64,000 nucleotides of DNA from NCBI GenBank assembly GCA_009844085.1, contig VYCF01000041.1, positions 1-64,000 of the forward strand, read 5' to 3'. Shown here piece by piece: positions 1 to 64,000 of the stretch. The position numbers were made by a program, and so were the translations under genes. Below the pieces are notes generated by a model that saw only the letters and a list, made by a program, of their open reading frames with translations, did not search any database and was not told where the DNA came from. The stretch's first letter is position 1; every line of letters begins with the position of its first letter. Source of the stretch: Gammaproteobacteria bacterium. GTDB taxonomy: Bacteria > Pseudomonadota > Gammaproteobacteria > Pseudomonadales > Pseudohongiellaceae.

Positions 1-80
1 GCCGGTGAACTGCCTGACCACGCGGAAAATCGGGCCTTGTTCAGACCTTCCCTAGTGTACTGTGTGTGTCTCATGAATTG

Positions 81-686
81 TTAGCGGCAGAGGCGGAAGA
101 TACCGAGAAACCCGGGCTTGGCCATGCACTCGTCCTTTTTAGCTTTCAGTGCCGCCTGGATCTTGCCCAATTCCAGCAGGGAATCAGTCAGGTCAGGGTG
201 TTCCAGCGCCATCTGCAGGATATGGTTCTCCAATTGCTCAAACTTCGGTCTTACGGCGAAGGCCACGGATGACATGTCGGTAAAGATAAAATCACCGGTA
301 ATGAAGGCCATCCGCGCAGCTTCCGCCAATGCCCTTTCGAAAAACACCGGCATGCAGGCTTGTCCCTGGATTCGGGTATGGGTCCAATTGGATCTATTGC
401 AGTTGATGTCGAACTCATCTATTTCATTCAACTCGTTGTAATCGGCAACGAAATCTTCCGTGGCCGCCTCCAGTTGCCGACGCAAAACGAAAGGCGAGCG
501 CTCGGCCGTAACCCGTATCTCTTCAATGGTAATGTGAGGCATTTGCTCCGACTCGACGCCTGCTTCCGTTTGCAAGTCGGCTTCGGGCTCTGCGTCGACC
601 TGACTATCCTGGGGAAAAGCTGGGCCCGCAAATGCGCCAGTCACTGCCACCAGAACCATCATCGCTTGTGAAATGCCGATCTTCAC
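81..686 (-). CDS. secreted hypothetical protein
   Basis: I do not recognise this 201-residue protein. It begins at a GTG that overlaps the stop of the upstream aminotransferase gene (GTGA), so the two are probably translationally coupled. Residues 1-26 form a hydrophobic signal peptide ending near AFAGPAFPQ, so the mature protein is likely periplasmic or exported. The region after the signal peptide is acidic (Asp/Glu-rich, about residues 27-55). Then comes ITIEEIRVTAERSPF, which resembles the TonB-box-like stretch of outer-membrane proteins, but no barrel follows. Four cysteines (NCNRSN, QACMPV, DECMAKP, FRLCR) could form disulfides. The C-terminal half is predicted to be mostly helical. No function is assigned. 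Confidence 0.6.
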   Translation of the reverse strand: MKIGISQAMMVLVAVTGAFAGPAFPQDSQVDAEPEADLQTEAGVESEQMPHITIEEIRVTAERSPFVLRRQLEAATEDFVADYNELNEIDEFDINCNRSNWTHTRIQGQACMPVFFERALAEAARMAFITGDFIFTDMSSVAFAVRPKFEQLENHILQMALEHPDLTDSLLELGKIQAALKAKKDECMAKPGFLGIFRLCR

Positions 687-1843
687 AATCTTGCCCTCTT
701 CCGCCCTTCCTCACGGCCCGTTTGGTTTCGACTGTAGTTCTTCCGCATGTAGTCCGCGATACGTTCGAGTCCGGGCTCAAGATGACTGCTCGGCGCGCCG
801 ATGCCGATGCGGAAATAGCCATCGAGACCGTACACATCGCCGGGGAGCAGCATTACGCCCATCTCGTCGCGCAGCCGGTGCACAAGTTCGGTCGAATTCG
901 CCTCGAAGTGATAGCGTACGAACGCGAATCCGCCCGCTTGCGGCGAAACGAGCGAAAGCAGTCCGGAATTCGCGTCGATCCAGTCGTGCAACAACGACAG
1001 GTTTTGCCGCAAGATCGTCTTGCTGCGCTGCAGAATTGCGGAGCGCCGCTCCGGTTGCAGCACGCGCTCGGCAACATATTCGCTGATCGCCGATGTCGTG
1101 ATGGAAGTGTAGTCCTTGTTTTGCCAGGCTGTATAGATGTCCTCTGCAGGGCCGGCAAGCCAGCCGATCCTCAATCCAGGCAACCCCATGGCCTTTGACA
1201 GCCCGTTGGTCACTATCGCCTTGTCGTAAAGATCCAGAAAACTCTCGCATTCCGGACCGTGCAACTCCATAGCTCTATACACTTCGTCCGCATGCAGATA
1301 GAGATCGTGCCTGTCAGCAATGTGAACCAGCTCGCGCATGCCTTCCGGCGGCATGACGGCGCCGGTCGGATTGTTCGGGTTACAGATCGTGATCAAGCGA
1401 GTCTTGCCTGATATCACCTCTTCCAGTTCATCAAGCCTGGGCAGCCAGTCGGCATCGCCGTCGTGCCGCACCGCCTTGACGTTCACGCCCAGCGCTCGCG
1501 CCCACCCCCAAATCTGCAGATAGTTGGGCGTGAACACGACAATCTCGTCATCCGGATTCAGCAGTGACATGACCAGCAGAAAATTGGCTTCCGCCGAACC
1601 GTTGGTAACGATGATTTCGTCCGACGTACGGCTCTCATACAACGCCGCAATGGCCTCCCGCAATGAAACCGCGCCGTTGGTCCAGCCGTAGCCGAGTTCC
1701 AGCGCCTGCAATTCCCTCATCTCGGCGTCGCTCAGGAGATCGTTCAGGCACATCGGATGGACACCGCTGTCGGACAAGTTGAACTCGACGGTATTCTCGT
1801 ACAGCGATTGAATACGCTCGAGTGCGAACTCTTCGATTTCCAT
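683..1843 (-). CDS. PLP-dependent class I/II aminotransferase
   Basis: A fold-type I aminotransferase of 386 residues. It shows the substrate/PLP segment NPNNPTGAV, the Asp/Tyr pair ADEVYR, and the Schiff-base lysine in NGLSKAMGLPGLRIGW. An ATG start at 1843 is preceded by a purine-rich GGGGAA. It lies 90 bp downstream of an Lrp-type regulator on the same strand and is coupled to the small secreted protein that follows. The substrate cannot be read from the sequence. Next to an Lrp regulator and a saccharopine-dehydrogenase-family enzyme, a role in lysine/2-aminoadipate nitrogen transfer is plausible but inferred. Capreomycidine-synthase-like and aspartate/aromatic aminotransferases are alternative relatives. 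Confidence 0.85.
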   Translation of the reverse strand: MEIEEFALERIQSLYENTVEFNLSDSGVHPMCLNDLLSDAEMRELQALELGYGWTNGAVSLREAIAALYESRTSDEIIVTNGSAEANFLLVMSLLNPDDEIVVFTPNYLQIWGWARALGVNVKAVRHDGDADWLPRLDELEEVISGKTRLITICNPNNPTGAVMPPEGMRELVHIADRHDLYLHADEVYRAMELHGPECESFLDLYDKAIVTNGLSKAMGLPGLRIGWLAGPAEDIYTAWQNKDYTSITTSAISEYVAERVLQPERRSAILQRSKTILRQNLSLLHDWIDANSGLLSLVSPQAGGFAFVRYHFEANSTELVHRLRDEMGVMLLPGDVYGLDGYFRIGIGAPSSHLEPGLERIADYMRKNYSRNQTGREEGRKRARL

Positions 1844-1933
1844 CAGTTCCCCACCCTGCTTAAACCCATGGAGATAGTTATCAGCCAGTCCTCTAACTTA
1901 ATTCTGTTCGGGCATTGCCGCAACTTCTCAGGC

Positions 1934-2365
1934 TCAACGCTCGAAACGCGTCGTCAGGATGATCGAGGATACGGTCTTGTCGACGCCGGGGACGTGGCCG
2001 ATCCGGTCCAGGGTGTCGTCGAGTTCCCGGGTCGAGCCCGTGCTGACCATGGCGACCATGTCGTATTCGCCGTTGACCGTATGCAAGGCGCGCACCGCCG
2101 GAATCTGCCGCAGTGCGCGGAAGATTCCCACTGCCTGCCTGGTATCCGAGCGAATCATGACGTGGGCCTTGATCTGGCCTTCGGCGTATTCTTCGCTGAA
2201 GCGGATGGTGTAGCCGGAGATCACTCCAAGGCGTTCGAGGCGTTCGATCCGGCTCGTGACCGTGGTGCGGGAAAGGCCCATCTTGCGGGCCAGTTCGGCG
2301 GTCGATTCCCTGCTGTTGGCGCTGAGCAGGGCGATCAAGGTTCTGTCTTTGTCATCAGTGATCAT
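1934..2365 (-). CDS. Lrp/AsnC-family transcriptional regulator
   Basis: A feast/famine regulator: an N-terminal winged HTH (DKDRTLIALLSANSR, then STAELARKMGLSRTTVTSRI) followed by an alpha/beta ligand-binding RAM domain with GEYDMVAMV. I chose ATG 2365 because the protein then begins MITDDKDRTL, as in family members, giving 143 residues. A longer frame would need a TTG at 2407. It is divergent from the saccharopine-dehydrogenase-family gene and upstream of the aminotransferase on its own strand. It therefore probably senses an amino acid (lysine is a reasonable guess) and controls both directions from the AT-rich 2366-2487 gap. Confidence 0.88.
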   Translation of the reverse strand: MITDDKDRTLIALLSANSRESTAELARKMGLSRTTVTSRIERLERLGVISGYTIRFSEEYAEGQIKAHVMIRSDTRQAVGIFRALRQIPAVRALHTVNGEYDMVAMVSTGSTRELDDTLDRIGHVPGVDKTVSSIILTTRFER

Positions 2366-2487
2366 TTCGTCGATTTTCTCGTCATATTGTCGAAAATTCC
2401 TAATCAAATTTGTTAATTCAACCGTTAAATTCGTTCGATTTCAAGACTAAACTCATTCTTTATCAGCATCAGTTTGGGGGAACGACG
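2366..2487. promoter_or_regulatory. AT-rich divergent promoter region
   Basis: These 122 bp between the divergent Lrp-type regulator and the saccharopine-dehydrogenase-family gene are clearly more AT-rich than the surroundings, for example around 2400-2430 (TTTGTTAATTCAACCG). Lrp-family proteins usually bind such AT-rich sites and autoregulate. A possible -10 (TAAACT, near 2448) serves the plus-strand gene, and GGGGG at 2476-2480 is a good ribosome-binding site for ATG 2488. No exact operator is claimed. Confidence 0.5.
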
Positions 2488-3618
2488 ATGCAGGTCCTGT
2501 TGCTGGGCGCCGGCAAGATCGGTTCAGGGATCGCCGAGTTTCTTGCCACCACGGGCGATTACGAAGTCACGGTCGCCGACAGGGAGCCAGCCAACCTGGA
2601 AAGGCTGCCGCCGGTTCCCGGCATCAGGACGCTGCAGCTTGACGCGGGCGACGCGCACACATTGGACGCGGCCGTCGCCGGCAAGTTCGCCGTCGTCAAC
2701 GCCGGACCTTTCAACGTCAATGCCGTCATCGCCGGAGCGGCCGCGGCCAAAGACGCCCACTACCTCGATCTCAGCGAAGACCTCGCAGGCACGCGCGTCG
2801 TGCGCGAGTTGGCCGCGCAATCGAATAGCGCGATGATCCCCCAATGCGGACTCGCGCCGGGATTCGTCTCCGTCGCAGCTTGCGAACTGGCTCGCAAGTT
2901 CGACAAGCTTGAGCGGATTCATCTGCGCGTCGGCGCATTGCCGCGCTACCCCGCCGGCGCCCTGAAATACAACCTGAGCTGGTCGACCGACGGTCTGATC
3001 AACGAGTATTGCAATCCCTGCGAGGCGATCGCAAGCGGCAAACCGGTCGAGTTACAGCCGCTCGAAGGGCTGGAAACCTTCTCCCTCGACGGTATCGATT
3101 ACGAGGCTTTCAATACCTCCGGCGGTCTCGGCAGCCTCCGCGAGACTTTCGCCGGCAAGGTGGATGAACTCAACTACCGCACCATTCGTTATCCCGGTCA
3201 CCGCGACATCATGAAAGCGTTGCTCGAAGACCTGAAACTTCGGGATCGCCGCGAATTGCTGAAGGACATCCTTGAGTCCGCCTTGCCGCATACCGGCCAG
3301 GACGTGGTGGTAATCAGGGTTTCGGTCAGCGGCTTGCGTAACGGCTGCCTTGAACAGGAAACCTGGGCCAACCGGATATATCACCGCAATATCAATGGCA
3401 GGCCATGGAGCGCCATCAGGCTGACCACAGCAGCCGGCGCCTGCGCCGCACTGGATCTGCTCGCGCAGGGCAAATTGCCAGGGAAGGGGCTGGTCAGGCA
3501 GGAGGATATTCCGTTCGGGGATTTCATCCACAATCGCTTCGGCCGCTATTTTGCGTCCGGGCCGGAAATCATCGAACCGGCCCCGCTCGCTACCGCCAGG
3601 ACTTCCTCTGCGGCATAA
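2488..3618 (+). CDS. saccharopine dehydrogenase family protein (possible lysine 6-dehydrogenase)
   Basis: A 376-residue NAD(P)-dependent oxidoreductase. It starts MQVLLLGAGKIGSGIAEFL, a Rossmann GxGxxG loop, and continues with the saccharopine-dehydrogenase C-terminal domain (for example GLAPGFVSVAACELA). The ATG at 2488 follows GGGGG at 7 bp; an upstream in-frame ATG would add non-conserved residues. The family includes saccharopine dehydrogenase, lysine 6-dehydrogenase and carboxynorspermidine dehydrogenase. The single-domain length fits lysine 6-dehydrogenase-type enzymes, which make 2-aminoadipate semialdehyde from lysine. A divergent Lrp-type regulator, an aminotransferase and an ALDH7-type dehydrogenase at 41.9 kb support lysine catabolism, but the substrate is inferred. 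Confidence 0.8.
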   Translation: MQVLLLGAGKIGSGIAEFLATTGDYEVTVADREPANLERLPPVPGIRTLQLDAGDAHTLDAAVAGKFAVVNAGPFNVNAVIAGAAAAKDAHYLDLSEDLAGTRVVRELAAQSNSAMIPQCGLAPGFVSVAACELARKFDKLERIHLRVGALPRYPAGALKYNLSWSTDGLINEYCNPCEAIASGKPVELQPLEGLETFSLDGIDYEAFNTSGGLGSLRETFAGKVDELNYRTIRYPGHRDIMKALLEDLKLRDRRELLKDILESALPHTGQDVVVIRVSVSGLRNGCLEQETWANRIYHRNINGRPWSAIRLTTAAGACAALDLLAQGKLPGKGLVRQEDIPFGDFIHNRFGRYFASGPEIIEPAPLATARTSSAA

Positions 3619-3655
3619 TCGGGCTCCTGCCTAACGGCCCGAATCGGGAAGTCAC

Positions 3656-4768
3656 ATGAGTTCATATACGATTGCCCTGCTGGACGGCGACGGCATCGGC
3701 CCGGAAATCATGGCCGAGGCCGAGAAGATCCTGCGTCTTGCGGAATCGCGCAACGGCATTCGGCTCGAACTGGAGCACGGCGCTTTTGGCGCGGGCGCCT
3801 GGTTTTCCCATGGCGACTCCTTTCCCCAGGCGACGAAGGAATTGTGCGACCGGGCCGACGCAATCCTGAAAGGGCCGATCGGGCTCGACCACGAACAAAC
3901 CGAAAAGATCCCGGTGGACATGCGGCCGGAACGGGGCGCGCTGCTGCCCCTGCGCCGCCGCTTCGACACTTTCGCCAATTTCCGTCCGGTGCGCCTGGCC
4001 GGCAGCCTGACGCATTTCTCGCCGCTGAAACCCGAGATCGTTGCCGGCGGCATCGACATCATGATCATCCGCGAACTCGTCGGCGGCCTGTATTTCGGCG
4101 CCAAGGAAAGCGGCCGCAACGCCGCCGGCAAACGCTACGTCAACGAAAGCCTCGAATACGACGAGGACCAGATCGAACGCATCGCCCGCGTCGCCTTCGA
4201 GACCGCAAGGGGCCGCAAGAAGCTGTTGCACAACATTCACAAGAGCAATGTGCTCAAGTCGAGCGTGCTGTGGAATGAAGTGTTAGGCGAGGTCGGGCAG
4301 GAATTCCCCGAAGTCGAGGTGCGCCATATCCTGGTCGATGCAGCCGCTACCTATCTTTGCCTGGATCCGGGACAATTCGACGTCATGGTCATGGAAAACA
4401 TGTTCGGCGACATTCTCAGCGACCAGGCCGGCGGCATTCTCGGCTCGCTCGGATTGATGCCTTCGGCCTGTCTCGGGCCGGACAAGGCGTATTACGAGCC
4501 TTCCCATGGCTCGGCGCCGGATATCGCCGGCAAGGACATCGCCAATCCCTATTCCATGATCGGTTCGGTCGCCATGCTGCTCGACATGAGCCTTGGGCTG
4601 AAGGAGGAAGCCGGCCATGTCTGGAAGGCCATGCAATCGGTTTTCGACCAGGGGTTCACCACGCCCGACCTGACTCGACCAGGATCGGACAGCCGCACGA
4701 TCAATACGCGGTCTTTTGGCGATCTGGTAGCCGGGAACTACGCTGCTGCGCCGGTATCTGCAGATTGA
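3656..4768 (+). CDS. leuB: 3-isopropylmalate dehydrogenase
   Basis: Oxidative decarboxylase of the isocitrate/isopropylmalate dehydrogenase family, 370 residues. It has LDGDGIGPEI at the N-terminus, MRPERGALLPLRR, the LeuB-type RELVGGLYFG (homoisocitrate and isocitrate enzymes differ here), the catalytic Lys in NIHKSNVLKSS, the Mg-binding Asp in FGDILSDQAG, and the NAD-binding GSAPDIAGKDIANP. LeuB acts in leucine synthesis and also on citramalate-derived 3-methylmalate in isoleucine synthesis. This fits the convergent citramalate-synthase-type gene whose 3' end overlaps this one by 68 bp. leuC and leuD are not in the window. It lies 37 bp after the saccharopine-dehydrogenase-family gene and may share its transcript. 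Confidence 0.92.
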   Translation: MSSYTIALLDGDGIGPEIMAEAEKILRLAESRNGIRLELEHGAFGAGAWFSHGDSFPQATKELCDRADAILKGPIGLDHEQTEKIPVDMRPERGALLPLRRRFDTFANFRPVRLAGSLTHFSPLKPEIVAGGIDIMIIRELVGGLYFGAKESGRNAAGKRYVNESLEYDEDQIERIARVAFETARGRKKLLHNIHKSNVLKSSVLWNEVLGEVGQEFPEVEVRHILVDAAATYLCLDPGQFDVMVMENMFGDILSDQAGGILGSLGLMPSACLGPDKAYYEPSHGSAPDIAGKDIANPYSMIGSVAMLLDMSLGLKEEAGHVWKAMQSVFDQGFTTPDLTRPGSDSRTINTRSFGDLVAGNYAAAPVSAD

Positions 4769-6278
4769 TCATCCGCAGGCTGGCCTTGACCGCCGCGAGC
4801 ACCTGGTTGGCGTCGACGCCGCGCGTCTTGAGCTTGCGCTCGGGCAATTGCCATGTGATGAAGCATTCGGTGAGCGCGTCGGTCTGACCTCCGCGGGGGA
4901 TGTGCACCTCGAAATCGACAAGCTCGGGAATCTCGAAATCCCGCTCCCGCATGATCTTGCCAAGAGCGTCCATGAAGGCGTCGAAACCGCCGTTGCCCAC
5001 ACCCGAGGCCTGGTGTTCCTCGCCGCCGACCGCCACGCGCACGCTGGCGGTGCTGTCGACGTTGAGGCCGGTATTGATATAGCAGTTGAGCAGGCTTATG
5101 TGCTGCTCTTCCCTGTCTTCGAGCACGTCGGCGATGATGAAGGGCAGATCGTCGGTGGTGATGACATGCTTTGAATCGCCGAGTTCGACGACGCGCCGAA
5201 GAACAGCGGCCTGTTCTTCTTCAGTCAGGCTGATGCCGAGTTCGTCGAGGTTGTTGATCAGCGAGGCCTTGCCGCTCATCTTGCCGAGGGCGTAGGTGCG
5301 CTTGCGGTCGAAGCGTTCCGGACTGAGCCGTGAAACGTAGAGATTGCCTTTCAGGTCGCCGTCGGCGTGAATGCCGGCGGTCTGGGTGAATACGTCCGCC
5401 CCGGTCACCGGCGTGTTGGCCGCGGTCCATTTGCCCGAGAAGTTTTCCACCATGCTGCTCAAGGCGGCGATGCGCGTCTCGTCTATGGAAAGTTCGACTT
5501 CCGCCTTGTCCCTGAGCACGACGGCGACTTCCGCCAGCGAAACGTTGCCCGCGCGCTCGCCGAGGCAATTGACCGTGCAATGAATGCAATTGATCCCCGC
5601 TTCCACCGCAGCGAGTACGTTCGCGGTAGCCAGACCGTAGTCGTTGTGGGGGTGGAAATCGAATTGCAGATCGGGAAAGCGTTGGCGCATGCCGTCGATG
5701 TATTCCGTCACTTCTTGCGGCGACAAGGCGCCGAGGGTGTCGGGCAGCATGAAATGCCCGATGCCGAACCCCAGCATGCCCTCGACCAGGCCGAAAACGT
5801 AGTCCCGGCTGTCGCGATAGCCGTTGGACCAGTCCTCTAGATAGACGTTGACTTTCAGATCGCGCGACCTGGCGTATTCGACGGTACGCTCGATGTCCGC
5901 CAGGTGTTGCTCAAGGGTCTTGCCGAGTTGCTTGCGGCAATGCTTCTCGCTGCCCTTTGTCAGCAGGTTGACGACCCGGCAGCCGGCGCCGGTGATCCAG
6001 TCGACGCTGCGCTTGTAGTCGACGAATCCGAGCACTTCGACGCGGTCGCCGTAGCCCTGTTCCGTGGCCCAGGCGCAGATTCGCGCCACGGCCTCGCGTT
6101 CGCCCTCGGAAACACAGGCCGAGGCCACCTCGATGCGGTCGACGCAAAGCGTCTGCAACAGGGCGCGCGCGATGCTGACCTTCTCGTTAACCGAAAAGGA
6201 AACACCCTGGGTCTGCTCGCCGTCACGCAAGGTGGTGTCCATCAGGACGATGTGACGCGGTTTGGCTGAATCTGACAT
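4701..6278 (-). CDS. cimA: (R)-citramalate synthase-type enzyme (LeuA-like, with regulatory domain)
   Basis: A 525-residue HMG-CoA-lyase-like synthase. TTLRDGEQTQGVSF carries the catalytic Arg-Asp. FHPHNDYGLA and GLNCLGERAG-type motifs (here VNCLGERAGN) complete the TIM barrel. TAGIHADGDLKGNLY is the linker region, and a C-terminal LeuA allosteric domain ends at GGQTDALTECFI. From memory of Leptospira CimA, the pyruvate-pocket residues Leu (EVLGFVD), Leu (VNLLTKG) and Tyr-x-Glu (VYLEDWSNG) are all present, which favours citramalate over isopropylmalate synthesis. The product would feed LeuCD and LeuB toward 2-oxobutyrate and isoleucine. I chose ATG 6278 because conservation starts there. 2-isopropylmalate synthase (LeuA2) is the main alternative. 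Confidence 0.75.
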   Translation of the reverse strand: MSDSAKPRHIVLMDTTLRDGEQTQGVSFSVNEKVSIARALLQTLCVDRIEVASACVSEGEREAVARICAWATEQGYGDRVEVLGFVDYKRSVDWITGAGCRVVNLLTKGSEKHCRKQLGKTLEQHLADIERTVEYARSRDLKVNVYLEDWSNGYRDSRDYVFGLVEGMLGFGIGHFMLPDTLGALSPQEVTEYIDGMRQRFPDLQFDFHPHNDYGLATANVLAAVEAGINCIHCTVNCLGERAGNVSLAEVAVVLRDKAEVELSIDETRIAALSSMVENFSGKWTAANTPVTGADVFTQTAGIHADGDLKGNLYVSRLSPERFDRKRTYALGKMSGKASLINNLDELGISLTEEEQAAVLRRVVELGDSKHVITTDDLPFIIADVLEDREEQHISLLNCYINTGLNVDSTASVRVAVGGEEHQASGVGNGGFDAFMDALGKIMRERDFEIPELVDFEVHIPRGGQTDALTECFITWQLPERKLKTRGVDANQVLAAVKASLRMINLQIPAQQRSSRLPDRQKTAY

Positions 6279-6371
6279 GCGCGCGATTCTATCAAATAAA
6301 CCCCGCTTGCAACGAAAACGCTTATGGCTATACTGCGTGGCCAACAAACAGGGTCCGGCTCGGGAATCGGT

Positions 6372-7490
6372 ATGGCAATTCGAATCTGTGTTCCGAAAGA
6401 AGTGCGCGAAGGGGAGCATCGAATCGCTCTGACGCCCGATGCGGTAAAACGTCTTTCCGGAAACGGAATCGAAATCAGCGTCCAGGCGGGCGCCGGCGAA
6501 CTGACCGGCTATACGGACGAGAGTTTCAACGGCGCAGAGATCGTAAGCGACGCCGGCGAATTGCTAGGCAAGGCCGATATCAGTCTGCTCGTCAATCCAC
6601 CGACAGGCGAACAGATCGCGCAATTGCGCGAAGGTTCGGTGCTGATCGGCTTTCTCGACCCGCATTCGGACCTGCAACGTTTCGAGCAACTCGCGCAGCG
6701 CAATATCAGCGCTTTCAGCGTAGAACTGATTCCGCGCATTTCCCGCGCCCAGGCAATGGACGCGCTGTCCTCCCAGGCCAGCATCGCCGGCTACAAGGCG
6801 GTATTGCTCGGCGCGGCCCACCTCGGCAAGTTCTTCCCCATGCTTACCACGGCGGCCGGCACGATCCGACCGTCGAAAGTACTCGTGATCGGCGCCGGCG
6901 TGGCGGGCCTGCAGGCCATCGCCACGGCCAGGCGGCTCGGCGCCGTCGTCGAGGGCTACGACGTGCGCGCGGCGGTCAAGGAACAGGTCGAATCGCTTGG
7001 CGCGCGTTTCGTCGACACCCAGGTGCAGGCGGAAGGCAGCGGCGGCTATGCCCGTGAATTGACCGATGAGGAAAAGGCCCGGCAACAGGAAATCCTGGGC
7101 AAGCACATCACCGGGGCAGATGTGATCGTCACCACCGCGGCCATTCCGGGCCGCCCCTCGCCGCGCATCATCAGTCGCGAACTCGTGGAAGGCATGCGCG
7201 GCGGTTCGGTGATCGTGGACCTGGCGGCGGAAGGCGGCGGCAATTGCGAGCTGACCAGGGCCGGAGAAGTCGTCAATCACGCGGGCGTGATCATCGACGG
7301 CCCGGTGAACCTGCCCGGGCAGATGGGCGGTCACGGCAGCGAATTGTACGCCCGGAACCTGCTCGCCTTTCTCGAACTGCTCATCAGCGACGGCGCGGTC
7401 GACATCAACCTGGAAGACGAAATCATCAACGAGAGCCTGGTGACCCACGCCGGCGCCATACACAACGCGGCAATCAGGGAACGGCTGTAA
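6372..7490 (+). CDS. pntAA: NAD(P) transhydrogenase alpha subunit, soluble part
   Basis: Domain I of the proton-translocating transhydrogenase, which binds NAD(H), 372 residues. It starts MAIRICVPKEVREGEHRIALTPD, typical of the AlaDH/PNT N-terminal domain. VLVIGAGVAGLQAIATARRLGA is the dinucleotide-binding fold, and AAIPGRPSPRIISREL follows. I took ATG 6372 rather than the upstream in-frame ATG because homology begins there. The alpha subunit is split, with the membrane anchor as the next gene, as in many bacteria (E. coli has it fused). It opens a three-gene operon that exchanges hydride between NADH and NADP+ using the proton gradient at the inner membrane. Confidence 0.94.
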   Translation: MAIRICVPKEVREGEHRIALTPDAVKRLSGNGIEISVQAGAGELTGYTDESFNGAEIVSDAGELLGKADISLLVNPPTGEQIAQLREGSVLIGFLDPHSDLQRFEQLAQRNISAFSVELIPRISRAQAMDALSSQASIAGYKAVLLGAAHLGKFFPMLTTAAGTIRPSKVLVIGAGVAGLQAIATARRLGAVVEGYDVRAAVKEQVESLGARFVDTQVQAEGSGGYARELTDEEKARQQEILGKHITGADVIVTTAAIPGRPSPRIISRELVEGMRGGSVIVDLAAEGGGNCELTRAGEVVNHAGVIIDGPVNLPGQMGGHGSELYARNLLAFLELLISDGAVDINLEDEIINESLVTHAGAIHNAAIRERL

Positions 7491-7521
7491 CCACTCCCTT
7501 CCTGCGACTCGGAGCGAAATC

Positions 7522-7839
7522 ATGATTGAAGGACTCGCGGCGATCTATATTTTTCTGCTGGCGGGCTTTACCGGGTACGAGATCATCGCCCGGGTGCCGG
7601 TCATTCTGCATACCCCGCTGATGTCGGGTTCGAATTTCGTCCATGGCATCGTGCTCGTCGGCGCGATGTACGCCCTGGGCATCGCCGAAACCACCACCGA
7701 GCAGGCCATCGGCTTCATAGCGGTGCTGCTCGCGGCGGGCAACGCAGTCGGCGGCTACGTGGTTACCGAGCGCATGCTGGAGATGTTCAAGTCCAGCAAG
7801 AAGCCCGGCGCGGATCTAGAAAAAGCGGCGGGAGACTGA
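7522..7839 (+). CDS. pntAB: NAD(P) transhydrogenase alpha subunit, membrane part
   Basis: A 105-residue membrane protein with three or so hydrophobic segments (residues about 3-20, 35-55 and 60-82), matching the membrane portion of PntA when the alpha subunit is split. GGAGCG lies 8 bp upstream of the ATG. It follows pntAA by 31 bp and ends 3 bp before pntB, so the stoichiometric subunits are cotranscribed. The C-terminal tail after VVTERMLEMF is charged and cytoplasmic. Confidence 0.9.
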   Translation: MIEGLAAIYIFLLAGFTGYEIIARVPVILHTPLMSGSNFVHGIVLVGAMYALGIAETTTEQAIGFIAVLLAAGNAVGGYVVTERMLEMFKSSKKPGADLEKAAGD

Positions 7840-7842
7840 CAC

Positions 7843-9252
7843 ATGGATTTGATCATCGAAGCCAGCTATCTCGCCGCCGCGGTACTTTTCATCGTCGGCC
7901 TGAAACAGATGAGCTCACCGGTCACGGCCCGGCGCGGCATCGTCTGGGCGGGCCTCGGCATGCTGCTTGCCACGCTCGTGACTTTCGGCACGCCCGAACT
8001 GCTCGAAAGCGAACATTTCACGGTCAACCTTTCGCTCATCATCGCGGGCATCGCCGTCGGCGGCGGCTATGCCTGGATCAGCGGCAAGCGCGTCGCCATG
8101 ACCGACATGCCGCAGATGATCGCCATGTACAACGGCATGGGCGGCGGCGCGGCGGCGACCATCGCCGCGGTGGAGTTGCTCAAGGCCGGCGAAGCCTTTC
8201 CCGGCGAGGGCGCGGCGGCTTATCTCGGCGTCGACGTTGCAATTCTGGCAATCCTCGGCGCGGTGATCGGCACAATCTCCTTCAGCGGCAGCATCGTCGC
8301 CTGGGCCAAGCTCGACGGCCGCCTGCATCTGAGCAGAATCGTGCCGGGGCAACATGTCGTCAACGCCATATTGGCGCTCGCCACCGTCGTCTTCGCGGTC
8401 CTGGTGTATTTCTCGGTCGACCTGACGACCATCACCATCTTCTTCGCGCTGGCGCTGATCGTCGGCATCTTCATCACCGTGCCCGTCGGCGGCGCCGATA
8501 TGCCGGTAATCATTTCCCTCTTTAACGCCCTGACCGGACTCGCGGTCGGATTTGAAGGCTATGTGCTCGGCAACGCCGCCATGATCATCGCCGGAATCGT
8601 CGTCGGTTCGGCGGGTTCGCTGCTCACGCACCTGATGGCGGTGGCGATGAACCGCTCGGTGGCGAACGTCTTCTTCGCCGGCGTCGGCACCGGCGCCGCC
8701 GCGGCCGCAATCGGCGAGCAGGAAATGAAGGAAATCCAGGCCCAGGACGCCGGCATCCTGATGGCTTTCGCCGACCAGGCGATCATCATCCCGGGTTACG
8801 GCATGGCCGTGGCCCAGGCCCAGCACAAGATCTGGGAACTCGTGCAATTGCTCGACGAGCGTGGCGTCAAGGTCAAGTTCGCAATCCATCCCGTCGCCGG
8901 GCGCATGCCGGGCCACATGAACGTGCTGCTCGCCGAGGCCGGCGTTCCCTACGACATGATCTACGACATGGAAGACATCAACGCCGACTTCAAGAACACC
9001 ACCGTGACCCTGATCATCGGCGCCAATGACGTCGTGAACCCCTCGGCCAAGACTGATACCTCGAGCCCGCTTTACGGCATGCCGATCCTCGACGCCATGG
9101 ACTCGGACAACGTCATCGTCATCAAGCGCGGCCGCGGCGCGGGATTCTCGGGAGTCGAGAATCCCCTGTTCTTCGCGGACAATACAAAAATGCTGTTCGG
9201 CGACGGCCAGAAAGCCGCCAACGAACTGATCCAGGCAGTCAAGGAATTGTAA
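7843..9252 (+). CDS. pntB: NAD(P) transhydrogenase beta subunit
   Basis: 469 residues, the normal length for PntB. About eight membrane segments form domain II (proton channel; for example the MPQMIAMYNGMGGGAAA region and VPVGGADMPVIISLFNALTG). The NADP(H)-binding domain III follows, with PGYGMAVAQAQHKIWEL, GRMPGHMNVLLAEA, IGANDVVNPSA and KRGRGAGFSGVENPLF. ATG 7843 sits 3 bp after pntAB, with GGGAG upstream. The complete AA/AB/B set indicates a working enzyme supplying NADPH for biosynthesis. Confidence 0.95.
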   Translation: MDLIIEASYLAAAVLFIVGLKQMSSPVTARRGIVWAGLGMLLATLVTFGTPELLESEHFTVNLSLIIAGIAVGGGYAWISGKRVAMTDMPQMIAMYNGMGGGAAATIAAVELLKAGEAFPGEGAAAYLGVDVAILAILGAVIGTISFSGSIVAWAKLDGRLHLSRIVPGQHVVNAILALATVVFAVLVYFSVDLTTITIFFALALIVGIFITVPVGGADMPVIISLFNALTGLAVGFEGYVLGNAAMIIAGIVVGSAGSLLTHLMAVAMNRSVANVFFAGVGTGAAAAAIGEQEMKEIQAQDAGILMAFADQAIIIPGYGMAVAQAQHKIWELVQLLDERGVKVKFAIHPVAGRMPGHMNVLLAEAGVPYDMIYDMEDINADFKNTTVTLIIGANDVVNPSAKTDTSSPLYGMPILDAMDSDNVIVIKRGRGAGFSGVENPLFFADNTKMLFGDGQKAANELIQAVKEL

Positions 9253-9286
9253 TCTCCAAGATTGTCGAGTGAGTCTGTCGGGGCTG

Positions 9287-9414
9287 GTGGCTTCGAACCG
9301 TCGCCGTCTGGTGTGCGGAGTGCAGCGGACGCCGTAAATCCATCCCTGGAGGCTTCGGGCTCGGCATCCTGCCTCGCACGCCCGCCGCACCCCGCACACC
9401 AGACGGCGACTCAT
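9287..9414 (+). repeat. hairpin repeat, copy A
   Basis: Long inverted repeat between pntB and the RDD gene. The left arm 9301-9328 pairs with 9382-9409 over 28 bp with two mismatches; the 53-nt loop is 9329-9381. The loop shares GGCTTCGGGCTCGGCATCC with copy C (reverse strand) and aligns with copy B at 21778-21908. The outer flanks GTGGCTTCGAACCGTCGCC (left) and GGCGACTCA (right) are also shared. Arm sequences are copy-specific. The element carries no gene. The open frame running through it toward the RDD gene is not conserved protein. Confidence 0.85.
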
Positions 9415-9450
9415 GCAGTGCAGGCCCCTACTGTCATTCTGCGCAAAGCA

Positions 9451-9933
9451 ATGCTCAATCAACCTGAACCAGTCACCGCAAGTTTGCCCACCGCCGGACT
9501 GATTCGGCGGCTCGCGGCCCTGCTCTACGACGCCTTTCTCGTACTGGCGATCTGGATTACGCTCGGCTTCGCGGCGCAACTCATCGCGGGCGCCGGAACG
9601 AATCAGGTCATCGACGGCCGGGTGGAAACCGATCCGCTGTTCGGCCTGCTACTATTCGCGCTCATGTGCGCCAGCGCCGCGGCCTTCTACGTCTGGTTCT
9701 GGACCCGCGGCGGCCAGACCCTCGGCATGGTCGCCTGGCGCATCAGGGCGCAATCCCGCGACGGCAACCTGATGACCGTCCGCCAGGCGCTGCTCCGCTT
9801 CCTCTGCGCCTGGCCGGCCTTCTTCCTCTTCGGTCTCGGATACCTCTGGCTCTACTTCGACCCCGAGGGCGACGCCGCGCACGACCGCCTCTCACGCACC
9901 CGGGTCGTCCTCCTTCCCCGCCGTCAACGCTGA
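9451..9933 (+). CDS. RDD family membrane protein
   Basis: A 160-residue inner-membrane protein. It has an N-terminal TAGLIRRLAALLYDAFLV, where the RDD signature Arg-Asp positions begin the first helix. Two more hydrophobic stretches follow (about residues 60-80 and 108-130), and TRGGQTLGMVAWRIRA is the conserved loop. It ends with DRLSRTRVVLLPRR, typical of the family. I chose ATG 9451 because the frame upstream is translated hairpin repeat. Some RDD proteins have been linked to ion transport, but most have no known role. The last 10 bp overlap the 3' end of the convergent alkaline phosphatase gene. Confidence 0.82.
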   Translation: MLNQPEPVTASLPTAGLIRRLAALLYDAFLVLAIWITLGFAAQLIAGAGTNQVIDGRVETDPLFGLLLFALMCASAAAFYVWFWTRGGQTLGMVAWRIRAQSRDGNLMTVRQALLRFLCAWPAFFLFGLGYLWLYFDPEGDAAHDRLSRTRVVLLPRRQR

Positions 9934-11414
9934 TCGAGTTGGCTTGCTTCCATCATGATGTGGAAGATCACGTTTTGCTCGATCACGCCGCGCACGAGGT
10001 CCGAGCCCGGGCCGACCGCATAGACCGCCACGTCTTCCCCGCCATGGGTCTCCGAGCCGAGCGGCACCAGGGTCTGGGAGCGGAAACTCTCGTGGGTGGT
10101 GTCGACGTGGCTCAGGTCTTCGTCGCGGCCGGCATTGGGGCCGTTGATGTAGCCGAGGGTCGTGTATGGCATGCCGTCGGCGGCGAGGTCCGGCTCTCCG
10201 TCGCCGCCGGCCACGATGCCGAGGATGGGATTGCCCCTGCCGGGATAGCCGGCAACGGTGAAGACATGGCTGTGGTCGGCCGTGACGATGATGAGCGTCT
10301 CGGACAGATCCACCATCTCGTAGGCGGTTTGCACCGCACGCGCGAATTCGATGGTGTCGACCAGCGCCCGGCGCGGACTCGTGGCATGGTGGGCGTGATC
10401 GATGCGCCCGGCTTCGACGTTCAGGTAATAGCCGTTCGGATTTTTCGAGAGAATCCCGATCGCCTTGGCGGTCATCTCGGACAGGCTCGGCTCGCCGCCC
10501 GCGTCGTTTTCGCGGTCGAGTTCGTATTCCATGTGCGACAGTTCGAACAGGCCGAGCAGATGGGAGACTTCGCTCGAATCCACCGCGGCGAATTGTTCGG
10601 CGTTCCAGACATAGGCGGCATCATCGTGGCGTTCGACCCATTCTCCGGTCAGGTCTCTGCCGTCAAGCCGATTTCCGGCTTCGCCGTCTTCGGGGTCCGC
10701 TCCTTCGAAATTCGGCAGGAAAGCGCCGCGGCCGCCGCCAAGCGCGACTTCAAGCCCGTCGGAGTCTTCCAGATTTTCGGTGAACTCGATCAATTGCCGG
10801 GCGATGTCGGCGCAATCACCCGGATCGGACAGGCCGGCGGCATCGGCGTCGGACTCGAAATTGCGTTCCATGATATGGGCGTAGTTCGACGCCGGCGTGG
10901 CATGGGTGAGCCGCGCCGTGCTGACGACTCCGGTCGCCAGGCCGCGCATTTCCGCGATTTCGAGAAAGGTAAGCAGCTCCGCCCCTTGCTGGGAAGCGCA
11001 ATCACCGCGCAGCGCGGCATCGCTGACGCTGATCAGTCCCGCCCTTGTCTTCACGCCCGTTACCATGGCAGTCATGGTTCCAGCCGAATCGGGCACCTGG
11101 GCGTCGGTGTTATAGGTCTTGGCGAGGGCGAGATTGGGAAAAGTCTCGAAGAACAATTCGTTCTCCTCGCCGGTCTCGCCGCGCAATTGTCCTTCGAGGA
11201 TGCGCGCGGCGGTTACCGTGGATACGCCCATGCCGTCGCCGACGAAGAGAATCACGTTTTTCGCCCTGGCGCCCTCCGCTGCGCGCAAGGCAAGATTTCG
11301 TTCGACCGCCGCACGACCCTCCTCGAACCAATCCCCCGGGGACTGCTGGGAATGGGCCGCGAGCGGCAAGGACAACAGGCTCATTGCTGAAACAAGGGAC
11401 AAGATACGATTCAT
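9924..11414 (-). CDS. phoA: alkaline phosphatase, exported
   Basis: A 496-residue periplasmic phosphomonoesterase. The signal peptide (residues 1-22) ends at AHS. Metal ligands and the nucleophile are recognisable: FVGDGMGVSTVTAAR (Asp ligand), VPDSAGTMTAMVTGVKT (catalytic Ser in DSAG), GRIDHAHHA, TADHSHVF (Asp-His) and a late SETHGGEDVAVYA (His). It releases phosphate from organic esters using Zn and Mg. It is monocistronic and convergent with the RDD gene (10-bp overlap). No Pho box was identified. It is closer to marine and Bacillus-like forms than to E. coli PhoA, judging by DSAGT instead of DSAAS. Confidence 0.9.
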   Translation of the reverse strand: MNRILSLVSAMSLLSLPLAAHSQQSPGDWFEEGRAAVERNLALRAAEGARAKNVILFVGDGMGVSTVTAARILEGQLRGETGEENELFFETFPNLALAKTYNTDAQVPDSAGTMTAMVTGVKTRAGLISVSDAALRGDCASQQGAELLTFLEIAEMRGLATGVVSTARLTHATPASNYAHIMERNFESDADAAGLSDPGDCADIARQLIEFTENLEDSDGLEVALGGGRGAFLPNFEGADPEDGEAGNRLDGRDLTGEWVERHDDAAYVWNAEQFAAVDSSEVSHLLGLFELSHMEYELDRENDAGGEPSLSEMTAKAIGILSKNPNGYYLNVEAGRIDHAHHATSPRRALVDTIEFARAVQTAYEMVDLSETLIIVTADHSHVFTVAGYPGRGNPILGIVAGGDGEPDLAADGMPYTTLGYINGPNAGRDEDLSHVDTTHESFRSQTLVPLGSETHGGEDVAVYAVGPGSDLVRGVIEQNVIFHIMMEASQLDQR

Positions 11415-11480
11415 GGCAATAATCCGGTGAAGCCGACACTCGGCAAAGACTAGTGCCGGAATATTACAACGAGATGAAGA

Positions 11481-11520
11481 CGAGATTCCGCGACTGCGCT
11501 TCGCTCCGCGCGGAATGACA
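11481..11520. repeat. short palindromic repeat (REP-like)
   Basis: ATTCCGCG at 11485-11492 and CGCGGAAT at 11509-11516 form an 8-bp stem around a 16-nt loop. The element lies in the gap between the convergently read alkaline phosphatase promoter side and the thioesterase 3' end. It resembles widespread REP-type intergenic palindromes. It could also end thioesterase transcription, although no T-tract follows. Confidence 0.5.
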
Positions 11521-11526
11521 GGGAAG

Positions 11527-11970
11527 TCAGGCAGCCTGGGCTTCCGACGATTGCACCAGTTGCTTGAACTGCCGGGGTACGGAGACCATCTGGTGCTTGT
11601 CGAAATCGAACAGTACGACGCCCATCTTGGCCACGCAGACCACCGAATCGAGCGCGCTGTTGGTGACCCGCAGGCAGATGTCGACGCCGTAGCGGTTCAC
11701 CTTGCCGATGCCGACATCGATGATCAGCACGTCGTTGGCGAAGGATTCGGAGCGGAAATCGACAGAGAGGTCGGTCACGACCATGCCGAGACCGAAGATG
11801 TCTTCCTCGGTGAAACCGAGACTTGCCAGGTATTGCAGCCGCGCCTCGTGAAGTATCTCGACCATCGACAGACTGTCGAGGTGTTTCGCGTAGTTCACGT
11901 CGCTGAGACCTACGCTTCTTTCCATTCTGAAGGTGAATTCTTCCGGGAGGCTGAGCTTGATACGAGGCAT
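11527..11970 (-). CDS. acyl-CoA thioesterase, hotdog fold (4HBT family)
   Basis: 147 residues. The hotdog-fold pattern includes VGLSDVNYAKHLDSLSMVEILHEARL, where the Asp-x-Asn of 4-hydroxybenzoyl-CoA thioesterase/YbgC-like enzymes is expected, then VVTDLSVDFRSESFANDVLIID and GVVLFDFDKHQMVSVP. Such enzymes hydrolyse acyl-CoA or acyl-ACP thioesters in the cytosol. The substrate is not evident. It is a single gene read away from pepA, with a 187-bp gap between them that should contain both promoters. Confidence 0.8.
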   Translation of the reverse strand: MPRIKLSLPEEFTFRMERSVGLSDVNYAKHLDSLSMVEILHEARLQYLASLGFTEEDIFGLGMVVTDLSVDFRSESFANDVLIIDVGIGKVNRYGVDICLRVTNSALDSVVCVAKMGVVLFDFDKHQMVSVPRQFKQLVQSSEAQAA

Positions 11971-12157
11971 GACGGGTACTCCATAGCTTTAGCAGATATC
12001 GCTCTTCCATGAACTGCTTTTCATGTGGCTCTTCTTGAGACCGCGCACAACCGATTTGGTTCAATCCAATTCGGTCCGGCGGTTGCCTGAACCGGTCAAT
12101 CTACTTAGCATTACGCCCCTGCGTCAATACTGAACCGACTTTGGGAGGAAAAGGCTC

Positions 12158-13642
12158 ATGCAATTCTCGGTCACGCCGGAATCCATCGCGGAAATTCCAG
12201 CCGATTGTCTTGTGATTCCGGTCTGGAAAGACGGCGGACTGGGCAAGGAAGCGAGCGCGCTTGACGCGGCCGTTTCCGGGGCTCCTGGCCGAATCGCCGC
12301 CAGCGGGGACTACCTCTGGGACATCGGCGATACGCATTTGCTGCATGGCCCGGAAGATTGCGCCGCGGGCCGCATTCTACTTGCGGGCGCGGGCGCCCCG
12401 GACGATTTCGGCGCCACTGAAGCCGCGAAGTTTCTGGCAGGCAATGCCCGAATCGTGTTGGCCCGGAACATGCCGCAAGTCCACTTCGCGCTTGCGGATC
12501 TTGAGGCGAACGGACCCGATGCGCAATGGCTGGCGGCCAGGCTGGCGCAGGAAGTCGAAGTCGCCGCTTATCGCTACCGGGCCACCAAGGCAAGCACGAA
12601 ACGGGAAGCCGTGCTCGAAGGCGTATCGGCGCCGGCGCTCGCGGACGGTCTCGAACAGGCGTTGCGCCAGGGCCAGGCCATCGGCAAGGGCATGAACCGC
12701 GCTCGTGAACTCGGCAACCTGCCCGGAAACATCTGTACGCCGGAATACCTGGCCTCCCACGCCGGGGAACTGGCCGATGCTTCCGACAACCTCAGCGTTG
12801 AAGTGCTGGATGAGGAGCAAATGCGGGAACTGAAAATGGACAGCCTGCTTTCGGTCGCCGCAGGGTCGGTCGAAGAGGCCCGGCTGATCATGTTGCACTT
12901 TAAGGGCGCGGCCGATGAAGGCAAGCCCGTGGTGCTCGTCGGCAAGGGCATTACCTTCGATACCGGCGGCATCAGCCTGAAACCGGGACTCGCCATGGAC
13001 GAAATGAAGTTCGACATGTGCGGCGCGGCCAGCGTGCTCGGCACCGTTGCCGCGGTCGCCGAACTGCAATTGCCGATCAATCTGGTCGGCATGGTCGCCG
13101 CGGCCGAGAACATGCCCGGCGGCAAGGCGACCAAGCCGGGCGACATCGTCACGAGCATGTCGGGCAAGACCATCGAAATTCTCAATACCGACGCGGAAGG
13201 CCGCCTGGTGCTATGCGACGCGCTCACTTATGCCGAACGCTTCAAACCGGCCTGCGTCATCGACATCGCCACCTTGACCGGCGCGGCCGTCGCCGCCTTC
13301 GGCAATCACGCCAACGTCATGCTCGGCAACGACCAGGCATTGATGGATCGGCTGCTGCAATGCGGCCTCGATAGTCTCGACCGCGCCTGGCAGCTTCCGC
13401 TCTGGGACGAATACCAGAAACAGCTCGACAGCAATTTCGCCGACATGGCCAACATCGGCGGCAAGCTCGCGGGAACGATCACCGCCGCCTGCTTCCTTTC
13501 GCGTTACACGGAAAACTTTTCCTGGGCTCATCTCGACATCGCCGGCAGCGCCTGGCATTCCGAAGGCGCCAGGAAAGGCGCAACCGGTCGCCCCGTGCCC
13601 CTGCTGATGGAATTTCTGCTGAGCCTCCCGAACAAGGACTGA
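12158..13642 (+). CDS. pepA: leucyl aminopeptidase (M17)
   Basis: 494 residues. The M17 active-site pieces are all present: [16 protein letters not shown] (metal-binding Lys/Asp), [33 protein letters not shown] and the signature [10 protein letters not shown], then [12 protein letters not shown] di-metal cytosolic hexamer removes N-terminal residues. In some bacteria it also binds DNA (XerA/CarP role in E. coli), which cannot be judged here. GGGAGGA lies 13 bp before ATG 12158. valS starts 1 bp after its stop. In E. coli holC lies between the two; here it does not. Confidence 0.95.
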
Positions 13643-13643
13643 A

Positions 13644-16466
<2,823 letters not shown>

Positions 16467-16468
16467 CG

Positions 16469-17422
16469 CTAACCCCGCAATCCGACGGGCATGCTGAAAG
16501 TAATGTCTTCCCTGACGCCGTCGAGTTCCTGCACCCGGCATTCGCCGCGATCGCGCAGATAGGAGATGACTTCCTGCACCAGGGATTCGGGCGCCGAGGC
16601 GCCGGCCGTGACGCCGATGCTCTTCTTGCCTTCGAGCCAGGCCGAATCGATGGCGGCGGCGCTGTCGATCAGATGAGCCTGACAGCCGAGCCGCTCGCCG
16701 AGGTCGCGCAAGCGATTGGAATTGGAACTGTTGCGGGCGCCGACGACGAGCATCAGGTCGCATTCGAGCGCCATCTGCTTGACCGCGTCCTGCCTGTTCT
16801 GGGTCGCGTAGCAGATGTCGCTCTTGCGCGGTCCGGTGATTTGCGGAAAGCGCTCGCGCAGGGCGTCGATGATCTGTCCGCAATCGTCCACCGACAGGGT
16901 CGTCTGGGAGACGTAGGACAGGCGCGAAGGATCCCTGACCTCAAGCCGGTGCGCATCTTCGACGGTTTCGATTAGGTAGACGCTGCCGCCGGCGCTGGTG
17001 TCGAAATTGCCGATCGTGCCTTGGACTTCCGGGTGGTTGGAATGTCCGATCAGAACGCATTCGTCTCCCTTGCGGCCGGCCCTGGCCACTTCCATGTGCA
17101 CCTTGGTCACCAGCGGACACGTGGCGTCGAACACCTGGAAGCCGCGTTCGGCGGCGTCCCTGCGAATCTGTTTGGCGACGCCATGGGCGCTGAAAACGAC
17201 GATGGGAGGGCGGCCGGTGGCGTCCTTGTCGGGAATTTCCGGCAGTTCCTCGACGAAGATCGCCCCCAGGTCCCTGAGTTCTTCCACCACGTGGCGGTTA
17301 TGCACGATCTCATGGCGCACGTAAATCGGCGCGCCGAAAAGTTCCAGCGCGCGTTTGACGACGTCGATGGCGCGGTCGACTCCGGCGCAGAATCCGCGCG
17401 GATTGGCCAGCTTGATTTCTAT
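16469..17422 (-). CDS. ispH: 4-hydroxy-3-methylbut-2-enyl diphosphate reductase, apparent ATA start
   Basis: Last step of the MEP isoprenoid pathway, a [4Fe-4S] enzyme. With the start at ATA 17422 the protein is 317 residues and begins [19 protein letters not shown], placing the first cluster ligand at Cys12. The other two are in [11 protein letters not shown] and [15 protein letters not shown] and NSSNSNRL are also present. No ATG, GTG or TTG exists in frame between the preceding in-frame TGA (about 17436-17438) and this conserved start. The first ATG (17320) would delete Cys12. GGAG (17430-17433) sits 7 nt upstream of the ATA, and the fkpB stop is 4 nt away, allowing coupling. An assembly error (G to A) is the alternative. 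Confidence 0.9.
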
Positions 17423-17426
17423 GACG

Positions 17427-17897
17427 CTACTCCAGTTTCAGTTCGCTCGTGCCCGGCGCCAATACCGAGACGATCGCGGCGCGGAAAACGATCTCCCTGC
17501 CGGCGAGCGGATGATTGAAGTCTACCTCAACTTCGGCCTCGGCGATGCTGCGAATTACTCCGGGACGGTCGAAACCGGCGGGATCCTTGAACATCACTAC
17601 GCTGCCCGGCGCCAGCGGCACGAGTTCGTCACGCAACAGCGAGGCAAAATTCGCCGCCGGAAATTGCTGCAGATTGGCGGGATTCACCGCGCCGAAAGCG
17701 TGTTCCGGCGAGATCCTGCGCTCGATCTCGTCGCCTGCTTCCAGACCGAGCAGGACTTCCTCGAAAGCCGGGGGCAGATTGCCGTCGCCGATGGTGCAAG
17801 CCGCCGGCTTGCCGGCGAAATTCGAATCGACGACCGAACCGTCGGCCAGCGCCAGCGAGAAATGCAAGTTTACCGTTGCGCCGATTTCGACCTTCAT
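17427..17897 (-). CDS. fkpB: FKBP-type peptidyl-prolyl isomerase, SlpA type
   Basis: 156 residues. The FKBP domain is interrupted by the IF (insert-in-flap) chaperone domain, as in SlpA/Sly[41 protein letters not shown], then [16 protein letters not shown]. There is no His-rich SlyD tail, so SlpA/FkpB fits better. It lies between ileS (19 bp upstream) and ispH (4 bp from its stop to the proposed ispH start), its usual place in gammaproteobacteria. Its last codons supply the GGAG that probably serves ispH. Confidence 0.92.
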
Positions 17898-17916
17898 CGC
17901 CCTGATTCGTTTTCAC

Positions 17917-20757
17917 TCAGGCAAACAGCCGCCGCTCGCCTTCCCCCTCGATATTGTCGATGCAGCGCCCGCACAGGTCCGGATACTTCGCCTGGCGGCC
18001 GACATCGGGCCGATGATGCCAGCAGCGTTCGCATTTGTCGTGGGAAGTCGCCGACAGCCGCACGCGCAGGCCCGGGATTTCGGTTTCCACGCTGTCCGCG
18101 CCGGCTCTAGACAGCGGATGCGCTTCGGCGCGGGATACGATCAGGGCGAAGCGAAGTTCGTCGCCCAATTCGCGCAACTGCGCCAATAAGTCATCGTCCG
18201 CATACAGGTCAACTTCGGCGCTCAGACTCGAACCGAGGGTCTTGTCCGCGCGTTTTGCTTCCAGTTCCCGGTTGAGCGCCGCCTTGACCGCCATGACCCG
18301 GTCCCAGAATGCGTCGGAGAACCGTCCCTCCGTTTCGAAGCTCTTGTTGGAACCGCGCCCTGCCCCAACCATGTCGGTCAACAGCACCGAAGCGGCCCGC
18401 TCGCCTGGGATGTTCTCCCAGATCTCGTCTGCGGTGAAACTGAGGATCGGCGCGATCATCGGGCTCAGCATTTCAAGGATGTGATACATGGCGGTCTGGG
18501 TCGATCGCCGCGCCAGACTATCGGCGCGAGTGGTGTATTGCCGATCCTTGATGACGTCGAGATAGAAACCGCCCAGTTCGATTACGCAGAAATGATGCAC
18601 CTTCTGGTAGATCGCCAGGAAATTGTATTCGTGATATTGCCCGATTACCTCCGCCAGCAATGCTTCGGTACGGCGCACGATCCAGTGGTCTAGCGCGATC
18701 ATCCGCGCGGGATCGACCAGATCGTCGTCCGGATCGAAGCCGTTCAGATTGGCTAGCATGAAACGCGCGGTATTGCGGATGCGCCGGTAGGCGTCTGCGA
18801 CCTGGCCGAAAATCGCCTCGGATACCGCCATTTCACCGCGATAGTCGGTGGCGGCCACCCACAGGCGCAGAATATCGGCGCCGTACTTTTGAAAAATCTT
18901 CTCCGGCGCGACGGTGTTGCCGAGAGACTTCGACATCTTGCGCCCTTCGGCGTCTACGAAGAAGCCGTGGGTCAGCACTTCCCGGTAGGGAGCGCTGCCG
19001 TTCATGGCGATGGCGGTCTTGAGCGAGGACTGAAACCAGCCCCGATGCTGGTCCGAGCCTTCCAGGTAGAGATCCGCCGGATAACCAAGATGTTCTCGAC
19101 GATTGAGTACGGAAAAATGCGTGACGCCGGAATCGAACCAGACATCGAGGGTGTCGGTGACCTTGCTGTAATGCTCGGCGTCGGCGCCGAGCAATTCCTC
19201 GGCGTCGAGTTCGTACCAGGCATCGATGCCGCCCTGTTCGATCCGCTGGGCGACCTGTTCGAACAACTGTTGCGTGTCGGGATGCAATGCGCCGGTTTCC
19301 CTGTGCATGAACATGGTGATCGGCACGCCCCAGGTACGCTGCCGGGAAATGCACCATTCCGGGCTGCCGCGCAACATCAATTCCATCCGCGCCTGGCCCC
19401 AGCCGGGAATCCACTTGATTCCGGTCACCGCATTAAGCGCCGAATCGAGCAGTCCGCCTTCCTTCATGCTGATAAACCATTGCGGCGTGGCGCGATAGAT
19501 CAGCGGGGTCCTGGTGCGCCAGCAATGGGCATAGCTGTGGGTGATGCGATCCTCGCAGACGAGATTGCCGTTCTCTTTCAATACTTCGACGATGTCGGCG
19601 TCGACCTTGTAGACGTGGGCGCCGGCGAACCGTCCCGCGGCCTCGCGAAAAACACCGTGATCGTTGACAAGATCAAGCGTTTCCAGTCCATACTCGCGGC
19701 CGGTATTGAAATCGTCGACGCCATGGTCGGGCGCGGTATGCACCGCCCCGGTGCCGCTTTCGGTCGTGACATGCTCGCCGAGCACGATGGGCACTTCACG
19801 CTCGTACAGCGGATGGCGCAAGCGCTGCGATTCCAGCCGTGAACCCTTGCACGCCGCGAGCACCTCGAATCGCTCGCAGCCGAATCTTTGCATCACTTCC
19901 GCGGTCATCTCTCCAGCGATCACGAGCAACTCGGGGCCGGCGCCGAGTTCGCAGCGGATCAGGGCGTAGTCGAGCCTGGCATGAAGGCAGACCGCCTGGT
20001 TCGCCGGCAAGGTCCAGGGCGTGGTGGTCCAGATCACGACGGAGACGGGCAACTCGGAATCCGCCTTTGCCAATCCGTCGAAGCAGCCCAACAAGGCCGG
20101 GCGGTCTGCCGCGGGGAAGCGGACGTCGATCGAATACGAAGTCTTGTCCTTGAACTCGACTTCGGCCTCGGCGAGGGCCGAGGCGCCGACGACGCTCCAA
20201 TAGACGGGCTTGTAGCCGCGCACGAGATGGCCGTTGGCGACGATCCGCGCCAGGGCGCGCAAGATGTCGGCCTCGGTCTTGAAATTCATGGTGAGATAGG
20301 GATTTTTCCAATCTCCGAGCACTCCCATGCGGATGAAGCCCGCCTTCTGTATTTCGATCTGGCCGGCGGCGTACTCGCGACAGGCGCGGCGAAACTCGGC
20401 ATGGCTGATCTTCTGCCCCGCCTTGCCCTTTTTCTTTTCGACATTGTGTTCGATCGGCAGCCCGTGACAGTCCCAGCCGGGAACGTAGGGAGCGTCGAAG
20501 CCCGTCATCGCCCGCGACTTGACGACAATATCCTTGAGCGTCTTGTTGATGGCGTGGCCGAGATGCAGTTCACCGTTGGCGTACGGCGGCCCGTCGTGCA
20601 GAACGAAACTCGGACGGCCCGCGTTCTTTTCGCAGATGGCGCGATACAGGTCGAGCTCATGCCATTTGCGCAGGCGCGCGGGCTCGCGGTTCGCGAGGTC
20701 GGCCCGCATGGGGAAGTCCGTATGCGGAAGATTCAGGCTGTCCCTGTACTTGCTCAT
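17917..20757 (-). CDS. ileS: isoleucyl-tRNA synthetase
   Basis: A class I synthetase of 946 residues. The HIGH-type motif is [29 protein letters not shown] follows, with the editing domain ([13 protein letters not shown] and [11 protein letters not shown]), then [16 protein letters not shown]-terminal zinc site is formed by CERCWHH and CGRCIDN. I chose ATG 20757 ([18 protein letters not shown]) because the family starts there. It follows ribF by 22 bp. Normally lspA comes next; here fkpB does, after 19 bp. Confidence 0.96.
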
Positions 20758-20779
20758 GACTATTGTTTCGGCAGTTTTC

Positions 20780-21721
20780 CTAAAATGCCGCGTCGGCGAA
20801 AACGCGCCTGATTCTTTCCACATCGGCGGCGATCTGCCGCTGCAACTCATCCGTCGAGGCGAATTTTTCCTCCTCGCGAATCTTCTGCCGGAAAACGACT
20901 TCGATCGTCTTGCCGTAAAGCTGACCTTCGAAATCCAGCAGATGCGCTTCCAGCACGGGCTTGCCGGAATCGGTCACCGTCGGTCGGTAGCCTATGCTCA
21001 CCGCCGCCGGATATTCGCCGCGGGGAGTCTTCACCATGCAGGCGTAAATCCCATGCAATGGAATCCGCCGGTGCGTCAATTCGATATTGCAGGTGGGAAA
21101 ACCCAGTTTCGCGCCAAGTTGCTCGCCTCTGGCAACCGTGCCGCGAATCGAAAACGGGCGCCCCAGGAATTTTTCGGCCATGGCGAAATCGCCTTGCGCC
21201 AGTTTCTGCCGCACCAGGGTGCTGCTGACGCGCATGCCTTCGACTTCCCGCGTCAGTGTTCGATGGACACTGAAGTCGCATTCCCCGCCCTTGCGCTCAA
21301 GCAGGGCGAAATCGCCAGTCCGCCGATGACCGAAGCGAAAGTCTTCTCCCGCTATCAGCGCCGCCACGCCCAGGCCTTCGACGAGAATGCCGCGGATGTA
21401 GTCTTCCGCCGACATGCGGCTCATCTCCGCATCGAAGCGCAACACGAAACAGAAATCGACGCCGTATTCTTCCAGCAGCCGCAGTTTTTCCTGCTTGTCC
21501 ATCAATCGCGCCGGACAGTCCCCTCCGGACCCGGCGAAGAACTCTTCCGGATGCGGCTCGATCACGATCGCGAGCGCCGGCAAATCCTTTTCCCGCGCCT
21601 GCCCCTTCAATTGATCGAGTATGAGCTGGTGGCCGAGATGTACTCCGTCGAATTTCCCGATCGTGGCCACGCATCGGCCGTGCTTTCGGGAGAAACCGCT
21701 GGCGTCTTCGACAAGAATCAC
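20780..21721 (-). CDS. ribF: bifunctional riboflavin kinase / FAD synthetase
   Basis: 313 residues with a GTG start at 21721. This length equals that of E. coli RibF, and the N-terminus aligns ([31 protein letters not shown]). The N-terminal nucleotidyltransferase has [10 protein letters not shown] and ISSTxVR (here VSSTLVRQ). The C-terminal kinase has [10 protein letters not shown] and [11 protein letters not shown]. An in-frame ATG farther upstream (21859) lies inside hairpin repeat B and upstream of a TATAAT box, so it is unlikely to be used. The enzyme makes FMN and FAD. It heads the ribF-ileS-fkpB-ispH operon. Confidence 0.94.
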
Positions 21722-21752
21722 GGCGCGAGCCCCGCCTGCGCAAAAGGCGGGG

Positions 21753-21758
21753 ATTATA
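21753..21758 (-). promoter_or_regulatory. -10 box of the ribF operon promoter
   Basis: On the minus strand a perfect TATAAT lies 31 bp upstream of the proposed GTG start, giving a leader of about 24 nt. The -35 region would fall at about 21776-21781, right against the end of hairpin repeat B, and is a poor match to consensus. GC-rich GGGG/CCCC blocks flank the box and could form a small hairpin in the leader. Confidence 0.6.
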
Positions 21759-21777
21759 CCCCACGTAACTGGGGTTC

Positions 21778-21908
21778 GTGGCTTCGATCCGTCGCCGACG
21801 GCTGGCGCGAGGTTTAGCGGACGCTGTGAATACGTCCCTGTACGCTTCGGCCCCGACATCCATGTCGGGGACGCCCGCTAAACCTCGCGCCAGCCGCCGG
21901 CGACTCAC
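21778..21908 (+). repeat. hairpin repeat, copy B
   Basis: Second member of the hairpin family. Arm 21791-21820 pairs with 21875-21904 over 30 bp with one mismatch. The 54-nt loop 21821-21874 contains its own perfect hairpin, CCCCGACA / TGTCGGGG (21851-21858 and 21863-21870). Loop and flanks align with copies A and C, but the arms have a different sequence (GGCTGGCGCGAGGTTTAGCGG). It fills the gap between the ribF promoter and the 3' end of the small membrane protein gene. Confidence 0.88.
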
Positions 21909-21923
21909 ATTGTGCGGAACCGA

Positions 21924-22145
21924 CTAGTCTTTTTTGTTTCGCAGTCCGGCGAGGCCGCGGCGGATCAGGTAACGGGCGATGGCGAGCAGAATGGCTATCA
22001 GCACGATTTGTCCTATAAGCAGATGTACGACGGAGATCGTGTCGTTCATGCTCACCATCATGACCATGCTGCCAATGGTTATCGCCGCCAGCGCGGTCAG
22101 CGCCAGGGCGCCGAGGATTTGCAGCAAGGCGAGAAGTTTCTTCAT
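21924..22145 (-). CDS. small two-helix membrane protein
   Basis: I do not recognise this 73-residue protein. It starts MKKLLALLQILGALALTALAAITIGS, a hydrophobic helix. A short polar loop (MNDTISVVH) follows, then a second helix (LLIGQIVLIAILLAIARYLI) and a basic tail RRGLAGLRNKKD, probably cytoplasmic. Its ATG overlaps the stop of the OlsF-type gene (ATGA at 22142-22145), so it is translationally coupled to it and may be a partner or stabiliser of the lipid-modifying enzyme. It is the last gene of the cluster, ending just before repeat B. Confidence 0.6.
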   Translation of the reverse strand: MKKLLALLQILGALALTALAAITIGSMVMMVSMNDTISVVHLLIGQIVLIAILLAIARYLIRRGLAGLRNKKD

Positions 22146-23896
22146 CCGACCGAAGCGAGATCAGCCAGTTTGTGGCGGGAATAGAATTCGCGGGCCCCGT
22201 CGGCGCCCATGAAACGCGTGACCGTCTTCGGATCGGTCTTGCGCACGTCGACGATGATCAGGCCCTCGAGCGAATTGTTGAAATCCGAATGGATATTGAA
22301 GCAGACCATGCGGCCCTTGAGCGACAGGTAATGACGCAAGAGGACGGGCACCGCCTTCCCCGGGTCGCAACGGCCGATGAGCTTGCCGAGCATCTTGATG
22401 TTGACCAGTTCCTTGAGCATGTCCTCGGACCATACGCGGTGCGCGATCTTGTGCGGGGTCAGAGGCTTGACCAGGGGCACGAATTCGCTGGCCTTGAAAT
22501 TGGTGAGCAGGGCATCGGCGATCAGCGCCCGGGCGAGGTCGCTGTATTCGCGCGAGATGCTCACCGAACCGAAAAGAGTGTGATATCGCGGGCGGTCCAC
22601 CAGCACCCGGCCGATGCCGCGCCAGAGCAGGGTGAGAGAATCCGGGCGCCGCTGATAATCGGGATGGATGAACGAACGGCCCATTTCTATCGCCGAGCCG
22701 AGCCGCTTGATGAAGGCCTTGTCGTAACGGTAGAGGGAACGGCTGTAGAGCCCTTTCACGCCATGCTCGCTGACGATTTCGTCGACGAGGCCGACCCGGT
22801 AGGCGCCGGCGATCCTGTCGTTCTTCTTGTCCCAGAGAAAGAGATGCAGGTAATGCGGGTCGAACTGGTCCGAATCGCGGGTCAGGCCGGTGCCTTCGCC
22901 GACCGCGCGAAAAGTGATTTCCCGCGCCACGGCGATCAGTTCCATGACGATGCCCAGGCGGTCGTAAGGCGCGCAATAGACATCGAAATCTTCGTGTTCG
23001 ATCAGGCGGAACTCTTTGAGTCCGGCCAGGGATGAGGCCAATTCCTCGCCAGTTGCGACCTGACAGACATCTTCCACATGCCGCTCGAATTTCGCCGGCT
23101 CCGGCTCGGGACGCATCGCCAGCGCTTCGGTGCTTACGCGCAGATACTCGGTAACCGCCCCTGGCTTTATCAGCAGGCGCAATTCCTGGGCAAGCACCGG
23201 CCTGCCGAGGGTTAGTTCCAGCGTGAAGCCTTTCTTGTTCGCCAGTTGCCTGGGCAGCAGCACGGTGCGCAGGCGCGGATGGATGAGGCCGGCCAGATAG
23301 AAATACGCGCTGTTGTATCCGTTTATGTGCACCGGTACGCAGGCGCATTCGTAACGCTTGATCAATTGCCCCGCCAGCCGGTTCCATTTGCGGTCCTGGA
23401 TGCGGCGTTCGCGCAATTCGATCGCCGATACCATCCCCGCCGGGAAAAGCAGCACCGCCCCGCCGCCGCGCAAGTGCTTGTGTACTTGCTTGACGCCCTT
23501 GACGTTGCCGCCGGCTGCATCGGACGACAATACGTCGACGCCGATGAAGAGCGGCGCCAGTTCAGGTATGCGCCGCAGCAGTTCATTCGTCAGCACCTGC
23601 AGATCGGGCCGGATCCTGAGCAAAATCCTGGCCAGGGCGATGCCTTCCAGACCGCCCAACGGGTGATTGGCTACGATCAGCAGCGGGCCTTCGCGAGGAA
23701 TCTGCTCCAGGTGATGTTCGTTGTTGATCTTGAGGCTGACGCCGAGCGAATCGAGCGAAAATTGCAGAAAATCTTCCGGATTCAGTCCATGGGGCCGGAT
23801 GTCGTAAATGTCCCCCAACTGGCCCAGGCCCAGCAGCTTCTCGGCAAGCGCGGCCAACGCCCGTGGTTTGAAATTCAGGCGGCAGGGATTAGTCAT
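22142..23896 (-). CDS. olsF: OlsF-type two-domain acyltransferase (aminolipid synthesis)
   Basis: 584 residues with two acyltransferase domains. The N-terminal PlsC-like domain (about residues 50-260) has ANHPLGGLEG and FPAGMVSA. The C-terminal GNAT/OlsB-like domain (about 300-560) has FDVYCAPYDRLGIVMELI, EIGRSFIHPDYQRR-like segments (here EMGRSFIHPDYQRRP) and FGSVSISREYS. Known OlsF proteins make ornithine lipids: the C-terminal half N-acylates ornithine and the N-terminal half O-acylates the product. ATG 23896 overlaps the end of the ATP-grasp gene by 8 bp. The OlsF name rests on domain order and length. A hemolysin-like acyltransferase of other specificity cannot be excluded. Confidence 0.75.
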   Translation of the reverse strand: MTNPCRLNFKPRALAALAEKLLGLGQLGDIYDIRPHGLNPEDFLQFSLDSLGVSLKINNEHHLEQIPREGPLLIVANHPLGGLEGIALARILLRIRPDLQVLTNELLRRIPELAPLFIGVDVLSSDAAGGNVKGVKQVHKHLRGGGAVLLFPAGMVSAIELRERRIQDRKWNRLAGQLIKRYECACVPVHINGYNSAYFYLAGLIHPRLRTVLLPRQLANKKGFTLELTLGRPVLAQELRLLIKPGAVTEYLRVSTEALAMRPEPEPAKFERHVEDVCQVATGEELASSLAGLKEFRLIEHEDFDVYCAPYDRLGIVMELIAVAREITFRAVGEGTGLTRDSDQFDPHYLHLFLWDKKNDRIAGAYRVGLVDEIVSEHGVKGLYSRSLYRYDKAFIKRLGSAIEMGRSFIHPDYQRRPDSLTLLWRGIGRVLVDRPRYHTLFGSVSISREYSDLARALIADALLTNFKASEFVPLVKPLTPHKIAHRVWSEDMLKELVNIKMLGKLIGRCDPGKAVPVLLRHYLSLKGRMVCFNIHSDFNNSLEGLIIVDVRKTDPKTVTRFMGADGAREFYSRHKLADLASVG

Positions 23897-25022
23897 TGGC
23901 GGGATACCGCTTAACCAGTTGCAACTCGTGGCGCCACGCTTTATAGAGCGGCCATAAGCCAGGCGGTTTGCAGCCGCGTTTCTTGTGCGCTGCTCCAAGT
24001 TTAAATAGCGTTCGATATTGCTGCAATAGCGTTTTTACGGCGTCGAAAAATCCGGTGCGGCGATCCCAGATATGGATCGATTCGGAACTTGCGCCGTTGA
24101 TTTCGACGATCTGCAGCTCACGGCCCGCCTGCAGGCTTTGGACATCGCGGAACTTGATATCGAGCCTGCCGTAATAGAAGCCCGGCAAATCGTCGAAAAT
24201 CCGGTCCAGCGCCCTGGTCAACTCCGTGGTGACGAGATGGCCGCCGTTGCGGAAAACCGCGCCGCGGCAATGGCTCGCCGAAAATACGAGTCGCCAGGGA
24301 TTGCCGGCGGGAATCACCTTATGCCAATGTTCGGCGTTGCGTTCTTCGTAAAGATGCGGCACGCCGCCCGCGCGCGGATCGGCGGCAACGAGTTCGGCCA
24401 GGGTATGCACGCCGTCGCCGACGACATAGGGCGTATATTTCAGCGTCAATGAAGTGATCCGGCCCCGCTCGCTCACCGGGTCGCGCACGTAGAACACCCC
24501 GGCTTCCGCCTCGAAGTCGCTCAATCGCTGCAGCATCAGCGAACCGCCGGCCGGGAATCCTTCCAGGCAGGATTCGAGCGCGGCGCCGTCGCGCAACAAC
24601 TTGACGCCGGCGCCGCGGCAGCCGATATCGGGCTTGCCGACCACGGGATACGACAATCCGGCAGCGGCCATGGCGGATTCCGCGCGTTCGCGTTGAACGG
24701 ACGGCGATTCGCCGCTGGATTCGAACACGACCCACGGCAGGATCGAACGGTTTGCCGATTCCCCGGCAAGTTTCAGAATTGCGGATTTCGGTACGCCGAC
24801 CATGCCCGACAGGGGCACAGCCGGATTCGCGATCAGCGGCAGGCTGATGCTGCGGTGGCGCAGGGCCAGCAGCAGCCAGAGCGCCGCCACCGGGATATAC
24901 ATCAGCCAGGAAGGCCAGAATTCGAAAAAGGAATAGGCGCGGCCACCGAGATCAAGCGCCGGCATTCCTTGCGGCACATGGGCGGCTTCTTCGGCAGTGG
25001 ACTGTTTCGTACCCCTTGCCAC
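23889..25022 (-). CDS. membrane-anchored ATP-grasp family protein
   Basis: 377 residues from a GTG start 3 bp after the transporter gene; an ATG at 24965 would give 358. A hydrophobic segment near the N-terminus (FFEFWPSWLMYIPVAALWLLLAL) suggests membrane attachment. The rest looks like an ATP-grasp ligase: YPVVGKPDIGCRGAGV (ATP-binding Lys), GGSLMLQRLSDFEAEAGVFY, KYTPYVVGDGVHTL, and YGRLDIKFRD...LQIVEINGASSES with the metal-binding Asp/Glu/Asn. ATP-grasp enzymes join a carboxylate to an amine. The substrate is unknown. Tight coupling to the OlsF-type gene (8-bp overlap) suggests a lipid or an amino-acid headgroup as substrate. Confidence 0.7.
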   Translation of the reverse strand: MARGTKQSTAEEAAHVPQGMPALDLGGRAYSFFEFWPSWLMYIPVAALWLLLALRHRSISLPLIANPAVPLSGMVGVPKSAILKLAGESANRSILPWVVFESSGESPSVQRERAESAMAAAGLSYPVVGKPDIGCRGAGVKLLRDGAALESCLEGFPAGGSLMLQRLSDFEAEAGVFYVRDPVSERGRITSLTLKYTPYVVGDGVHTLAELVAADPRAGGVPHLYEERNAEHWHKVIPAGNPWRLVFSASHCRGAVFRNGGHLVTTELTRALDRIFDDLPGFYYGRLDIKFRDVQSLQAGRELQIVEINGASSESIHIWDRRTGFFDAVKTLLQQYRTLFKLGAAHKKRGCKPPGLWPLYKAWRHELQLVKRYPAND

Positions 25023-25025
25023 CGC

Positions 25026-26558
25026 TCAATCCACGCCGTGAATCGCGCCGCGCAAGTATTCCACGGCGTCGGTGACGGAGCGGCCTTCGACGTCGACGAT
25101 GCGATTGGCCTCGCGCATGATTTCGTCGGGGATGCGGCCCGCGAGATCGGCCAGGGCGGCGATGAATTCGGGGTTTTGCGCCGCCTCCCCCGAAGTCAGC
25201 AGAAAACCGTCGTACGGCAGCATGGCGTTGCGGGGATCTTCGAGCACGAGCAAGTCGAAATGGGCGATTCTGCCGTCGCTGGTATAGGCGGTGATGAGAT
25301 CCACCTGGCGTTCGTCGACGGCCGTGTACATCAAGGTCGTGTCGAAAGTGAGCTTCCGGGCGAAATCGATGCCATAGGTATCGCGCACCGAGATCCATTC
25401 GGGGCGGCCGAAGAACTCGAGGTCACCACCGGCCGTGAGTTGCCTGGCAACGGGTATCAGGTCTTCGATCGAGTTCACGCCGAGTTCGGCCGCCCGATCC
25501 TTGCGCATGGCGAGGGCGTACAGGTTCTGGAATCCGAATTCGCCGATCACGTTCATGCCGCCGGTGGTTTCGACGAAGTCGACGACTTCCGCCAGCACTT
25601 CGGCCCGGCCCGGATTGTCGTTCCGGTTCATTATATTCGCCCAGACCGTACCGCTATATTCGAGATAGGCGTCGACGGTGTTGTTGGCCGTAGCCTCGTA
25701 GATCACCTGGGTCCCGAGGCCGAGGCGCTGGTCGACGCGAAAGCCCGCATCGATGAGTTCCCGGGCCAACAGGCCGGCGATGATATGCTGTTCGGTGAAT
25801 CCCTTGCCGCCGACCACGAAATCCGCTTCGGGTTCGGGCAGCAGGCTCCAGGCGGATACGCCCGCGCCGAGCAGGACCGCGCCGGCAACGGCGGCGAACA
25901 CCCGGCGATAGCGGCCGGCGACCTCCTCGTTGTTGCGATTTTCCACAAGCCACTGGATGCTGCCGATCATGGCGTCGAGAATCACCGCCATGACCGCGGC
26001 GGCGATGCTGCCTACGGTGACAGCGACCAGGTTGCGCGTCTGCAGGCCGGTGAATATGTAGTTGCCGAGACTGGTAGCGCCGACCAAAGTGGAAAGCGTT
26101 GCCAGCCCGACCGTCCAGACGGCGGCGGTGCGGATGCCCGCGATGATCACCGGCAGGGCCAGCGGCAACCGTACGCGCGTGAGAATCTGGGTGCGCGACA
26201 TGCCGATGCCGCGGGCGGCTTCGACCACGTCGTCGGCGACGTTTTCCAGTCCGGTGACGGTATTGCGCACAATCGGCAGCATGCTGTAGAGCAAGAGGGC
26301 GACAAGCGCCGGCAGCAGGCCGATGCGGCCGCCGAGGGCGGCCACGGTCAAGGCGAGAATGGCTACGCTCGGAATTGTCTGCAAGACGCTGACCGAAATA
26401 AGCAAGGGGCGTTTCAGTGCGGGCTGCCGGTTGGCGAGAACGCCCAGCGGCACGCTGACGGCGATGCCGAGACTCAGGGCGATCAGGGTCAGCAGCAGAT
26501 GCCCTTCGAGATACTCGGGCAATAGCAGCAACTGTTCGCGCAGATTGTCGCTGATCAT
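25026..26558 (-). CDS. osmoprotectant ABC transporter, fused permease and substrate-binding protein
   Basis: 510 residues. The first half is a ProW/OpuCB-like permease with several membrane segments and the EAA-type loop (DVVEAARGIGMSRTQILTRVRLPLALP). The second half, from about residue 225, is an OpuAC-like binding domain (DFVVGGKGFTEQHIIAGLLARELID, then VDAYLEYSGTVW) for betaine, choline or related quaternary amines. Permease-binding fusions of this kind are known in the OpuB/OpuC group. Its ATG overlaps the stop of the ATPase gene (ATGA). It imports compatible solutes under osmotic stress. The substrate cannot be specified. Confidence 0.85.
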   Translation of the reverse strand: MISDNLREQLLLLPEYLEGHLLLTLIALSLGIAVSVPLGVLANRQPALKRPLLISVSVLQTIPSVAILALTVAALGGRIGLLPALVALLLYSMLPIVRNTVTGLENVADDVVEAARGIGMSRTQILTRVRLPLALPVIIAGIRTAAVWTVGLATLSTLVGATSLGNYIFTGLQTRNLVAVTVGSIAAAVMAVILDAMIGSIQWLVENRNNEEVAGRYRRVFAAVAGAVLLGAGVSAWSLLPEPEADFVVGGKGFTEQHIIAGLLARELIDAGFRVDQRLGLGTQVIYEATANNTVDAYLEYSGTVWANIMNRNDNPGRAEVLAEVVDFVETTGGMNVIGEFGFQNLYALAMRKDRAAELGVNSIEDLIPVARQLTAGGDLEFFGRPEWISVRDTYGIDFARKLTFDTTLMYTAVDERQVDLITAYTSDGRIAHFDLLVLEDPRNAMLPYDGFLLTSGEAAQNPEFIAALADLAGRIPDEIMREANRIVDVEGRSVTDAVEYLRGAIHGVD

Positions 26559-27334
26559 GGCCGGGCGCTCTCATCCCGGATCAGGCGGTCGAGCCGGACC
26601 GCCTCCTGGCGGGGCATTTCCACCATTTCGCTGACGTAACCGTGTTCGGGCTCCATGAGCAGTTCGTGGGGCGTGCCGACCTGCAGCACCTCGCCTTCCT
26701 TCATGACCGCGATGCGGTCCGCGAGCAGCAGGGCTTCCATCATGTCGTGGGTGACCAGGATAACGGTCAGGTCGAGCTTGCGCTGGATCGCCCTGAATTC
26801 GTCCCGTAATTGCCCCCTGGTGACCGGATCGAGGGCGCCGAAAGGTTCGTCCATGAGGACGACTTCAGGGGATGCCGCCAGCGCCCGGGCAACGCCGACC
26901 CGTTGCTGCTGGCCGCCGGACAGTTGCATCGGATTGCGCTCGCCGTATTCCTCCGCCGGCAGGCCGACGAGTTCGAGCGCCTCGCGGCAGCGGCGATCGG
27001 TCTCTTCCCGGGTCCATTGCAGGAGCCGCGGCACGGCCGCGACGTTTTCCATGACGGTGTAATGGGGAAAGAGACCGATGCCCTGGAAGACATAACCGAT
27101 ATTGCGTCGCAGCGCCTGGGGATTGCGGTCCATGACGTCGCGGCCGCCGACGAAGACCTCCCCGGCGTCAGCTTCCTCGAGCCGGTTGATCATCTTCAGC
27201 GTGGTGGTCTTGCCGCAGCCGGACTCGCCGATGAGACCCAGCAGTTCGCCTTTTTCGATCTTGAGACTTACGCCGGCGACCGCAAGCGTCGCGCCGTTAT
27301 CGTAGCTTTTGCTGACGTTCCGTAGCTCGATCAT
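26555..27334 (-). CDS. osmoprotectant ABC transporter ATP-binding protein
   Basis: An ABC ATPase of 259 residues from ATG 27334. Walker A is GLIGESGCGKTTTLKMIN, the Q-loop lies in NIGYVFQGIGLFP, the signature is LSGGQQQRVGVARAL, and Walker B is VVLMDEPFGALDP with switch His in LVTHDMMEALLL. The C-terminus lacks the CBS pair of OpuA/ProV ATPases, so any osmotic sensing must differ. It is the first gene of a cluster running through the permease, ATP-grasp, OlsF-type and small membrane genes. A TTG at 27355 is a possible longer start. Confidence 0.88.
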   Translation of the reverse strand: MIELRNVSKSYDNGATLAVAGVSLKIEKGELLGLIGESGCGKTTTLKMINRLEEADAGEVFVGGRDVMDRNPQALRRNIGYVFQGIGLFPHYTVMENVAAVPRLLQWTREETDRRCREALELVGLPAEEYGERNPMQLSGGQQQRVGVARALAASPEVVLMDEPFGALDPVTRGQLRDEFRAIQRKLDLTVILVTHDMMEALLLADRIAVMKEGEVLQVGTPHELLMEPEHGYVSEMVEMPRQEAVRLDRLIRDESARP

Positions 27335-27394
27335 ACGCACCGGAGCATACTTCAATTCCGTTTACTACGCTCGGTGGGAGAATTCTTGAACGGT

Positions 27395-27523
27395 GTGAGT
27401 CGCCGTCGGGTGGCGGGGGGTTCAGCGGGCGTGCGAGGCATGGATGCCGAGCCCGAAGCCTACGTGGATGTACTTGTGGCGTCCGCTGAACCCCCCGCCA
27501 CCCGACGGCGACGGATCGGAGTC
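27395..27523 (-). repeat. hairpin repeat, copy C
   Basis: Third member, in the opposite orientation to A and B. Arm 27399-27428 pairs with 27483-27512 over 30 bp without a mismatch. The 54-nt loop 27429-27482, read on the minus strand, matches the loops of A and B (GGCTTCGGGCTCGGCATCC). The left end is GTGAGTCGCC, as at the right ends of A and B. It lies between the start of the transporter operon and the stop codon of the DUF4252 gene, ending 1-2 bp before that stop. Confidence 0.9.
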
Positions 27524-27524
27524 C

Positions 27525-28103
27525 CTACCGGCGGTCTTCCTCTTCCATTTCCTCGTGGAATTCGGCCAGTTCTTCGATGTCGAAGCGGCGGCCGAGGGCG
27601 CTGATGTCTTCCATGCGGATGTTGCCGACGATATTGCCGAGCACCACTTCGCCGTCTTCGGAGACGACCATCAGTGCGATGCCGTAGACCTCGGCGTCGT
27701 CTTCGGAGAAGTTAAGAAAGATATCCACCTGGTCATCGTCGTCGCGCACCCGGACCACACGTTCCCAGCCGTCTTCTTCAAGGCCCGCCGAGAGTTCATT
27801 CATCGTCGTGGCCACTTCCGTCACGTCGCCGACTATGTCTTCATAGACGTGCAGGCGCACGTTGAGCAGTCGGGAAACGAAGCCCGCGGCTTCCACGTCC
27901 TCTTCGGGAATGGCCTCGGTTACCAGGCGGAGCAGCGGCTCGCGCAAGGTGACTTCCACCACCGGTTCCGCGTCCACCAGACCGCGCAGATCGGCAAAGT
28001 CCACATAGCCTGGATGATTTTCCGCGGCGGCGGCCCAATTGGCGAATACCGTCAGGGCGCAGGCCGCGATTACTTGCGGGGTTGTTTGCTTAGCTGTTTG
28101 CAT
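27525..28103 (-). CDS. DUF4252 family secreted protein
   Basis: 192 residues with a signal peptide (to about residue 27, ANWAAAAE). It carries the DUF4252 pattern YVDFADLRGLVDAEPVVEVTLREPLLRLV and a later GIALMVVSEDGEVVLGNIVGNI. The C-terminus is strongly acidic (EFHEEMEEEDRR). DUF4252 proteins have no established function but are often encoded with an ECF sigma factor and an anti-sigma factor, as here (33 bp after the anti-sigma gene). It is therefore probably part of an envelope-stress or signalling module. The stop codon is immediately next to repeat C. Confidence 0.8.
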   Translation of the reverse strand: MQTAKQTTPQVIAACALTVFANWAAAAENHPGYVDFADLRGLVDAEPVVEVTLREPLLRLVTEAIPEEDVEAAGFVSRLLNVRLHVYEDIVGDVTEVATTMNELSAGLEEDGWERVVRVRDDDDQVDIFLNFSEDDAEVYGIALMVVSEDGEVVLGNIVGNIRMEDISALGRRFDIEELAEFHEEMEEEDRR

Positions 28104-28136
28104 TGCTTCTCTCCTTGTCGAGTATCGTTGCCGGCG

Positions 28137-28715
28137 CTAGATCGGATCGTTGACGTCGGGGACGGCATCGCCCCCCCGGTCGACCGACAAGGCCGGCAGG
28201 CTGAGTACCGGCAGGACGGTCATCCTGTCGCCTAACCGGGTACGCATGGATTCGGAAATCTCGTTCATGGTCTGGATCGTGGTGTTCAGATCCTGAATCG
28301 CCATCACCAGGTCTTCTCTTGTGTATTGATCATCGGCGGCGATTTGCGGCTCCTCGGGAACCGGTGCGCTGACTTGCAGCCAGACCGCTACCGCCGCCAG
28401 CGTTGCGAATGCGGGAACCGCCAGTCGCAGCCATGGTTCTCCGGCAAGTGCCTGCAAACGCTCGCTCCAGCTTGCGGAAGGGCTTTCGACCTGCTCGTAC
28501 ACCCGCTCGATCAGATCCTGCGGCAGTTCCGGCCGGGGCATGTCCAGCATGACGTCGCGCAATGAGCGCGCCAGCAGAAACTCGCGCGCGCAATCCGGAC
28601 GGGAGCGGATGAGCTCCAGCGCCGCTTGCTGCTGTTTCGCATCGAGTTCGTTGTCGAGCAGAGCGTCCATCTGCAACTGGACGATTTCGAATTCCGTACT
28701 TGTGCTATTGCTCAT
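28137..28715 (-). CDS. putative membrane anti-sigma factor
   Basis: 192 residues. The N-terminal part (about 1-75) is a soluble, helical, zinc-finger-less anti-sigma-like domain (LQMDALLDNELDAKQQQAALEL, then CAREFLLARSLRDVML). A single membrane helix follows (LRLAVPAFATLAAVAVWLQV, about 95-115), then a periplasmic tail. The start is 6 bp after the ECF sigma gene. That order and topology are usual for a cognate anti-sigma factor that holds the sigma factor at the membrane. Sequence similarity alone is weak, so the call depends on context. Confidence 0.72.
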   Translation of the reverse strand: MSNSTSTEFEIVQLQMDALLDNELDAKQQQAALELIRSRPDCAREFLLARSLRDVMLDMPRPELPQDLIERVYEQVESPSASWSERLQALAGEPWLRLAVPAFATLAAVAVWLQVSAPVPEEPQIAADDQYTREDLVMAIQDLNTTIQTMNEISESMRTRLGDRMTVLPVLSLPALSVDRGGDAVPDVNDPI

Positions 28716-28721
28716 ACTTTT

Positions 28722-29790
<1,069 letters not shown>

Positions 29791-29811
29791 AAACTTGCGG
29801 GAAAACAAATC

Positions 29812-31116
29812 ATGAAATCGAATCGAAAACTCGTAACAAGCCTGCTCGCGCCGGCCTTGCTCCTGTTTCCCGGTCTCGTACTGGCGCAGGACGGGCTCAA
29901 CGGCGCCAATACTTCCTGGATCCTGACCTCGACCGCCCTGGTGCTGTTCATGACCCTGCCCGGCCTGTCGCTGTTCTATGCCGGCCTGGTGCGGACGAAA
30001 AACGTACTGTCGGTGCTGATGCAGTGCTTTTCAATCGCGGTGGTGATTTCCATCGTCTGGCTGCTCGTGGGCTACAGCATCGCTTTCGGCCCCTCGGAAT
30101 CCGCCTGGTGGGGAGGTCTCGGCAAGGCCTTCTTCAGCGGCGTGGACGCCGGCGCGATGTCGGGCGATATACCGGAAACGGTATTCGCCGCCTTCCAGAT
30201 GACTTTCGCGATCATCACCCCGGCGCTTATCGTCGGCGCCTTCGTCGAACGCATAAAGTTCAGCTCAATGCTCGCGTTCACCGTGCTCTGGGCATTGCTG
30301 GTCTACTTTCCCGTGGCCAACTGGGTCTGGGGCGGCGGCTGGCTGGGACAAATGGGGCTGATCGACTTCGCCGGCGGCACCGTGGTGCATCTCACGGCCG
30401 GCGTCGCGGCCCTGGTGCTCGCGCTGGAACTCGGCAGACGCGACGGCTTTCTGACCTCGTCGGTGGTGCCGCATAACCTGACCATGAGCTTCACCGGCGC
30501 CGCCATGCTGTGGGTCGGCTGGTTCGGCTTCAACGCCGGCAGCGCCCTGGCCGCGGACAATGCGGCCGGCATGGCGCTATATGTCACGCATACCTCGGCC
30601 GCCGCGGGCGCGCTGACCTGGATGGTGCTCGACTGGTTCAAGTTCGGCAAGGCCAGCGGCCTCGGCGCGATCACCGGCATGGTGGCCGGCCTGGCGACGA
30701 TTACGCCGGCGGCCGGTTCGGTTGGCCCAATGGGCGGCCTGTTGCTGGGACTGATCGGCGGCGTGATCTGCTATTTCGTCACGATCTATATGAAGCAGAG
30801 ACTGAAGGTCGACGACTCCCTCGACGTTTTTCCGGTGCACGGCATCGGCGGCCTGACCGGCACCCTGCTCGCCGCGGTGCTCGTATCCGGCGGTCTGGGC
30901 GTATTCAGCGGCACGGGCATGCCCGACGGCATGACCGTGGGTTCCCAGTTCATGGTGCAGCTCATAGGCGTCGTCGCCATCGGGTTCTATACCGGCGTGC
31001 TGACCTGGGTCATCGTCAAGATCGTATCAATGGTCATGGGTCTGCGCGTCAGCGCCGAAGAAGAGCAGATCGGGCTCGACATCACCGAGCACGACGAGAA
31101 AGGCTATTCAATGTAG
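29812..31116 (+). CDS. amtB: ammonium transporter
   Basis: 434 residues with a cleavable signal peptide (to about residue 24, VLAQDG) and eleven membrane helices. The two pore histidines are in VVHLTAGVAALVLAL and VFPVHGIGGLTGTLL. Other family segments are GLSLFYAGLVRTKNVLS and FVERIKFSSML. It conducts ammonium at the inner membrane and is regulated by the P-II protein encoded just upstream. It is probably induced in nitrogen limitation; I did not identify a sigma-54 or NtrC site. Confidence 0.95.
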   Translation: MKSNRKLVTSLLAPALLLFPGLVLAQDGLNGANTSWILTSTALVLFMTLPGLSLFYAGLVRTKNVLSVLMQCFSIAVVISIVWLLVGYSIAFGPSESAWWGGLGKAFFSGVDAGAMSGDIPETVFAAFQMTFAIITPALIVGAFVERIKFSSMLAFTVLWALLVYFPVANWVWGGGWLGQMGLIDFAGGTVVHLTAGVAALVLALELGRRDGFLTSSVVPHNLTMSFTGAAMLWVGWFGFNAGSALAADNAAGMALYVTHTSAAAGALTWMVLDWFKFGKASGLGAITGMVAGLATITPAAGSVGPMGGLLLGLIGGVICYFVTIYMKQRLKVDDSLDVFPVHGIGGLTGTLLAAVLVSGGLGVFSGTGMPDGMTVGSQFMVQLIGVVAIGFYTGVLTWVIVKIVSMVMGLRVSAEEEQIGLDITEHDEKGYSM

Positions 31117-31133
31117 CAGCGGAGCCTGATTTC

Positions 31134-32411
31134 ATGAACCACAATCTGAAAATCGCCGTGGCCGCGCTGTTTTGCGGCCTGGCTACTCCCGCCCTGGCTG
31201 CCGATTTGCCGATGGATTCGCCGGAAAACGTCGGCGTTTCGCCGGAGCGTCTGCAGCGGGTCACCGACACGATGCAGCGCTATATCGACGAAGACCTGCT
31301 CGCGGGCACGATCACCCTGCTCGCCCGGGACGGCAAGGTCATTCACCTGGAGTCCCAGGGGTGGCGGCACAGGGAGGCCGGCGAGGAAATGACCGAAGAC
31401 AGCATCTTCGTAATCATGTCGATGACCAAGCCAATCGTCTCCACGGCCCTCATGATGCTGTACGAGGAGGGCCGTTTCCTGCTTACCGACCCGATCACCG
31501 ACTGGGTTCCCGAGTTGGCCGACAAGAAAGTGATCGTGCGCGATGAATTCGGAACCCGCCGCGTGCCCCCGGCGCGGCCGGTCACGATTCGCGACGTACT
31601 CGCGCACACCGCCGGAGTCGATCCGAACCGGGCCGACCTGAGCGAAGCGGAGCAGCAACTGCTGGGCCGCGCCGCGACCCTGGAAGAGACGATCGTGCAG
31701 CGCGCGCCGCTGCCGCTCGACTTCCATCCCGGCGACGAATGGCGCTATGGCAGTTCAACCGACTACGTGGCCTTGCTGGTCGAGCGGGTTTCCGGGCAGC
31801 CGTTGCGCGAATTCCTGCGCGAGCGCATTTTCGAACCGCTGCAGATGAACGACACGCATTACATCGTTCCCGCCGACAAGGTGAATCGCGTGGCCGCGGT
31901 CTACAGCCCGAGCGGCCCCGAGCGAACCGTCGAACTCATGCGCGCGCCCGAATATCGTGACACCACGTATTTCGGCGGCGTGGCCGGATTGTCATCGACG
32001 ATTTCGGACTATTGGCGCTTCGGCCAGATGATCCTCAACGGCGGCGAACACGACGGCGTGCGCCTGCTGAGTCCGAAAACCGTCAGCCTGATGATCAGCA
32101 ACCACACCGGCGACAAGGACATTTACGTGCGCGGCCCCGGCTACTATTTCGGCCTCGGCTTCGGCGTGCTCGACGACGCCGGGGTCAGCCGCGACCCGCT
32201 GACTCCGGGCAGTTTCACCTGGGGCGGCGCCTGGGGCACGCTGTTCTGGGCCGACCCGGTGGAGAACATGGTCGGCATCCTGATGACCCAGATCAGTTCC
32301 TACGGCCACATCAACGTGCGCAACGACTTCGGCGTCACCGCCATGCAGTCGATCGTCGACAGCTACGCGGCGCGGCCGTATACCGTGGCGCCGTATCCGG
32401 TACTCGACTAG
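31134..32411 (+). CDS. secreted serine hydrolase, beta-lactamase class C family
   Basis: 425 residues. The signal peptide (to about residue 22, PALAAD) exports it. The penicillin-binding fold active site is readable: SMTKP (Ser-x-x-Lys) near residue 102, YGSSTDY as the Tyr motif, and a late TWGGAWGT as the KTG-like position. Such proteins include esterases (EstB type), carboxypeptidases and beta-lactamases; esterase or peptidase activity is likelier than drug resistance. GGAG lies 9 bp before ATG 31134. It follows amtB by 17 bp and could be transcribed with it, although a functional link is not obvious. Confidence 0.82.
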   Translation: MNHNLKIAVAALFCGLATPALAADLPMDSPENVGVSPERLQRVTDTMQRYIDEDLLAGTITLLARDGKVIHLESQGWRHREAGEEMTEDSIFVIMSMTKPIVSTALMMLYEEGRFLLTDPITDWVPELADKKVIVRDEFGTRRVPPARPVTIRDVLAHTAGVDPNRADLSEAEQQLLGRAATLEETIVQRAPLPLDFHPGDEWRYGSSTDYVALLVERVSGQPLREFLRERIFEPLQMNDTHYIVPADKVNRVAAVYSPSGPERTVELMRAPEYRDTTYFGGVAGLSSTISDYWRFGQMILNGGEHDGVRLLSPKTVSLMISNHTGDKDIYVRGPGYYFGLGFGVLDDAGVSRDPLTPGSFTWGGAWGTLFWADPVENMVGILMTQISSYGHINVRNDFGVTAMQSIVDSYAARPYTVAPYPVLD

Positions 32412-32488
32412 TCGCTGGTGGGTCTGGTGAGCCGCACCGGCGCCGCGCTGGATTCAGGCGGCGCCGGCGGGCGATTGATACAGGCTCG

Positions 32489-35377
32489 TCAATACGTGTA
32501 GGTGAATTCCATGCCGTAGAGGCGCGGCACCGTGGTGCCCGCGTTGTGGCGGAAGAATTCGGCTTCTCCCTGGCGCAGGACCTGAAGGTTCGCCACTTCG
32601 TCGAAGATGTTATTGACGAAGCCGGTAACGAGCCAGTTGCCGTTCGATGAAGTCCATGTGGCGCGCAGGTCCGCGCGACCGAAGGCTTCCGCCTTTTCGT
32701 CTTCGGACTGGAAGGGCGAGAAATACACATCGTCGGTCCAGCTATAGATACCATACAGATCGAATTGCGAGCCGCCGGCAAGCGGGATCATGTAACCGCC
32801 CCAGAGAGTCGCCTTTCCTTCCGGCACCTGCAGAAGCTGATTGCCCTTGATGTCCTGGGTCAGGCTTTCGAACTCCGGGTACAGGGAGCCGGGCACCCTG
32901 TGGTTGCTGCTGTCGCTGATCAACAGGGTGTCGGAATACTCGCTGGGCGTGTAGCTGAAACTGCCGCCGAGAGTCAGATTGTCGTTCACCAGCCAGGTGC
33001 CCTCGGCTTCGATGCCGAACACCCTGGCGCCGGGCGCCTCAAGCACCGAGGTGGAGGTTCCGCCGATCGTCGTTACCTCGACGCCAACCGTGTGAATATT
33101 GTCGTAGTCGTAGAGATAGAACGATCCGTTCAGTTGCATCGTGTTGTTGAGCAACCGGGTCTTGTAGCCGATCTCGTAGGCGGTCAGCTCTTCGGGATCG
33201 TATGTCGGCGTATTGCTGAAGAAAACCAGATTGTATCCGCCGGAGCGGTAGCCCGAGGTTGCGGAGAAATACACCAGGGCGTTATCGGTCACGTTCCAGT
33301 CGAGATTGACGCGCCCGGTGGTTCTTCGGTCGGTGCGCTTGAAGGGCCGATACACGCTCAGGGCGAAGGGGATGCCGCCGTTGGTTACCTTTTCGGTCGG
33401 AACGATCAGGTTGCCGTTGCCGTCGTCCACCAGGCCGCCGTTGACGCGATTGACCGCCGCGAGGCCGCCGTAGAGCGCGAGGAAGGAGGTGGCGCCGGTT
33501 TCCGAATAGCGCCACAGGTTTTCCTCCGCCGTTACCTGGTCTTCGGCGTAACGCACGCCAAGCGTCAGGGAGAAGGTCTCGTTGATGTCCCACACGCCCT
33601 GGGTATATGCAGCGAAGGCTTCACGCTGCGTCTGCGTGTGGTAAAGCAGATCCGAACCCCTGGTTCCCGGGCCGTTGGTCACGTTCAGGTTGGGATTGGT
33701 GTTGTCGTCGCCGTACCAGGCGGAGGTTTGCAGGTTGTTGCCGCCGTTGTTCCGCTGACAGGATTCCGCGGGGCTTGCCACTTCGCATGATTCCCTGGCG
33801 CTGTACAGATCGACCATGGGTCTGCCCGCGAACGCCAGGGTGGAGGCGTTGATGCCGGCGAGACCCGGAGCGCCGATGGCGGCGGCCGCCGCCGGGTGCA
33901 AGGCCGTGTTGTCTTCATAGGGGTCGATCATTCGCGCCTGACCGATGGAAGTGTAATAGTCGCCGCGCTGATCGATGGTGGCGTCGTACACGAAGTAGCC
34001 CGAAGTGATGGATACGGTATCGCTGACGTCATAGAAGGCCTGGATCTCATGGGAGCTGTAGTCGGCTTCGTGATTCACGTAAAACTGGCGGTCGTGAAAC
34101 ATGCTCCCGGTATTGTCGTCATCGGTGGTGCGCTTGTAGGTGAGTTCGTTGAGTCCATACAGATATCTCAATTCCAGGCGGTCGCTGACGGTCCAGGTTG
34201 CGCTGAGTTGCGTTCCCTGCTGTTCGAAGACTTCGCTGTTCAATCCATTGGTTGCCGCGCACAGGTCGCCCCCGTCTATTTCGCCCGGAAACACGCATGC
34301 GTTGTATCTTGCCGCGGTCGCGGGGGAAGTGAAATTGAATCCGTCGAGCGAGGCCGCCGCATTGAGATAACCGTTAAAGCCGCCGGGGTCGATTCCCGCG
34401 CGGTTGGGCTGGGCCTGACCGACAACGCCCGTGACGGGATGGGTAAACGTCAGAATCGGCTGGCTCCGGTCGTACCAGTCGTTGCTGTCGTAGTTCGCCA
34501 TATCGGTGTTGTCGGGGTCGATAAATCGATACCCGGGCACCAGCGAAGTGGTATTGCGATTCGGATTGCCCTCTTCGTTCAGCACCACCAGACCGCCGCC
34601 GTTGGAGCCGCCGAAGGACCGGTCGATTTCCATGAAATTCTGGCGCAGGTTGACCTCAACGTCGTCTCTCGGCGTCCACCTGAACTGACCGGCGACGTTT
34701 TCGGTGCCGAGACTGTCGATATCTCCGCCGGTGCCGATATCCTTCACGATGCCGTCCCGGTCGCGGAGGCTGAAATTGACGCGGGCCGAGAGCGTGTCAT
34801 CGACCAGGGGGGTGTTGAACATCCCGTACCATTCGTTGGTGCCGAAGTTCCCCAGAATCGATTTGAACGAATAATCCACCTCGTCCGCGGGCGGGTTGTA
34901 CAGCACATTGATGGCGCCGCCCACGGCGTTGCGGCCGTAAAGCGTACCTTGTGGCCCGCGCAATATTTCAATCCGCTCGACATCCCAGAACGTGGCGGCG
35001 GTGGCCGTCAGCAAATCTTCGGAATAGATGCCGTTCATGTAGGTGGCGACGCCGGGATCGCCCCCAAGTGCGCGAAAATTCCGGCCCACCCCGCGAATCG
35101 TCGAATCGTAGGGCTGAATCGTCGTCGCCGGTATGAAGTTCTGCAAATCTTCCTGATTGCGAATGCCGAAGTCTTCGAGCGTTTCGGCGGTAAACGCGGT
35201 GATGGATATCGACGTATCCTGAATCGACGCTTCCCTGCGCTCCGCGGTCACGATCACTTCTTCGATTTGCCTCGGGCCGTCGTCGTCCTGGGCGAATGCC
35301 GCGAGTGGCGCGCCGGCCGTAAAAGTGAGAATTGATGCGCCGACAAGCGCCCCGATATTGCTGGCAGGATGTTTCAT
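32489..35377 (-). CDS. TonB-dependent outer-membrane receptor
   Basis: 962 residues. The signal peptide ends about residue 29 (AFAQ). A TonB box-like EEVIVTAERR follows, then a plug domain (DTSISITAFTAETLEDFGI, RIEILRGPQGTLYGRNAVGGAINV) and a C-terminal 22-strand barrel ending in aromatic MEFTYTY. Receptors of this size and plug type are abundant in heterotrophic alpha- and gammaproteobacteria and import iron complexes or organic substrates; the ligand is unknown. GGGGG lies upstream of the ATG. The nearby metallo-hydrolase and acyl-CoA synthetase hint at an organic substrate. Confidence 0.9.
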   Translation of the reverse strand: MKHPASNIGALVGASILTFTAGAPLAAFAQDDDGPRQIEEVIVTAERREASIQDTSISITAFTAETLEDFGIRNQEDLQNFIPATTIQPYDSTIRGVGRNFRALGGDPGVATYMNGIYSEDLLTATAATFWDVERIEILRGPQGTLYGRNAVGGAINVLYNPPADEVDYSFKSILGNFGTNEWYGMFNTPLVDDTLSARVNFSLRDRDGIVKDIGTGGDIDSLGTENVAGQFRWTPRDDVEVNLRQNFMEIDRSFGGSNGGGLVVLNEEGNPNRNTTSLVPGYRFIDPDNTDMANYDSNDWYDRSQPILTFTHPVTGVVGQAQPNRAGIDPGGFNGYLNAAASLDGFNFTSPATAARYNACVFPGEIDGGDLCAATNGLNSEVFEQQGTQLSATWTVSDRLELRYLYGLNELTYKRTTDDDNTGSMFHDRQFYVNHEADYSSHEIQAFYDVSDTVSITSGYFVYDATIDQRGDYYTSIGQARMIDPYEDNTALHPAAAAAIGAPGLAGINASTLAFAGRPMVDLYSARESCEVASPAESCQRNNGGNNLQTSAWYGDDNTNPNLNVTNGPGTRGSDLLYHTQTQREAFAAYTQGVWDINETFSLTLGVRYAEDQVTAEENLWRYSETGATSFLALYGGLAAVNRVNGGLVDDGNGNLIVPTEKVTNGGIPFALSVYRPFKRTDRRTTGRVNLDWNVTDNALVYFSATSGYRSGGYNLVFFSNTPTYDPEELTAYEIGYKTRLLNNTMQLNGSFYLYDYDNIHTVGVEVTTIGGTSTSVLEAPGARVFGIEAEGTWLVNDNLTLGGSFSYTPSEYSDTLLISDSSNHRVPGSLYPEFESLTQDIKGNQLLQVPEGKATLWGGYMIPLAGGSQFDLYGIYSWTDDVYFSPFQSEDEKAEAFGRADLRATWTSSNGNWLVTGFVNNIFDEVANLQVLRQGEAEFFRHNAGTTVPRLYGMEFTYTY

Positions 35378-35451
35378 TTCCCCCTCCCCTGAATAACGCC
35401 TTCTTGATTGCTGATTGGTTCAGAACCAATTGCAAGAACCAGCATATGACA

Positions 35452-36513
35452 CTACCTGCTCTCCAGCAACTGATAAATCCGGTTGATGGCCCTGGGGTCG
35501 ACCCCCGGGCCCTGGATCTGCGGGAAGTTGCCGGCATGGGCGGTCATGTCGATGGTGGCGGCGGCTTCAGACGCCGGTACGTCGTTTTCGTACATTTCCG
35601 CCGCGGCGGTCCAGAGGTCGCCCAGATAGGCCTGGAAGTTGTCGATCGGCTCGCGGCTGCGCATCACCGGACCGTGTCCCGGCAGCCAGATGTCGAAATC
35701 GAGCGTCTTCAGCCCTTCCAGCGCGGCGGGCCATTCGTCGACGTGGCCGTCGCCCATGTAGGCGAGTCCCGGCAGCATCATGTCGCCGGTGAAGACGACG
35801 CGTTCCTGCGGCAGGAAAATGACCACGTCGCCGCCTGTATGGGCGCGGCCGAAATGATGCAGTTGAATCTCGCGGCTGCCTCCCGCGACGACCTGAAACA
35901 AGGTCATCTTGCGGTCGAGAGTGATGTTCGGCGGCGTCGGCACGACTTCCTGGATCGCGTTCATGTAGTCGCTTTGCACTCGATGCCTCTCCTCGAGTTC
36001 GGCGCGCAAGCGCGGATCGTTCTCGTTGGCGGCCTGTTCCTCGAGCTGGGCGACCAGGGTGGGCACGGGGTCGGAGAAACTGCGGAAGGTATTTTCTTCC
36101 AGCACATTGCCGATATCGCCGTTCAACTTTGCGCGGGTGAATTCGTGACCGATGATTTCGACGCCTTCGGGAAAGGCCTGGTTGCCGTGGGCATGGTCGA
36201 AATGGTAGTGGCTGTTGACGAGATAGCGCACGGGCTTGTCGGTGACGGCCGGGATCGAATCGATCAGCGCCCGGGCGGCGGCCGGGGTAACGTGGGAATC
36301 CACCACCAGCGCATCGAATTCGCCGACCAGCACCATGGCGTTGCTCATGGTATGAACGGCGCCGGTCCCCATGACGTGCCAGACGCCTTCGGCCACTTCC
36401 TCGAAGCGGTGCGTATCTGATTCGACCACGCGCTCCTGGGCGGCGATCTGCCCGGCGGCGAGACCCGCGAGCAGCAGGCACAGCCAGCGTATTCCCGTCA
36501 TTGTCGTTTTCAT
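35452..36513 (-). CDS. exported metallo-beta-lactamase-fold hydrolase
   Basis: 353 residues from ATG 36513, with a signal peptide to about residue 25 (GQIAAQ). The zinc motif is NSHYHFDHAHGN (His102, His104, Asp106, His107); further ligands are in GRAHTGGDVV and LPGHGPVM. The homologous start is MKTTMTGIRWLCLL. It belongs to the broad MBL family of periplasmic hydrolases (including quinoprotein-relay-type and B3-like enzymes), so it may act on an ester or lactone. It lies 74 bp upstream of the TonB receptor start on the minus strand. Confidence 0.82.
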   Translation of the reverse strand: MKTTMTGIRWLCLLLAGLAAGQIAAQERVVESDTHRFEEVAEGVWHVMGTGAVHTMSNAMVLVGEFDALVVDSHVTPAAARALIDSIPAVTDKPVRYLVNSHYHFDHAHGNQAFPEGVEIIGHEFTRAKLNGDIGNVLEENTFRSFSDPVPTLVAQLEEQAANENDPRLRAELEERHRVQSDYMNAIQEVVPTPPNITLDRKMTLFQVVAGGSREIQLHHFGRAHTGGDVVIFLPQERVVFTGDMMLPGLAYMGDGHVDEWPAALEGLKTLDFDIWLPGHGPVMRSREPIDNFQAYLGDLWTAAAEMYENDVPASEAAATIDMTAHAGNFPQIQGPGVDPRAINRIYQLLESR

Positions 36514-36590
36514 CGGCGTTCCCCGTTGGTAAGGACTGGATTTTCTGCGGCAAACATTAGCCCAAGCATCCAGCCGTGTAAACCAAAGGC

Positions 36591-38234
36591 CTACCGTGGA
36601 ATGAGAGGCGCGATTTTGGCTTGTTCGCGGAGCAGGTACTTTTGTACTTTGCCGGTTGAGGTTTTTTTGATCGGACCCCAGACGACTTTCTTGGGCATCT
36701 TGAAGCCGGCGAGTTCGGAGCGGCAGTAGGAGACGAATTCCTGCTCGGTCATATCTTCGCCGTCCTTCAGGCAGACGAAAGCGCAGGGCACTTCGCCCCA
36801 TTTGTCGTCCGGCGAGGCCACCACGGCGGCCTCGAGAATCTTGGGATGGCGGAACATGATGGATTCGAGTTCGAGCGAAGAGATGTTCTCACCGCCGGAG
36901 ATGATGATGTCCTTGGAGCGGTCCTTGATCTGGCAATAGCCGTCCTCGTACCAGACCGCCAGGTCGCCGGAATGAAACCAGCCGCCCCGGAACGATGCCT
37001 CGGTGGTGCGGGGGTTTTTCAGATAACCCTTCATTACCAGGTTGCCGCGCATGAAGATCTCGCCCATGGATTTGCCGTCTTTCGGGACGGGCTCGAGCGT
37101 TTCCGGGTCCGCCACCATGAGCTCGTCCTGCAAGGGCGCGCGCACGCCCTGGCGCGCGAGCATCTCGGCGCGTCCGTCCACGTCGAGATCGGCCCATTCG
37201 TCCTGGGGCTCGCATACGACGCAGGGGCCGTAGGTCTCGGTCAGTCCATAGGCGTGGACGACTTCGAATCCCATGTTCTCCATGCCGGCGATCACCGCGG
37301 CCGGCGGCGCGGCGCCGGCGGTCATGGCGCTGACCTTGTGCCCGATGCCCTCGCGCAGTTCCGCGCGGGCGTTGATCAGGGTATTGAGCACAACGGGGGC
37401 GCCGCAGAAATGGGAGACCTTGTGGCGCTTGATGGCCTCGAACATCGCCTCGTCGCGCACGTGGCGCAGGCAGACGTTCACGCCGGCCACCACAGCCAGG
37501 CTCCAGGGAAAGCACCAGCCGTTGCAATGGAACATCGGCAGCGTCCACAGATAGACCGGATGCGCCGTCATCTTCCAGCACAGCACGTTTGAAACGGCGT
37601 TCAGATAGGCGCCGCGATGATGAAAGACCACACCCTTGGGGTCGCCGGTAGTGCCCGAGGTGTAGTTGAGCGTGATCGCCTGCCATTCGTCATCGATCTG
37701 GAAACAGCGATAGTCCGGATCTCCGGTGCCGATGAACGCTTCATAGTCCTGCTCGCCGAGCAATTCGCCGCCTTCGTAATAAGGGTCGTCGATGTCGATC
37801 ACCAGAATTTCGTGTTCGACGATTTCCAGCGCCGCCTTGATCGTGGCGCTATGCTCCCGGTCTGTGAACAGCACCCTGGTCTCGGCGTGGCCAAGGATGA
37901 ATGCGATGGCTTTCGGGTCGAGCCGGGTGTTGAGCGCGTTCAGCACCGCGCCGATCATCGGCACGCCGAAATGCGCCTCGAAAGTCTCCGGCGTGTTGGC
38001 GCCCATGAAGGAAACCGTGTCGCCCTTGCCGATGCCGATGCGGGCCAGGGCCGAAGCGAGCAGGCAGCAGCGCGTATAGGTCTGCGACCAGGTGTAGGTC
38101 GTGTCGCCATGGACGATCGAAGTCCGGTCCGGGTACACGCTCGCGCAGCGTTCGATGAAACTCAGCGGCGTAAGATGCGCGAAATTGGCGGCATTCTTGT
38201 CAAGCGACTGTTCGTAGATATTCTCGCTGTTCAT
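36591..38234 (-). CDS. acyl-CoA synthetase (AMP-forming)
   Basis: 547 residues of the ANL adenylating family. The P-loop is LNYTSGTTGDPKGVVFHH, A4/A5 are CGAPVVLNTL and HAYGLTETYGP, and A7-A8 are SGDLAVWYEDGYCQIKDRSKDIIISGGENISS, with the catalytic Lys in TSTGKVQKY. It activates a carboxylic acid to its CoA thioester through an acyl-adenylate. Its resemblance to medium-chain or methylmercaptopropionate (DmdB-like) ligases is noted from memory and not proved. It precedes the MBL-fold gene by 77 bp on the same strand. Confidence 0.88.
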   Translation of the reverse strand: MNSENIYEQSLDKNAANFAHLTPLSFIERCASVYPDRTSIVHGDTTYTWSQTYTRCCLLASALARIGIGKGDTVSFMGANTPETFEAHFGVPMIGAVLNALNTRLDPKAIAFILGHAETRVLFTDREHSATIKAALEIVEHEILVIDIDDPYYEGGELLGEQDYEAFIGTGDPDYRCFQIDDEWQAITLNYTSGTTGDPKGVVFHHRGAYLNAVSNVLCWKMTAHPVYLWTLPMFHCNGWCFPWSLAVVAGVNVCLRHVRDEAMFEAIKRHKVSHFCGAPVVLNTLINARAELREGIGHKVSAMTAGAAPPAAVIAGMENMGFEVVHAYGLTETYGPCVVCEPQDEWADLDVDGRAEMLARQGVRAPLQDELMVADPETLEPVPKDGKSMGEIFMRGNLVMKGYLKNPRTTEASFRGGWFHSGDLAVWYEDGYCQIKDRSKDIIISGGENISSLELESIMFRHPKILEAAVVASPDDKWGEVPCAFVCLKDGEDMTEQEFVSYCRSELAGFKMPKKVVWGPIKKTSTGKVQKYLLREQAKIAPLIPR

Positions 38235-38274
38235 AGATACTCGTTTCCTTCAGGCGTTTGCCGGCGCAAGTGGT

Positions 38275-39873
38275 CTAAATGGAGTCCATGTCTCCCGCGG
38301 TCAACCACCATGCCCCACGGGGAAGCGCGGAATCCGGGCCTGGATTCCAGGCGTTAAAGGGTATCTCAATCCCCAAATTCTTCTCAACGCGGTCCTGCCA
38401 GGACAGGCGCTCCACCCAGGCGCTGGTGAGCCACATCGTGAGCGCTCCAGGTTCTTCGCGGGAATCGGTCCATTGCCGCACGGTCGCGACGATTTCGTTC
38501 ATGCGCGCAAGCGGCGCCACGACATCCATCAGCAGCCATTGCTCCTCGTGACGCTTGAGCACGGCAACGGCGAAAGCTTCGCTCTCGCGCGACAGCAGCA
38601 GGGGAAAATACGCGCCCGCGTACGGATGCCGGAAATAGCGGTAGTCCAGATATTCGCCATGGCGCTTGCCGATCACGCCGTCTCCGAAATCCTTCCGCAT
38701 GGCCCGCCACAACTCGTCAACAGAATTTCCATGCGATTCTGCAAGCTGGTTATCGTGCAGTCGCAGCGATTCTACTCGCAGTTCCGGGATCGACCCCGGC
38801 AATTCGCCGAACGACAGTTCGACGTAGTCGTCGACCTTGCCGTAGAGCCCGAGCCTGACCGCGGTTTTCATGACGGGCTTGTTTGGAAAGCCGAAGCCGA
38901 GAACGTGGTCGACGGTATAGCCGATTTCGCGCTCGAACAAGGTCGCCGTCATGTGAAAATACAGGCTGTTGCGCCCGTATTGCCTGCGCACCGCAGGCTT
39001 GACCATGACATCGCAGCCCTGGAAGGCGAGCCGGTCTTCGCCGAAATAGTCGATCTCCCGCGCCACGCCGCCATAATGCGCGATGACCGGTGCGCCCGGT
39101 TCGGTCCGGGCGACGATACAGGTGCCCTTTCCGTCTCCGTACTTCCAGCGCCACAAGGCCGGATCGAACTTTTCGCCGAAACTCTCTTCGAAGATCTCCG
39201 CGACTTCCTCCGGCTCGAACGAGTCGATGTCGCCGAGGTCGAGTTCGCTCCAGGGTCCTCCGGCTTTCGGATTGAATTCAAAGACAAAGCACTCGAATCG
39301 GCGATGGCCGCTTTCGAACTCCGCCGCCAGGGCATCGAGTTCTCGCGCCAGCTTGCGTTCGCTCTCATCTACGAGAGAACGCGCTTCCGCAACCGACAGC
39401 CTGGCCTTGTCGGTCCAATCGATCGTTTCCAGCAGGCGGAAGCCGAGCCGGTCGGCCAGTTGCAGCAAGGAAAACTCGGTCGGCAGACCGGATTTCAGAA
39501 TCGTCTCGACATCCCGCAGGAATTCTCCGGCCAGGAGCAGTTTCCCCCCGTCCTTCAGCATCTTGCGAGCCCGGCACAACAGATGCATTTGCTCCTTGTA
39601 GTGAATGGTTCCGCTATGCAGCACGCAGTTCCAGCTTCGATCCCGCCCGTCCGATTCACTGCCGACCGGCACTCGCTGAAAATCCGCCCGAGTATTCACC
39701 CATTGTTCCGGCAGACCCGCCAACGGATTTTCCGACTCGCCGGTTTCGAGCGGTAGATACGCGGGGCCTTCCATGGTGTTGGCCATGGCAGCGGCGGAAC
39801 CGCCGGCCGGCGTCCTGGAACGTACGATTCGTTCAAGCAGTTTCCGGGATTCCCCGGCGAGTCCGAAAGTCAT
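38275..39873 (-). CDS. methyltransferase-like / GNAT-like two-domain protein
   Basis: 532 residues from ATG 39873; a TTG at 39906 is possible. The N-terminal part (about 75-150: WNCVLHSGTIHYKEQMHLL, then MLKDGGKLLLAGEF) resembles the second half of a class I SAM-methyltransferase. The glycine-rich SAM-binding motif I that should precede it is absent. The C-terminal part (about 220-520) looks like a GNAT acyltransferase (EEVAEIFEESFG, LWRWKYGDGKGTC, GRNSLYFHMTATLFEREIGY). Such proteins occur in polysaccharide or lipid modification loci. It is divergent from regB. Function is not assigned. Confidence 0.55.
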   Translation of the reverse strand: MTFGLAGESRKLLERIVRSRTPAGGSAAAMANTMEGPAYLPLETGESENPLAGLPEQWVNTRADFQRVPVGSESDGRDRSWNCVLHSGTIHYKEQMHLLCRARKMLKDGGKLLLAGEFLRDVETILKSGLPTEFSLLQLADRLGFRLLETIDWTDKARLSVAEARSLVDESERKLARELDALAAEFESGHRRFECFVFEFNPKAGGPWSELDLGDIDSFEPEEVAEIFEESFGEKFDPALWRWKYGDGKGTCIVARTEPGAPVIAHYGGVAREIDYFGEDRLAFQGCDVMVKPAVRRQYGRNSLYFHMTATLFEREIGYTVDHVLGFGFPNKPVMKTAVRLGLYGKVDDYVELSFGELPGSIPELRVESLRLHDNQLAESHGNSVDELWRAMRKDFGDGVIGKRHGEYLDYRYFRHPYAGAYFPLLLSRESEAFAVAVLKRHEEQWLLMDVVAPLARMNEIVATVRQWTDSREEPGALTMWLTSAWVERLSWQDRVEKNLGIEIPFNAWNPGPDSALPRGAWWLTAGDMDSI

Positions 39874-39956
39874 GGGTTGCAAGCAATGCAGATCAAGGCG
39901 AGGCAATATAGCCTGCGCTCCGCGTTTTTCCTAGTTCGACAATGTAAACTAGCGCC

Positions 39957-41294
39957 ATGCGGCAATTTCCCGGACTCAACAGACTCGCGGCCTGGCTGAT
40001 CCCCGTCCAATCCGGCGACACCAGTCTCACCCGCCAGGGGCTCCAGCGCCTGCTCCTGTTGCGCGCCTTCGTCACCGGCGCGAGTTGCGCCGGCCTGTTC
40101 GCGCTGATGCTGTTTCCGGGCCTGGATGTCCCCGGAAGCTTTATCGCCGGCCTCGTCGCCGCCATCGTCGTTTCCATCCTGCTCGGATACTGGCGTTTGA
40201 ATCTGAGCCGGCCCATCGGCAACACCGAACTGTTTCTGCACATCCTCGTTGACGTGGTTTTCCTGGTATTGCTCCTGCTCAATACCGGCGGCGTCGGCAA
40301 TCCGCTGATTTCCTATCTGCTCGTGCTGCTCGCCGTCACCGCCACCTTGCTGCCGCGCGCATTCGTGAATTCCTTCGCTGTCGGCAGCATTCTCATCTAC
40401 ACCTTCTTCCTGCTGCTCGACCTCTCGGCGGAACAGAATATGCCGGGCATGAGCGGAAACGCCCAGGACATGTTCGAATTGCATCTTGTCGGCATGTGGG
40501 TAATTTTCGTCGTCAGCGCGGTCCTGATAACCGTCTTCATCAGCGCCATGGCGATCGCCGTGCGCGACCGCGAGCATCACCTGGCGGAAGCGCGCGAAAA
40601 CGAAATGCGCAACGAACAGCTCGTCGCCATCGGCACGCTGGCCGCCGGCACCGCCCACGCACTTGGCACTCCGCTTTCCACCATGGCGGTCATCCTTAAC
40701 GACCTGGACGATCCCGAGCGGGAAAACCTCGAAGGCGATTCCGTCAAGCAGGAAATCGGCCTGTTGCGCGAACAGGTCAGTCGCTGCAAGCATTCCATAA
40801 ACCAGTTGATCCGGTATTACCACAAGGACGATCCCAGCGCCCGGGAACGGGTCACGCTCGCCCGTTTCGCGGCCGACATCCAGGACTACATTCTCAACGT
40901 TCATCCCGCCGCCAGGGTCGAATTCAAGCTGGCGGCCGAGCCGGAAACGCCGCTCGACGTCGAACCGAGCCTGCGCCACGCGGTGATCAACATCATCGAA
41001 AACGGCATCAAGGCGGCCCGGAAGACTGTCGATGTCGACTACGCGCTGGACCCGGAAGACGCGCGGAATCTGCTGATCAGCGTCACCGATGACGGTCCGG
41101 GAATTCCCGAGGAAGTGCTTGAGCGCATCGGCGAGCCGTTCGTTTCCCGGCGCAAGGACAGCATGGGGCTTGGCATCTTCCTCGCCAATGCCGCCTTGCG
41201 CCGGGCAGGCGGCAATATCGAGATGTTCAACCGGCAGGCAGGCGGCGCGCTGACGCTGATTCGCTTGCCGCTGACGAGCGAAGCCGTCTCATGA
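39957..41294 (+). CDS. regB: redox-sensing histidine kinase, RegB/PrrB type
   Basis: 445 residues. Six hydrophobic segments occupy about 25-190. The quinone-binding-like heptapeptide NTGGVGNPL is at residues 109-117 (family GGxxNPF). The H-box GTLAAGTAHALGTPL has His234, and the redox-active Cys277 is in REQVSRCKH, as in RegB. The ATPase domain has VINIIENGIKAA, DDGPGIPEEV and GLGIFLANAALRRAG. Known RegB/PrrB/ActS proteins sense the quinone pool and oxygen and control respiration, CO2 and nitrogen genes. ATGA overlap with regA at 41291-41294. Confidence 0.85.
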   Translation: MRQFPGLNRLAAWLIPVQSGDTSLTRQGLQRLLLLRAFVTGASCAGLFALMLFPGLDVPGSFIAGLVAAIVVSILLGYWRLNLSRPIGNTELFLHILVDVVFLVLLLLNTGGVGNPLISYLLVLLAVTATLLPRAFVNSFAVGSILIYTFFLLLDLSAEQNMPGMSGNAQDMFELHLVGMWVIFVVSAVLITVFISAMAIAVRDREHHLAEARENEMRNEQLVAIGTLAAGTAHALGTPLSTMAVILNDLDDPERENLEGDSVKQEIGLLREQVSRCKHSINQLIRYYHKDDPSARERVTLARFAADIQDYILNVHPAARVEFKLAAEPETPLDVEPSLRHAVINIIENGIKAARKTVDVDYALDPEDARNLLISVTDDGPGIPEEVLERIGEPFVSRRKDSMGLGIFLANAALRRAGGNIEMFNRQAGGALTLIRLPLTSEAVS

Positions 41295-41827
41295 ATGTCA
41301 GCGAAGGCAAATTACTGCTCGTGGAAGACGACGAGGCCTTCGCCTGGGCCGCGAGCCGGGCGATGGAACGCAGGGGCTATGAAGTCAGGCACGCCGGCGA
41401 GTTCGAACGGGCGCGGAACCTGGTGGAAGACGAGGATTTCGAATATGCCGTGCTCGATCTCAATCTCGGCAATTGCACCTCTCTCGACCTCATCCTGCCC
41501 TTGCGCGAACGGAATCCAGACATGCGCATCCTGGTGCTGACCGGCTATGCCAGCATCGCCACGGCGGTGCGGGCGATCAAGCTCGGCGCCGACAATTACC
41601 TGGCGAAACCCGCGGACACCGACGAGATATTGACCGCCCTGCTGACCGATTCAGAGCCTGATGCTGATGCCGAACTACTGCCCATGTCGGTGCGGCGCCT
41701 CGAATGGGAACATATCCAGAAAGTGCTCGAACAAAACAATGGCAACATCTCGGCCACCGCGCGACAACTCAACATGCATCGCCGCACCTTGCAGCGCAAA
41801 TTGCAGAAGCGGCCCGTCCAGCGCTGA
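41291..41827 (+). CDS. regA: response regulator, RegA/PrrA type
   Basis: 178 residues. The receiver domain has acidic VEDDEAF (about 11-17), the phospho-accepting Asp56 in YAVLDLNLGN, and VLTGYASIATAVRAIK. A Fis-like HTH at the C-terminus (NNGNISATARQLNMHRRTLQRKLQKRP) matches the highly conserved RegA helix-turn-helix. The proline linker is short, as in the family. It is translationally coupled to the sensor. The pair is best known from alphaproteobacteria, with RoxR in Pseudomonas as the gammaproteobacterial form. Confidence 0.88.
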   Translation: MNVSEGKLLLVEDDEAFAWAASRAMERRGYEVRHAGEFERARNLVEDEDFEYAVLDLNLGNCTSLDLILPLRERNPDMRILVLTGYASIATAVRAIKLGADNYLAKPADTDEILTALLTDSEPDADAELLPMSVRRLEWEHIQKVLEQNNGNISATARQLNMHRRTLQRKLQKRPVQR

Positions 41828-41866
41828 AGCGAATAAAGATCAACCCGGACGGAAAAGGATATGCCG

Positions 41867-43369
41867 ATGACTCACGAACAGATTCTCGCCGCCGCGGGCC
41901 TCGGCGCCGCCGAATTGAGCGGCGGCGCGCTCGCGGTGCGATCGCCCATCGACGGCGCCATCGTTGCCCGCGTGCATGAAACCGATCCCGCCGAAATCCC
42001 CGCGATCGTTGACCGGGCCCGGAGCGCCTTTCGGGCCTGGCGCGAGGTTCCGGCGCCCCGCCGCGGGGACCTCGTGCGCCTGCTCGGCGAGGAACTGCGC
42101 GCCGGCAAGGAACGGCTGGGCGCGGTAGTAACCCTCGAAGCCGGCAAGATCGTCTCCGAGGGCCTCGGCGAAGTCCAGGAAATGATCGACATCTGCGACT
42201 TCGCCGTCGGCCTGTCGCGGCAGCTGTACGGCAAATCCATCGCCTCCGAGCGTCCCGGCCACAGGATGACCGAAAGCTGGCATCCGCTCGGCCCCTGCGG
42301 CGTCATCACCGCGTTCAATTTTCCGGTGGCGGTGTGGTCCTGGAACGCCGCCCTGGCGCTGGTCTGCGGCAATCCCGTGATCTGGAAACCCTCGGAAAAG
42401 ACGCCGCTGACCGCGATTGCGACGATGAAGATCATGCAGCGGGCGATCGAACGATTCGGCGGAGACGCGCCGGAAGGACTCGTCCAGACGATTATCGGCG
42501 GAGCTGAAGCCGGCGATGCGCTGGTCTCCTCTCCAGACGTGCCGATCGTCTCGGCGACCGGCTCGACGCGCATGGGCGCCGTGGTCGGACCGAAAGTCCT
42601 GGGGCGCTTCGGCCGGCCGATCCTGGAACTCGGGGGCAACAACGCCATGATCGTCGCTCCCTCGGCCGACCTCGCCATGGCCGTGCGCGCGATCGTCTTT
42701 TCGGCCGTGGGAACCGCCGGCCAGCGTTGTACCTCGCTGCGGCGGCTGATCGTCCACAAATCGATCAGGGACGAACTCGTCGCGCAGGTCGCCAGGGCGT
42801 ATTCGGGCCTTACGATCGGCGACCCGCGAGATGAGGGAGTGCTCGTTGGCCCATTGATCGACGAGCGGGCCGGCGACGCCATGCTGGCGGCCCTGGACCG
42901 AGCCCGCGGCGAAGGCGGCGAAGTGACCGGCGGCGAAGCCGTGCGCGGTGGCGTCCCCGCCGGCGGAATCTATGTGAGCCCGGCCATTGCCGTAATGCCC
43001 GGGCAATCCGAAACGGTGCGAACCGAAACCTTCGCGCCGATCCTCTATGTCATGGGATACGAGACCCTGGACGAGGCAATCGCCATGCATAACGACGTGC
43101 CCCAGGGACTTTCCTCGTGCATTTTCACGCTCGACGTGCGCGAAGCCGAGACCTTCCTGTCCGCCGTCGGTTCCGATTGCGGCATCGCCAACGTCAACAT
43201 CGGCCCTTCCGGCGCGGAAATCGGCGGCGCGTTCGGCGGCGAAAAGGAAACCGGGGGCGGCCGCGAATCGGGTTCGGACGCATGGCAGGGATACATGCGC
43301 CGCCAGACGAGTACGGTGAACTATTCGACCGCGCTGCCGCTGGCCCAGGGCGTGAAATTCGACATATGA
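41867..43369 (+). CDS. amaB: L-2-aminoadipate semialdehyde dehydrogenase, ALDH7 type
   Basis: 500 residues from ATG 41867, which has AAGGA at 7 bp; ATG 41861 would sit only about 2 bp from it. ALDH7/antiquitin features are FNFPVAVWSWNAALALVCGNPVIWKPSEKT, ELGGNNAMIV, the catalytic Cys288 in AGQRCTSLRR, and the ending SGSDAWQGYMRRQTSTVNYS. Close relatives oxidise 2-aminoadipate 6-semialdehyde to 2-aminoadipate in lysine breakdown. It lies 39 bp after regA, so it may be read from the same transcript. Together with the Lrp, dehydrogenase and aminotransferase genes at 0.7-3.6 kb it would complete a lysine route to 2-oxoadipate. Confidence 0.82.
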   Translation: MTHEQILAAAGLGAAELSGGALAVRSPIDGAIVARVHETDPAEIPAIVDRARSAFRAWREVPAPRRGDLVRLLGEELRAGKERLGAVVTLEAGKIVSEGLGEVQEMIDICDFAVGLSRQLYGKSIASERPGHRMTESWHPLGPCGVITAFNFPVAVWSWNAALALVCGNPVIWKPSEKTPLTAIATMKIMQRAIERFGGDAPEGLVQTIIGGAEAGDALVSSPDVPIVSATGSTRMGAVVGPKVLGRFGRPILELGGNNAMIVAPSADLAMAVRAIVFSAVGTAGQRCTSLRRLIVHKSIRDELVAQVARAYSGLTIGDPRDEGVLVGPLIDERAGDAMLAALDRARGEGGEVTGGEAVRGGVPAGGIYVSPAIAVMPGQSETVRTETFAPILYVMGYETLDEAIAMHNDVPQGLSSCIFTLDVREAETFLSAVGSDCGIANVNIGPSGAEIGGAFGGEKETGGGRESGSDAWQGYMRRQTSTVNYSTALPLAQGVKFDI

Positions 43370-43410
43370 TCGATAACGAATTTTTTGGGAATAATATCGA
43401 ATGGTTAACG

Positions 43411-43500
43411 TGAATCCCGGCGGGCGAGGCATGCCTCGCCCCTACAACCGGCCTGCGTGGAACCGTAGGGGCTGGGCACGCCCAGCCCGTGGTCGGGTCA
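43411..43500. repeat. paired palindromes between aldehyde dehydrogenase and res
   Basis: A perfect 20-bp palindrome GGGCGAGGCA/TGCCTCGCCC at 43422-43441 is followed by GGGCTGGGC/GCCCAGCCC at 43469-43488. CCCCTAC (43439-43445) and GTAGGGG (43465-43471) add an outer inverted repeat. It lies in the gap between the 3' ends of two converging genes, so it could act as a two-way terminator. REP-like elements of this form are common. It marks the left edge of the restriction-modification stretch. Confidence 0.7.
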
Positions 43501-43516
43501 ACCGCCTTCGCGCCAA

Positions 43517-46156
43517 CTATTGGATACAGGCTCCGATCTTTTCCATGATTTGTGTCCGTGTATCCCTCCCGACAGCGGACTTCTCGGCGAGAACGAACAC
43601 ACCCCTGCCGTTGCTCTTGCGTTCCCATAACTCACCGATGGCTCGTTTCTCTGCGGTGTCGCTACCTTCTGCGATATGAGCGCCTTTGTACTCCACGACC
43701 AATAGCCGACCGTCTTCCAGCATCGCCACGAAATCCGGATAGAACTTGCCACTAGAGGTGGGTAGCCAGAACGAGGCGTCATGTTTCGCGACGTTTCTTA
43801 TCCAGTACTTGACTTTGGGCAGGCTATCGATGACCTGGGCGCAATGAAACTCTTCACCGTCTTCTGCGCCATCGAATGCAGGGACGTTCCTGGGGCCGAG
43901 AAAATGCCTGCCGGGTTTCCAGTTGCCGCGATAGCGGCGCTGGTTTAGATACATGCCGTCTTTGAATGCGAAAGCGTGATCGAATGAGACTTCGGGCTTG
44001 GCCCCGGGCGCGAACAAGTGCTGCTCATAGACCCCTTCCCTAACCTTCTGACGGATTGCTGAGATTTTTTCTCGCACCTTCCGGGCCAGAATAAACTTGC
44101 AGCGCATCAACGCGGTTATGTGCAGACTGCGTGAGACGACCAAATGGTTCACAACTTGGCTCAACCAGCCCACCAAGTCGCTTTGGCCGACATCCGGCTG
44201 GCGAACCTCGCGGTCAAGCCACAAAACCAGCACCTCGGGAGTCCAGCCTTCCACGTCCACATCCAGCGCAAACTGCTGTTCCTCTTTGGTGAACTGATAG
44301 GCAACGCGGGCGCCGTCAAGGTCTATTTCGAATGTGTGCGCTGTCTCTCGAATGGCAAATTCGTCCGCCCCCGGCCTCCAGGGATGATCACCGAGCGACC
44401 AGTCCGAGTACTCCATGAGCGCGCCGGCGTCCGCAAATTCGAGGCTGCCTTGAACAGCAACCATCAAACGGGGTACCAGGAATTTCTCACCACGCCGGGC
44501 TGGCGGCAACATTTTCCGAGACTCGGCGCGGTGACTCGAAACGGCCGCCACGAAGCGCTCGCGCTCCGCGGGAGGCAGCGATTCGAATATCTCCCCTTCA
44601 ACTCCTTTGTCTATTTCCCCGGCGACAGCAATTTTGGCGTAACCGTCCGCGGTTTCAAGAACTGTAGCTCCTTCACATCGTTTGAGATCGGAAATCAGTT
44701 TTTGTCTGGCAGGAATCGTGTAAGTGAAGTGCGATTCTACTTCGTCATCTTCCCGGAACAGATCGTCATCGAAGTTCAACTGGTCCTGCGCCGGCCTAAC
44801 GCTTTCCCGCGCTTCTTCTTCGTCGAATCCCATTGTCACCAGCTTGTCCACCAATGACTTCGCCGCCTCGCCAAACGAAGGTTCGGAAAGAAACGCATAT
44901 GCTCTATTCAAGCTGTCAGCCGTGCGCCGCTGAGCGTATGGCATCCGAAGCACCCTGCCGAGCAACTGTTCGACATTTACGGCGCTACGAATTTGCGACA
45001 CCGAACAAAAGGCGTAGGCGAACGAACAATCCCAGCCTTCCTTCAGCGCCTCGACAGTGATGACGTGCTCGATCGGACAGGCGGGGTCGAACAGATCTAT
45101 TCCGTCCAAACCGCGCTGATCCCCCGTGGCGACGGCAATCCGGTCTTCAGGGATTCGCTCGACCTCGACAAGATGCCGCTTTAGCACGGCAACCGGGACC
45201 TTTCCGTTCTTCTTCTGCGCCTGGAAAAGCACGATCGGGCGAATGAAATCGGGATCGTCTTCGGCAACTTCGGCCAGCGAATTCCGCATGGCTACAGCGC
45301 CGTTGACCGCATTCTGCCAGGTTTCGTATTCGGAGAGTATGACCGGTAGTTTGATCATGTCCTCCGCCTTTAGCTCACCAGCAGTAACACTGTGCAAAAT
45401 ATTGGAGTTTGGCCGCGGCGTCGCCGTAAATTCGACGATGGCGCAAGGATTGACACGCGATTGCATTTCACGTGTCAGGCCAGTCACCGCGTTGTGCGCC
45501 TCGTCTACAATCATCATGGGTCGATGGAGATGCATGAGGTTGGCGAATGAGAACTTCGGATTGCCGTTCTCCAGCGTCTCAAGTTCAGACGAGGGCGCGG
45601 TCAATCCCGTAAAGTGGGATTCCATGTCTTCGTTATGTGCGTAAACCTTGCGACCCTCGGTGTTCGTGACGCGCAAAGTCTGGATTGTGCCGACGACAAT
45701 GCAACAATTCTCGTGGATGTCGTGCGGGCGAATATGGGCGAAGTCAGCAATATCGAACACGCGCACGCGGCCATCGAACGCTTCGTCCAGAACCCGGCGG
45801 TACGCATGACGATGATTTTTGAGCGCCTCGGCGGTCTGACTCCGTATCGTGTTCGTCGGGGTCAGCCACAACACCATCGGCCAGTCCTTCTCGATCCAGG
45901 CATCGCGGGCGATGGCGACGGCATGGGCGGCGAGAATCGTCTTGCCGCCGCCCGTGGGGAGACGCAGGCAGACGTAGGGAACATTCTGGAGTCCGGCCAA
46001 AGGCTGGTAGTCGCCCCGGAGCGCGCCGAGCCGCCCAACCTGTTCCGGTTCTTGCGTCACAGCCTCATAGGCATTTTCCGGCCCGCCGATGCGAGCTTCC
46101 TCAAGGAAACGGCGGAGTACGCCAAGTGTTTCTGACTGGTAACGCTTCAGTTCCAC
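43517..46156 (-). CDS. res: Type III restriction enzyme, Res subunit
   Basis: 879 residues with a GTG start 9 bp after mod. An SF2 helicase core: Q-motif-like KRYQSETLGVL, Walker A RLPTGGGKTILAA, LTPTNTIRSQT, DEAH-box IVDEAHN, and motif VI QLLGRVLRMPYAQRR. The C-terminal nuclease is the PD-(D/E)xK type (FYPDFVAML...LLVVEYKGA), as in EcoP15I Res. With Mod it would cleave DNA that has two unmethylated, inversely oriented sites. All key residues are present, so it appears intact. Base composition here is visibly less GC-rich than the flanks, suggesting transfer. Confidence 0.9.
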   Translation of the reverse strand: MELKRYQSETLGVLRRFLEEARIGGPENAYEAVTQEPEQVGRLGALRGDYQPLAGLQNVPYVCLRLPTGGGKTILAAHAVAIARDAWIEKDWPMVLWLTPTNTIRSQTAEALKNHRHAYRRVLDEAFDGRVRVFDIADFAHIRPHDIHENCCIVVGTIQTLRVTNTEGRKVYAHNEDMESHFTGLTAPSSELETLENGNPKFSFANLMHLHRPMMIVDEAHNAVTGLTREMQSRVNPCAIVEFTATPRPNSNILHSVTAGELKAEDMIKLPVILSEYETWQNAVNGAVAMRNSLAEVAEDDPDFIRPIVLFQAQKKNGKVPVAVLKRHLVEVERIPEDRIAVATGDQRGLDGIDLFDPACPIEHVITVEALKEGWDCSFAYAFCSVSQIRSAVNVEQLLGRVLRMPYAQRRTADSLNRAYAFLSEPSFGEAAKSLVDKLVTMGFDEEEARESVRPAQDQLNFDDDLFREDDEVESHFTYTIPARQKLISDLKRCEGATVLETADGYAKIAVAGEIDKGVEGEIFESLPPAERERFVAAVSSHRAESRKMLPPARRGEKFLVPRLMVAVQGSLEFADAGALMEYSDWSLGDHPWRPGADEFAIRETAHTFEIDLDGARVAYQFTKEEQQFALDVDVEGWTPEVLVLWLDREVRQPDVGQSDLVGWLSQVVNHLVVSRSLHITALMRCKFILARKVREKISAIRQKVREGVYEQHLFAPGAKPEVSFDHAFAFKDGMYLNQRRYRGNWKPGRHFLGPRNVPAFDGAEDGEEFHCAQVIDSLPKVKYWIRNVAKHDASFWLPTSSGKFYPDFVAMLEDGRLLVVEYKGAHIAEGSDTAEKRAIGELWERKSNGRGVFVLAEKSAVGRDTRTQIMEKIGACIQ

Positions 46157-46165
46157 GGCTTTTCT

Positions 46166-47725
46166 TTAGGCCCGCGCTTCAATATCGTATGGCGTCTGCT
46201 TGAAGACAATACGCTCTCGATCAAGGGTCGCCCGCGCTAACCGGGCTTGCTCACCGTAGACTGTGAGCAGCCCGTTGAAGCCTTGCGCGGTCTCAGCAAT
46301 CGCCTCGCGGATCAGGGCAAGCGTCGTACGGGTGAGCACATTCCCGCCACGAGGGTTCTTGTCGCCCAGGACTCCGTTGTATAGAAGCGCGAAGGCCCGC
46401 CCGTCGCGAATGCCCAGAAATGGTGAACCTCTGCCGCCATCCCACGGCGTCCCGGTTTCCGAAAACCAAATGTGCGCGGCCAACACGTCAAATTCGATTT
46501 CGGGTTGGATACAACCCAGTTCATCGAATGCAGGCGATCCAAGCCTGAAGAAACGGAATCCGCCGCCGCCCTTCCAGCCGACGATTTTGGAAATCCCACC
46601 ATTCTCACCCTCTATCACCTTTCGCAGGCGAGAAGTGCAGTGTGTTACTGCATGGTCGCCCATCTCGATTCCGATATATTGTCGCCCCATTTTATGAGCT
46701 ACAGCAGCCGTGGTGCCGGAGCCAAGGAAGGAATCAAGGATTAGCTCACCGGGGTTAGAGGCAATCTTGAAGATGTGCTCGACAAGGTTTTCCGGCTTTG
46801 GTGTAACGAAGGTAACGCCTTCGGTGAACAATTGGTTTATCTGGATTTTTGCGGTTCTATTACTTCCCGCCACACTATGCGGAAAAATGGTTTCTGGTGG
46901 CCGTCCGCCGTCACTGTCTGCGTAAATCCGGTAGTAGGCCGTCCAACCTGAGCGCCCTTTCACCCATTCAATTCGGAACTGTTCTTTCCCGACTTTTTCA
47001 GGCCCCCAACGCCATCGACCATCCGAGCCGTCAGGCTTCTTGGGGTAAACCGATTGACCGTCCGGTGCAGTCAAAGGAAAGTACATACTTGGTCTTGCCT
47101 CACGGGTATCTTCGCCACTGCCCATTGCCCTCAAGGGCTTAAGATAATATCGCCGTCCAGATTCATCCGTTTTGTCATAGTGCTTTGGTACTTGCCCCAA
47201 AATCCGATTCACGGAGAAACTGTCAATACTTCGCGCAAAAACTATTACATGGTCGTGACGGGACGAAAAAATCCGAGAGTCCATCTTCGGGCTATCCGAT
47301 TTTTCCCAAATCACATTCGCTATGAAGTTCGAGCGCCCAAACACCTCATCCATGATGACCTTGAGGTAATGGGCCTCATTGTCGTCAATTGACACCCAGA
47401 TCGATCCGTCTTCGGCCAGCAATTCCCGCAACATCTCCAACCTTGGCCACATCATTGCGAGCCATTGGGTGTGCTCAAGATTATCGTCGTAGTGCTCGAA
47501 GGCAGACCGCGTGTTGTAAGGCGGGTCGATGTAAATACATTTGACGCGGCCCGCATAGAACGGGAGAAGCGCCTTCAGCGCTTCGAGATTATCGCCCTGA
47601 ATCAGCATGTTACCCGAATCGCGCGCGCCGCTTGACAGTTCGCGTACCTCTTCGAGTAACCGATAGGGCACTCGCTTCGCTGCGCCAATGTCCTCCCCAC
47701 GTGTGAGCCAATTCAATGTCGGCAT
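46166..47725 (-). CDS. mod: Type III DNA methyltransferase, Mod subunit
   Basis: 519 residues. A beta-class adenine-N6 methyltransferase with motif IV (YIDPPYNTRSAF) before motif I (LDSFLGSGTTAAVAHKMGRQYIGIE). The target-recognition region lies between them (about 150-310) and sets the DNA site, which cannot be deduced here. Mod methylates one strand and is required for Res binding. The ATG at 47725 has AGG 12 bp upstream. I see no simple-sequence repeat that would indicate phase variation. Confidence 0.9.
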   Translation of the reverse strand: MPTLNWLTRGEDIGAAKRVPYRLLEEVRELSSGARDSGNMLIQGDNLEALKALLPFYAGRVKCIYIDPPYNTRSAFEHYDDNLEHTQWLAMMWPRLEMLRELLAEDGSIWVSIDDNEAHYLKVIMDEVFGRSNFIANVIWEKSDSPKMDSRIFSSRHDHVIVFARSIDSFSVNRILGQVPKHYDKTDESGRRYYLKPLRAMGSGEDTREARPSMYFPLTAPDGQSVYPKKPDGSDGRWRWGPEKVGKEQFRIEWVKGRSGWTAYYRIYADSDGGRPPETIFPHSVAGSNRTAKIQINQLFTEGVTFVTPKPENLVEHIFKIASNPGELILDSFLGSGTTAAVAHKMGRQYIGIEMGDHAVTHCTSRLRKVIEGENGGISKIVGWKGGGGFRFFRLGSPAFDELGCIQPEIEFDVLAAHIWFSETGTPWDGGRGSPFLGIRDGRAFALLYNGVLGDKNPRGGNVLTRTTLALIREAIAETAQGFNGLLTVYGEQARLARATLDRERIVFKQTPYDIEARA

Positions 47726-47788
47726 GAGTTTCGTTTACCTGTGATTCCCTATTCCTGAATGCAAATCCGCCACTTTTAGCTCGCGAAA

Positions 47789-48580
47789 TCAGCGCTGGAC
47801 CAAGCTTGCCCGGGTCAGATGAAGACCGCCGTCCACGATCAAAGTCTGTCCGGTAATGGCTGGCGAACCGCTAATGAACTGCAAAATGGCCTCAGCGACG
47901 GTTTCAGCGGTCGCGGTACGATGTAGTGGCGTATTCTTAAGTTGCCGGTCGAGCGTGGCTTCATAAGCTCTGTCACCCAGACCCTTGCGCAGCCATTCCC
48001 CTTGGATGAATCCCGGACAGACTGTGTTTACGCGTATCTTTGGTCCAAGCGCACGGGCCAGCGACAGCCCCATGGTCACGAGCGCGCCTTTCGAAGCTGC
48101 GTAAGCGATACTGCTGCCGATGCCGTCAATCCCGGCGGTTGAGGCCACGTTGACGACATGGCCGCCTTCCTCCTGTGATTCCATTGCTGGTCTCACAGCT
48201 CGAATCATCTGATAAGGCCCAATCAGGTTGACGCCGTAAATTTGCTGGAAATCCTCACTGCCGAGACCATCCAGGTTGTCATGAGCGACAAACTTGGTCG
48301 TGCCTGCATTGTTGACCAGGATGTCGATCCGCCCCCAGCGCTCGCGCGCCGCTTCGGCCATCGCGACGCAGGCAGCGTCGTCGGCTACGGAGCCGCCGAA
48401 CGCCATGGCGTCCACGCCGGCGGAGCGGCATTCCTCCGCCATGGTCTCGCCGCCGGCCTGATTCGAGTTGTAGTTCACCAGCACATTGCAGCCGAGCGAT
48501 GCCAGCAGCTTCGCCGTGGCCGCCCCTACCCCGCTGCTTGAACCGGTTACGATTGCGGCATTGCCTTGCATATCTCTCAT
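47789..48580 (-). CDS. SDR family oxidoreductase (FabG-like)
   Basis: 263 residues. A classical short-chain dehydrogenase: cofactor loop VTGSSSGVGAATA, DILVNNAGTT, catalytic Ser in VNVASTAGI and YAASKGALV (Tyr-x-x-x-Lys), and a C-terminal GQTLIVDGGLHL. It likely reduces or oxidises a 3-oxoacyl or small carbonyl substrate with NAD(P)H. ATG 48580 gives MRDMQGNAAIV; the ATG at 48571 is also possible. It stands alone between mod and the DUF4143 ATPase gene on the same strand. Confidence 0.85.
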   Translation of the reverse strand: MRDMQGNAAIVTGSSSGVGAATAKLLASLGCNVLVNYNSNQAGGETMAEECRSAGVDAMAFGGSVADDAACVAMAEAARERWGRIDILVNNAGTTKFVAHDNLDGLGSEDFQQIYGVNLIGPYQMIRAVRPAMESQEEGGHVVNVASTAGIDGIGSSIAYAASKGALVTMGLSLARALGPKIRVNTVCPGFIQGEWLRKGLGDRAYEATLDRQLKNTPLHRTATAETVAEAILQFISGSPAITGQTLIVDGGLHLTRASLVQR

Positions 48581-48661
48581 AATCCCGTTCCTTGCCGCTA
48601 CTGGATTCGGCTTTCCGCGCCGAATGATATACGGAAAGCAAGTCGCTCGTTTCTTTTGAAC

Positions 48662-49972
48662 TTACAACTCACCGAGATACTGCGCGTAGTACAGGGGCCA
48701 GACCAGGTCCCGGCCTTTGTCGGGCCATTTGCCCGCCGTTCCTGTAAGTTTGACCGTATGTCCGGGCGCGTAGCGCTCGACGTAGGCGCGAAGACTTCGG
48801 GCCTTGGTTCTGGAGCCGCTCTTTACTTCCACGGGGATAATCTCGCCGTCCCGGCGTCTGTGCAGGAACTCGACCTCGCTGCGCCCCTCCGCCCAGGACC
48901 AGGTCGGATTTCGCACTCGCGAAGATAGTTCGTTCTGGACGAAATTTTCCGCTATGAATCCCTTGTATGACGTAGCCTGCGCGCGCTGATCCGGATACTC
49001 CATATGGAGCATATGACCTAGCAGTCCGACGTCGAACAGAAAAAGCTTGAAAATATTGTCCTTGGTCAGCGGCCCCAGCGGAACGACTGGCCGGCAGTCG
49101 ACCGGAAAGCACTTCGTAGCGAGTTTCGCCTGCACCAGCCAGTTGATCGGGCCCCGCAACTCCCGGTAACGACTCTTGTTTTCGATGACGCCCTTGAATA
49201 CGAAGCGTTTCACTGAATCGTCCATGACCTTGGCCAACTGACCGGGAATGCTTCCAAAGACGGCGTCGATGTGCGCCGCGTTCAGTTTTCCGCCGTATTT
49301 ACCGAAATCCCGCTGGTAACCGGCAATCAGACTCCGGTGAATCTGCTTGACCAGTTTGCTTCTTTCCAGTGGCGACCCATCGCTGTCGAACCAGGCATGA
49401 ACCGCTTCCGGCATACCTCCGACGAAATAGTAGTCGAGCAGCAACGACCACAGTTTCGCATGCGCCGTTTCCCCCCTGCGTCGTTCCCGGAAGGCTTCGT
49501 GCAGCAGCCGGATTTCGGATGCCATGACAAACTCCTCGAAGCACATCGGGAACAATTCCAGGAACTCCACCTTGCCTACCGGAAACGAGCCCAGCAGCCC
49601 GATGTTCGAGCCAGTGGCGCAAACATAGGCATACGGCATTCGTTCTGCGAAATACTTCAGCGAGTCTACGGCTTGCTGGCATTCGCCGATTTCATCGAAC
49701 AGTATGAGATCGGTATCGAGGCTGATTTTCTTCTCGTGCGAAACTTCGAGATTGGCCACGATTCGTTGCGGCTCAAGCCCGTCGTCGAAAATTCTCGCGA
49801 TGCCCGGTTCGGCGAGGAAATCCACCTTATGCACCGCCGGGAAATGCCTTCTTCCGAACAGGCGCTCTGCAAGCCATGTCTTGCCGACCTGACGGGCGCC
49901 GTCCAGCAAGAGCGGTTTACGCTGTTTCTGTCTCTTCCAGTTGAGAAGTTGCTCTGTGGCGAGCCGTTCCAT
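48662..49972 (-). CDS. AAA ATPase with DUF4143 domain
   Basis: 436 residues. AAA_14 domain with Walker A LLLDGARQVGKTWLAERL and Walker B LILFDEIGECQQA. A sensor-like CATGSNIGLLGSF follows, then an HTH-like middle and the C-terminal DUF4143 domain, whose EVEFLHRRRDGEIIPVEVKSGSRTK resembles a PD-(D/E)xK fold. Proteins of this family are scattered in accessory regions and mostly uncharacterised. AGGA lies upstream of the ATG. Its promoter region has TATACT and three phased palindromes, so it is probably controlled by a dedicated regulator or autoregulated. Confidence 0.82.
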   Translation of the reverse strand: MERLATEQLLNWKRQKQRKPLLLDGARQVGKTWLAERLFGRRHFPAVHKVDFLAEPGIARIFDDGLEPQRIVANLEVSHEKKISLDTDLILFDEIGECQQAVDSLKYFAERMPYAYVCATGSNIGLLGSFPVGKVEFLELFPMCFEEFVMASEIRLLHEAFRERRRGETAHAKLWSLLLDYYFVGGMPEAVHAWFDSDGSPLERSKLVKQIHRSLIAGYQRDFGKYGGKLNAAHIDAVFGSIPGQLAKVMDDSVKRFVFKGVIENKSRYRELRGPINWLVQAKLATKCFPVDCRPVVPLGPLTKDNIFKLFLFDVGLLGHMLHMEYPDQRAQATSYKGFIAENFVQNELSSRVRNPTWSWAEGRSEVEFLHRRRDGEIIPVEVKSGSRTKARSLRAYVERYAPGHTVKLTGTAGKWPDKGRDLVWPLYYAQYLGEL

Positions 49973-50003
49973 CTTGCATCCTCATGTTTGCTCCATCGGT
50001 GCA

Positions 50004-50009
50004 AGTATA
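50004..50009 (-). promoter_or_regulatory. -10 box of the DUF4143 ATPase gene
   Basis: On the minus strand TATACT lies 31 bp upstream of the ATG. A weak -35 (GTGTCG, 50027-50032) is 17 bp upstream of it, and its upstream edge overlaps the nearest repeat unit. A weak -35 next to operator-like sites fits activator control. Confidence 0.55.
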
Positions 50010-50028
50010 GATGAAAACGGCCATGCCG

Positions 50029-50112
50029 ACACTTTTATGGACATATAAATGGGGTTTATCAACACTTTTATGGACATATAAATGGATTTCATCAACATTT
50101 TTATGCGCATAA
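50029..50112. repeat. three 33-bp tandem units with palindromic cores
   Basis: Units start at 50029, 50062 and 50095. The first two are nearly identical (ACACTTTTATGGACATATAA...). The third is degenerate outside its core, which is the perfect palindrome TTATGCGCATAA (50101-50112). The first two cores are TTATGGACATATAA (50035-50048 and 50068-50081). The 33-bp period is about three helical turns, so the sites face the same side. They lie at about -44, -77 and -110 from the predicted start of the ATPase transcript. Confidence 0.75.
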
Positions 50113-50184
50113 TAGTGAGTGGACAGGCACTTTGCGATAATTTTGGGTTCGGCAGGAATCGAATTGGCATGTGATCCCACGATG

Positions 50185-50199
50185 GTTACAATACGTAAC
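50185..50199. promoter_or_regulatory. possible operator upstream of the RND genes
   Basis: A perfect interrupted palindrome GTTAC-AATAC-GTAAC, about 190 bp upstream of the adaptor start. TetR- and MarR-type regulators of efflux genes use sites of this size, but no such regulator gene is adjacent, so the assignment is tentative. Confidence 0.3.
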
Positions 50200-50385
50200 A
50201 GTTCATATGACTCGAAATCACATCGTCGCGGCGGACATTAGGGTACACTTCCAGCTTGCGAAGATTCCAGCGGCACATACCGGCTCAGGGGTAACTATTT
50301 TACCGCCGGCAACGTTTCCACACAGACAGGCAGGATAGCGGCTCCTCCCGTGGCGCGGCCCGGATTCGGCCAAAGAGAGGTTTTA

Positions 50386-51507
50386 GTGAAGAAACAACAG
50401 ATTGTGGCGGTCCTGCTACTGCTCGCCCTCTGTGCCTGGCTGTTTATTCCGCGCCCGGCCGAAAGCGTGGACGAAGACGAACTGGCCCGCGAAGCGGCGG
50501 TTACGCCGATCGTGGCCCTGGCCGAAGACGCGCCGGCGGGAGATGCGACGGACGTCGCCTTCGTTCGCGCCAACCGCATATTGCCCCAGGTCTACACTTC
50601 GACGGTGCGCGTGCGCGGCCGCACCGAGGCCTATCGACTGGTCGAGGTTCGCGCCGAGCAGGCAGGCCGCATTGTCAGCAACCCCATTCCCCGCGGCGCG
50701 CGGGTCAGCGAAGGCGATGTGCTGTGCGAAATCGCCGTCGACACGCGGCAGACCGACCTCGAAGAGGCGGTCGCCCGGCGTGAACAGGCCGAGTTCGAAT
50801 ACGAAGCGGCGCTCGATCTGCAACGCCGCGATCTGCAATCGGACGTCGCCGTGGCGCAATACCGGGCCGCGCTCGAATCCGCCAGGGCCGCTGTCGCGCG
50901 AGCCGAACTGGCGCTGGAGAAAATCCGGATCGTCGCGCCCTTCGACGGCATCGTCGAGACGCGTACGGTCGAAATCGGCGATCTGCTCAACGTCGGCACG
51001 GTTTGCGCGTCGGTGCTCGACGACAATCCCATGTTGCTCGTCGGACTCGTTCCGGAACAGGATGTGGGCCGCATCGAAATCGGCGCCGAAGTCAGCGCGG
51101 AACTCGTCAGCGGCGAAACCATCACCGGACGCGTCATCTATCTTGCGCGCTCGGCGGATCCGTCCGCCCGCAGCTACCGCATCGAGGTCGAAGTCGATCC
51201 CGGCCAACTCGCGATCCGTTCGGGCATCACCACCGAGATGCAGGTCGGCGCCTCGCGCATCAGCGCGCACCTGATTCCCCCATCCGCCCTGACGCTCGAC
51301 GATGCCGGATTGCTGGGGGTCAAGACCATCGACCGGCGCAACATCGTCGAATTCCGCAATGTGGAAATCGTAGGCGATAACACCAGCCTGCTCAATCCCG
51401 GCGTCTGGGTGACCGGCCTCGACGGTGAAGTCAACCTGATCACCGTCGGTCAGGAAATCGTCTTTCCGGGCCAGACCGTCACCACCGAACTCGCGCGGCC
51501 CGAGTAA
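50386..51507 (+). CDS. RND efflux periplasmic adaptor (membrane fusion protein)
   Basis: 373 residues from GTG 50386, which has GAGAGG at 5 bp. An N-terminal signal anchor (VKKQQIVAVLLLLALCAWLF) is followed by the split lipoyl domain (VRAEQAGRIVSNPIPRGARVSEGD and ...RIVAPFDGIVETRTVEIGDLL), a helical hairpin (about 115-175, TDLEEAVARREQAEFEYE) and a beta-barrel. There is no lipobox cysteine, so it is anchored by the helix. It links the permease to an outer-membrane channel, which is not encoded here; a TolC-like protein elsewhere would be needed. Confidence 0.9.
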   Translation: MKKQQIVAVLLLLALCAWLFIPRPAESVDEDELAREAAVTPIVALAEDAPAGDATDVAFVRANRILPQVYTSTVRVRGRTEAYRLVEVRAEQAGRIVSNPIPRGARVSEGDVLCEIAVDTRQTDLEEAVARREQAEFEYEAALDLQRRDLQSDVAVAQYRAALESARAAVARAELALEKIRIVAPFDGIVETRTVEIGDLLNVGTVCASVLDDNPMLLVGLVPEQDVGRIEIGAEVSAELVSGETITGRVIYLARSADPSARSYRIEVEVDPGQLAIRSGITTEMQVGASRISAHLIPPSALTLDDAGLLGVKTIDRRNIVEFRNVEIVGDNTSLLNPGVWVTGLDGEVNLITVGQEIVFPGQTVTTELARPE

Positions 51508-51525
51508 GGCAAGCGGAACCGGATA

Positions 51526-54500
51526 ATGAAATACATCGACGCCGCCGTCGCCAGATCGCGCACCACGCTCACCGCGTTCGCGGCGATCATGTTGACCGGA
51601 TTCGCCTGCTATCTCGCGATCCCGGTCGAGTTGAACCCGGACGTGCAGGTGCCGATCATCGTCACCACGGTGATTCACGAAGGTATTTCACCGGAAGATT
51701 CCGAGCGCCTGATTTCCAAACCCGTGGAAGTCGAACTCAAGGCGCTCGACGGCATCACCGAATACACCACGTTCTCGAGTGAGAACGCGGCCACCATCGT
51801 GGCCGAGTTCGACATCGACATGGATTCCCAGGCTGCGCTTAGCGAATTGCGCGAAGCCATAGACCGCGCCAAGGTCTGGTTCCCCCCGGACACCGAGGAG
51901 CCGATCATCCAGGAAGTCTCCGCGGCCGGCGTGCCGGCGGTGAACATCGTCATTACCGGCGACGGCGTGCCCGAACGGACGCTGTTGCGCATTGCCGAGG
52001 AACTGCAGAGCCGTATCGAAATCCTTCCCGATGTGCTCGAAGCGCAGATGGTCGGCAACCGCGAAGAGTTGATGGAAGCCATCATCGACCCGAACAAGCT
52101 GGAGACCTACGGCTTTCCCAGCACCATCGTCGGCCAGGTGGTGCTCGGCAACAACCGTCTGATTCCCGCGGGCCAGATCGACACGGGCAGCGGCAGCTTT
52201 TCGATCAAGGTTCCGGGCCTGATCGAGGACCCGGACGATCTGTTCGACCTGCCGCTGGTGTCCAACGATCTCGGCGTACTGACGGTGGGCGACGTGGCCA
52301 GCGTACGGCGTACTTTCAAGGACGCCACGCGGTACTCCTACGCCAACGGCTCACAGTCGATCTCGCTCAATGTAATGAAGCGCAAGGGCTCTAACCTCGT
52401 CGAGGCGATGGAAGCGATCGACGAGGTCGTCGAGGAGATCCGGCCCCAGTTGCCGCCTGCGGTGACGGTCGCCTATATCAACAATACCGCGCCGCTCGTG
52501 CTCGAACAGAACATGGGGCTGCAAGGCAATATGGCCACGGCGATGGCGCTGGTGCTTATCGTGGTGATCGCCGCGGTCGGTGTCCGGTCGGGACTGCTCG
52601 TCACGCTGGCCGTGCCGTTCTCGTTCTTCTTTGCCTTTATCGTCATCACCATAATGGGATTCACCTACAATTTCATGGTGATTTTCGGCCTGCTGCTCGG
52701 GCTCGGCATGCTCATCGACGGCGCCATCGTGCTCGTTGAATTCGCCGACCGCAAGATGGCCGAAGGATTGAACAGCCGCGAAGCGTACAAGGCGGCTGTC
52801 GAGCGCATGTTCTGGCCGATCACCGCATCGACGGCGACGACCCTGGCGGCCTTCCTGCCGATCATGTTCTGGCCCGGCGTCTCGGGCCAGTTCATGAGCT
52901 ATCTGCCGATCACCGTGTTCGCCGTGCTGATCGGTTCGCTGTTCTATGCCTTGCTGTTCGCGCCGGCCATCGGCGCCCTGATCGGGAGATCGAGCGACGC
53001 CGACAAGAAGTATCTGCGCGCGCTGGAGGCGGGAGACCCCGAAAAGACCGGTGGCATAACCGCGCTTTATGCGAAACTGCTCGGTCTCGCTGTGCGTTTC
53101 CCGGCCTGTGTGTTCGCTCTCAGCATAATCACGCTGATTACCATCGTCAGTTCCTATCTCACCTTCGGCAGGGGCGTCGAGTTTTTCACCGAGACCGAGC
53201 CCAATCAGACAACCGTGAACGTATTTGCCCGGGGTAATTTTTCCCCTGCGGAATTGCGCGACATCATGCTCGAAGTCGAAGACCGCATCCGCGACATCGG
53301 CCATTTCAAGGGCATCGTCACCCAGTCGGGCGCCGGCATGCAAATGGGCGGAGATTCACAAACCGCACCTGACCTGATCGGCTCGATCTACATCGAGATG
53401 ACCGACCGCAGGGATCGCGACGTGAGCGGCATCGAACTGGAAAATCTCTATCGCGAAGCGATCGCCGAGCTGCCGGGTGCGCGCGCCGAAGTCGCGCCGA
53501 TCGAAAACGGTCCGCCGGTGGGCAAGGAAGTTCAGCTCGAACTTTCGGGCGAAGATCTCGATCTGCTGTTCAGCGAAGCCCGGCGCGTTCGCACGTACAT
53601 GGAAGAGGTCATGACGGGGCTGATCGACATCGACGACACCGCGCCGGTGCCGGGCATCGAATGGGAAATCACCGTGGACCGGGCTCAGGCGGCCATCATG
53701 GGCGCCAGCATGGCGGAAATCGGGTCCGCCATCCAGATGATGACCAACGGCGTGTTCATGGGCGTATATCGTCCCGACGACAGCGAGGAGGAAGTCGATA
53801 TACGCCTGCGTTATCCGCAGGAGTACCGGGGACTCGACCAGATCGACTCGATCCGCATCGCCACCGCGAACGGGCCAGCGCCCGTCAGCAGTTTCATTAC
53901 CCAGGAACCCAGGCCCCAGGTCAGTTCGATTCAGCGCGTAAACGGCAATCGCGTGGTCTATGTGCGTGCCAATCCCGCGCCGGGGATCGTGGCGGACAAC
54001 AAGGTGCAGGAACTTCGGGCCTGGCTCGACGACAATCCAACCGTGGCGGGAGTGGAATATCAATTCCGGGGCGCCAATGAAGAGCAGGCGGAATCCGCGG
54101 CCTTTCTGACCCAGGCTTTCTCCCTGGCGATGGCGCTGATGGCGATTCTGCTCATTACCCAATTCAACAGCTTCTATCAATCGCTGCTGATTCTCTCGTC
54201 GATCCTGCTGTCGACTTCCGGGGTGCTGCTCGGGCTACTGATCACCGGACAGACCTTCAGCGTAATCCTTACCGGCATCGGCATCGTGGCGCTGGCGGGA
54301 ATCATCGTCAACAACAATATCGTGCTGATCGACACGTTCAACGTGCTGCGCCGGAGCCATCCGGAATGGAACCTGCGCGAAGTGATCGTGCATACCGGCG
54401 TGCAGCGCCTGCGGCCCGTATTCCTGACCACCTTCACCACCGGATTCGGGCTGCTGCCCCTGGCGATGCACGTTTCCGTGGATCTCATCGGCGCCGAGAT

Positions 54501-54690
54501 CGAAGTCGGCGGCCCGATCACCTCCCAATGGGTCGCATTGGCTTCCGCCATCGTGTACGGACTCTCGTTCGCCACCATTCTGACCCTGATCGTGACGCCG
54601 GCCATGCTCGCCCTGCCCGACAGCCTGCGCAACACCTGGAACGGGCTGATGCGCCTGATCCTGCCGCGCAGGCTCCGCTACAGCGCCTGA
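51526..54690 (+). CDS. RND efflux permease, HAE-1/AcrB-like
   Basis: 1054 residues with twelve membrane helices and two large periplasmic loops. It starts MKYIDAAVARSRTTLTAFAA; NPDVQVPIIVTTV and the porter domains follow. The TM4 proton-relay region reads LGMLIDGAIVLVEFADRK: Asp398 is present but the neighbouring Asp of AcrB is Gly. TM10 has IIVNNNIVLID (Asn929-931) where AcrB has a lysine. It probably exports hydrophobic compounds using the proton gradient. The changed relay residues suggest a distinct RND subfamily. It starts 18 bp after the adaptor gene. Confidence 0.9.
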   Translation: MKYIDAAVARSRTTLTAFAAIMLTGFACYLAIPVELNPDVQVPIIVTTVIHEGISPEDSERLISKPVEVELKALDGITEYTTFSSENAATIVAEFDIDMDSQAALSELREAIDRAKVWFPPDTEEPIIQEVSAAGVPAVNIVITGDGVPERTLLRIAEELQSRIEILPDVLEAQMVGNREELMEAIIDPNKLETYGFPSTIVGQVVLGNNRLIPAGQIDTGSGSFSIKVPGLIEDPDDLFDLPLVSNDLGVLTVGDVASVRRTFKDATRYSYANGSQSISLNVMKRKGSNLVEAMEAIDEVVEEIRPQLPPAVTVAYINNTAPLVLEQNMGLQGNMATAMALVLIVVIAAVGVRSGLLVTLAVPFSFFFAFIVITIMGFTYNFMVIFGLLLGLGMLIDGAIVLVEFADRKMAEGLNSREAYKAAVERMFWPITASTATTLAAFLPIMFWPGVSGQFMSYLPITVFAVLIGSLFYALLFAPAIGALIGRSSDADKKYLRALEAGDPEKTGGITALYAKLLGLAVRFPACVFALSIITLITIVSSYLTFGRGVEFFTETEPNQTTVNVFARGNFSPAELRDIMLEVEDRIRDIGHFKGIVTQSGAGMQMGGDSQTAPDLIGSIYIEMTDRRDRDVSGIELENLYREAIAELPGARAEVAPIENGPPVGKEVQLELSGEDLDLLFSEARRVRTYMEEVMTGLIDIDDTAPVPGIEWEITVDRAQAAIMGASMAEIGSAIQMMTNGVFMGVYRPDDSEEEVDIRLRYPQEYRGLDQIDSIRIATANGPAPVSSFITQEPRPQVSSIQRVNGNRVVYVRANPAPGIVADNKVQELRAWLDDNPTVAGVEYQFRGANEEQAESAAFLTQAFSLAMALMAILLITQFNSFYQSLLILSSILLSTSGVLLGLLITGQTFSVILTGIGIVALAGIIVNNNIVLIDTFNVLRRSHPEWNLREVIVHTGVQRLRPVFLTTFTTGFGLLPLAMHVSVDLIGAEIEVGGPITSQWVALASAIVYGLSFATILTLIVTPAMLALPDSLRNTWNGLMRLILPRRLRYSA

Positions 54691-54772
54691 GCCGAAAGCC
54701 CGGATCGCCATATGCTTGTAAGCCCTCGCGGGACTATGTGAGAATCGTTCCAGGGACATCGCGGTAGCATTC

Positions 54773-55864
54773 ATGGGCCTCCTGCTCGCCTTCTTTTTCA
54801 TCAGCCTGATCTTCTCCTTTCTCTGCTCCATCCTGGAGGCAGTGCTGCTCAGCGTTACGCCTACCTATGTCGGCGTACTCGAAAAGCAGGGCTCGCGCGT
54901 AGCAGAAGATCTGGCCGCCTTCAAGGAAGACATCGACCGTCCGCTGGCGGCGATATTGACCTTGAACACCATCGCCCACACGGTCGGCGCCATCGGCGTC
55001 GGCGCCCAGGCGACCGTGCTTTTTCCGAACTCGGAAATGATCCTGTTCGGCCTCAGCATCCCGACGAATTGGGAAGCCGTCGTCGCGGTGATCATGACCC
55101 TTTCGATATTGATCTTCTCGGAAGTCATACCCAAGACCATTGGCGCCAATAACTGGGAAGCGCTGGCGCCGGCGGCGACGCATACGCTCAAGGTCATGCT
55201 CATCGTTCTGTGGCCCCTGGTCTGGCTGAGCCAGTTCATCACACGCAAGTTGAAGAACGACAAGGACCGGGCGGTGCTGAGCCGCACAGACCTGGCGGTC
55301 ATGACCGACATTGGCACCGAATCCGGCGTGCTGGAAGAAAGCGAACGCAGAATCATCCATAACCTGCTCGCTTTCCGCGGCATCCAGGCAGCGGACGTGA
55401 TGACGCCGCGAATCGTGGTGGTGGCGGCGAGCGAAGACATGAAATTGCGGGAATTCCACGATGGTCACGAGGAACTGCCCTTCTCGCGCATACCGGTCTA
55501 CGAAGGCAAGAACGATAACGTCACGGGTTATGTGCTCAAGGATGAAGTACTGCTCAACCTGGTGGACGAACATAACGACATGGTGCTGAGGGATCTGCGC
55601 AGGGACATCATCGCCGTGCACAAGACCGCCACCGTGCCCGATCTGCTCGACACGTTCATCGCCAAGAAAGAGCACATGGCCGTCGTAGTGGACGAGTTCG
55701 GCGCCATGGAAGGCATTCTGACCATGGAAGACATCATCGAAACCCTGCTCGGACTCGAAATCGTCGACGAATCCGACGATACCGAGGACATGCAGGCCCT
55801 GGCGCGCAGGAACTGGAAACGGCGTGCGCAAAAGCTCGGCATCATTCCCGTGAAAAACCCCTGA
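54773..55864 (+). CDS. CNNM/CBS-domain membrane protein (CorC/HlyC family)
   Basis: 363 residues. An N-terminal CNNM (DUF21) domain has about four hydrophobic segments (1-25, 60-85, 95-120, 130-150). A linker with LEESERRIIHNLLAFRGIQAADVMTPR leads into two CBS motifs (FSRIPVYEGKNDNVTGYVLKDEVL and VVDEFGAMEGILTMEDIIETLLG). The usual C-terminal CorC transporter-associated domain is missing, so it is shorter than CorC/YfjD relatives. Family members handle Mg or Co or sense nucleotides. It lies 82 bp after the RND gene, possibly with its own promoter. Confidence 0.85.
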   Translation: MGLLLAFFFISLIFSFLCSILEAVLLSVTPTYVGVLEKQGSRVAEDLAAFKEDIDRPLAAILTLNTIAHTVGAIGVGAQATVLFPNSEMILFGLSIPTNWEAVVAVIMTLSILIFSEVIPKTIGANNWEALAPAATHTLKVMLIVLWPLVWLSQFITRKLKNDKDRAVLSRTDLAVMTDIGTESGVLEESERRIIHNLLAFRGIQAADVMTPRIVVVAASEDMKLREFHDGHEELPFSRIPVYEGKNDNVTGYVLKDEVLLNLVDEHNDMVLRDLRRDIIAVHKTATVPDLLDTFIAKKEHMAVVVDEFGAMEGILTMEDIIETLLGLEIVDESDDTEDMQALARRNWKRRAQKLGIIPVKNP

Positions 55865-55921
55865 ACGGGCGAGCGCGCCAGCCTATTGTGATAAATTGTT
55901 ACCGGCAGGGATTCCTGTCGG

Positions 55922-56075
55922 CCTCATGCTAAGATCGAAGGCAGTTCATTCGCTGTACGCCCCCCCGTAATCAGCGAATGAATAGCTGAAGGTGGGGCTC
56001 GCGAGTTTACTTTCTTTATCGTTCCCCCTAAACGAATGGAATTACTGGCGGTGCTTCCCTTCAGCGACCTTTAAC
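55922..56075 (+). ncRNA. possible structured small RNA
   Basis: An extended -10-like TGCTAAGAT (about 55928-55936) precedes an 11-bp perfect inverted repeat TTCATTCGCTG / CAGCGAATGAA (55945-55955 and 55972-55982, loop 16 nt). A second long-range stem GCTGAAGG (55985-55992) / CCTTCAGC (56058-56065) encloses G- and C-runs (GGTGGGG, CCCCC). No start codon with a ribosome site or sensible frame covers it. A hairpin CCGGCAGG/CCTGTCGG (55902-55921) lies just upstream and may close the CNNM gene. No Rfam family is recognised. A DNA-level repeat is the alternative. Confidence 0.35.
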
Positions 56076-56090
56076 CTTCCTCCTGCTCGC

Positions 56091-56771
56091 TCAATCCAGA
56101 CTCGAAAGCAGCCAGGCCCTGCGCAAGGCTTGTTGTTTGCGCAATTCGTCCATGTGGCCGTCGGACTGAATGATCAAGTGCGTCTCGGCGATGCGAATGC
56201 CTTCCTGCAGGCGTTCGATCTTGCGGAGATCGGGAGTTTCCGCCTGAAGGGCTAGTTGCAGCCGCGCCTTGAACAATTTGCGGGCTGCACGCAGGTGGGG
56301 AACCGTGCGGCCGTCAAGGTCGTAGCGCAATGCGTCGACATGCCACCTCGTCACCTTCTCGAGTCCCTGGTCCAGATTCGCGGCGTCATAGGCATAGATC
56401 TTGCGGTGGAGGTGCAACAGCAATGCGTTGAGTTCGTCCACCCGCCGCCAATTCTCGTTCGCGACCTCGCTTGCGATCAGGCCGTCGAGTATCTCGAACT
56501 GGCTTTCGTGGTACAGACCCCGAGTCACGCGGGTGGTCTGCAGCGCTTCCTGCAATACCGAAATCGCCTCGTCGTGATTCGACTGTTCCTGCAGAAAATT
56601 CGCGCGCAACAACATGCCGTCCACGTGGACGGTATCGTTCACAAGGCTGCTACTCGAATGAAGGGTTTGGGAAGCGGTTTCGGACGAGAAAATTACTGCC
56701 GCGGCGATTACCAGCCAACCTGCCGCAACAGCCCAGGAAACGGAAATTTTCCATTGGCGTGTGCGGAACAT
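56091..56771 (-). CDS. hypothetical membrane-anchored helical-repeat protein
   Basis: 226 residues from ATG 56771, with GGAGG 8 bp upstream. It begins with a signal anchor (WAVAAGWLVIAAAVIF, about 13-28). The rest is helical and TPR-like (MLLRANFLQEQSNHDEAISVLQEALQTTR, then WRRVDELNALLLHLHRKIYAYD). It probably faces the periplasm. It is separated by 166 bp from the vWA gene cluster and read in the opposite sense to the CNNM gene. I cannot assign a function. Confidence 0.65.
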   Translation of the reverse strand: MFRTRQWKISVSWAVAAGWLVIAAAVIFSSETASQTLHSSSSLVNDTVHVDGMLLRANFLQEQSNHDEAISVLQEALQTTRVTRGLYHESQFEILDGLIASEVANENWRRVDELNALLLHLHRKIYAYDAANLDQGLEKVTRWHVDALRYDLDGRTVPHLRAARKLFKARLQLALQAETPDLRKIERLQEGIRIAETHLIIQSDGHMDELRKQQALRRAWLLSSLD

Positions 56772-56922
56772 GACCAAAACCTCCGGGCGACTGGGGTCTT
56801 CTCTTGCCCGGAATATTGTCCAATTGGCGCTCTAATTCAAGAAAAATCGGGGATATTTTTTCAGTAATGTGACATATATATGACAAAAATTATTGTAACT
56901 TATTGTTTTATATAGATCGAAA

Positions 56923-56945
56923 ATCTTATGCACCATCTTGGTGCT
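56923..56945 (-). terminator. possible terminator of the MoxR/vWA cluster
   Basis: On the minus strand GCACCAAGATGGTGC (56930-56944) forms a 6-bp stem with a 3-nt loop, starting at the last base of the BatA/vWA stop codon. It is followed by ATAAGATTTTC and a long A/T-rich stretch. The T-run is short, so strength is uncertain. Confidence 0.4.
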
Positions 56946-58965
56946 ATCTATAGGTCCGATTGGCCAAAACCGATTCCGCCAGCAGCAGCAGCATCGCAAG
57001 ACCCAGAATCCACCACCAGATTCGCTGGGGCCGCTCGAGTTCCTCGACCAGTTCCGCCATCTGTACTTCCCTCGATCGCACGACATCGGTGTCGGGATTG
57101 ATGATGGCGTCGGTCAAGGTGGAAACCGCCACGCGCGCGAGCGTGGATTCGCCGGCGTCGGTATTCACCGCGAAGTTCTGCCGGAGGCCATCGACCTGCG
57201 CCTGGATGATGCCTGGCATATCGGCCTGGACGACGAAATTATCGTTGCCGAAGTCCAGCTCCGCGCCATCGGGACCCTGCACCGCCGCCACGGTGCCGGA
57301 GCCGTTGATATCGACCGAAAAGCGGTCCCCGACCTGGTACGAGCGCTGCTTCAGTTCCGGCTGGACGAGATGGCGCAGGGTTTCATGCACGAAAGGCAGG
57401 AACAGTCCTTGCAGCGGCAGGTTGTTCCATTCGAGGTCCATGCTCGAAGCGAACAGCAGGACCTTGCCTTCGCCGAACTCCTGTTCGACCAGTGCGGGCA
57501 TGGCGTTGTCGAATTGCATGAGTACGTCGGCTTCGGCGTTGGGCGAGAGTCGCCAGTGGTCCTGGAAGCGGGCCGACCAGTCGGTGTCGAGCGAACGGAA
57601 CACGGGATGGCGCCGGTCGTAATCCGCGATGACCAGGTAGTCGCCGGCATCCGCCGGATCGGGGCGCGCCAGCGCCGCGGGACTGACTCCCTCGAATTGC
57701 CGGTTGAATCGTTCCGGATCTACCTGATCCCCCGGCGCGATCAGCAAGGCGCCGCCGCCGCGCACGTAGTCGGCGAGATCACCGGCCTGGCCGTCGCTGA
57801 GCGCGCCGACGTTGAGCAACACCGCCACGTCGTTCTGCGCGAGCGCCGCGGCGCTCAATTCGGCCGGCTCGAGGGCCTGCAGACGGAACGGCGACTCGCT
57901 CGATCCGCCGACGGCGAGACTGAACCAGTGGCCCTCGTCGTCGAACCATTGGTCCGAAGCTTCGCCGTTGACGAGCAGGATGCGGATGCCGGGCAAGACA
58001 TCGACGGTGAAATACCAGGAATTGTCGGCGAAGAAGTCGTCACCGGCGAGTTCGATGCGGCCGATATGGCTGCCCTGTTCGGGGAAACTCGCATTGAAGC
58101 TCACCACCCGCTCGGAACGATCGTCGAGTTCCACCGACTGGCTGTCGACGACCTGCCCATCGATGAACAGGCTCAGGTCGGCGCGTTCACGGAACAGCGA
58201 GCCGGTCGAGCGGACCCGGGCCAGAATCTGCTGTTGAAGTTCGTCTTCGAGCAATTGTTCGGGTGAGCGAACGTCGGTAAGCGTGAGATTGACCGATTCT
58301 GGCACGCCGACATCGATGCCGCTGAAGCGGATTCCCGGCGCCAGGTTCCAGTTTTCCTCGACGTTCGCCATGCCGCCTTCCTGGAAATCCGAAATCAGGT
58401 ACAGCGCGCGATTCTCGAAGCGCGAAGACTCCAGCAACTGGTTCGCCAGGCGCAGCGCCGGCATGAAATTCGTCGAACCATAGCCTGGCTCGGTATCCCG
58501 CAGTAATGCGCCGACGCTATCGAGATCGGTATTGAATTCGCGCACCATGCCCACGCTTTCGTCGAAAGTTACCAGGGCCACTTCGTCACCCGCGTTGAGA
58601 TCGTCGAGCAGATCGAGCGCCTCGTCCCTCGCGTCCTCGAACACGTCCTCGTAGCGCATGCTCATCGACACGTCGAGCAACAGCACCGCGGACTGCGGGT
58701 CCGAATCGAGCAGCCGCGCCACCGACTGGTCGAGCAGCGGGCGGGCGAAGGCGAAGACCAGCAGGGCGATCAATCCCGCGCGCAGGGCCAGCAGCAGCAA
58801 TTGCTGCAAATGCTGGAACAGCACAAGCTTGCGCGAGGTCTTCTTGAGAAAGCGCACCGTGCTGAACATCATCTTCGGCGGCTTTTCCCTGCGAATCAGA
58901 TGAATCGCCACGGGTATGAGCGCGGCGAACAATCCGAGCAGGAACAGGGGCGTCAGGAATACCAT
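56944..58965 (-). CDS. BatA/vWA-domain membrane protein
   Basis: 673 residues from ATG 58965. An N-terminal BatA-type segment has two membrane helices (FLTPLFLLGLFAALIPVAIHLI and LLLLALRAGLIALLVFAFA). The vWA domain carries the MIDAS LDVSMSM (Asp-x-Ser-x-Ser). A central glutamine-amidotransferase-like region (around IRILLVNGEASDQWF and GALLIAPGDQ) and a C-terminal helix (WWWILGLAMLLLLAESVL) follow. Its ATG overlaps the DUF58 stop by 1 bp. Proteins of this type work with MoxR ATPases in envelope maturation or stress; the target is unknown. Confidence 0.85.
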   Translation of the reverse strand: MVFLTPLFLLGLFAALIPVAIHLIRREKPPKMMFSTVRFLKKTSRKLVLFQHLQQLLLLALRAGLIALLVFAFARPLLDQSVARLLDSDPQSAVLLLDVSMSMRYEDVFEDARDEALDLLDDLNAGDEVALVTFDESVGMVREFNTDLDSVGALLRDTEPGYGSTNFMPALRLANQLLESSRFENRALYLISDFQEGGMANVEENWNLAPGIRFSGIDVGVPESVNLTLTDVRSPEQLLEDELQQQILARVRSTGSLFRERADLSLFIDGQVVDSQSVELDDRSERVVSFNASFPEQGSHIGRIELAGDDFFADNSWYFTVDVLPGIRILLVNGEASDQWFDDEGHWFSLAVGGSSESPFRLQALEPAELSAAALAQNDVAVLLNVGALSDGQAGDLADYVRGGGALLIAPGDQVDPERFNRQFEGVSPAALARPDPADAGDYLVIADYDRRHPVFRSLDTDWSARFQDHWRLSPNAEADVLMQFDNAMPALVEQEFGEGKVLLFASSMDLEWNNLPLQGLFLPFVHETLRHLVQPELKQRSYQVGDRFSVDINGSGTVAAVQGPDGAELDFGNDNFVVQADMPGIIQAQVDGLRQNFAVNTDAGESTLARVAVSTLTDAIINPDTDVVRSREVQMAELVEELERPQRIWWWILGLAMLLLLAESVLANRTYR

Positions 58966-59858
58966 CAGAAGCTTCTCGCCCTTCTCAGCATATAGGCCGA
59001 AAGGGCCTGGTCGAGGGGCTGGGCGGTGTCCATCAGGCAATAATCGACACCGCTGCCCTGGCATTTCTTGCGGCAGAAATCCAGGAACTCGTTGACATGC
59101 TGCAAATAGGACTTGCGGATCGCCACCGGCGAAGTGATGAAGCTTTCGCTGTTTTCCATGTCGATGAACTCGGTCGCCTCGGTGAACGGGAAGTCGAGTT
59201 CGGCGTGGTCCATGATCTGGAAAGCGATCACGTCGTGACCCATGGCGCGCAGATTCTGCAAGGTGCGGATCACGCGTTCCTCGTCATCGAGCATGTCGGT
59301 GATGAGAATCACGAAGCTCTTTCTGTAGAGCGACATCGCCAGGTCGGTAAGCGGCTTGACGACGTCGGTGCCGGCGCCGTTTTCGACCTTGGCGAGCGAG
59401 CGCAGGATGCGCATCAGGTGCATCTGCCGGCACTTGGGCGGGATGAATTCGCGGATTTCCTCGTCGAAGACGATCAATCCCACGGCGTCGCGCTGGCGCA
59501 TGATGAAATACGCCAGCGCCGAGGCCAGGGTAATGCCGTATTGCAACTTGGTGAACGAGCCGGTTCCGTACGCCATGGAGGCGCTGGAGTCGAGCAGGAT
59601 GACGCAGCGCACATTGGTCTCGTCCTCGTATTGCTTGACGTAGAACTTGTCGCTGCGCGCATAGAGCCGCCAGTCGACGTGGCGCATGTCGTCGCCGGGA
59701 TAGTAATGGCGGTAATCGTTGAATTCGACGCTGAAACCCCGGTCGGGGCTCTTGTGCAATCCGGACAGGAAGCCCTCCACGGCCACCCGGGCGCGCATTT
59801 CCAGGTTGGAAAGCCCCGCCAGGACGGATGGATCGAGAAAGTTGAGGGATTCCGACAT
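58965..59858 (-). CDS. DUF58 domain protein
   Basis: 297 residues. It carries the DUF58 signature YYPGDDMRHVDWRLYARSDKFYVKQYEDE (about 50-78), followed by a vWA-like fold with DSSASMAYG. No membrane segment is evident. DUF58 proteins almost always neighbour a MoxR ATPase, as here (5 bp downstream of it), and are thought to be co-factors in the same complex. No enzyme activity is known for the family. Confidence 0.9.
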   Translation of the reverse strand: MSESLNFLDPSVLAGLSNLEMRARVAVEGFLSGLHKSPDRGFSVEFNDYRHYYPGDDMRHVDWRLYARSDKFYVKQYEDETNVRCVILLDSSASMAYGTGSFTKLQYGITLASALAYFIMRQRDAVGLIVFDEEIREFIPPKCRQMHLMRILRSLAKVENGAGTDVVKPLTDLAMSLYRKSFVILITDMLDDEERVIRTLQNLRAMGHDVIAFQIMDHAELDFPFTEATEFIDMENSESFITSPVAIRKSYLQHVNEFLDFCRKKCQGSGVDYCLMDTAQPLDQALSAYMLRRARSF

Positions 59859-59863
59859 CGATC

Positions 59864-60895
<1,032 letters not shown>

Positions 60896-60955
60896 GCCTT
60901 GTTTCCCGTAGTTGTGGGGATTCCCCGGATTATTGAATATAAAGTTTTCGCCTTA

Positions 60956-61774
60956 CTAATGACTGAACGCGTAGATCAGGAAGTTTATACCGATCTTGTA
61001 GGCCTCGTTCGTATAGCGCGTCGGATAACCCGCGTAAAACGTGTGCTCCCAGCCGTCGCCGAGGTCCGTATTGTAGTTCGCCAGCATCATGACGCGGCCA
61101 TCGTCGTCGAGGACCGCGTAGACCTCCGGCGGATAGCTCGGATCGTCGAGGCTCATGTAGCCGCCGAAATCCCAGGTCACCATGCGTCCGGGCACCTGGG
61201 CCACTTCGTCGATATCGAAGAATACGTGGAAAATCTCGTGGCTGGTGTCGAGTTTGACGATTTCCCGTTCAGGGAAGATCTTGCCGATCTCCACATACAT
61301 GTCGTCGAGGTGCGGCTGGCCCCAGAAATCGTCGACCATGACGAAGCCGCCTCGCAACATGAACTCGCGCAGCGCCTCGATTTCCTCGGCTGTGAAATTC
61401 GGACCGCTGTAGCTCGAACCGATCGGCACCCGTTTCCAGTTCATGTAGAGGAAGATGTGTTCGAAGATGCGCGGATCGGTCAATTGCAGGTAGGTGTGGT
61501 TACGCGGATTGGTGTCGATGTTGGTGTAGCGTTGCACCCCGCGCAGGAAGTTCTCGTCGGAATCGGGATAGTCGGTGTCCCACCAGCCGCCGCGGCGGCG
61601 ATAGGAAAAACCGGCGCCGCCGTGATTGGTGTACTGGCCGCGCACCCAGGTGAATTCGGTAATGTCGTCGCCGTAGATCGAGAGGTCTTCCAGGTCTTCG
61701 AATCGCAGTTGCTGGGCCTCGGCGGCCGGCGACGCCAACGCGAACAGCGCCAGCATTCCCAGAATAGTGCGCAA
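60956..61774 (-). CDS. exported DUF4159 protein
   Basis: 272 residues from TTG 61774, with AGGAG 7 nt upstream (the ATG at 61756 would lack a ribosome site and truncate the signal peptide). The signal peptide MRTILGMLALFALASPAAEA is cleaved near AEAQQ. The body has DUF4159 segments (RGGWWDTDYPDSDENFLRGVQRYTNI, FMLRGGFVMVDDFWGQP, MLANYNTDLGDGWEH), a glutamine-amidotransferase-like fold without a known activity. It lies 10 bp after the TPR-protease gene and belongs to the MoxR cluster. Confidence 0.85.
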   Translation of the reverse strand: MRTILGMLALFALASPAAEAQQLRFEDLEDLSIYGDDITEFTWVRGQYTNHGGAGFSYRRRGGWWDTDYPDSDENFLRGVQRYTNIDTNPRNHTYLQLTDPRIFEHIFLYMNWKRVPIGSSYSGPNFTAEEIEALREFMLRGGFVMVDDFWGQPHLDDMYVEIGKIFPEREIVKLDTSHEIFHVFFDIDEVAQVPGRMVTWDFGGYMSLDDPSYPPEVYAVLDDDGRVMMLANYNTDLGDGWEHTFYAGYPTRYTNEAYKIGINFLIYAFSH

Positions 61775-61784
61775 GGCCTTGCTC

Positions 61785-64000
61785 CTAGTTCTCGTCACCG
61801 GCGAGGTTCCCATCCAGCGATTGCAACAGCACCTGTTGCGCCCGCAGATAACTCGGCGCGGTCTCCAGCGCTTCCAGCACCTGCTGTTTCGCCGCGGCCG
61901 GCTGGTCGTTGCGCATGTACGCTTCGGCCAGGCTGGTCCTGGCTTCCACCGGATCGGAAACCTCGAGCTCGAGCAGAATCTCGTATTCGGTAACGGCCAG
62001 CGGGGAATTCCCGGTCTCGTCCGCAAGCCGGGCGCGCAAGGCATGGACATCGCTTTCGTAGGGGTCAACTTGCAGCGCCCGGTCGATATAGTATTCGGCG
62101 CGTTCGAAATCGGTCCGCTCAAGCGCCGCCTCGGCCAGGATCAGCGCCGACTGGTCGTCGTGCTGGAGATTCTCGAGCAGAATCTCCAGCCATCTGTGCT
62201 GTTCCTCGCGGTTGCCTTCGCGCTCGTAGATTTGAGACATGACCAGCGGCGGGCTCGGATAGCCCGAATAGCTCGGCAGCAACTCATGGGCGGCCTCGAG
62301 CGCTTCCCTGGCTTCGAGGAAGCTCTCCTCCTTGAACAGCACGATGCCGAGTTGCAGATGCGCCATGAAATCGCGCGGGTTCTGCTCAAGCCGCGTGCGC
62401 ATGTACTGTTTCAGCGAAGCGTTGTTATAAAGTTCGGAAAGGATCGCGCTCGAATTCTCGCGAATGCCGTGGCCGTGGCCTTCGCCTTCATCGGGCAGGT
62501 CTTCCTGGTGCACGTGGACGTTGATCTCCGCCACGCGCCGGTCGATCCAGTTGCGAAAACCGGCGTCGAACTGGTTCATCGACACATCGAAGACTTCGCG
62601 GAATCGCTCGCTGTCCTCCTTGATCAGGCCGTATTGCACAACGAGTTCGCGCAGCCTCTCGAAACCGTATGTTTCCTCGATATAGTCCACTACCAGGTAG
62701 GACTGGAAATAGGCGAATCCCAGGTCGGCATTGCTGCGCGCCCCGCTGAAGGCCGCGTTCAACTCCGAAATCGGCAGATACTGGTTGTTCTGGGCCGCGC
62801 GCACGAGGTCGAGCCCCTGCCGGCGCCCCCAATAGGGCCTTCCTTCCCGCTCTTCCCAGACCGAAATGCCTTCGGACAGCCAGCGTGGAATGCGATTGCC
62901 GGTCATCTGCAAGGTGATGACATGGGAAAACTCATGCCAGGCGATTTCCTGCCAGTTGGCGCTCAAGGTATCGGGCGAGATCAGGGTTACCACCTTGCCG
63001 AAGCAGATTCCCACCAGTGGCCCGATGTCAGGCAGTCCTACCGAGCGCACGGCGAAATCCTGGGTGTTTTCGAACACTTCGATCAGCACCGGATATTCGG
63101 GTTCGAAATCCCACTTCTCTACCAGCCTGTCCCAGGCTTCCTCGAGCATGGCCTCCATATAGGGCCAGAGAATCCGGGCGTCGCGCGGGGACATGTGTAC
63201 CAGGAAATGCTCGCTTTCCAGTGTGGCGTATTCCTCCAGCGTGTCGAACACGGTCAGCAGGTTCGACGAGAGCACGTTGAAGGGATCGTTCTCGAAACCG
63301 ATCTCGAGATTGGCCCGGCCTTCGGCCTCTTCGCCGAGGCGGATCAGATTGCTGCCGAGCAAGGTATAGCCGCGCCAGTATTGCGGGTCGGCCTCGATAG
63401 CGGCGCGAGCGTATTCCACGGCTTCGGTAAAGCGGTAATTGCCGCCGAAATGCTCCGCGACATCCGCCAGAAATATCGGATTGTTCGGGCTGAACGCCTC
63501 CACCTGGGCGGCATGCAACGCATAGTCGGCCATGCGCTCTTCCATCGCCGCCTCGGAAGCCAGGGCGCTGAGTACGCCGAGCGCTTCAGGGTTCAGATTG
63601 AGCGCGCGGGAGAAATGGCCGACGGCTTCCTCCTCACGGCCGCTGCGTTGCAGGATGCGGCCAAGGATTTCCATCGCCGGAACCGAATTCGGGTTGATGG
63701 CCAGGGCGCGCTGCAAGGCGCGTTCGTCACCGGTGATCTTCGCCATGCCGACCAGGGCGGGCGTGAAGCGGCCGTTGATCTCAAGCGCGTCCGCGTAGGA
63801 ACGTTCCGCCTCGCCTTCGTTGTACTTCTCAAGAAACAGGTCGCCCCAGAGCACATGAGCTTCGAGATTTCGCGGATCGGCGCGGGTCGCTTCCTGGAAC
63901 AGGCTGTTGGCGTCGTGGAAGCGGTCGAGCATCCAGCTCGCCAGCGCCACCATGGCGACATCCGGCGAACTGAATACCAGGCCGTCGTTGTAACGGTCGA
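61785..64000 (-). CDS. TPR-containing zinc metalloprotease, partial
   Basis: At least 738 residues. The frame stays open to the window edge (RYNDGLVF...), so the N-terminus is missing. TPR repeats flank a peptidase-MA/gluzincin domain with WHEFSHVITLQM (HExxH) and the third-ligand motif WLSEGISVWEE. More TPRs follow to the C-terminus. It is probably periplasmic or exported with the neighbouring DUF4159 protein. The complete zinc site suggests it is active. The substrate may be the complex assembled by the MoxR/vWA genes. Confidence 0.85.
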   Translation of the reverse strand, partial: DRYNDGLVFSSPDVAMVALASWMLDRFHDANSLFQEATRADPRNLEAHVLWGDLFLEKYNEGEAERSYADALEINGRFTPALVGMAKITGDERALQRALAINPNSVPAMEILGRILQRSGREEEAVGHFSRALNLNPEALGVLSALASEAAMEERMADYALHAAQVEAFSPNNPIFLADVAEHFGGNYRFTEAVEYARAAIEADPQYWRGYTLLGSNLIRLGEEAEGRANLEIGFENDPFNVLSSNLLTVFDTLEEYATLESEHFLVHMSPRDARILWPYMEAMLEEAWDRLVEKWDFEPEYPVLIEVFENTQDFAVRSVGLPDIGPLVGICFGKVVTLISPDTLSANWQEIAWHEFSHVITLQMTGNRIPRWLSEGISVWEEREGRPYWGRRQGLDLVRAAQNNQYLPISELNAAFSGARSNADLGFAYFQSYLVVDYIEETYGFERLRELVVQYGLIKEDSERFREVFDVSMNQFDAGFRNWIDRRVAEINVHVHQEDLPDEGEGHGHGIRENSSAILSELYNNASLKQYMRTRLEQNPRDFMAHLQLGIVLFKEESFLEAREALEAAHELLPSYSGYPSPPLVMSQIYEREGNREEQHRWLEILLENLQHDDQSALILAEAALERTDFERAEYYIDRALQVDPYESDVHALRARLADETGNSPLAVTEYEILLELEVSDPVEARTSLAEAYMRNDQPAAAKQQVLEALETAPSYLRAQQVLLQSLDGNLAGDEN

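What the first reader, a model, noticed from the sequence alone, without database searches (positions are those of the whole stretch)
9287..27523. A family of hairpin repeats whose arms differ but stay paired, around a conserved loop
Three intergenic elements share a 53-54 nt loop and outer flanks (GTGGCTTCGAWCCGTCGCC and GTGAGTCGCC). Their stems of 28, 30 and 30 bp have different sequences in each copy and yet pair with 2, 1 and 0 mismatches. Arms that diverge while pairing is maintained suggest selection for structure, or a copying mechanism that rewrites one arm from the other (as in hairpin-templated repair or a MITE/REPIN-like mover). Conserved loop, variable arms is the reverse of ordinary REP families.
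Basis: partly seen in the sequence, partly recalled or inferred. Interest (0 to 1): 0.85.

Follow-up and report, generated by a model that had tools for sequence, protein, structure and literature searches.

The report
Paired-arm hairpin repeats, likely CsrA-binding
The genome carries dozens of copies of a hairpin whose tip is nearly constant and looks like a double binding site for the regulator CsrA, while its long stem differs from copy to copy yet almost always stays paired; this shows which part carries sequence information and points to the strand that is folded, but the function is untested.

Summary
The genome, related to uncultured Pseudohongiella, has at least 57 full-length copies. 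In 150 equal-armed copies from it and sister genomes, inner-arm mismatches are 2.0% within a copy, against 34.8% when arms are swapped between copies. The closest known family is the Rfam TwoAYGGAY RNA (RF01731): one own copy passes its cut-off; the window copies do not. Of 236 tips without a loop insertion, 213 show two C-A(N)GGAN-G loops, 23-24 nt apart in 210, as CsrA/RsmA sites would. Wobble mismatches are G.U on the strand carrying those loops 103 times against 14 on the other (68:4 in other genera; 47 and 43 further mismatches are neither), so one strand seems kept folded. No Y1/RAYT gene was found in eight element-bearing genomes of the genus. At the same site in sister species, most close pairs show no or one-sided changes, and most distant ones two-sided changes or different arms. 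Selection for pairing is supported; arm copying or hairpin replacement may add to it. Other genera carry similar tips on unrelated ~30-bp stems, often head-to-head. This is a high-copy variant of a known candidate RNA; CsrA binding is the leading, untested function.

The parts
9287..9421 (-). Element 1, whole (loop-motif strand is -)
   Evidence: R1 covariance model 133.6 bits; direct reading
9300..9330 (.). Element 1 left arm
   Evidence: 31 bp, 2 mismatches besides the constant pair
9331..9379 (-). Element 1 loop/tip with two GGA loops (TCC on + at about 9343 and 9367)
   Evidence: direct reading
9380..9410 (.). Element 1 right arm
21778..21915 (-). Element 2, whole (loop-motif strand is -)
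   Evidence: R1 163.9 bits; RNA fold of - strand -101.3 kcal/mol, z -9.3; + strand -91.6, z -7.1
21791..21822 (.). Element 2 left arm
   Evidence: 32 bp, 1 mismatch besides the constant pair
21823..21872 (-). Element 2 loop/tip with two ANGGA hairpins
21873..21904 (.). Element 2 right arm
27388..27525 (+). Element 3, whole (loop-motif strand is +)
   Evidence: R1 150.8 bits
27399..27430 (.). Element 3 arm
   Evidence: 32 bp, 0 mismatches besides the constant pair
27431..27480 (+). Element 3 loop/tip (second hairpin altered, CGTGGATG)
   Evidence: direct reading
27481..27512 (.). Element 3 arm
27513..27525. Element 3 end corresponding to GTGGCTTCGAWCC (the 3 mismatches lie here)

Best explanation
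The elements are a dispersed, high-copy form of the TwoAYGGAY candidate RNA. The sequence-carrying part is the ~50-nt tip: two small hairpins with A(N)GGA loops a fixed distance apart, most likely a double site for the RNA-binding regulator CsrA/RsmA (inferred, not shown). The ~30-bp stem is a handle whose length and pairing matter but whose middle sequence is nearly free; it is held paired by selection acting on one strand (inferred from the G.U strand bias, strongest in other genera), so arms drift apart between copies while pairing is kept. Copies differ in presence and orientation between sister species, so they have been gained, lost or turned, and they decay by losing the hairpin (shown). 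When transcribed they could titrate CsrA or bring it to neighbouring mRNAs (inferred).
For: Family: RF01731 43.8 bits (cut-off 43) for own copy C65:25652-25779, 6 own copies at E<=0.01, 0 of 14 control genomes; L066 38.7 bits over the full model. Tip: in 30 own copies C52 A53 G55 G56 A57 G59 and C76 G79 G80 A81 G83 are invariant while the N positions vary; two CA(N)GGANG loops in 163 of 182 uninserted tips of the genus and 50 of 54 of other genera, spacing 23-24 nt in 161 of 163 and 49 of 50. The consensus RUACARGGAUGU, conserved ACA and GGA, and bridging of sites >=10 to <=63 nt apart are from passages of PMC7652899; a CsrA role for TwoAYGGAY was proposed in PMC4333381 (passages). Pairing: helix 1 99.0% of cells paired, 20 of 33 pairs with two-sided change; whole structure 0 of 500 shuffles, 35-51% paired when slid; inner mismatch 47 of 2366 against 34.8% for swapped arms in 150 copies, unchanged without 6 flagged records (46 of 2269, 35.0%). 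Strand: 103 vs 14, 68 vs 4 in other genera; pooled loop and flank transitions show no matching bias (G>A 63/1631, C>T 83/2182 on +, summed). Gain/loss: at flanks 95.6-96.4% identical the sister holds another element in the opposite orientation at the element 3 site. Decay: 11 of 80 places show both ends without the hairpin; at four own remnants (L001, L011, L015, L072) a sister keeps the hairpin.
Against: None of the three window copies reached the RF01731 cut-off and only one own copy did. No binding or expression data. Only a weak preference for the strand read by neighbours (-- 43 vs ++ 27, P=0.07; 51 of 128 copies have no neighbouring gene reading that strand; genes called by a simple codon model), so a plain 3'UTR role does not fit all copies. 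Within this genus the strand bias rests partly on shared ancestry (distinct position/type combinations 25 vs 13, P=0.07) and is weak in the inner arms (12 vs 5, with 30 other mismatches). 47 of 164 mismatches in the genus are not wobbles on either strand. 33 of 215 records carry a longer loop (at least 3 of these not genuine elements) and only 2 of them keep two such loops.
Confidence: 0.58

Rival explanations
1. Hairpin-templated copying (template switching in replication) rewrites one arm from the other, so pairing is kept by a mutational process rather than by selection.
For: Inner arms: UA to CG and CG to GC changes with almost no one-sided states; in the genus the inner mismatches are few and mostly not wobble (12+5 vs 30 of 2366), as if copies are made perfect and then drift. 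Same-site orthologues at 86-87% flank identity with otherwise identical arms differ by one two-sided change (F083/F091). One copy with an inverted loop between normal ends (L187). The mechanism is described for RNA hairpins, inverted loops included, in PMC8794818 (abstract and passages).
Against: Copying does not explain the strand bias of wobbles (103:14 and 68:4), nor the constant U.G pair near the loop in 147 of 150 copies, nor a C.A pair at stem position 8 in 16 of 47 own copies with different inner arms. Close orthologues abutting on both sides show no or one-sided changes, not point-like two-sided ones (F022/F098, F035/F129). Loop inversion, its expected by-product, was accepted in only 1 case against 237 normal.
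Confidence: 0.25
2. Exchange between copies (gene conversion or re-insertion) replaces whole hairpins at a site, so different but perfect arms appear at once.
For: F073/F212: flanks 92.3% identical and aligned up to both ends, shared left-end variant CGAGCC, yet arms and arm length differ. F006/F167 and F059/F063, also abutting on both sides, differ likewise at about 80%.
Against: It moves existing arms and does not create paired diversity; no donor copy was looked for; loops differ too little between copies to tell whether the loop came along (5 of 49, against a family mean of 15.5%). Other same-site pairs keep the same arms (F164/F174, F162/F170).
Confidence: 0.3
3. A REP/REPIN-like or MITE-like passenger moved by a RAYT/IS200-type (Y1) transposase as single-stranded DNA.
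For: High copy number, conserved ends, presence/absence and orientation differences between sisters. PF01797 genes are present in G092, G094 and G095, element-bearing genomes of another genus.
Against: No PF01797 gene in 8 of 8 element-bearing genomes of this genus searched; no clear target duplication of 3-9 nt in 208 copies and no leading/lagging bias in G057 (18:14, assuming ori at dnaA and the terminus opposite).
Confidence: 0.06
4. Hairpins at gene ends that stabilise or terminate mRNAs, with no partner protein.
For: 43 of 53 neighbouring gene 3' ends lie within 25 nt of an own copy (or overlap it), against 9 of 51 5' ends.
Against: Does not need a near-invariant double GGA loop at fixed spacing; no terminator-like site found around element 3 (only that region scanned); 24 of 128 copies lie between divergent genes. 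The 3' bias may only reflect avoidance of promoters.
Confidence: 0.15

Closest known systems
TwoAYGGAY RNA (Rfam RF01731)
   Same: Two hairpins with ANGGAY loops, tandem G.A in one hairpin stem, long poorly conserved outer stem (PMC4333381 passages)
   Different: At least 57 dispersed copies in one genome, shared ends, ~30-bp near-perfect stems with conserved outer and inner blocks; only one own copy reaches the Rfam cut-off
CsrA/RsmA decoy RNAs (CsrB, RsmZ type; recalled)
   Same: GGA in hairpin loops; the common form of hairpin 2, UACAGGGAUGU, matches the SELEX consensus
   Different: Two sites per copy, many dispersed copies, no promoter shown; binding untested
YPAL/RU-2 repeats of Yersinia and Ysr224 (RF02770)
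   Same: Repeat of about 140-170 bp with a palindrome; the loop aligns with Ysr224 (31.9 bits, cut-off 70)
   Different: YPAL makes 3-26 bp target duplications (PMC2229807 passage); none clear here. That YPAL, Ysr224 and these are one family was not tested
REP/REPIN with RAYT
   Same: Dispersed palindromes; head-to-head pairs in G057 and in another genus
   Different: No Y1 gene in the 8 element-bearing genomes of this genus searched, longer stems than the 20-40 bp REPs (PMC3733652 abstract), conserved loop and variable arms

Membership tests
TwoAYGGAY (RF01731) | Score at or above the Rfam gathering cut-off | tested here: inconclusive
   1 own copy at 43.8 (cut-off 43) and 6 own copies at E<=0.01; 0 in a scan of the window plus 13 loci
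TwoAYGGAY (RF01731) | Two hairpins with AYGGAY-type loops on one strand | tested here: met
   163 of 182 tips without insert have two CA(N)GGANG loops; structure counted. The second loop position is often G rather than Y
TwoAYGGAY (RF01731) | Tandem G.A in one stem (feature reported in PMC4333381) | tested here: met
   Columns 48/63 and 49/62 of A2 are unpaired in 12 of 30 rows, read as GA/AG in the alignment
CsrA/RsmA target RNA | ACA and GGA in hairpin loops, two sites 10-63 nt apart | tested here: met
   rule from PMC7652899 passages
CsrA/RsmA target RNA | A csrA/rsmA gene in the genome | tested here: inconclusive
CsrA/RsmA target RNA | Binding by the protein | not testable with these tools
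   needs a gel-shift or CLIP experiment
REP/REPIN | Companion RAYT (Y1) gene | tested here: not met
   PF01797: 0 of 8 element-bearing genomes of the genus searched
YPAL/RU-2 | Target duplications of 3-26 bp | tested here: inconclusive
   No clearly enriched direct repeat of 3-9 nt in 208 copies; longer ones not scanned
YPAL/RU-2 | Sequence similarity to YPAL | not tested
   No YPAL sequence was fetched

The most novel reading that the evidence does not exclude
A selfish or domesticated repeat family that spreads double CsrA sites through the genome, so that dozens of gene ends jointly titrate the regulator, and whose stems are rewritten in place faster than their tips and flanks, by arm copying or hairpin exchange, while one strand is kept folded.
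Probability: 0.22. Interest if true: 0.82.

Novelty: new variant of a known kind. Interest (0 to 1): 0.62.

Why it matters
It gives an unexplained Rfam family (TwoAYGGAY, 2010) a high-copy natural collection: at least 57 copies in one genome plus same-site orthologues. That makes two open questions testable: whether TwoAYGGAY RNAs are CsrA decoys, and whether long stems stay paired by slow compensation or by copying. The strand test (wobbles on one strand only) is a cheap way to name the functional strand of palindromic repeats.

Tried and rejected
RAYT/Y1 transposase: absent from 8 of 8 element-bearing genomes of the genus searched. Against a clean rejection: it is present in G092, G094 and G095 of another genus, which also bear elements, and in congeners without a model match (G027, G014, G113; one sub-threshold hit in G024).

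Rolling-hairpin copying at every move: argued against by mismatches shared among copies with different inner arms.

Target duplications of 3-9 nt (best excess 14 against 5.2 for a 3-mer) and replication-strand bias in G057 (18:14): none clear.

Mutational strand bias as the cause of the wobble bias: not seen when loop and flanks are pooled; the left flank alone leans that way (G>A 32/596, C>T 15/596), right flank and loop the other way.

Core homogenisation between the two members of head-to-head pairs: cores are closer within pairs (edit distances 0-12, mean about 6) than between units (mean 13.9), but only 2 of 12 pairs are within one change, so I do not build on it.

Inverted-loop copies: of 7 flagged, 3 were not loops (L034, L046, L210), L203 is a mirrored contig end (assembly artefact), L159 is cut off, L349 has two left-type ends; only L187 looks genuine.

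Plasmids and phages: no match to the element 2 stem-loop; viral contigs 0 exact matches to the left-end motif.

Rows dropped or doubtful: one search kept 150 of 161 records; one search removed 7 of 54 units with near-identical arms (one search also a 47-bp one, leaving 46); one search excludes loci of other genera and prints 8 of 34 pairs as 'length differs' without pair counts. A check flags 15 of 215 records as odd: at least F018, F079 and F191 are chance matches in other DNA, F060 is the other strand of F061, F088 is a composite; the rest mostly lack the usual left end. Leaving flagged records out changes nothing material (144 copies: 46 of 2269, 35.0%, 102:14:46).

Full report
What is there. 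The three elements are as described: 9287-9421 and 21778-21915 in one orientation, 27388-27525 in the other, each with a 13-nt left end, a 31-32 bp stem, a 49-50 nt loop and a short right end. Excluding one constant A.C pair near the loop, the stems have 2, 1 and 0 mismatches. Neighbouring genes by NCBIfam scan: before element 1 a protein like NAD(P) transhydrogenase subunit beta (375 bits, below that model's cut-off of 689) and, beyond it, an ORF with partial likeness to alkaline phosphatase; beside element 2 ribF; beside element 3 an ABC-transporter ATPase and a short protein with a weak match (GFO_1090).

How many. The left-end motif has 78 matches in the genome at up to 2 mismatches, 0 in the reversed control. 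A covariance model (R1) built from 30 own copies finds 57 full-length copies; its '100 matches' also count the other strand of the same hairpins and a few remnants, and only 150 of 3737 candidates were scored, so 57 is a lower bound. My pattern finder recovers 56 of these 57 plus one chance match. Sister genomes carry many too; 53 of 61 genomes of the genus have no match to the left-end motif at up to one mismatch, but weaker model matches (E<=0.001) occur in 67 of 107 genomes of the family. Named relatives are uncultured Pseudohongiella or Pseudomonadales assemblies.

Are the arms different but paired? In 47 own copies there are 43 distinct inner arms. In 150 copies of this genus with equal arms of 30-34 bp (of 161 records; 11 dropped), inner mismatches are 47 of 2366, against 34.8% when arms are swapped between copies; without 6 flagged records 46 of 2269 and 35.0%. 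On 30 aligned copies 99.0% of outer-stem cells pair and 20 of 33 pairs have two-sided changes; for the whole structure no shuffle of 500 reaches the values and sliding the partner drops pairing to 35-51%. Mean divergence between copies is 0.35 in the inner arm, 0.16 in the loop (67 copies with 50-nt loops) and 0.05 in the seven loop-proximal stem positions.

Which strand. G.U is a near-pair only on one strand; the other strand then has A.C. Of 164 mismatches, 103 are wobbles on the loop-motif strand, 14 on the other, 47 neither; the constant pair, counted apart, is U.G on that strand in 147 of 150. In 47 stems of other genera left after removing near-identical arms, the numbers are 68, 4 and 43, and 20 against 1 in positions 11-20 from the loop (46 stems). 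Transitions in loop and flanks show no matching bias when pooled (63/1631 against 83/2182, summed). Against this: in this genus the ratio falls to 25 against 13 (P=0.07) if each position and type is counted once, and the inner arms alone give 12 against 5 with 30 other mismatches.

What it resembles. An Rfam scan at the curated cut-offs gave nothing for the window and 13 loci. With permissive settings L066 matched TwoAYGGAY over its full length (38.7 bits) on the loop-motif strand, and two loci matched Ysr224 on the other (best 31.9 bits, cut-off 70). A genome search with RF01731 put one own copy over its cut-off (43.8) and six at E<=0.01. Two CA(N)GGANG loops are present in 163 of 182 uninserted tips of the genus and 50 of 54 from other genera, spaced 23-24 nt in 210 of these 213. 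This fits the CsrA rules in PMC7652899 (passages: consensus RUACARGGAUGU, ACA and GGA fully conserved in SELEX, sites >=10 to <=63 nt apart bridged). That TwoAYGGAY might bind CsrA is already in print (PMC4333381, passages); TwoAYGGAY was listed in PMC2864571 (table passage). A search for TwoAYGGAY found 7 papers, 5 listed; one for TwoAYGGAY, CsrA and repeat found PMC4333381 only.

How it evolves. Same-site orthologues: 34 candidate pairs, not independent of each other, 8 of them with arms of different length. At 91-97% flank identity: no change in F083/F112, F164/F174 and F162/F170; one-sided changes only in F163/F167 (1), F035/F129 (1) and F022/F098 (4). Two exceptions: F073/F212 (92.3%), where the ends match and the arms are wholly different, including their length, and F037/F142 (91.8%), which abuts on one side only and differs by 9 two-sided and 2 one-sided changes, so it may not be the same insertion. 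Of 19 countable pairs below 91%, 18 have at least one two-sided change (for example F083/F091 1; F033/F056 2 with 3 one-sided; F059/F063 8), and F072/F166 (85%) has 4 one-sided and none two-sided; several of these abut on one side only. So one-sided changes look transient and hairpins are sometimes replaced. This fits compensation under selection, arm copying (PMC8794818, passages) or exchange between copies; my data do not separate them. Both ends without a hairpin were found at 11 of 80 places, and at four own remnants a sister keeps the hairpin. At the element 3 site a sister with flanks 95.6-96.4% identical has another element in the opposite orientation.

Other genera. Similar tips sit on unrelated stems, 28-34 bp in 51 of 54 units, in related genera. 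Units 60-500 bp apart were head-to-head in 19 of 19 tallied cases in four genomes; outside that tally there is a same-strand neighbour pair in G123 (41089/41291) and one in G057 involving a weak 29-bit match (2424997/2425232).

Mobility. No Y1/RAYT gene in eight element-bearing genomes of the genus searched, no clear target duplication of 3-9 nt, no replication-strand bias (18:14) in G057. How copies move is unknown.

Verdict. It is a new high-copy variant of a known candidate RNA, with CsrA binding as the leading, untested function.

Noticed in passing
G092, G094, G095, G057 (e.g. L308 1178-1640, L310 1204-1642): In related genomes the hairpins often come as head-to-head pairs (loop-motif strands pointing outward), 19 of 19 tallied cases within 60-500 bp, with different stems in the two members examined.
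   Followed up: partly
L052, L065, L069 (own genome) and others: An insertion of about 73 nt with its own hairpins sits in the loop near the second GGA site; longer loops in 33 of 215 records, at least 3 of them not genuine.
   Followed up: no
L010, L014, L049, L057, L063, L072 and others: Remnants: both ends of the element without the hairpin, 11 of 80 places.
   Followed up: partly
L187 about 145-285 (sister G022): One copy with the loop inverted between normal ends, as expected of arm-to-arm template switching.
   Followed up: partly
ends of C7, C13, C16, C22, C30, C33, C34, C74 of the own genome: Contigs often stop inside or next to an element, so copy numbers from fragmented assemblies are lower bounds.
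   Followed up: no
stems of other genera (L273-L336): The 5' arm of the loop-motif strand is G-rich (G 797, C 333, A 259, T 292); reason unknown.
   Followed up: no
window 27388-27525 against L120: At the orthologous site the sister genome has a different element in the opposite orientation.
   Followed up: partly
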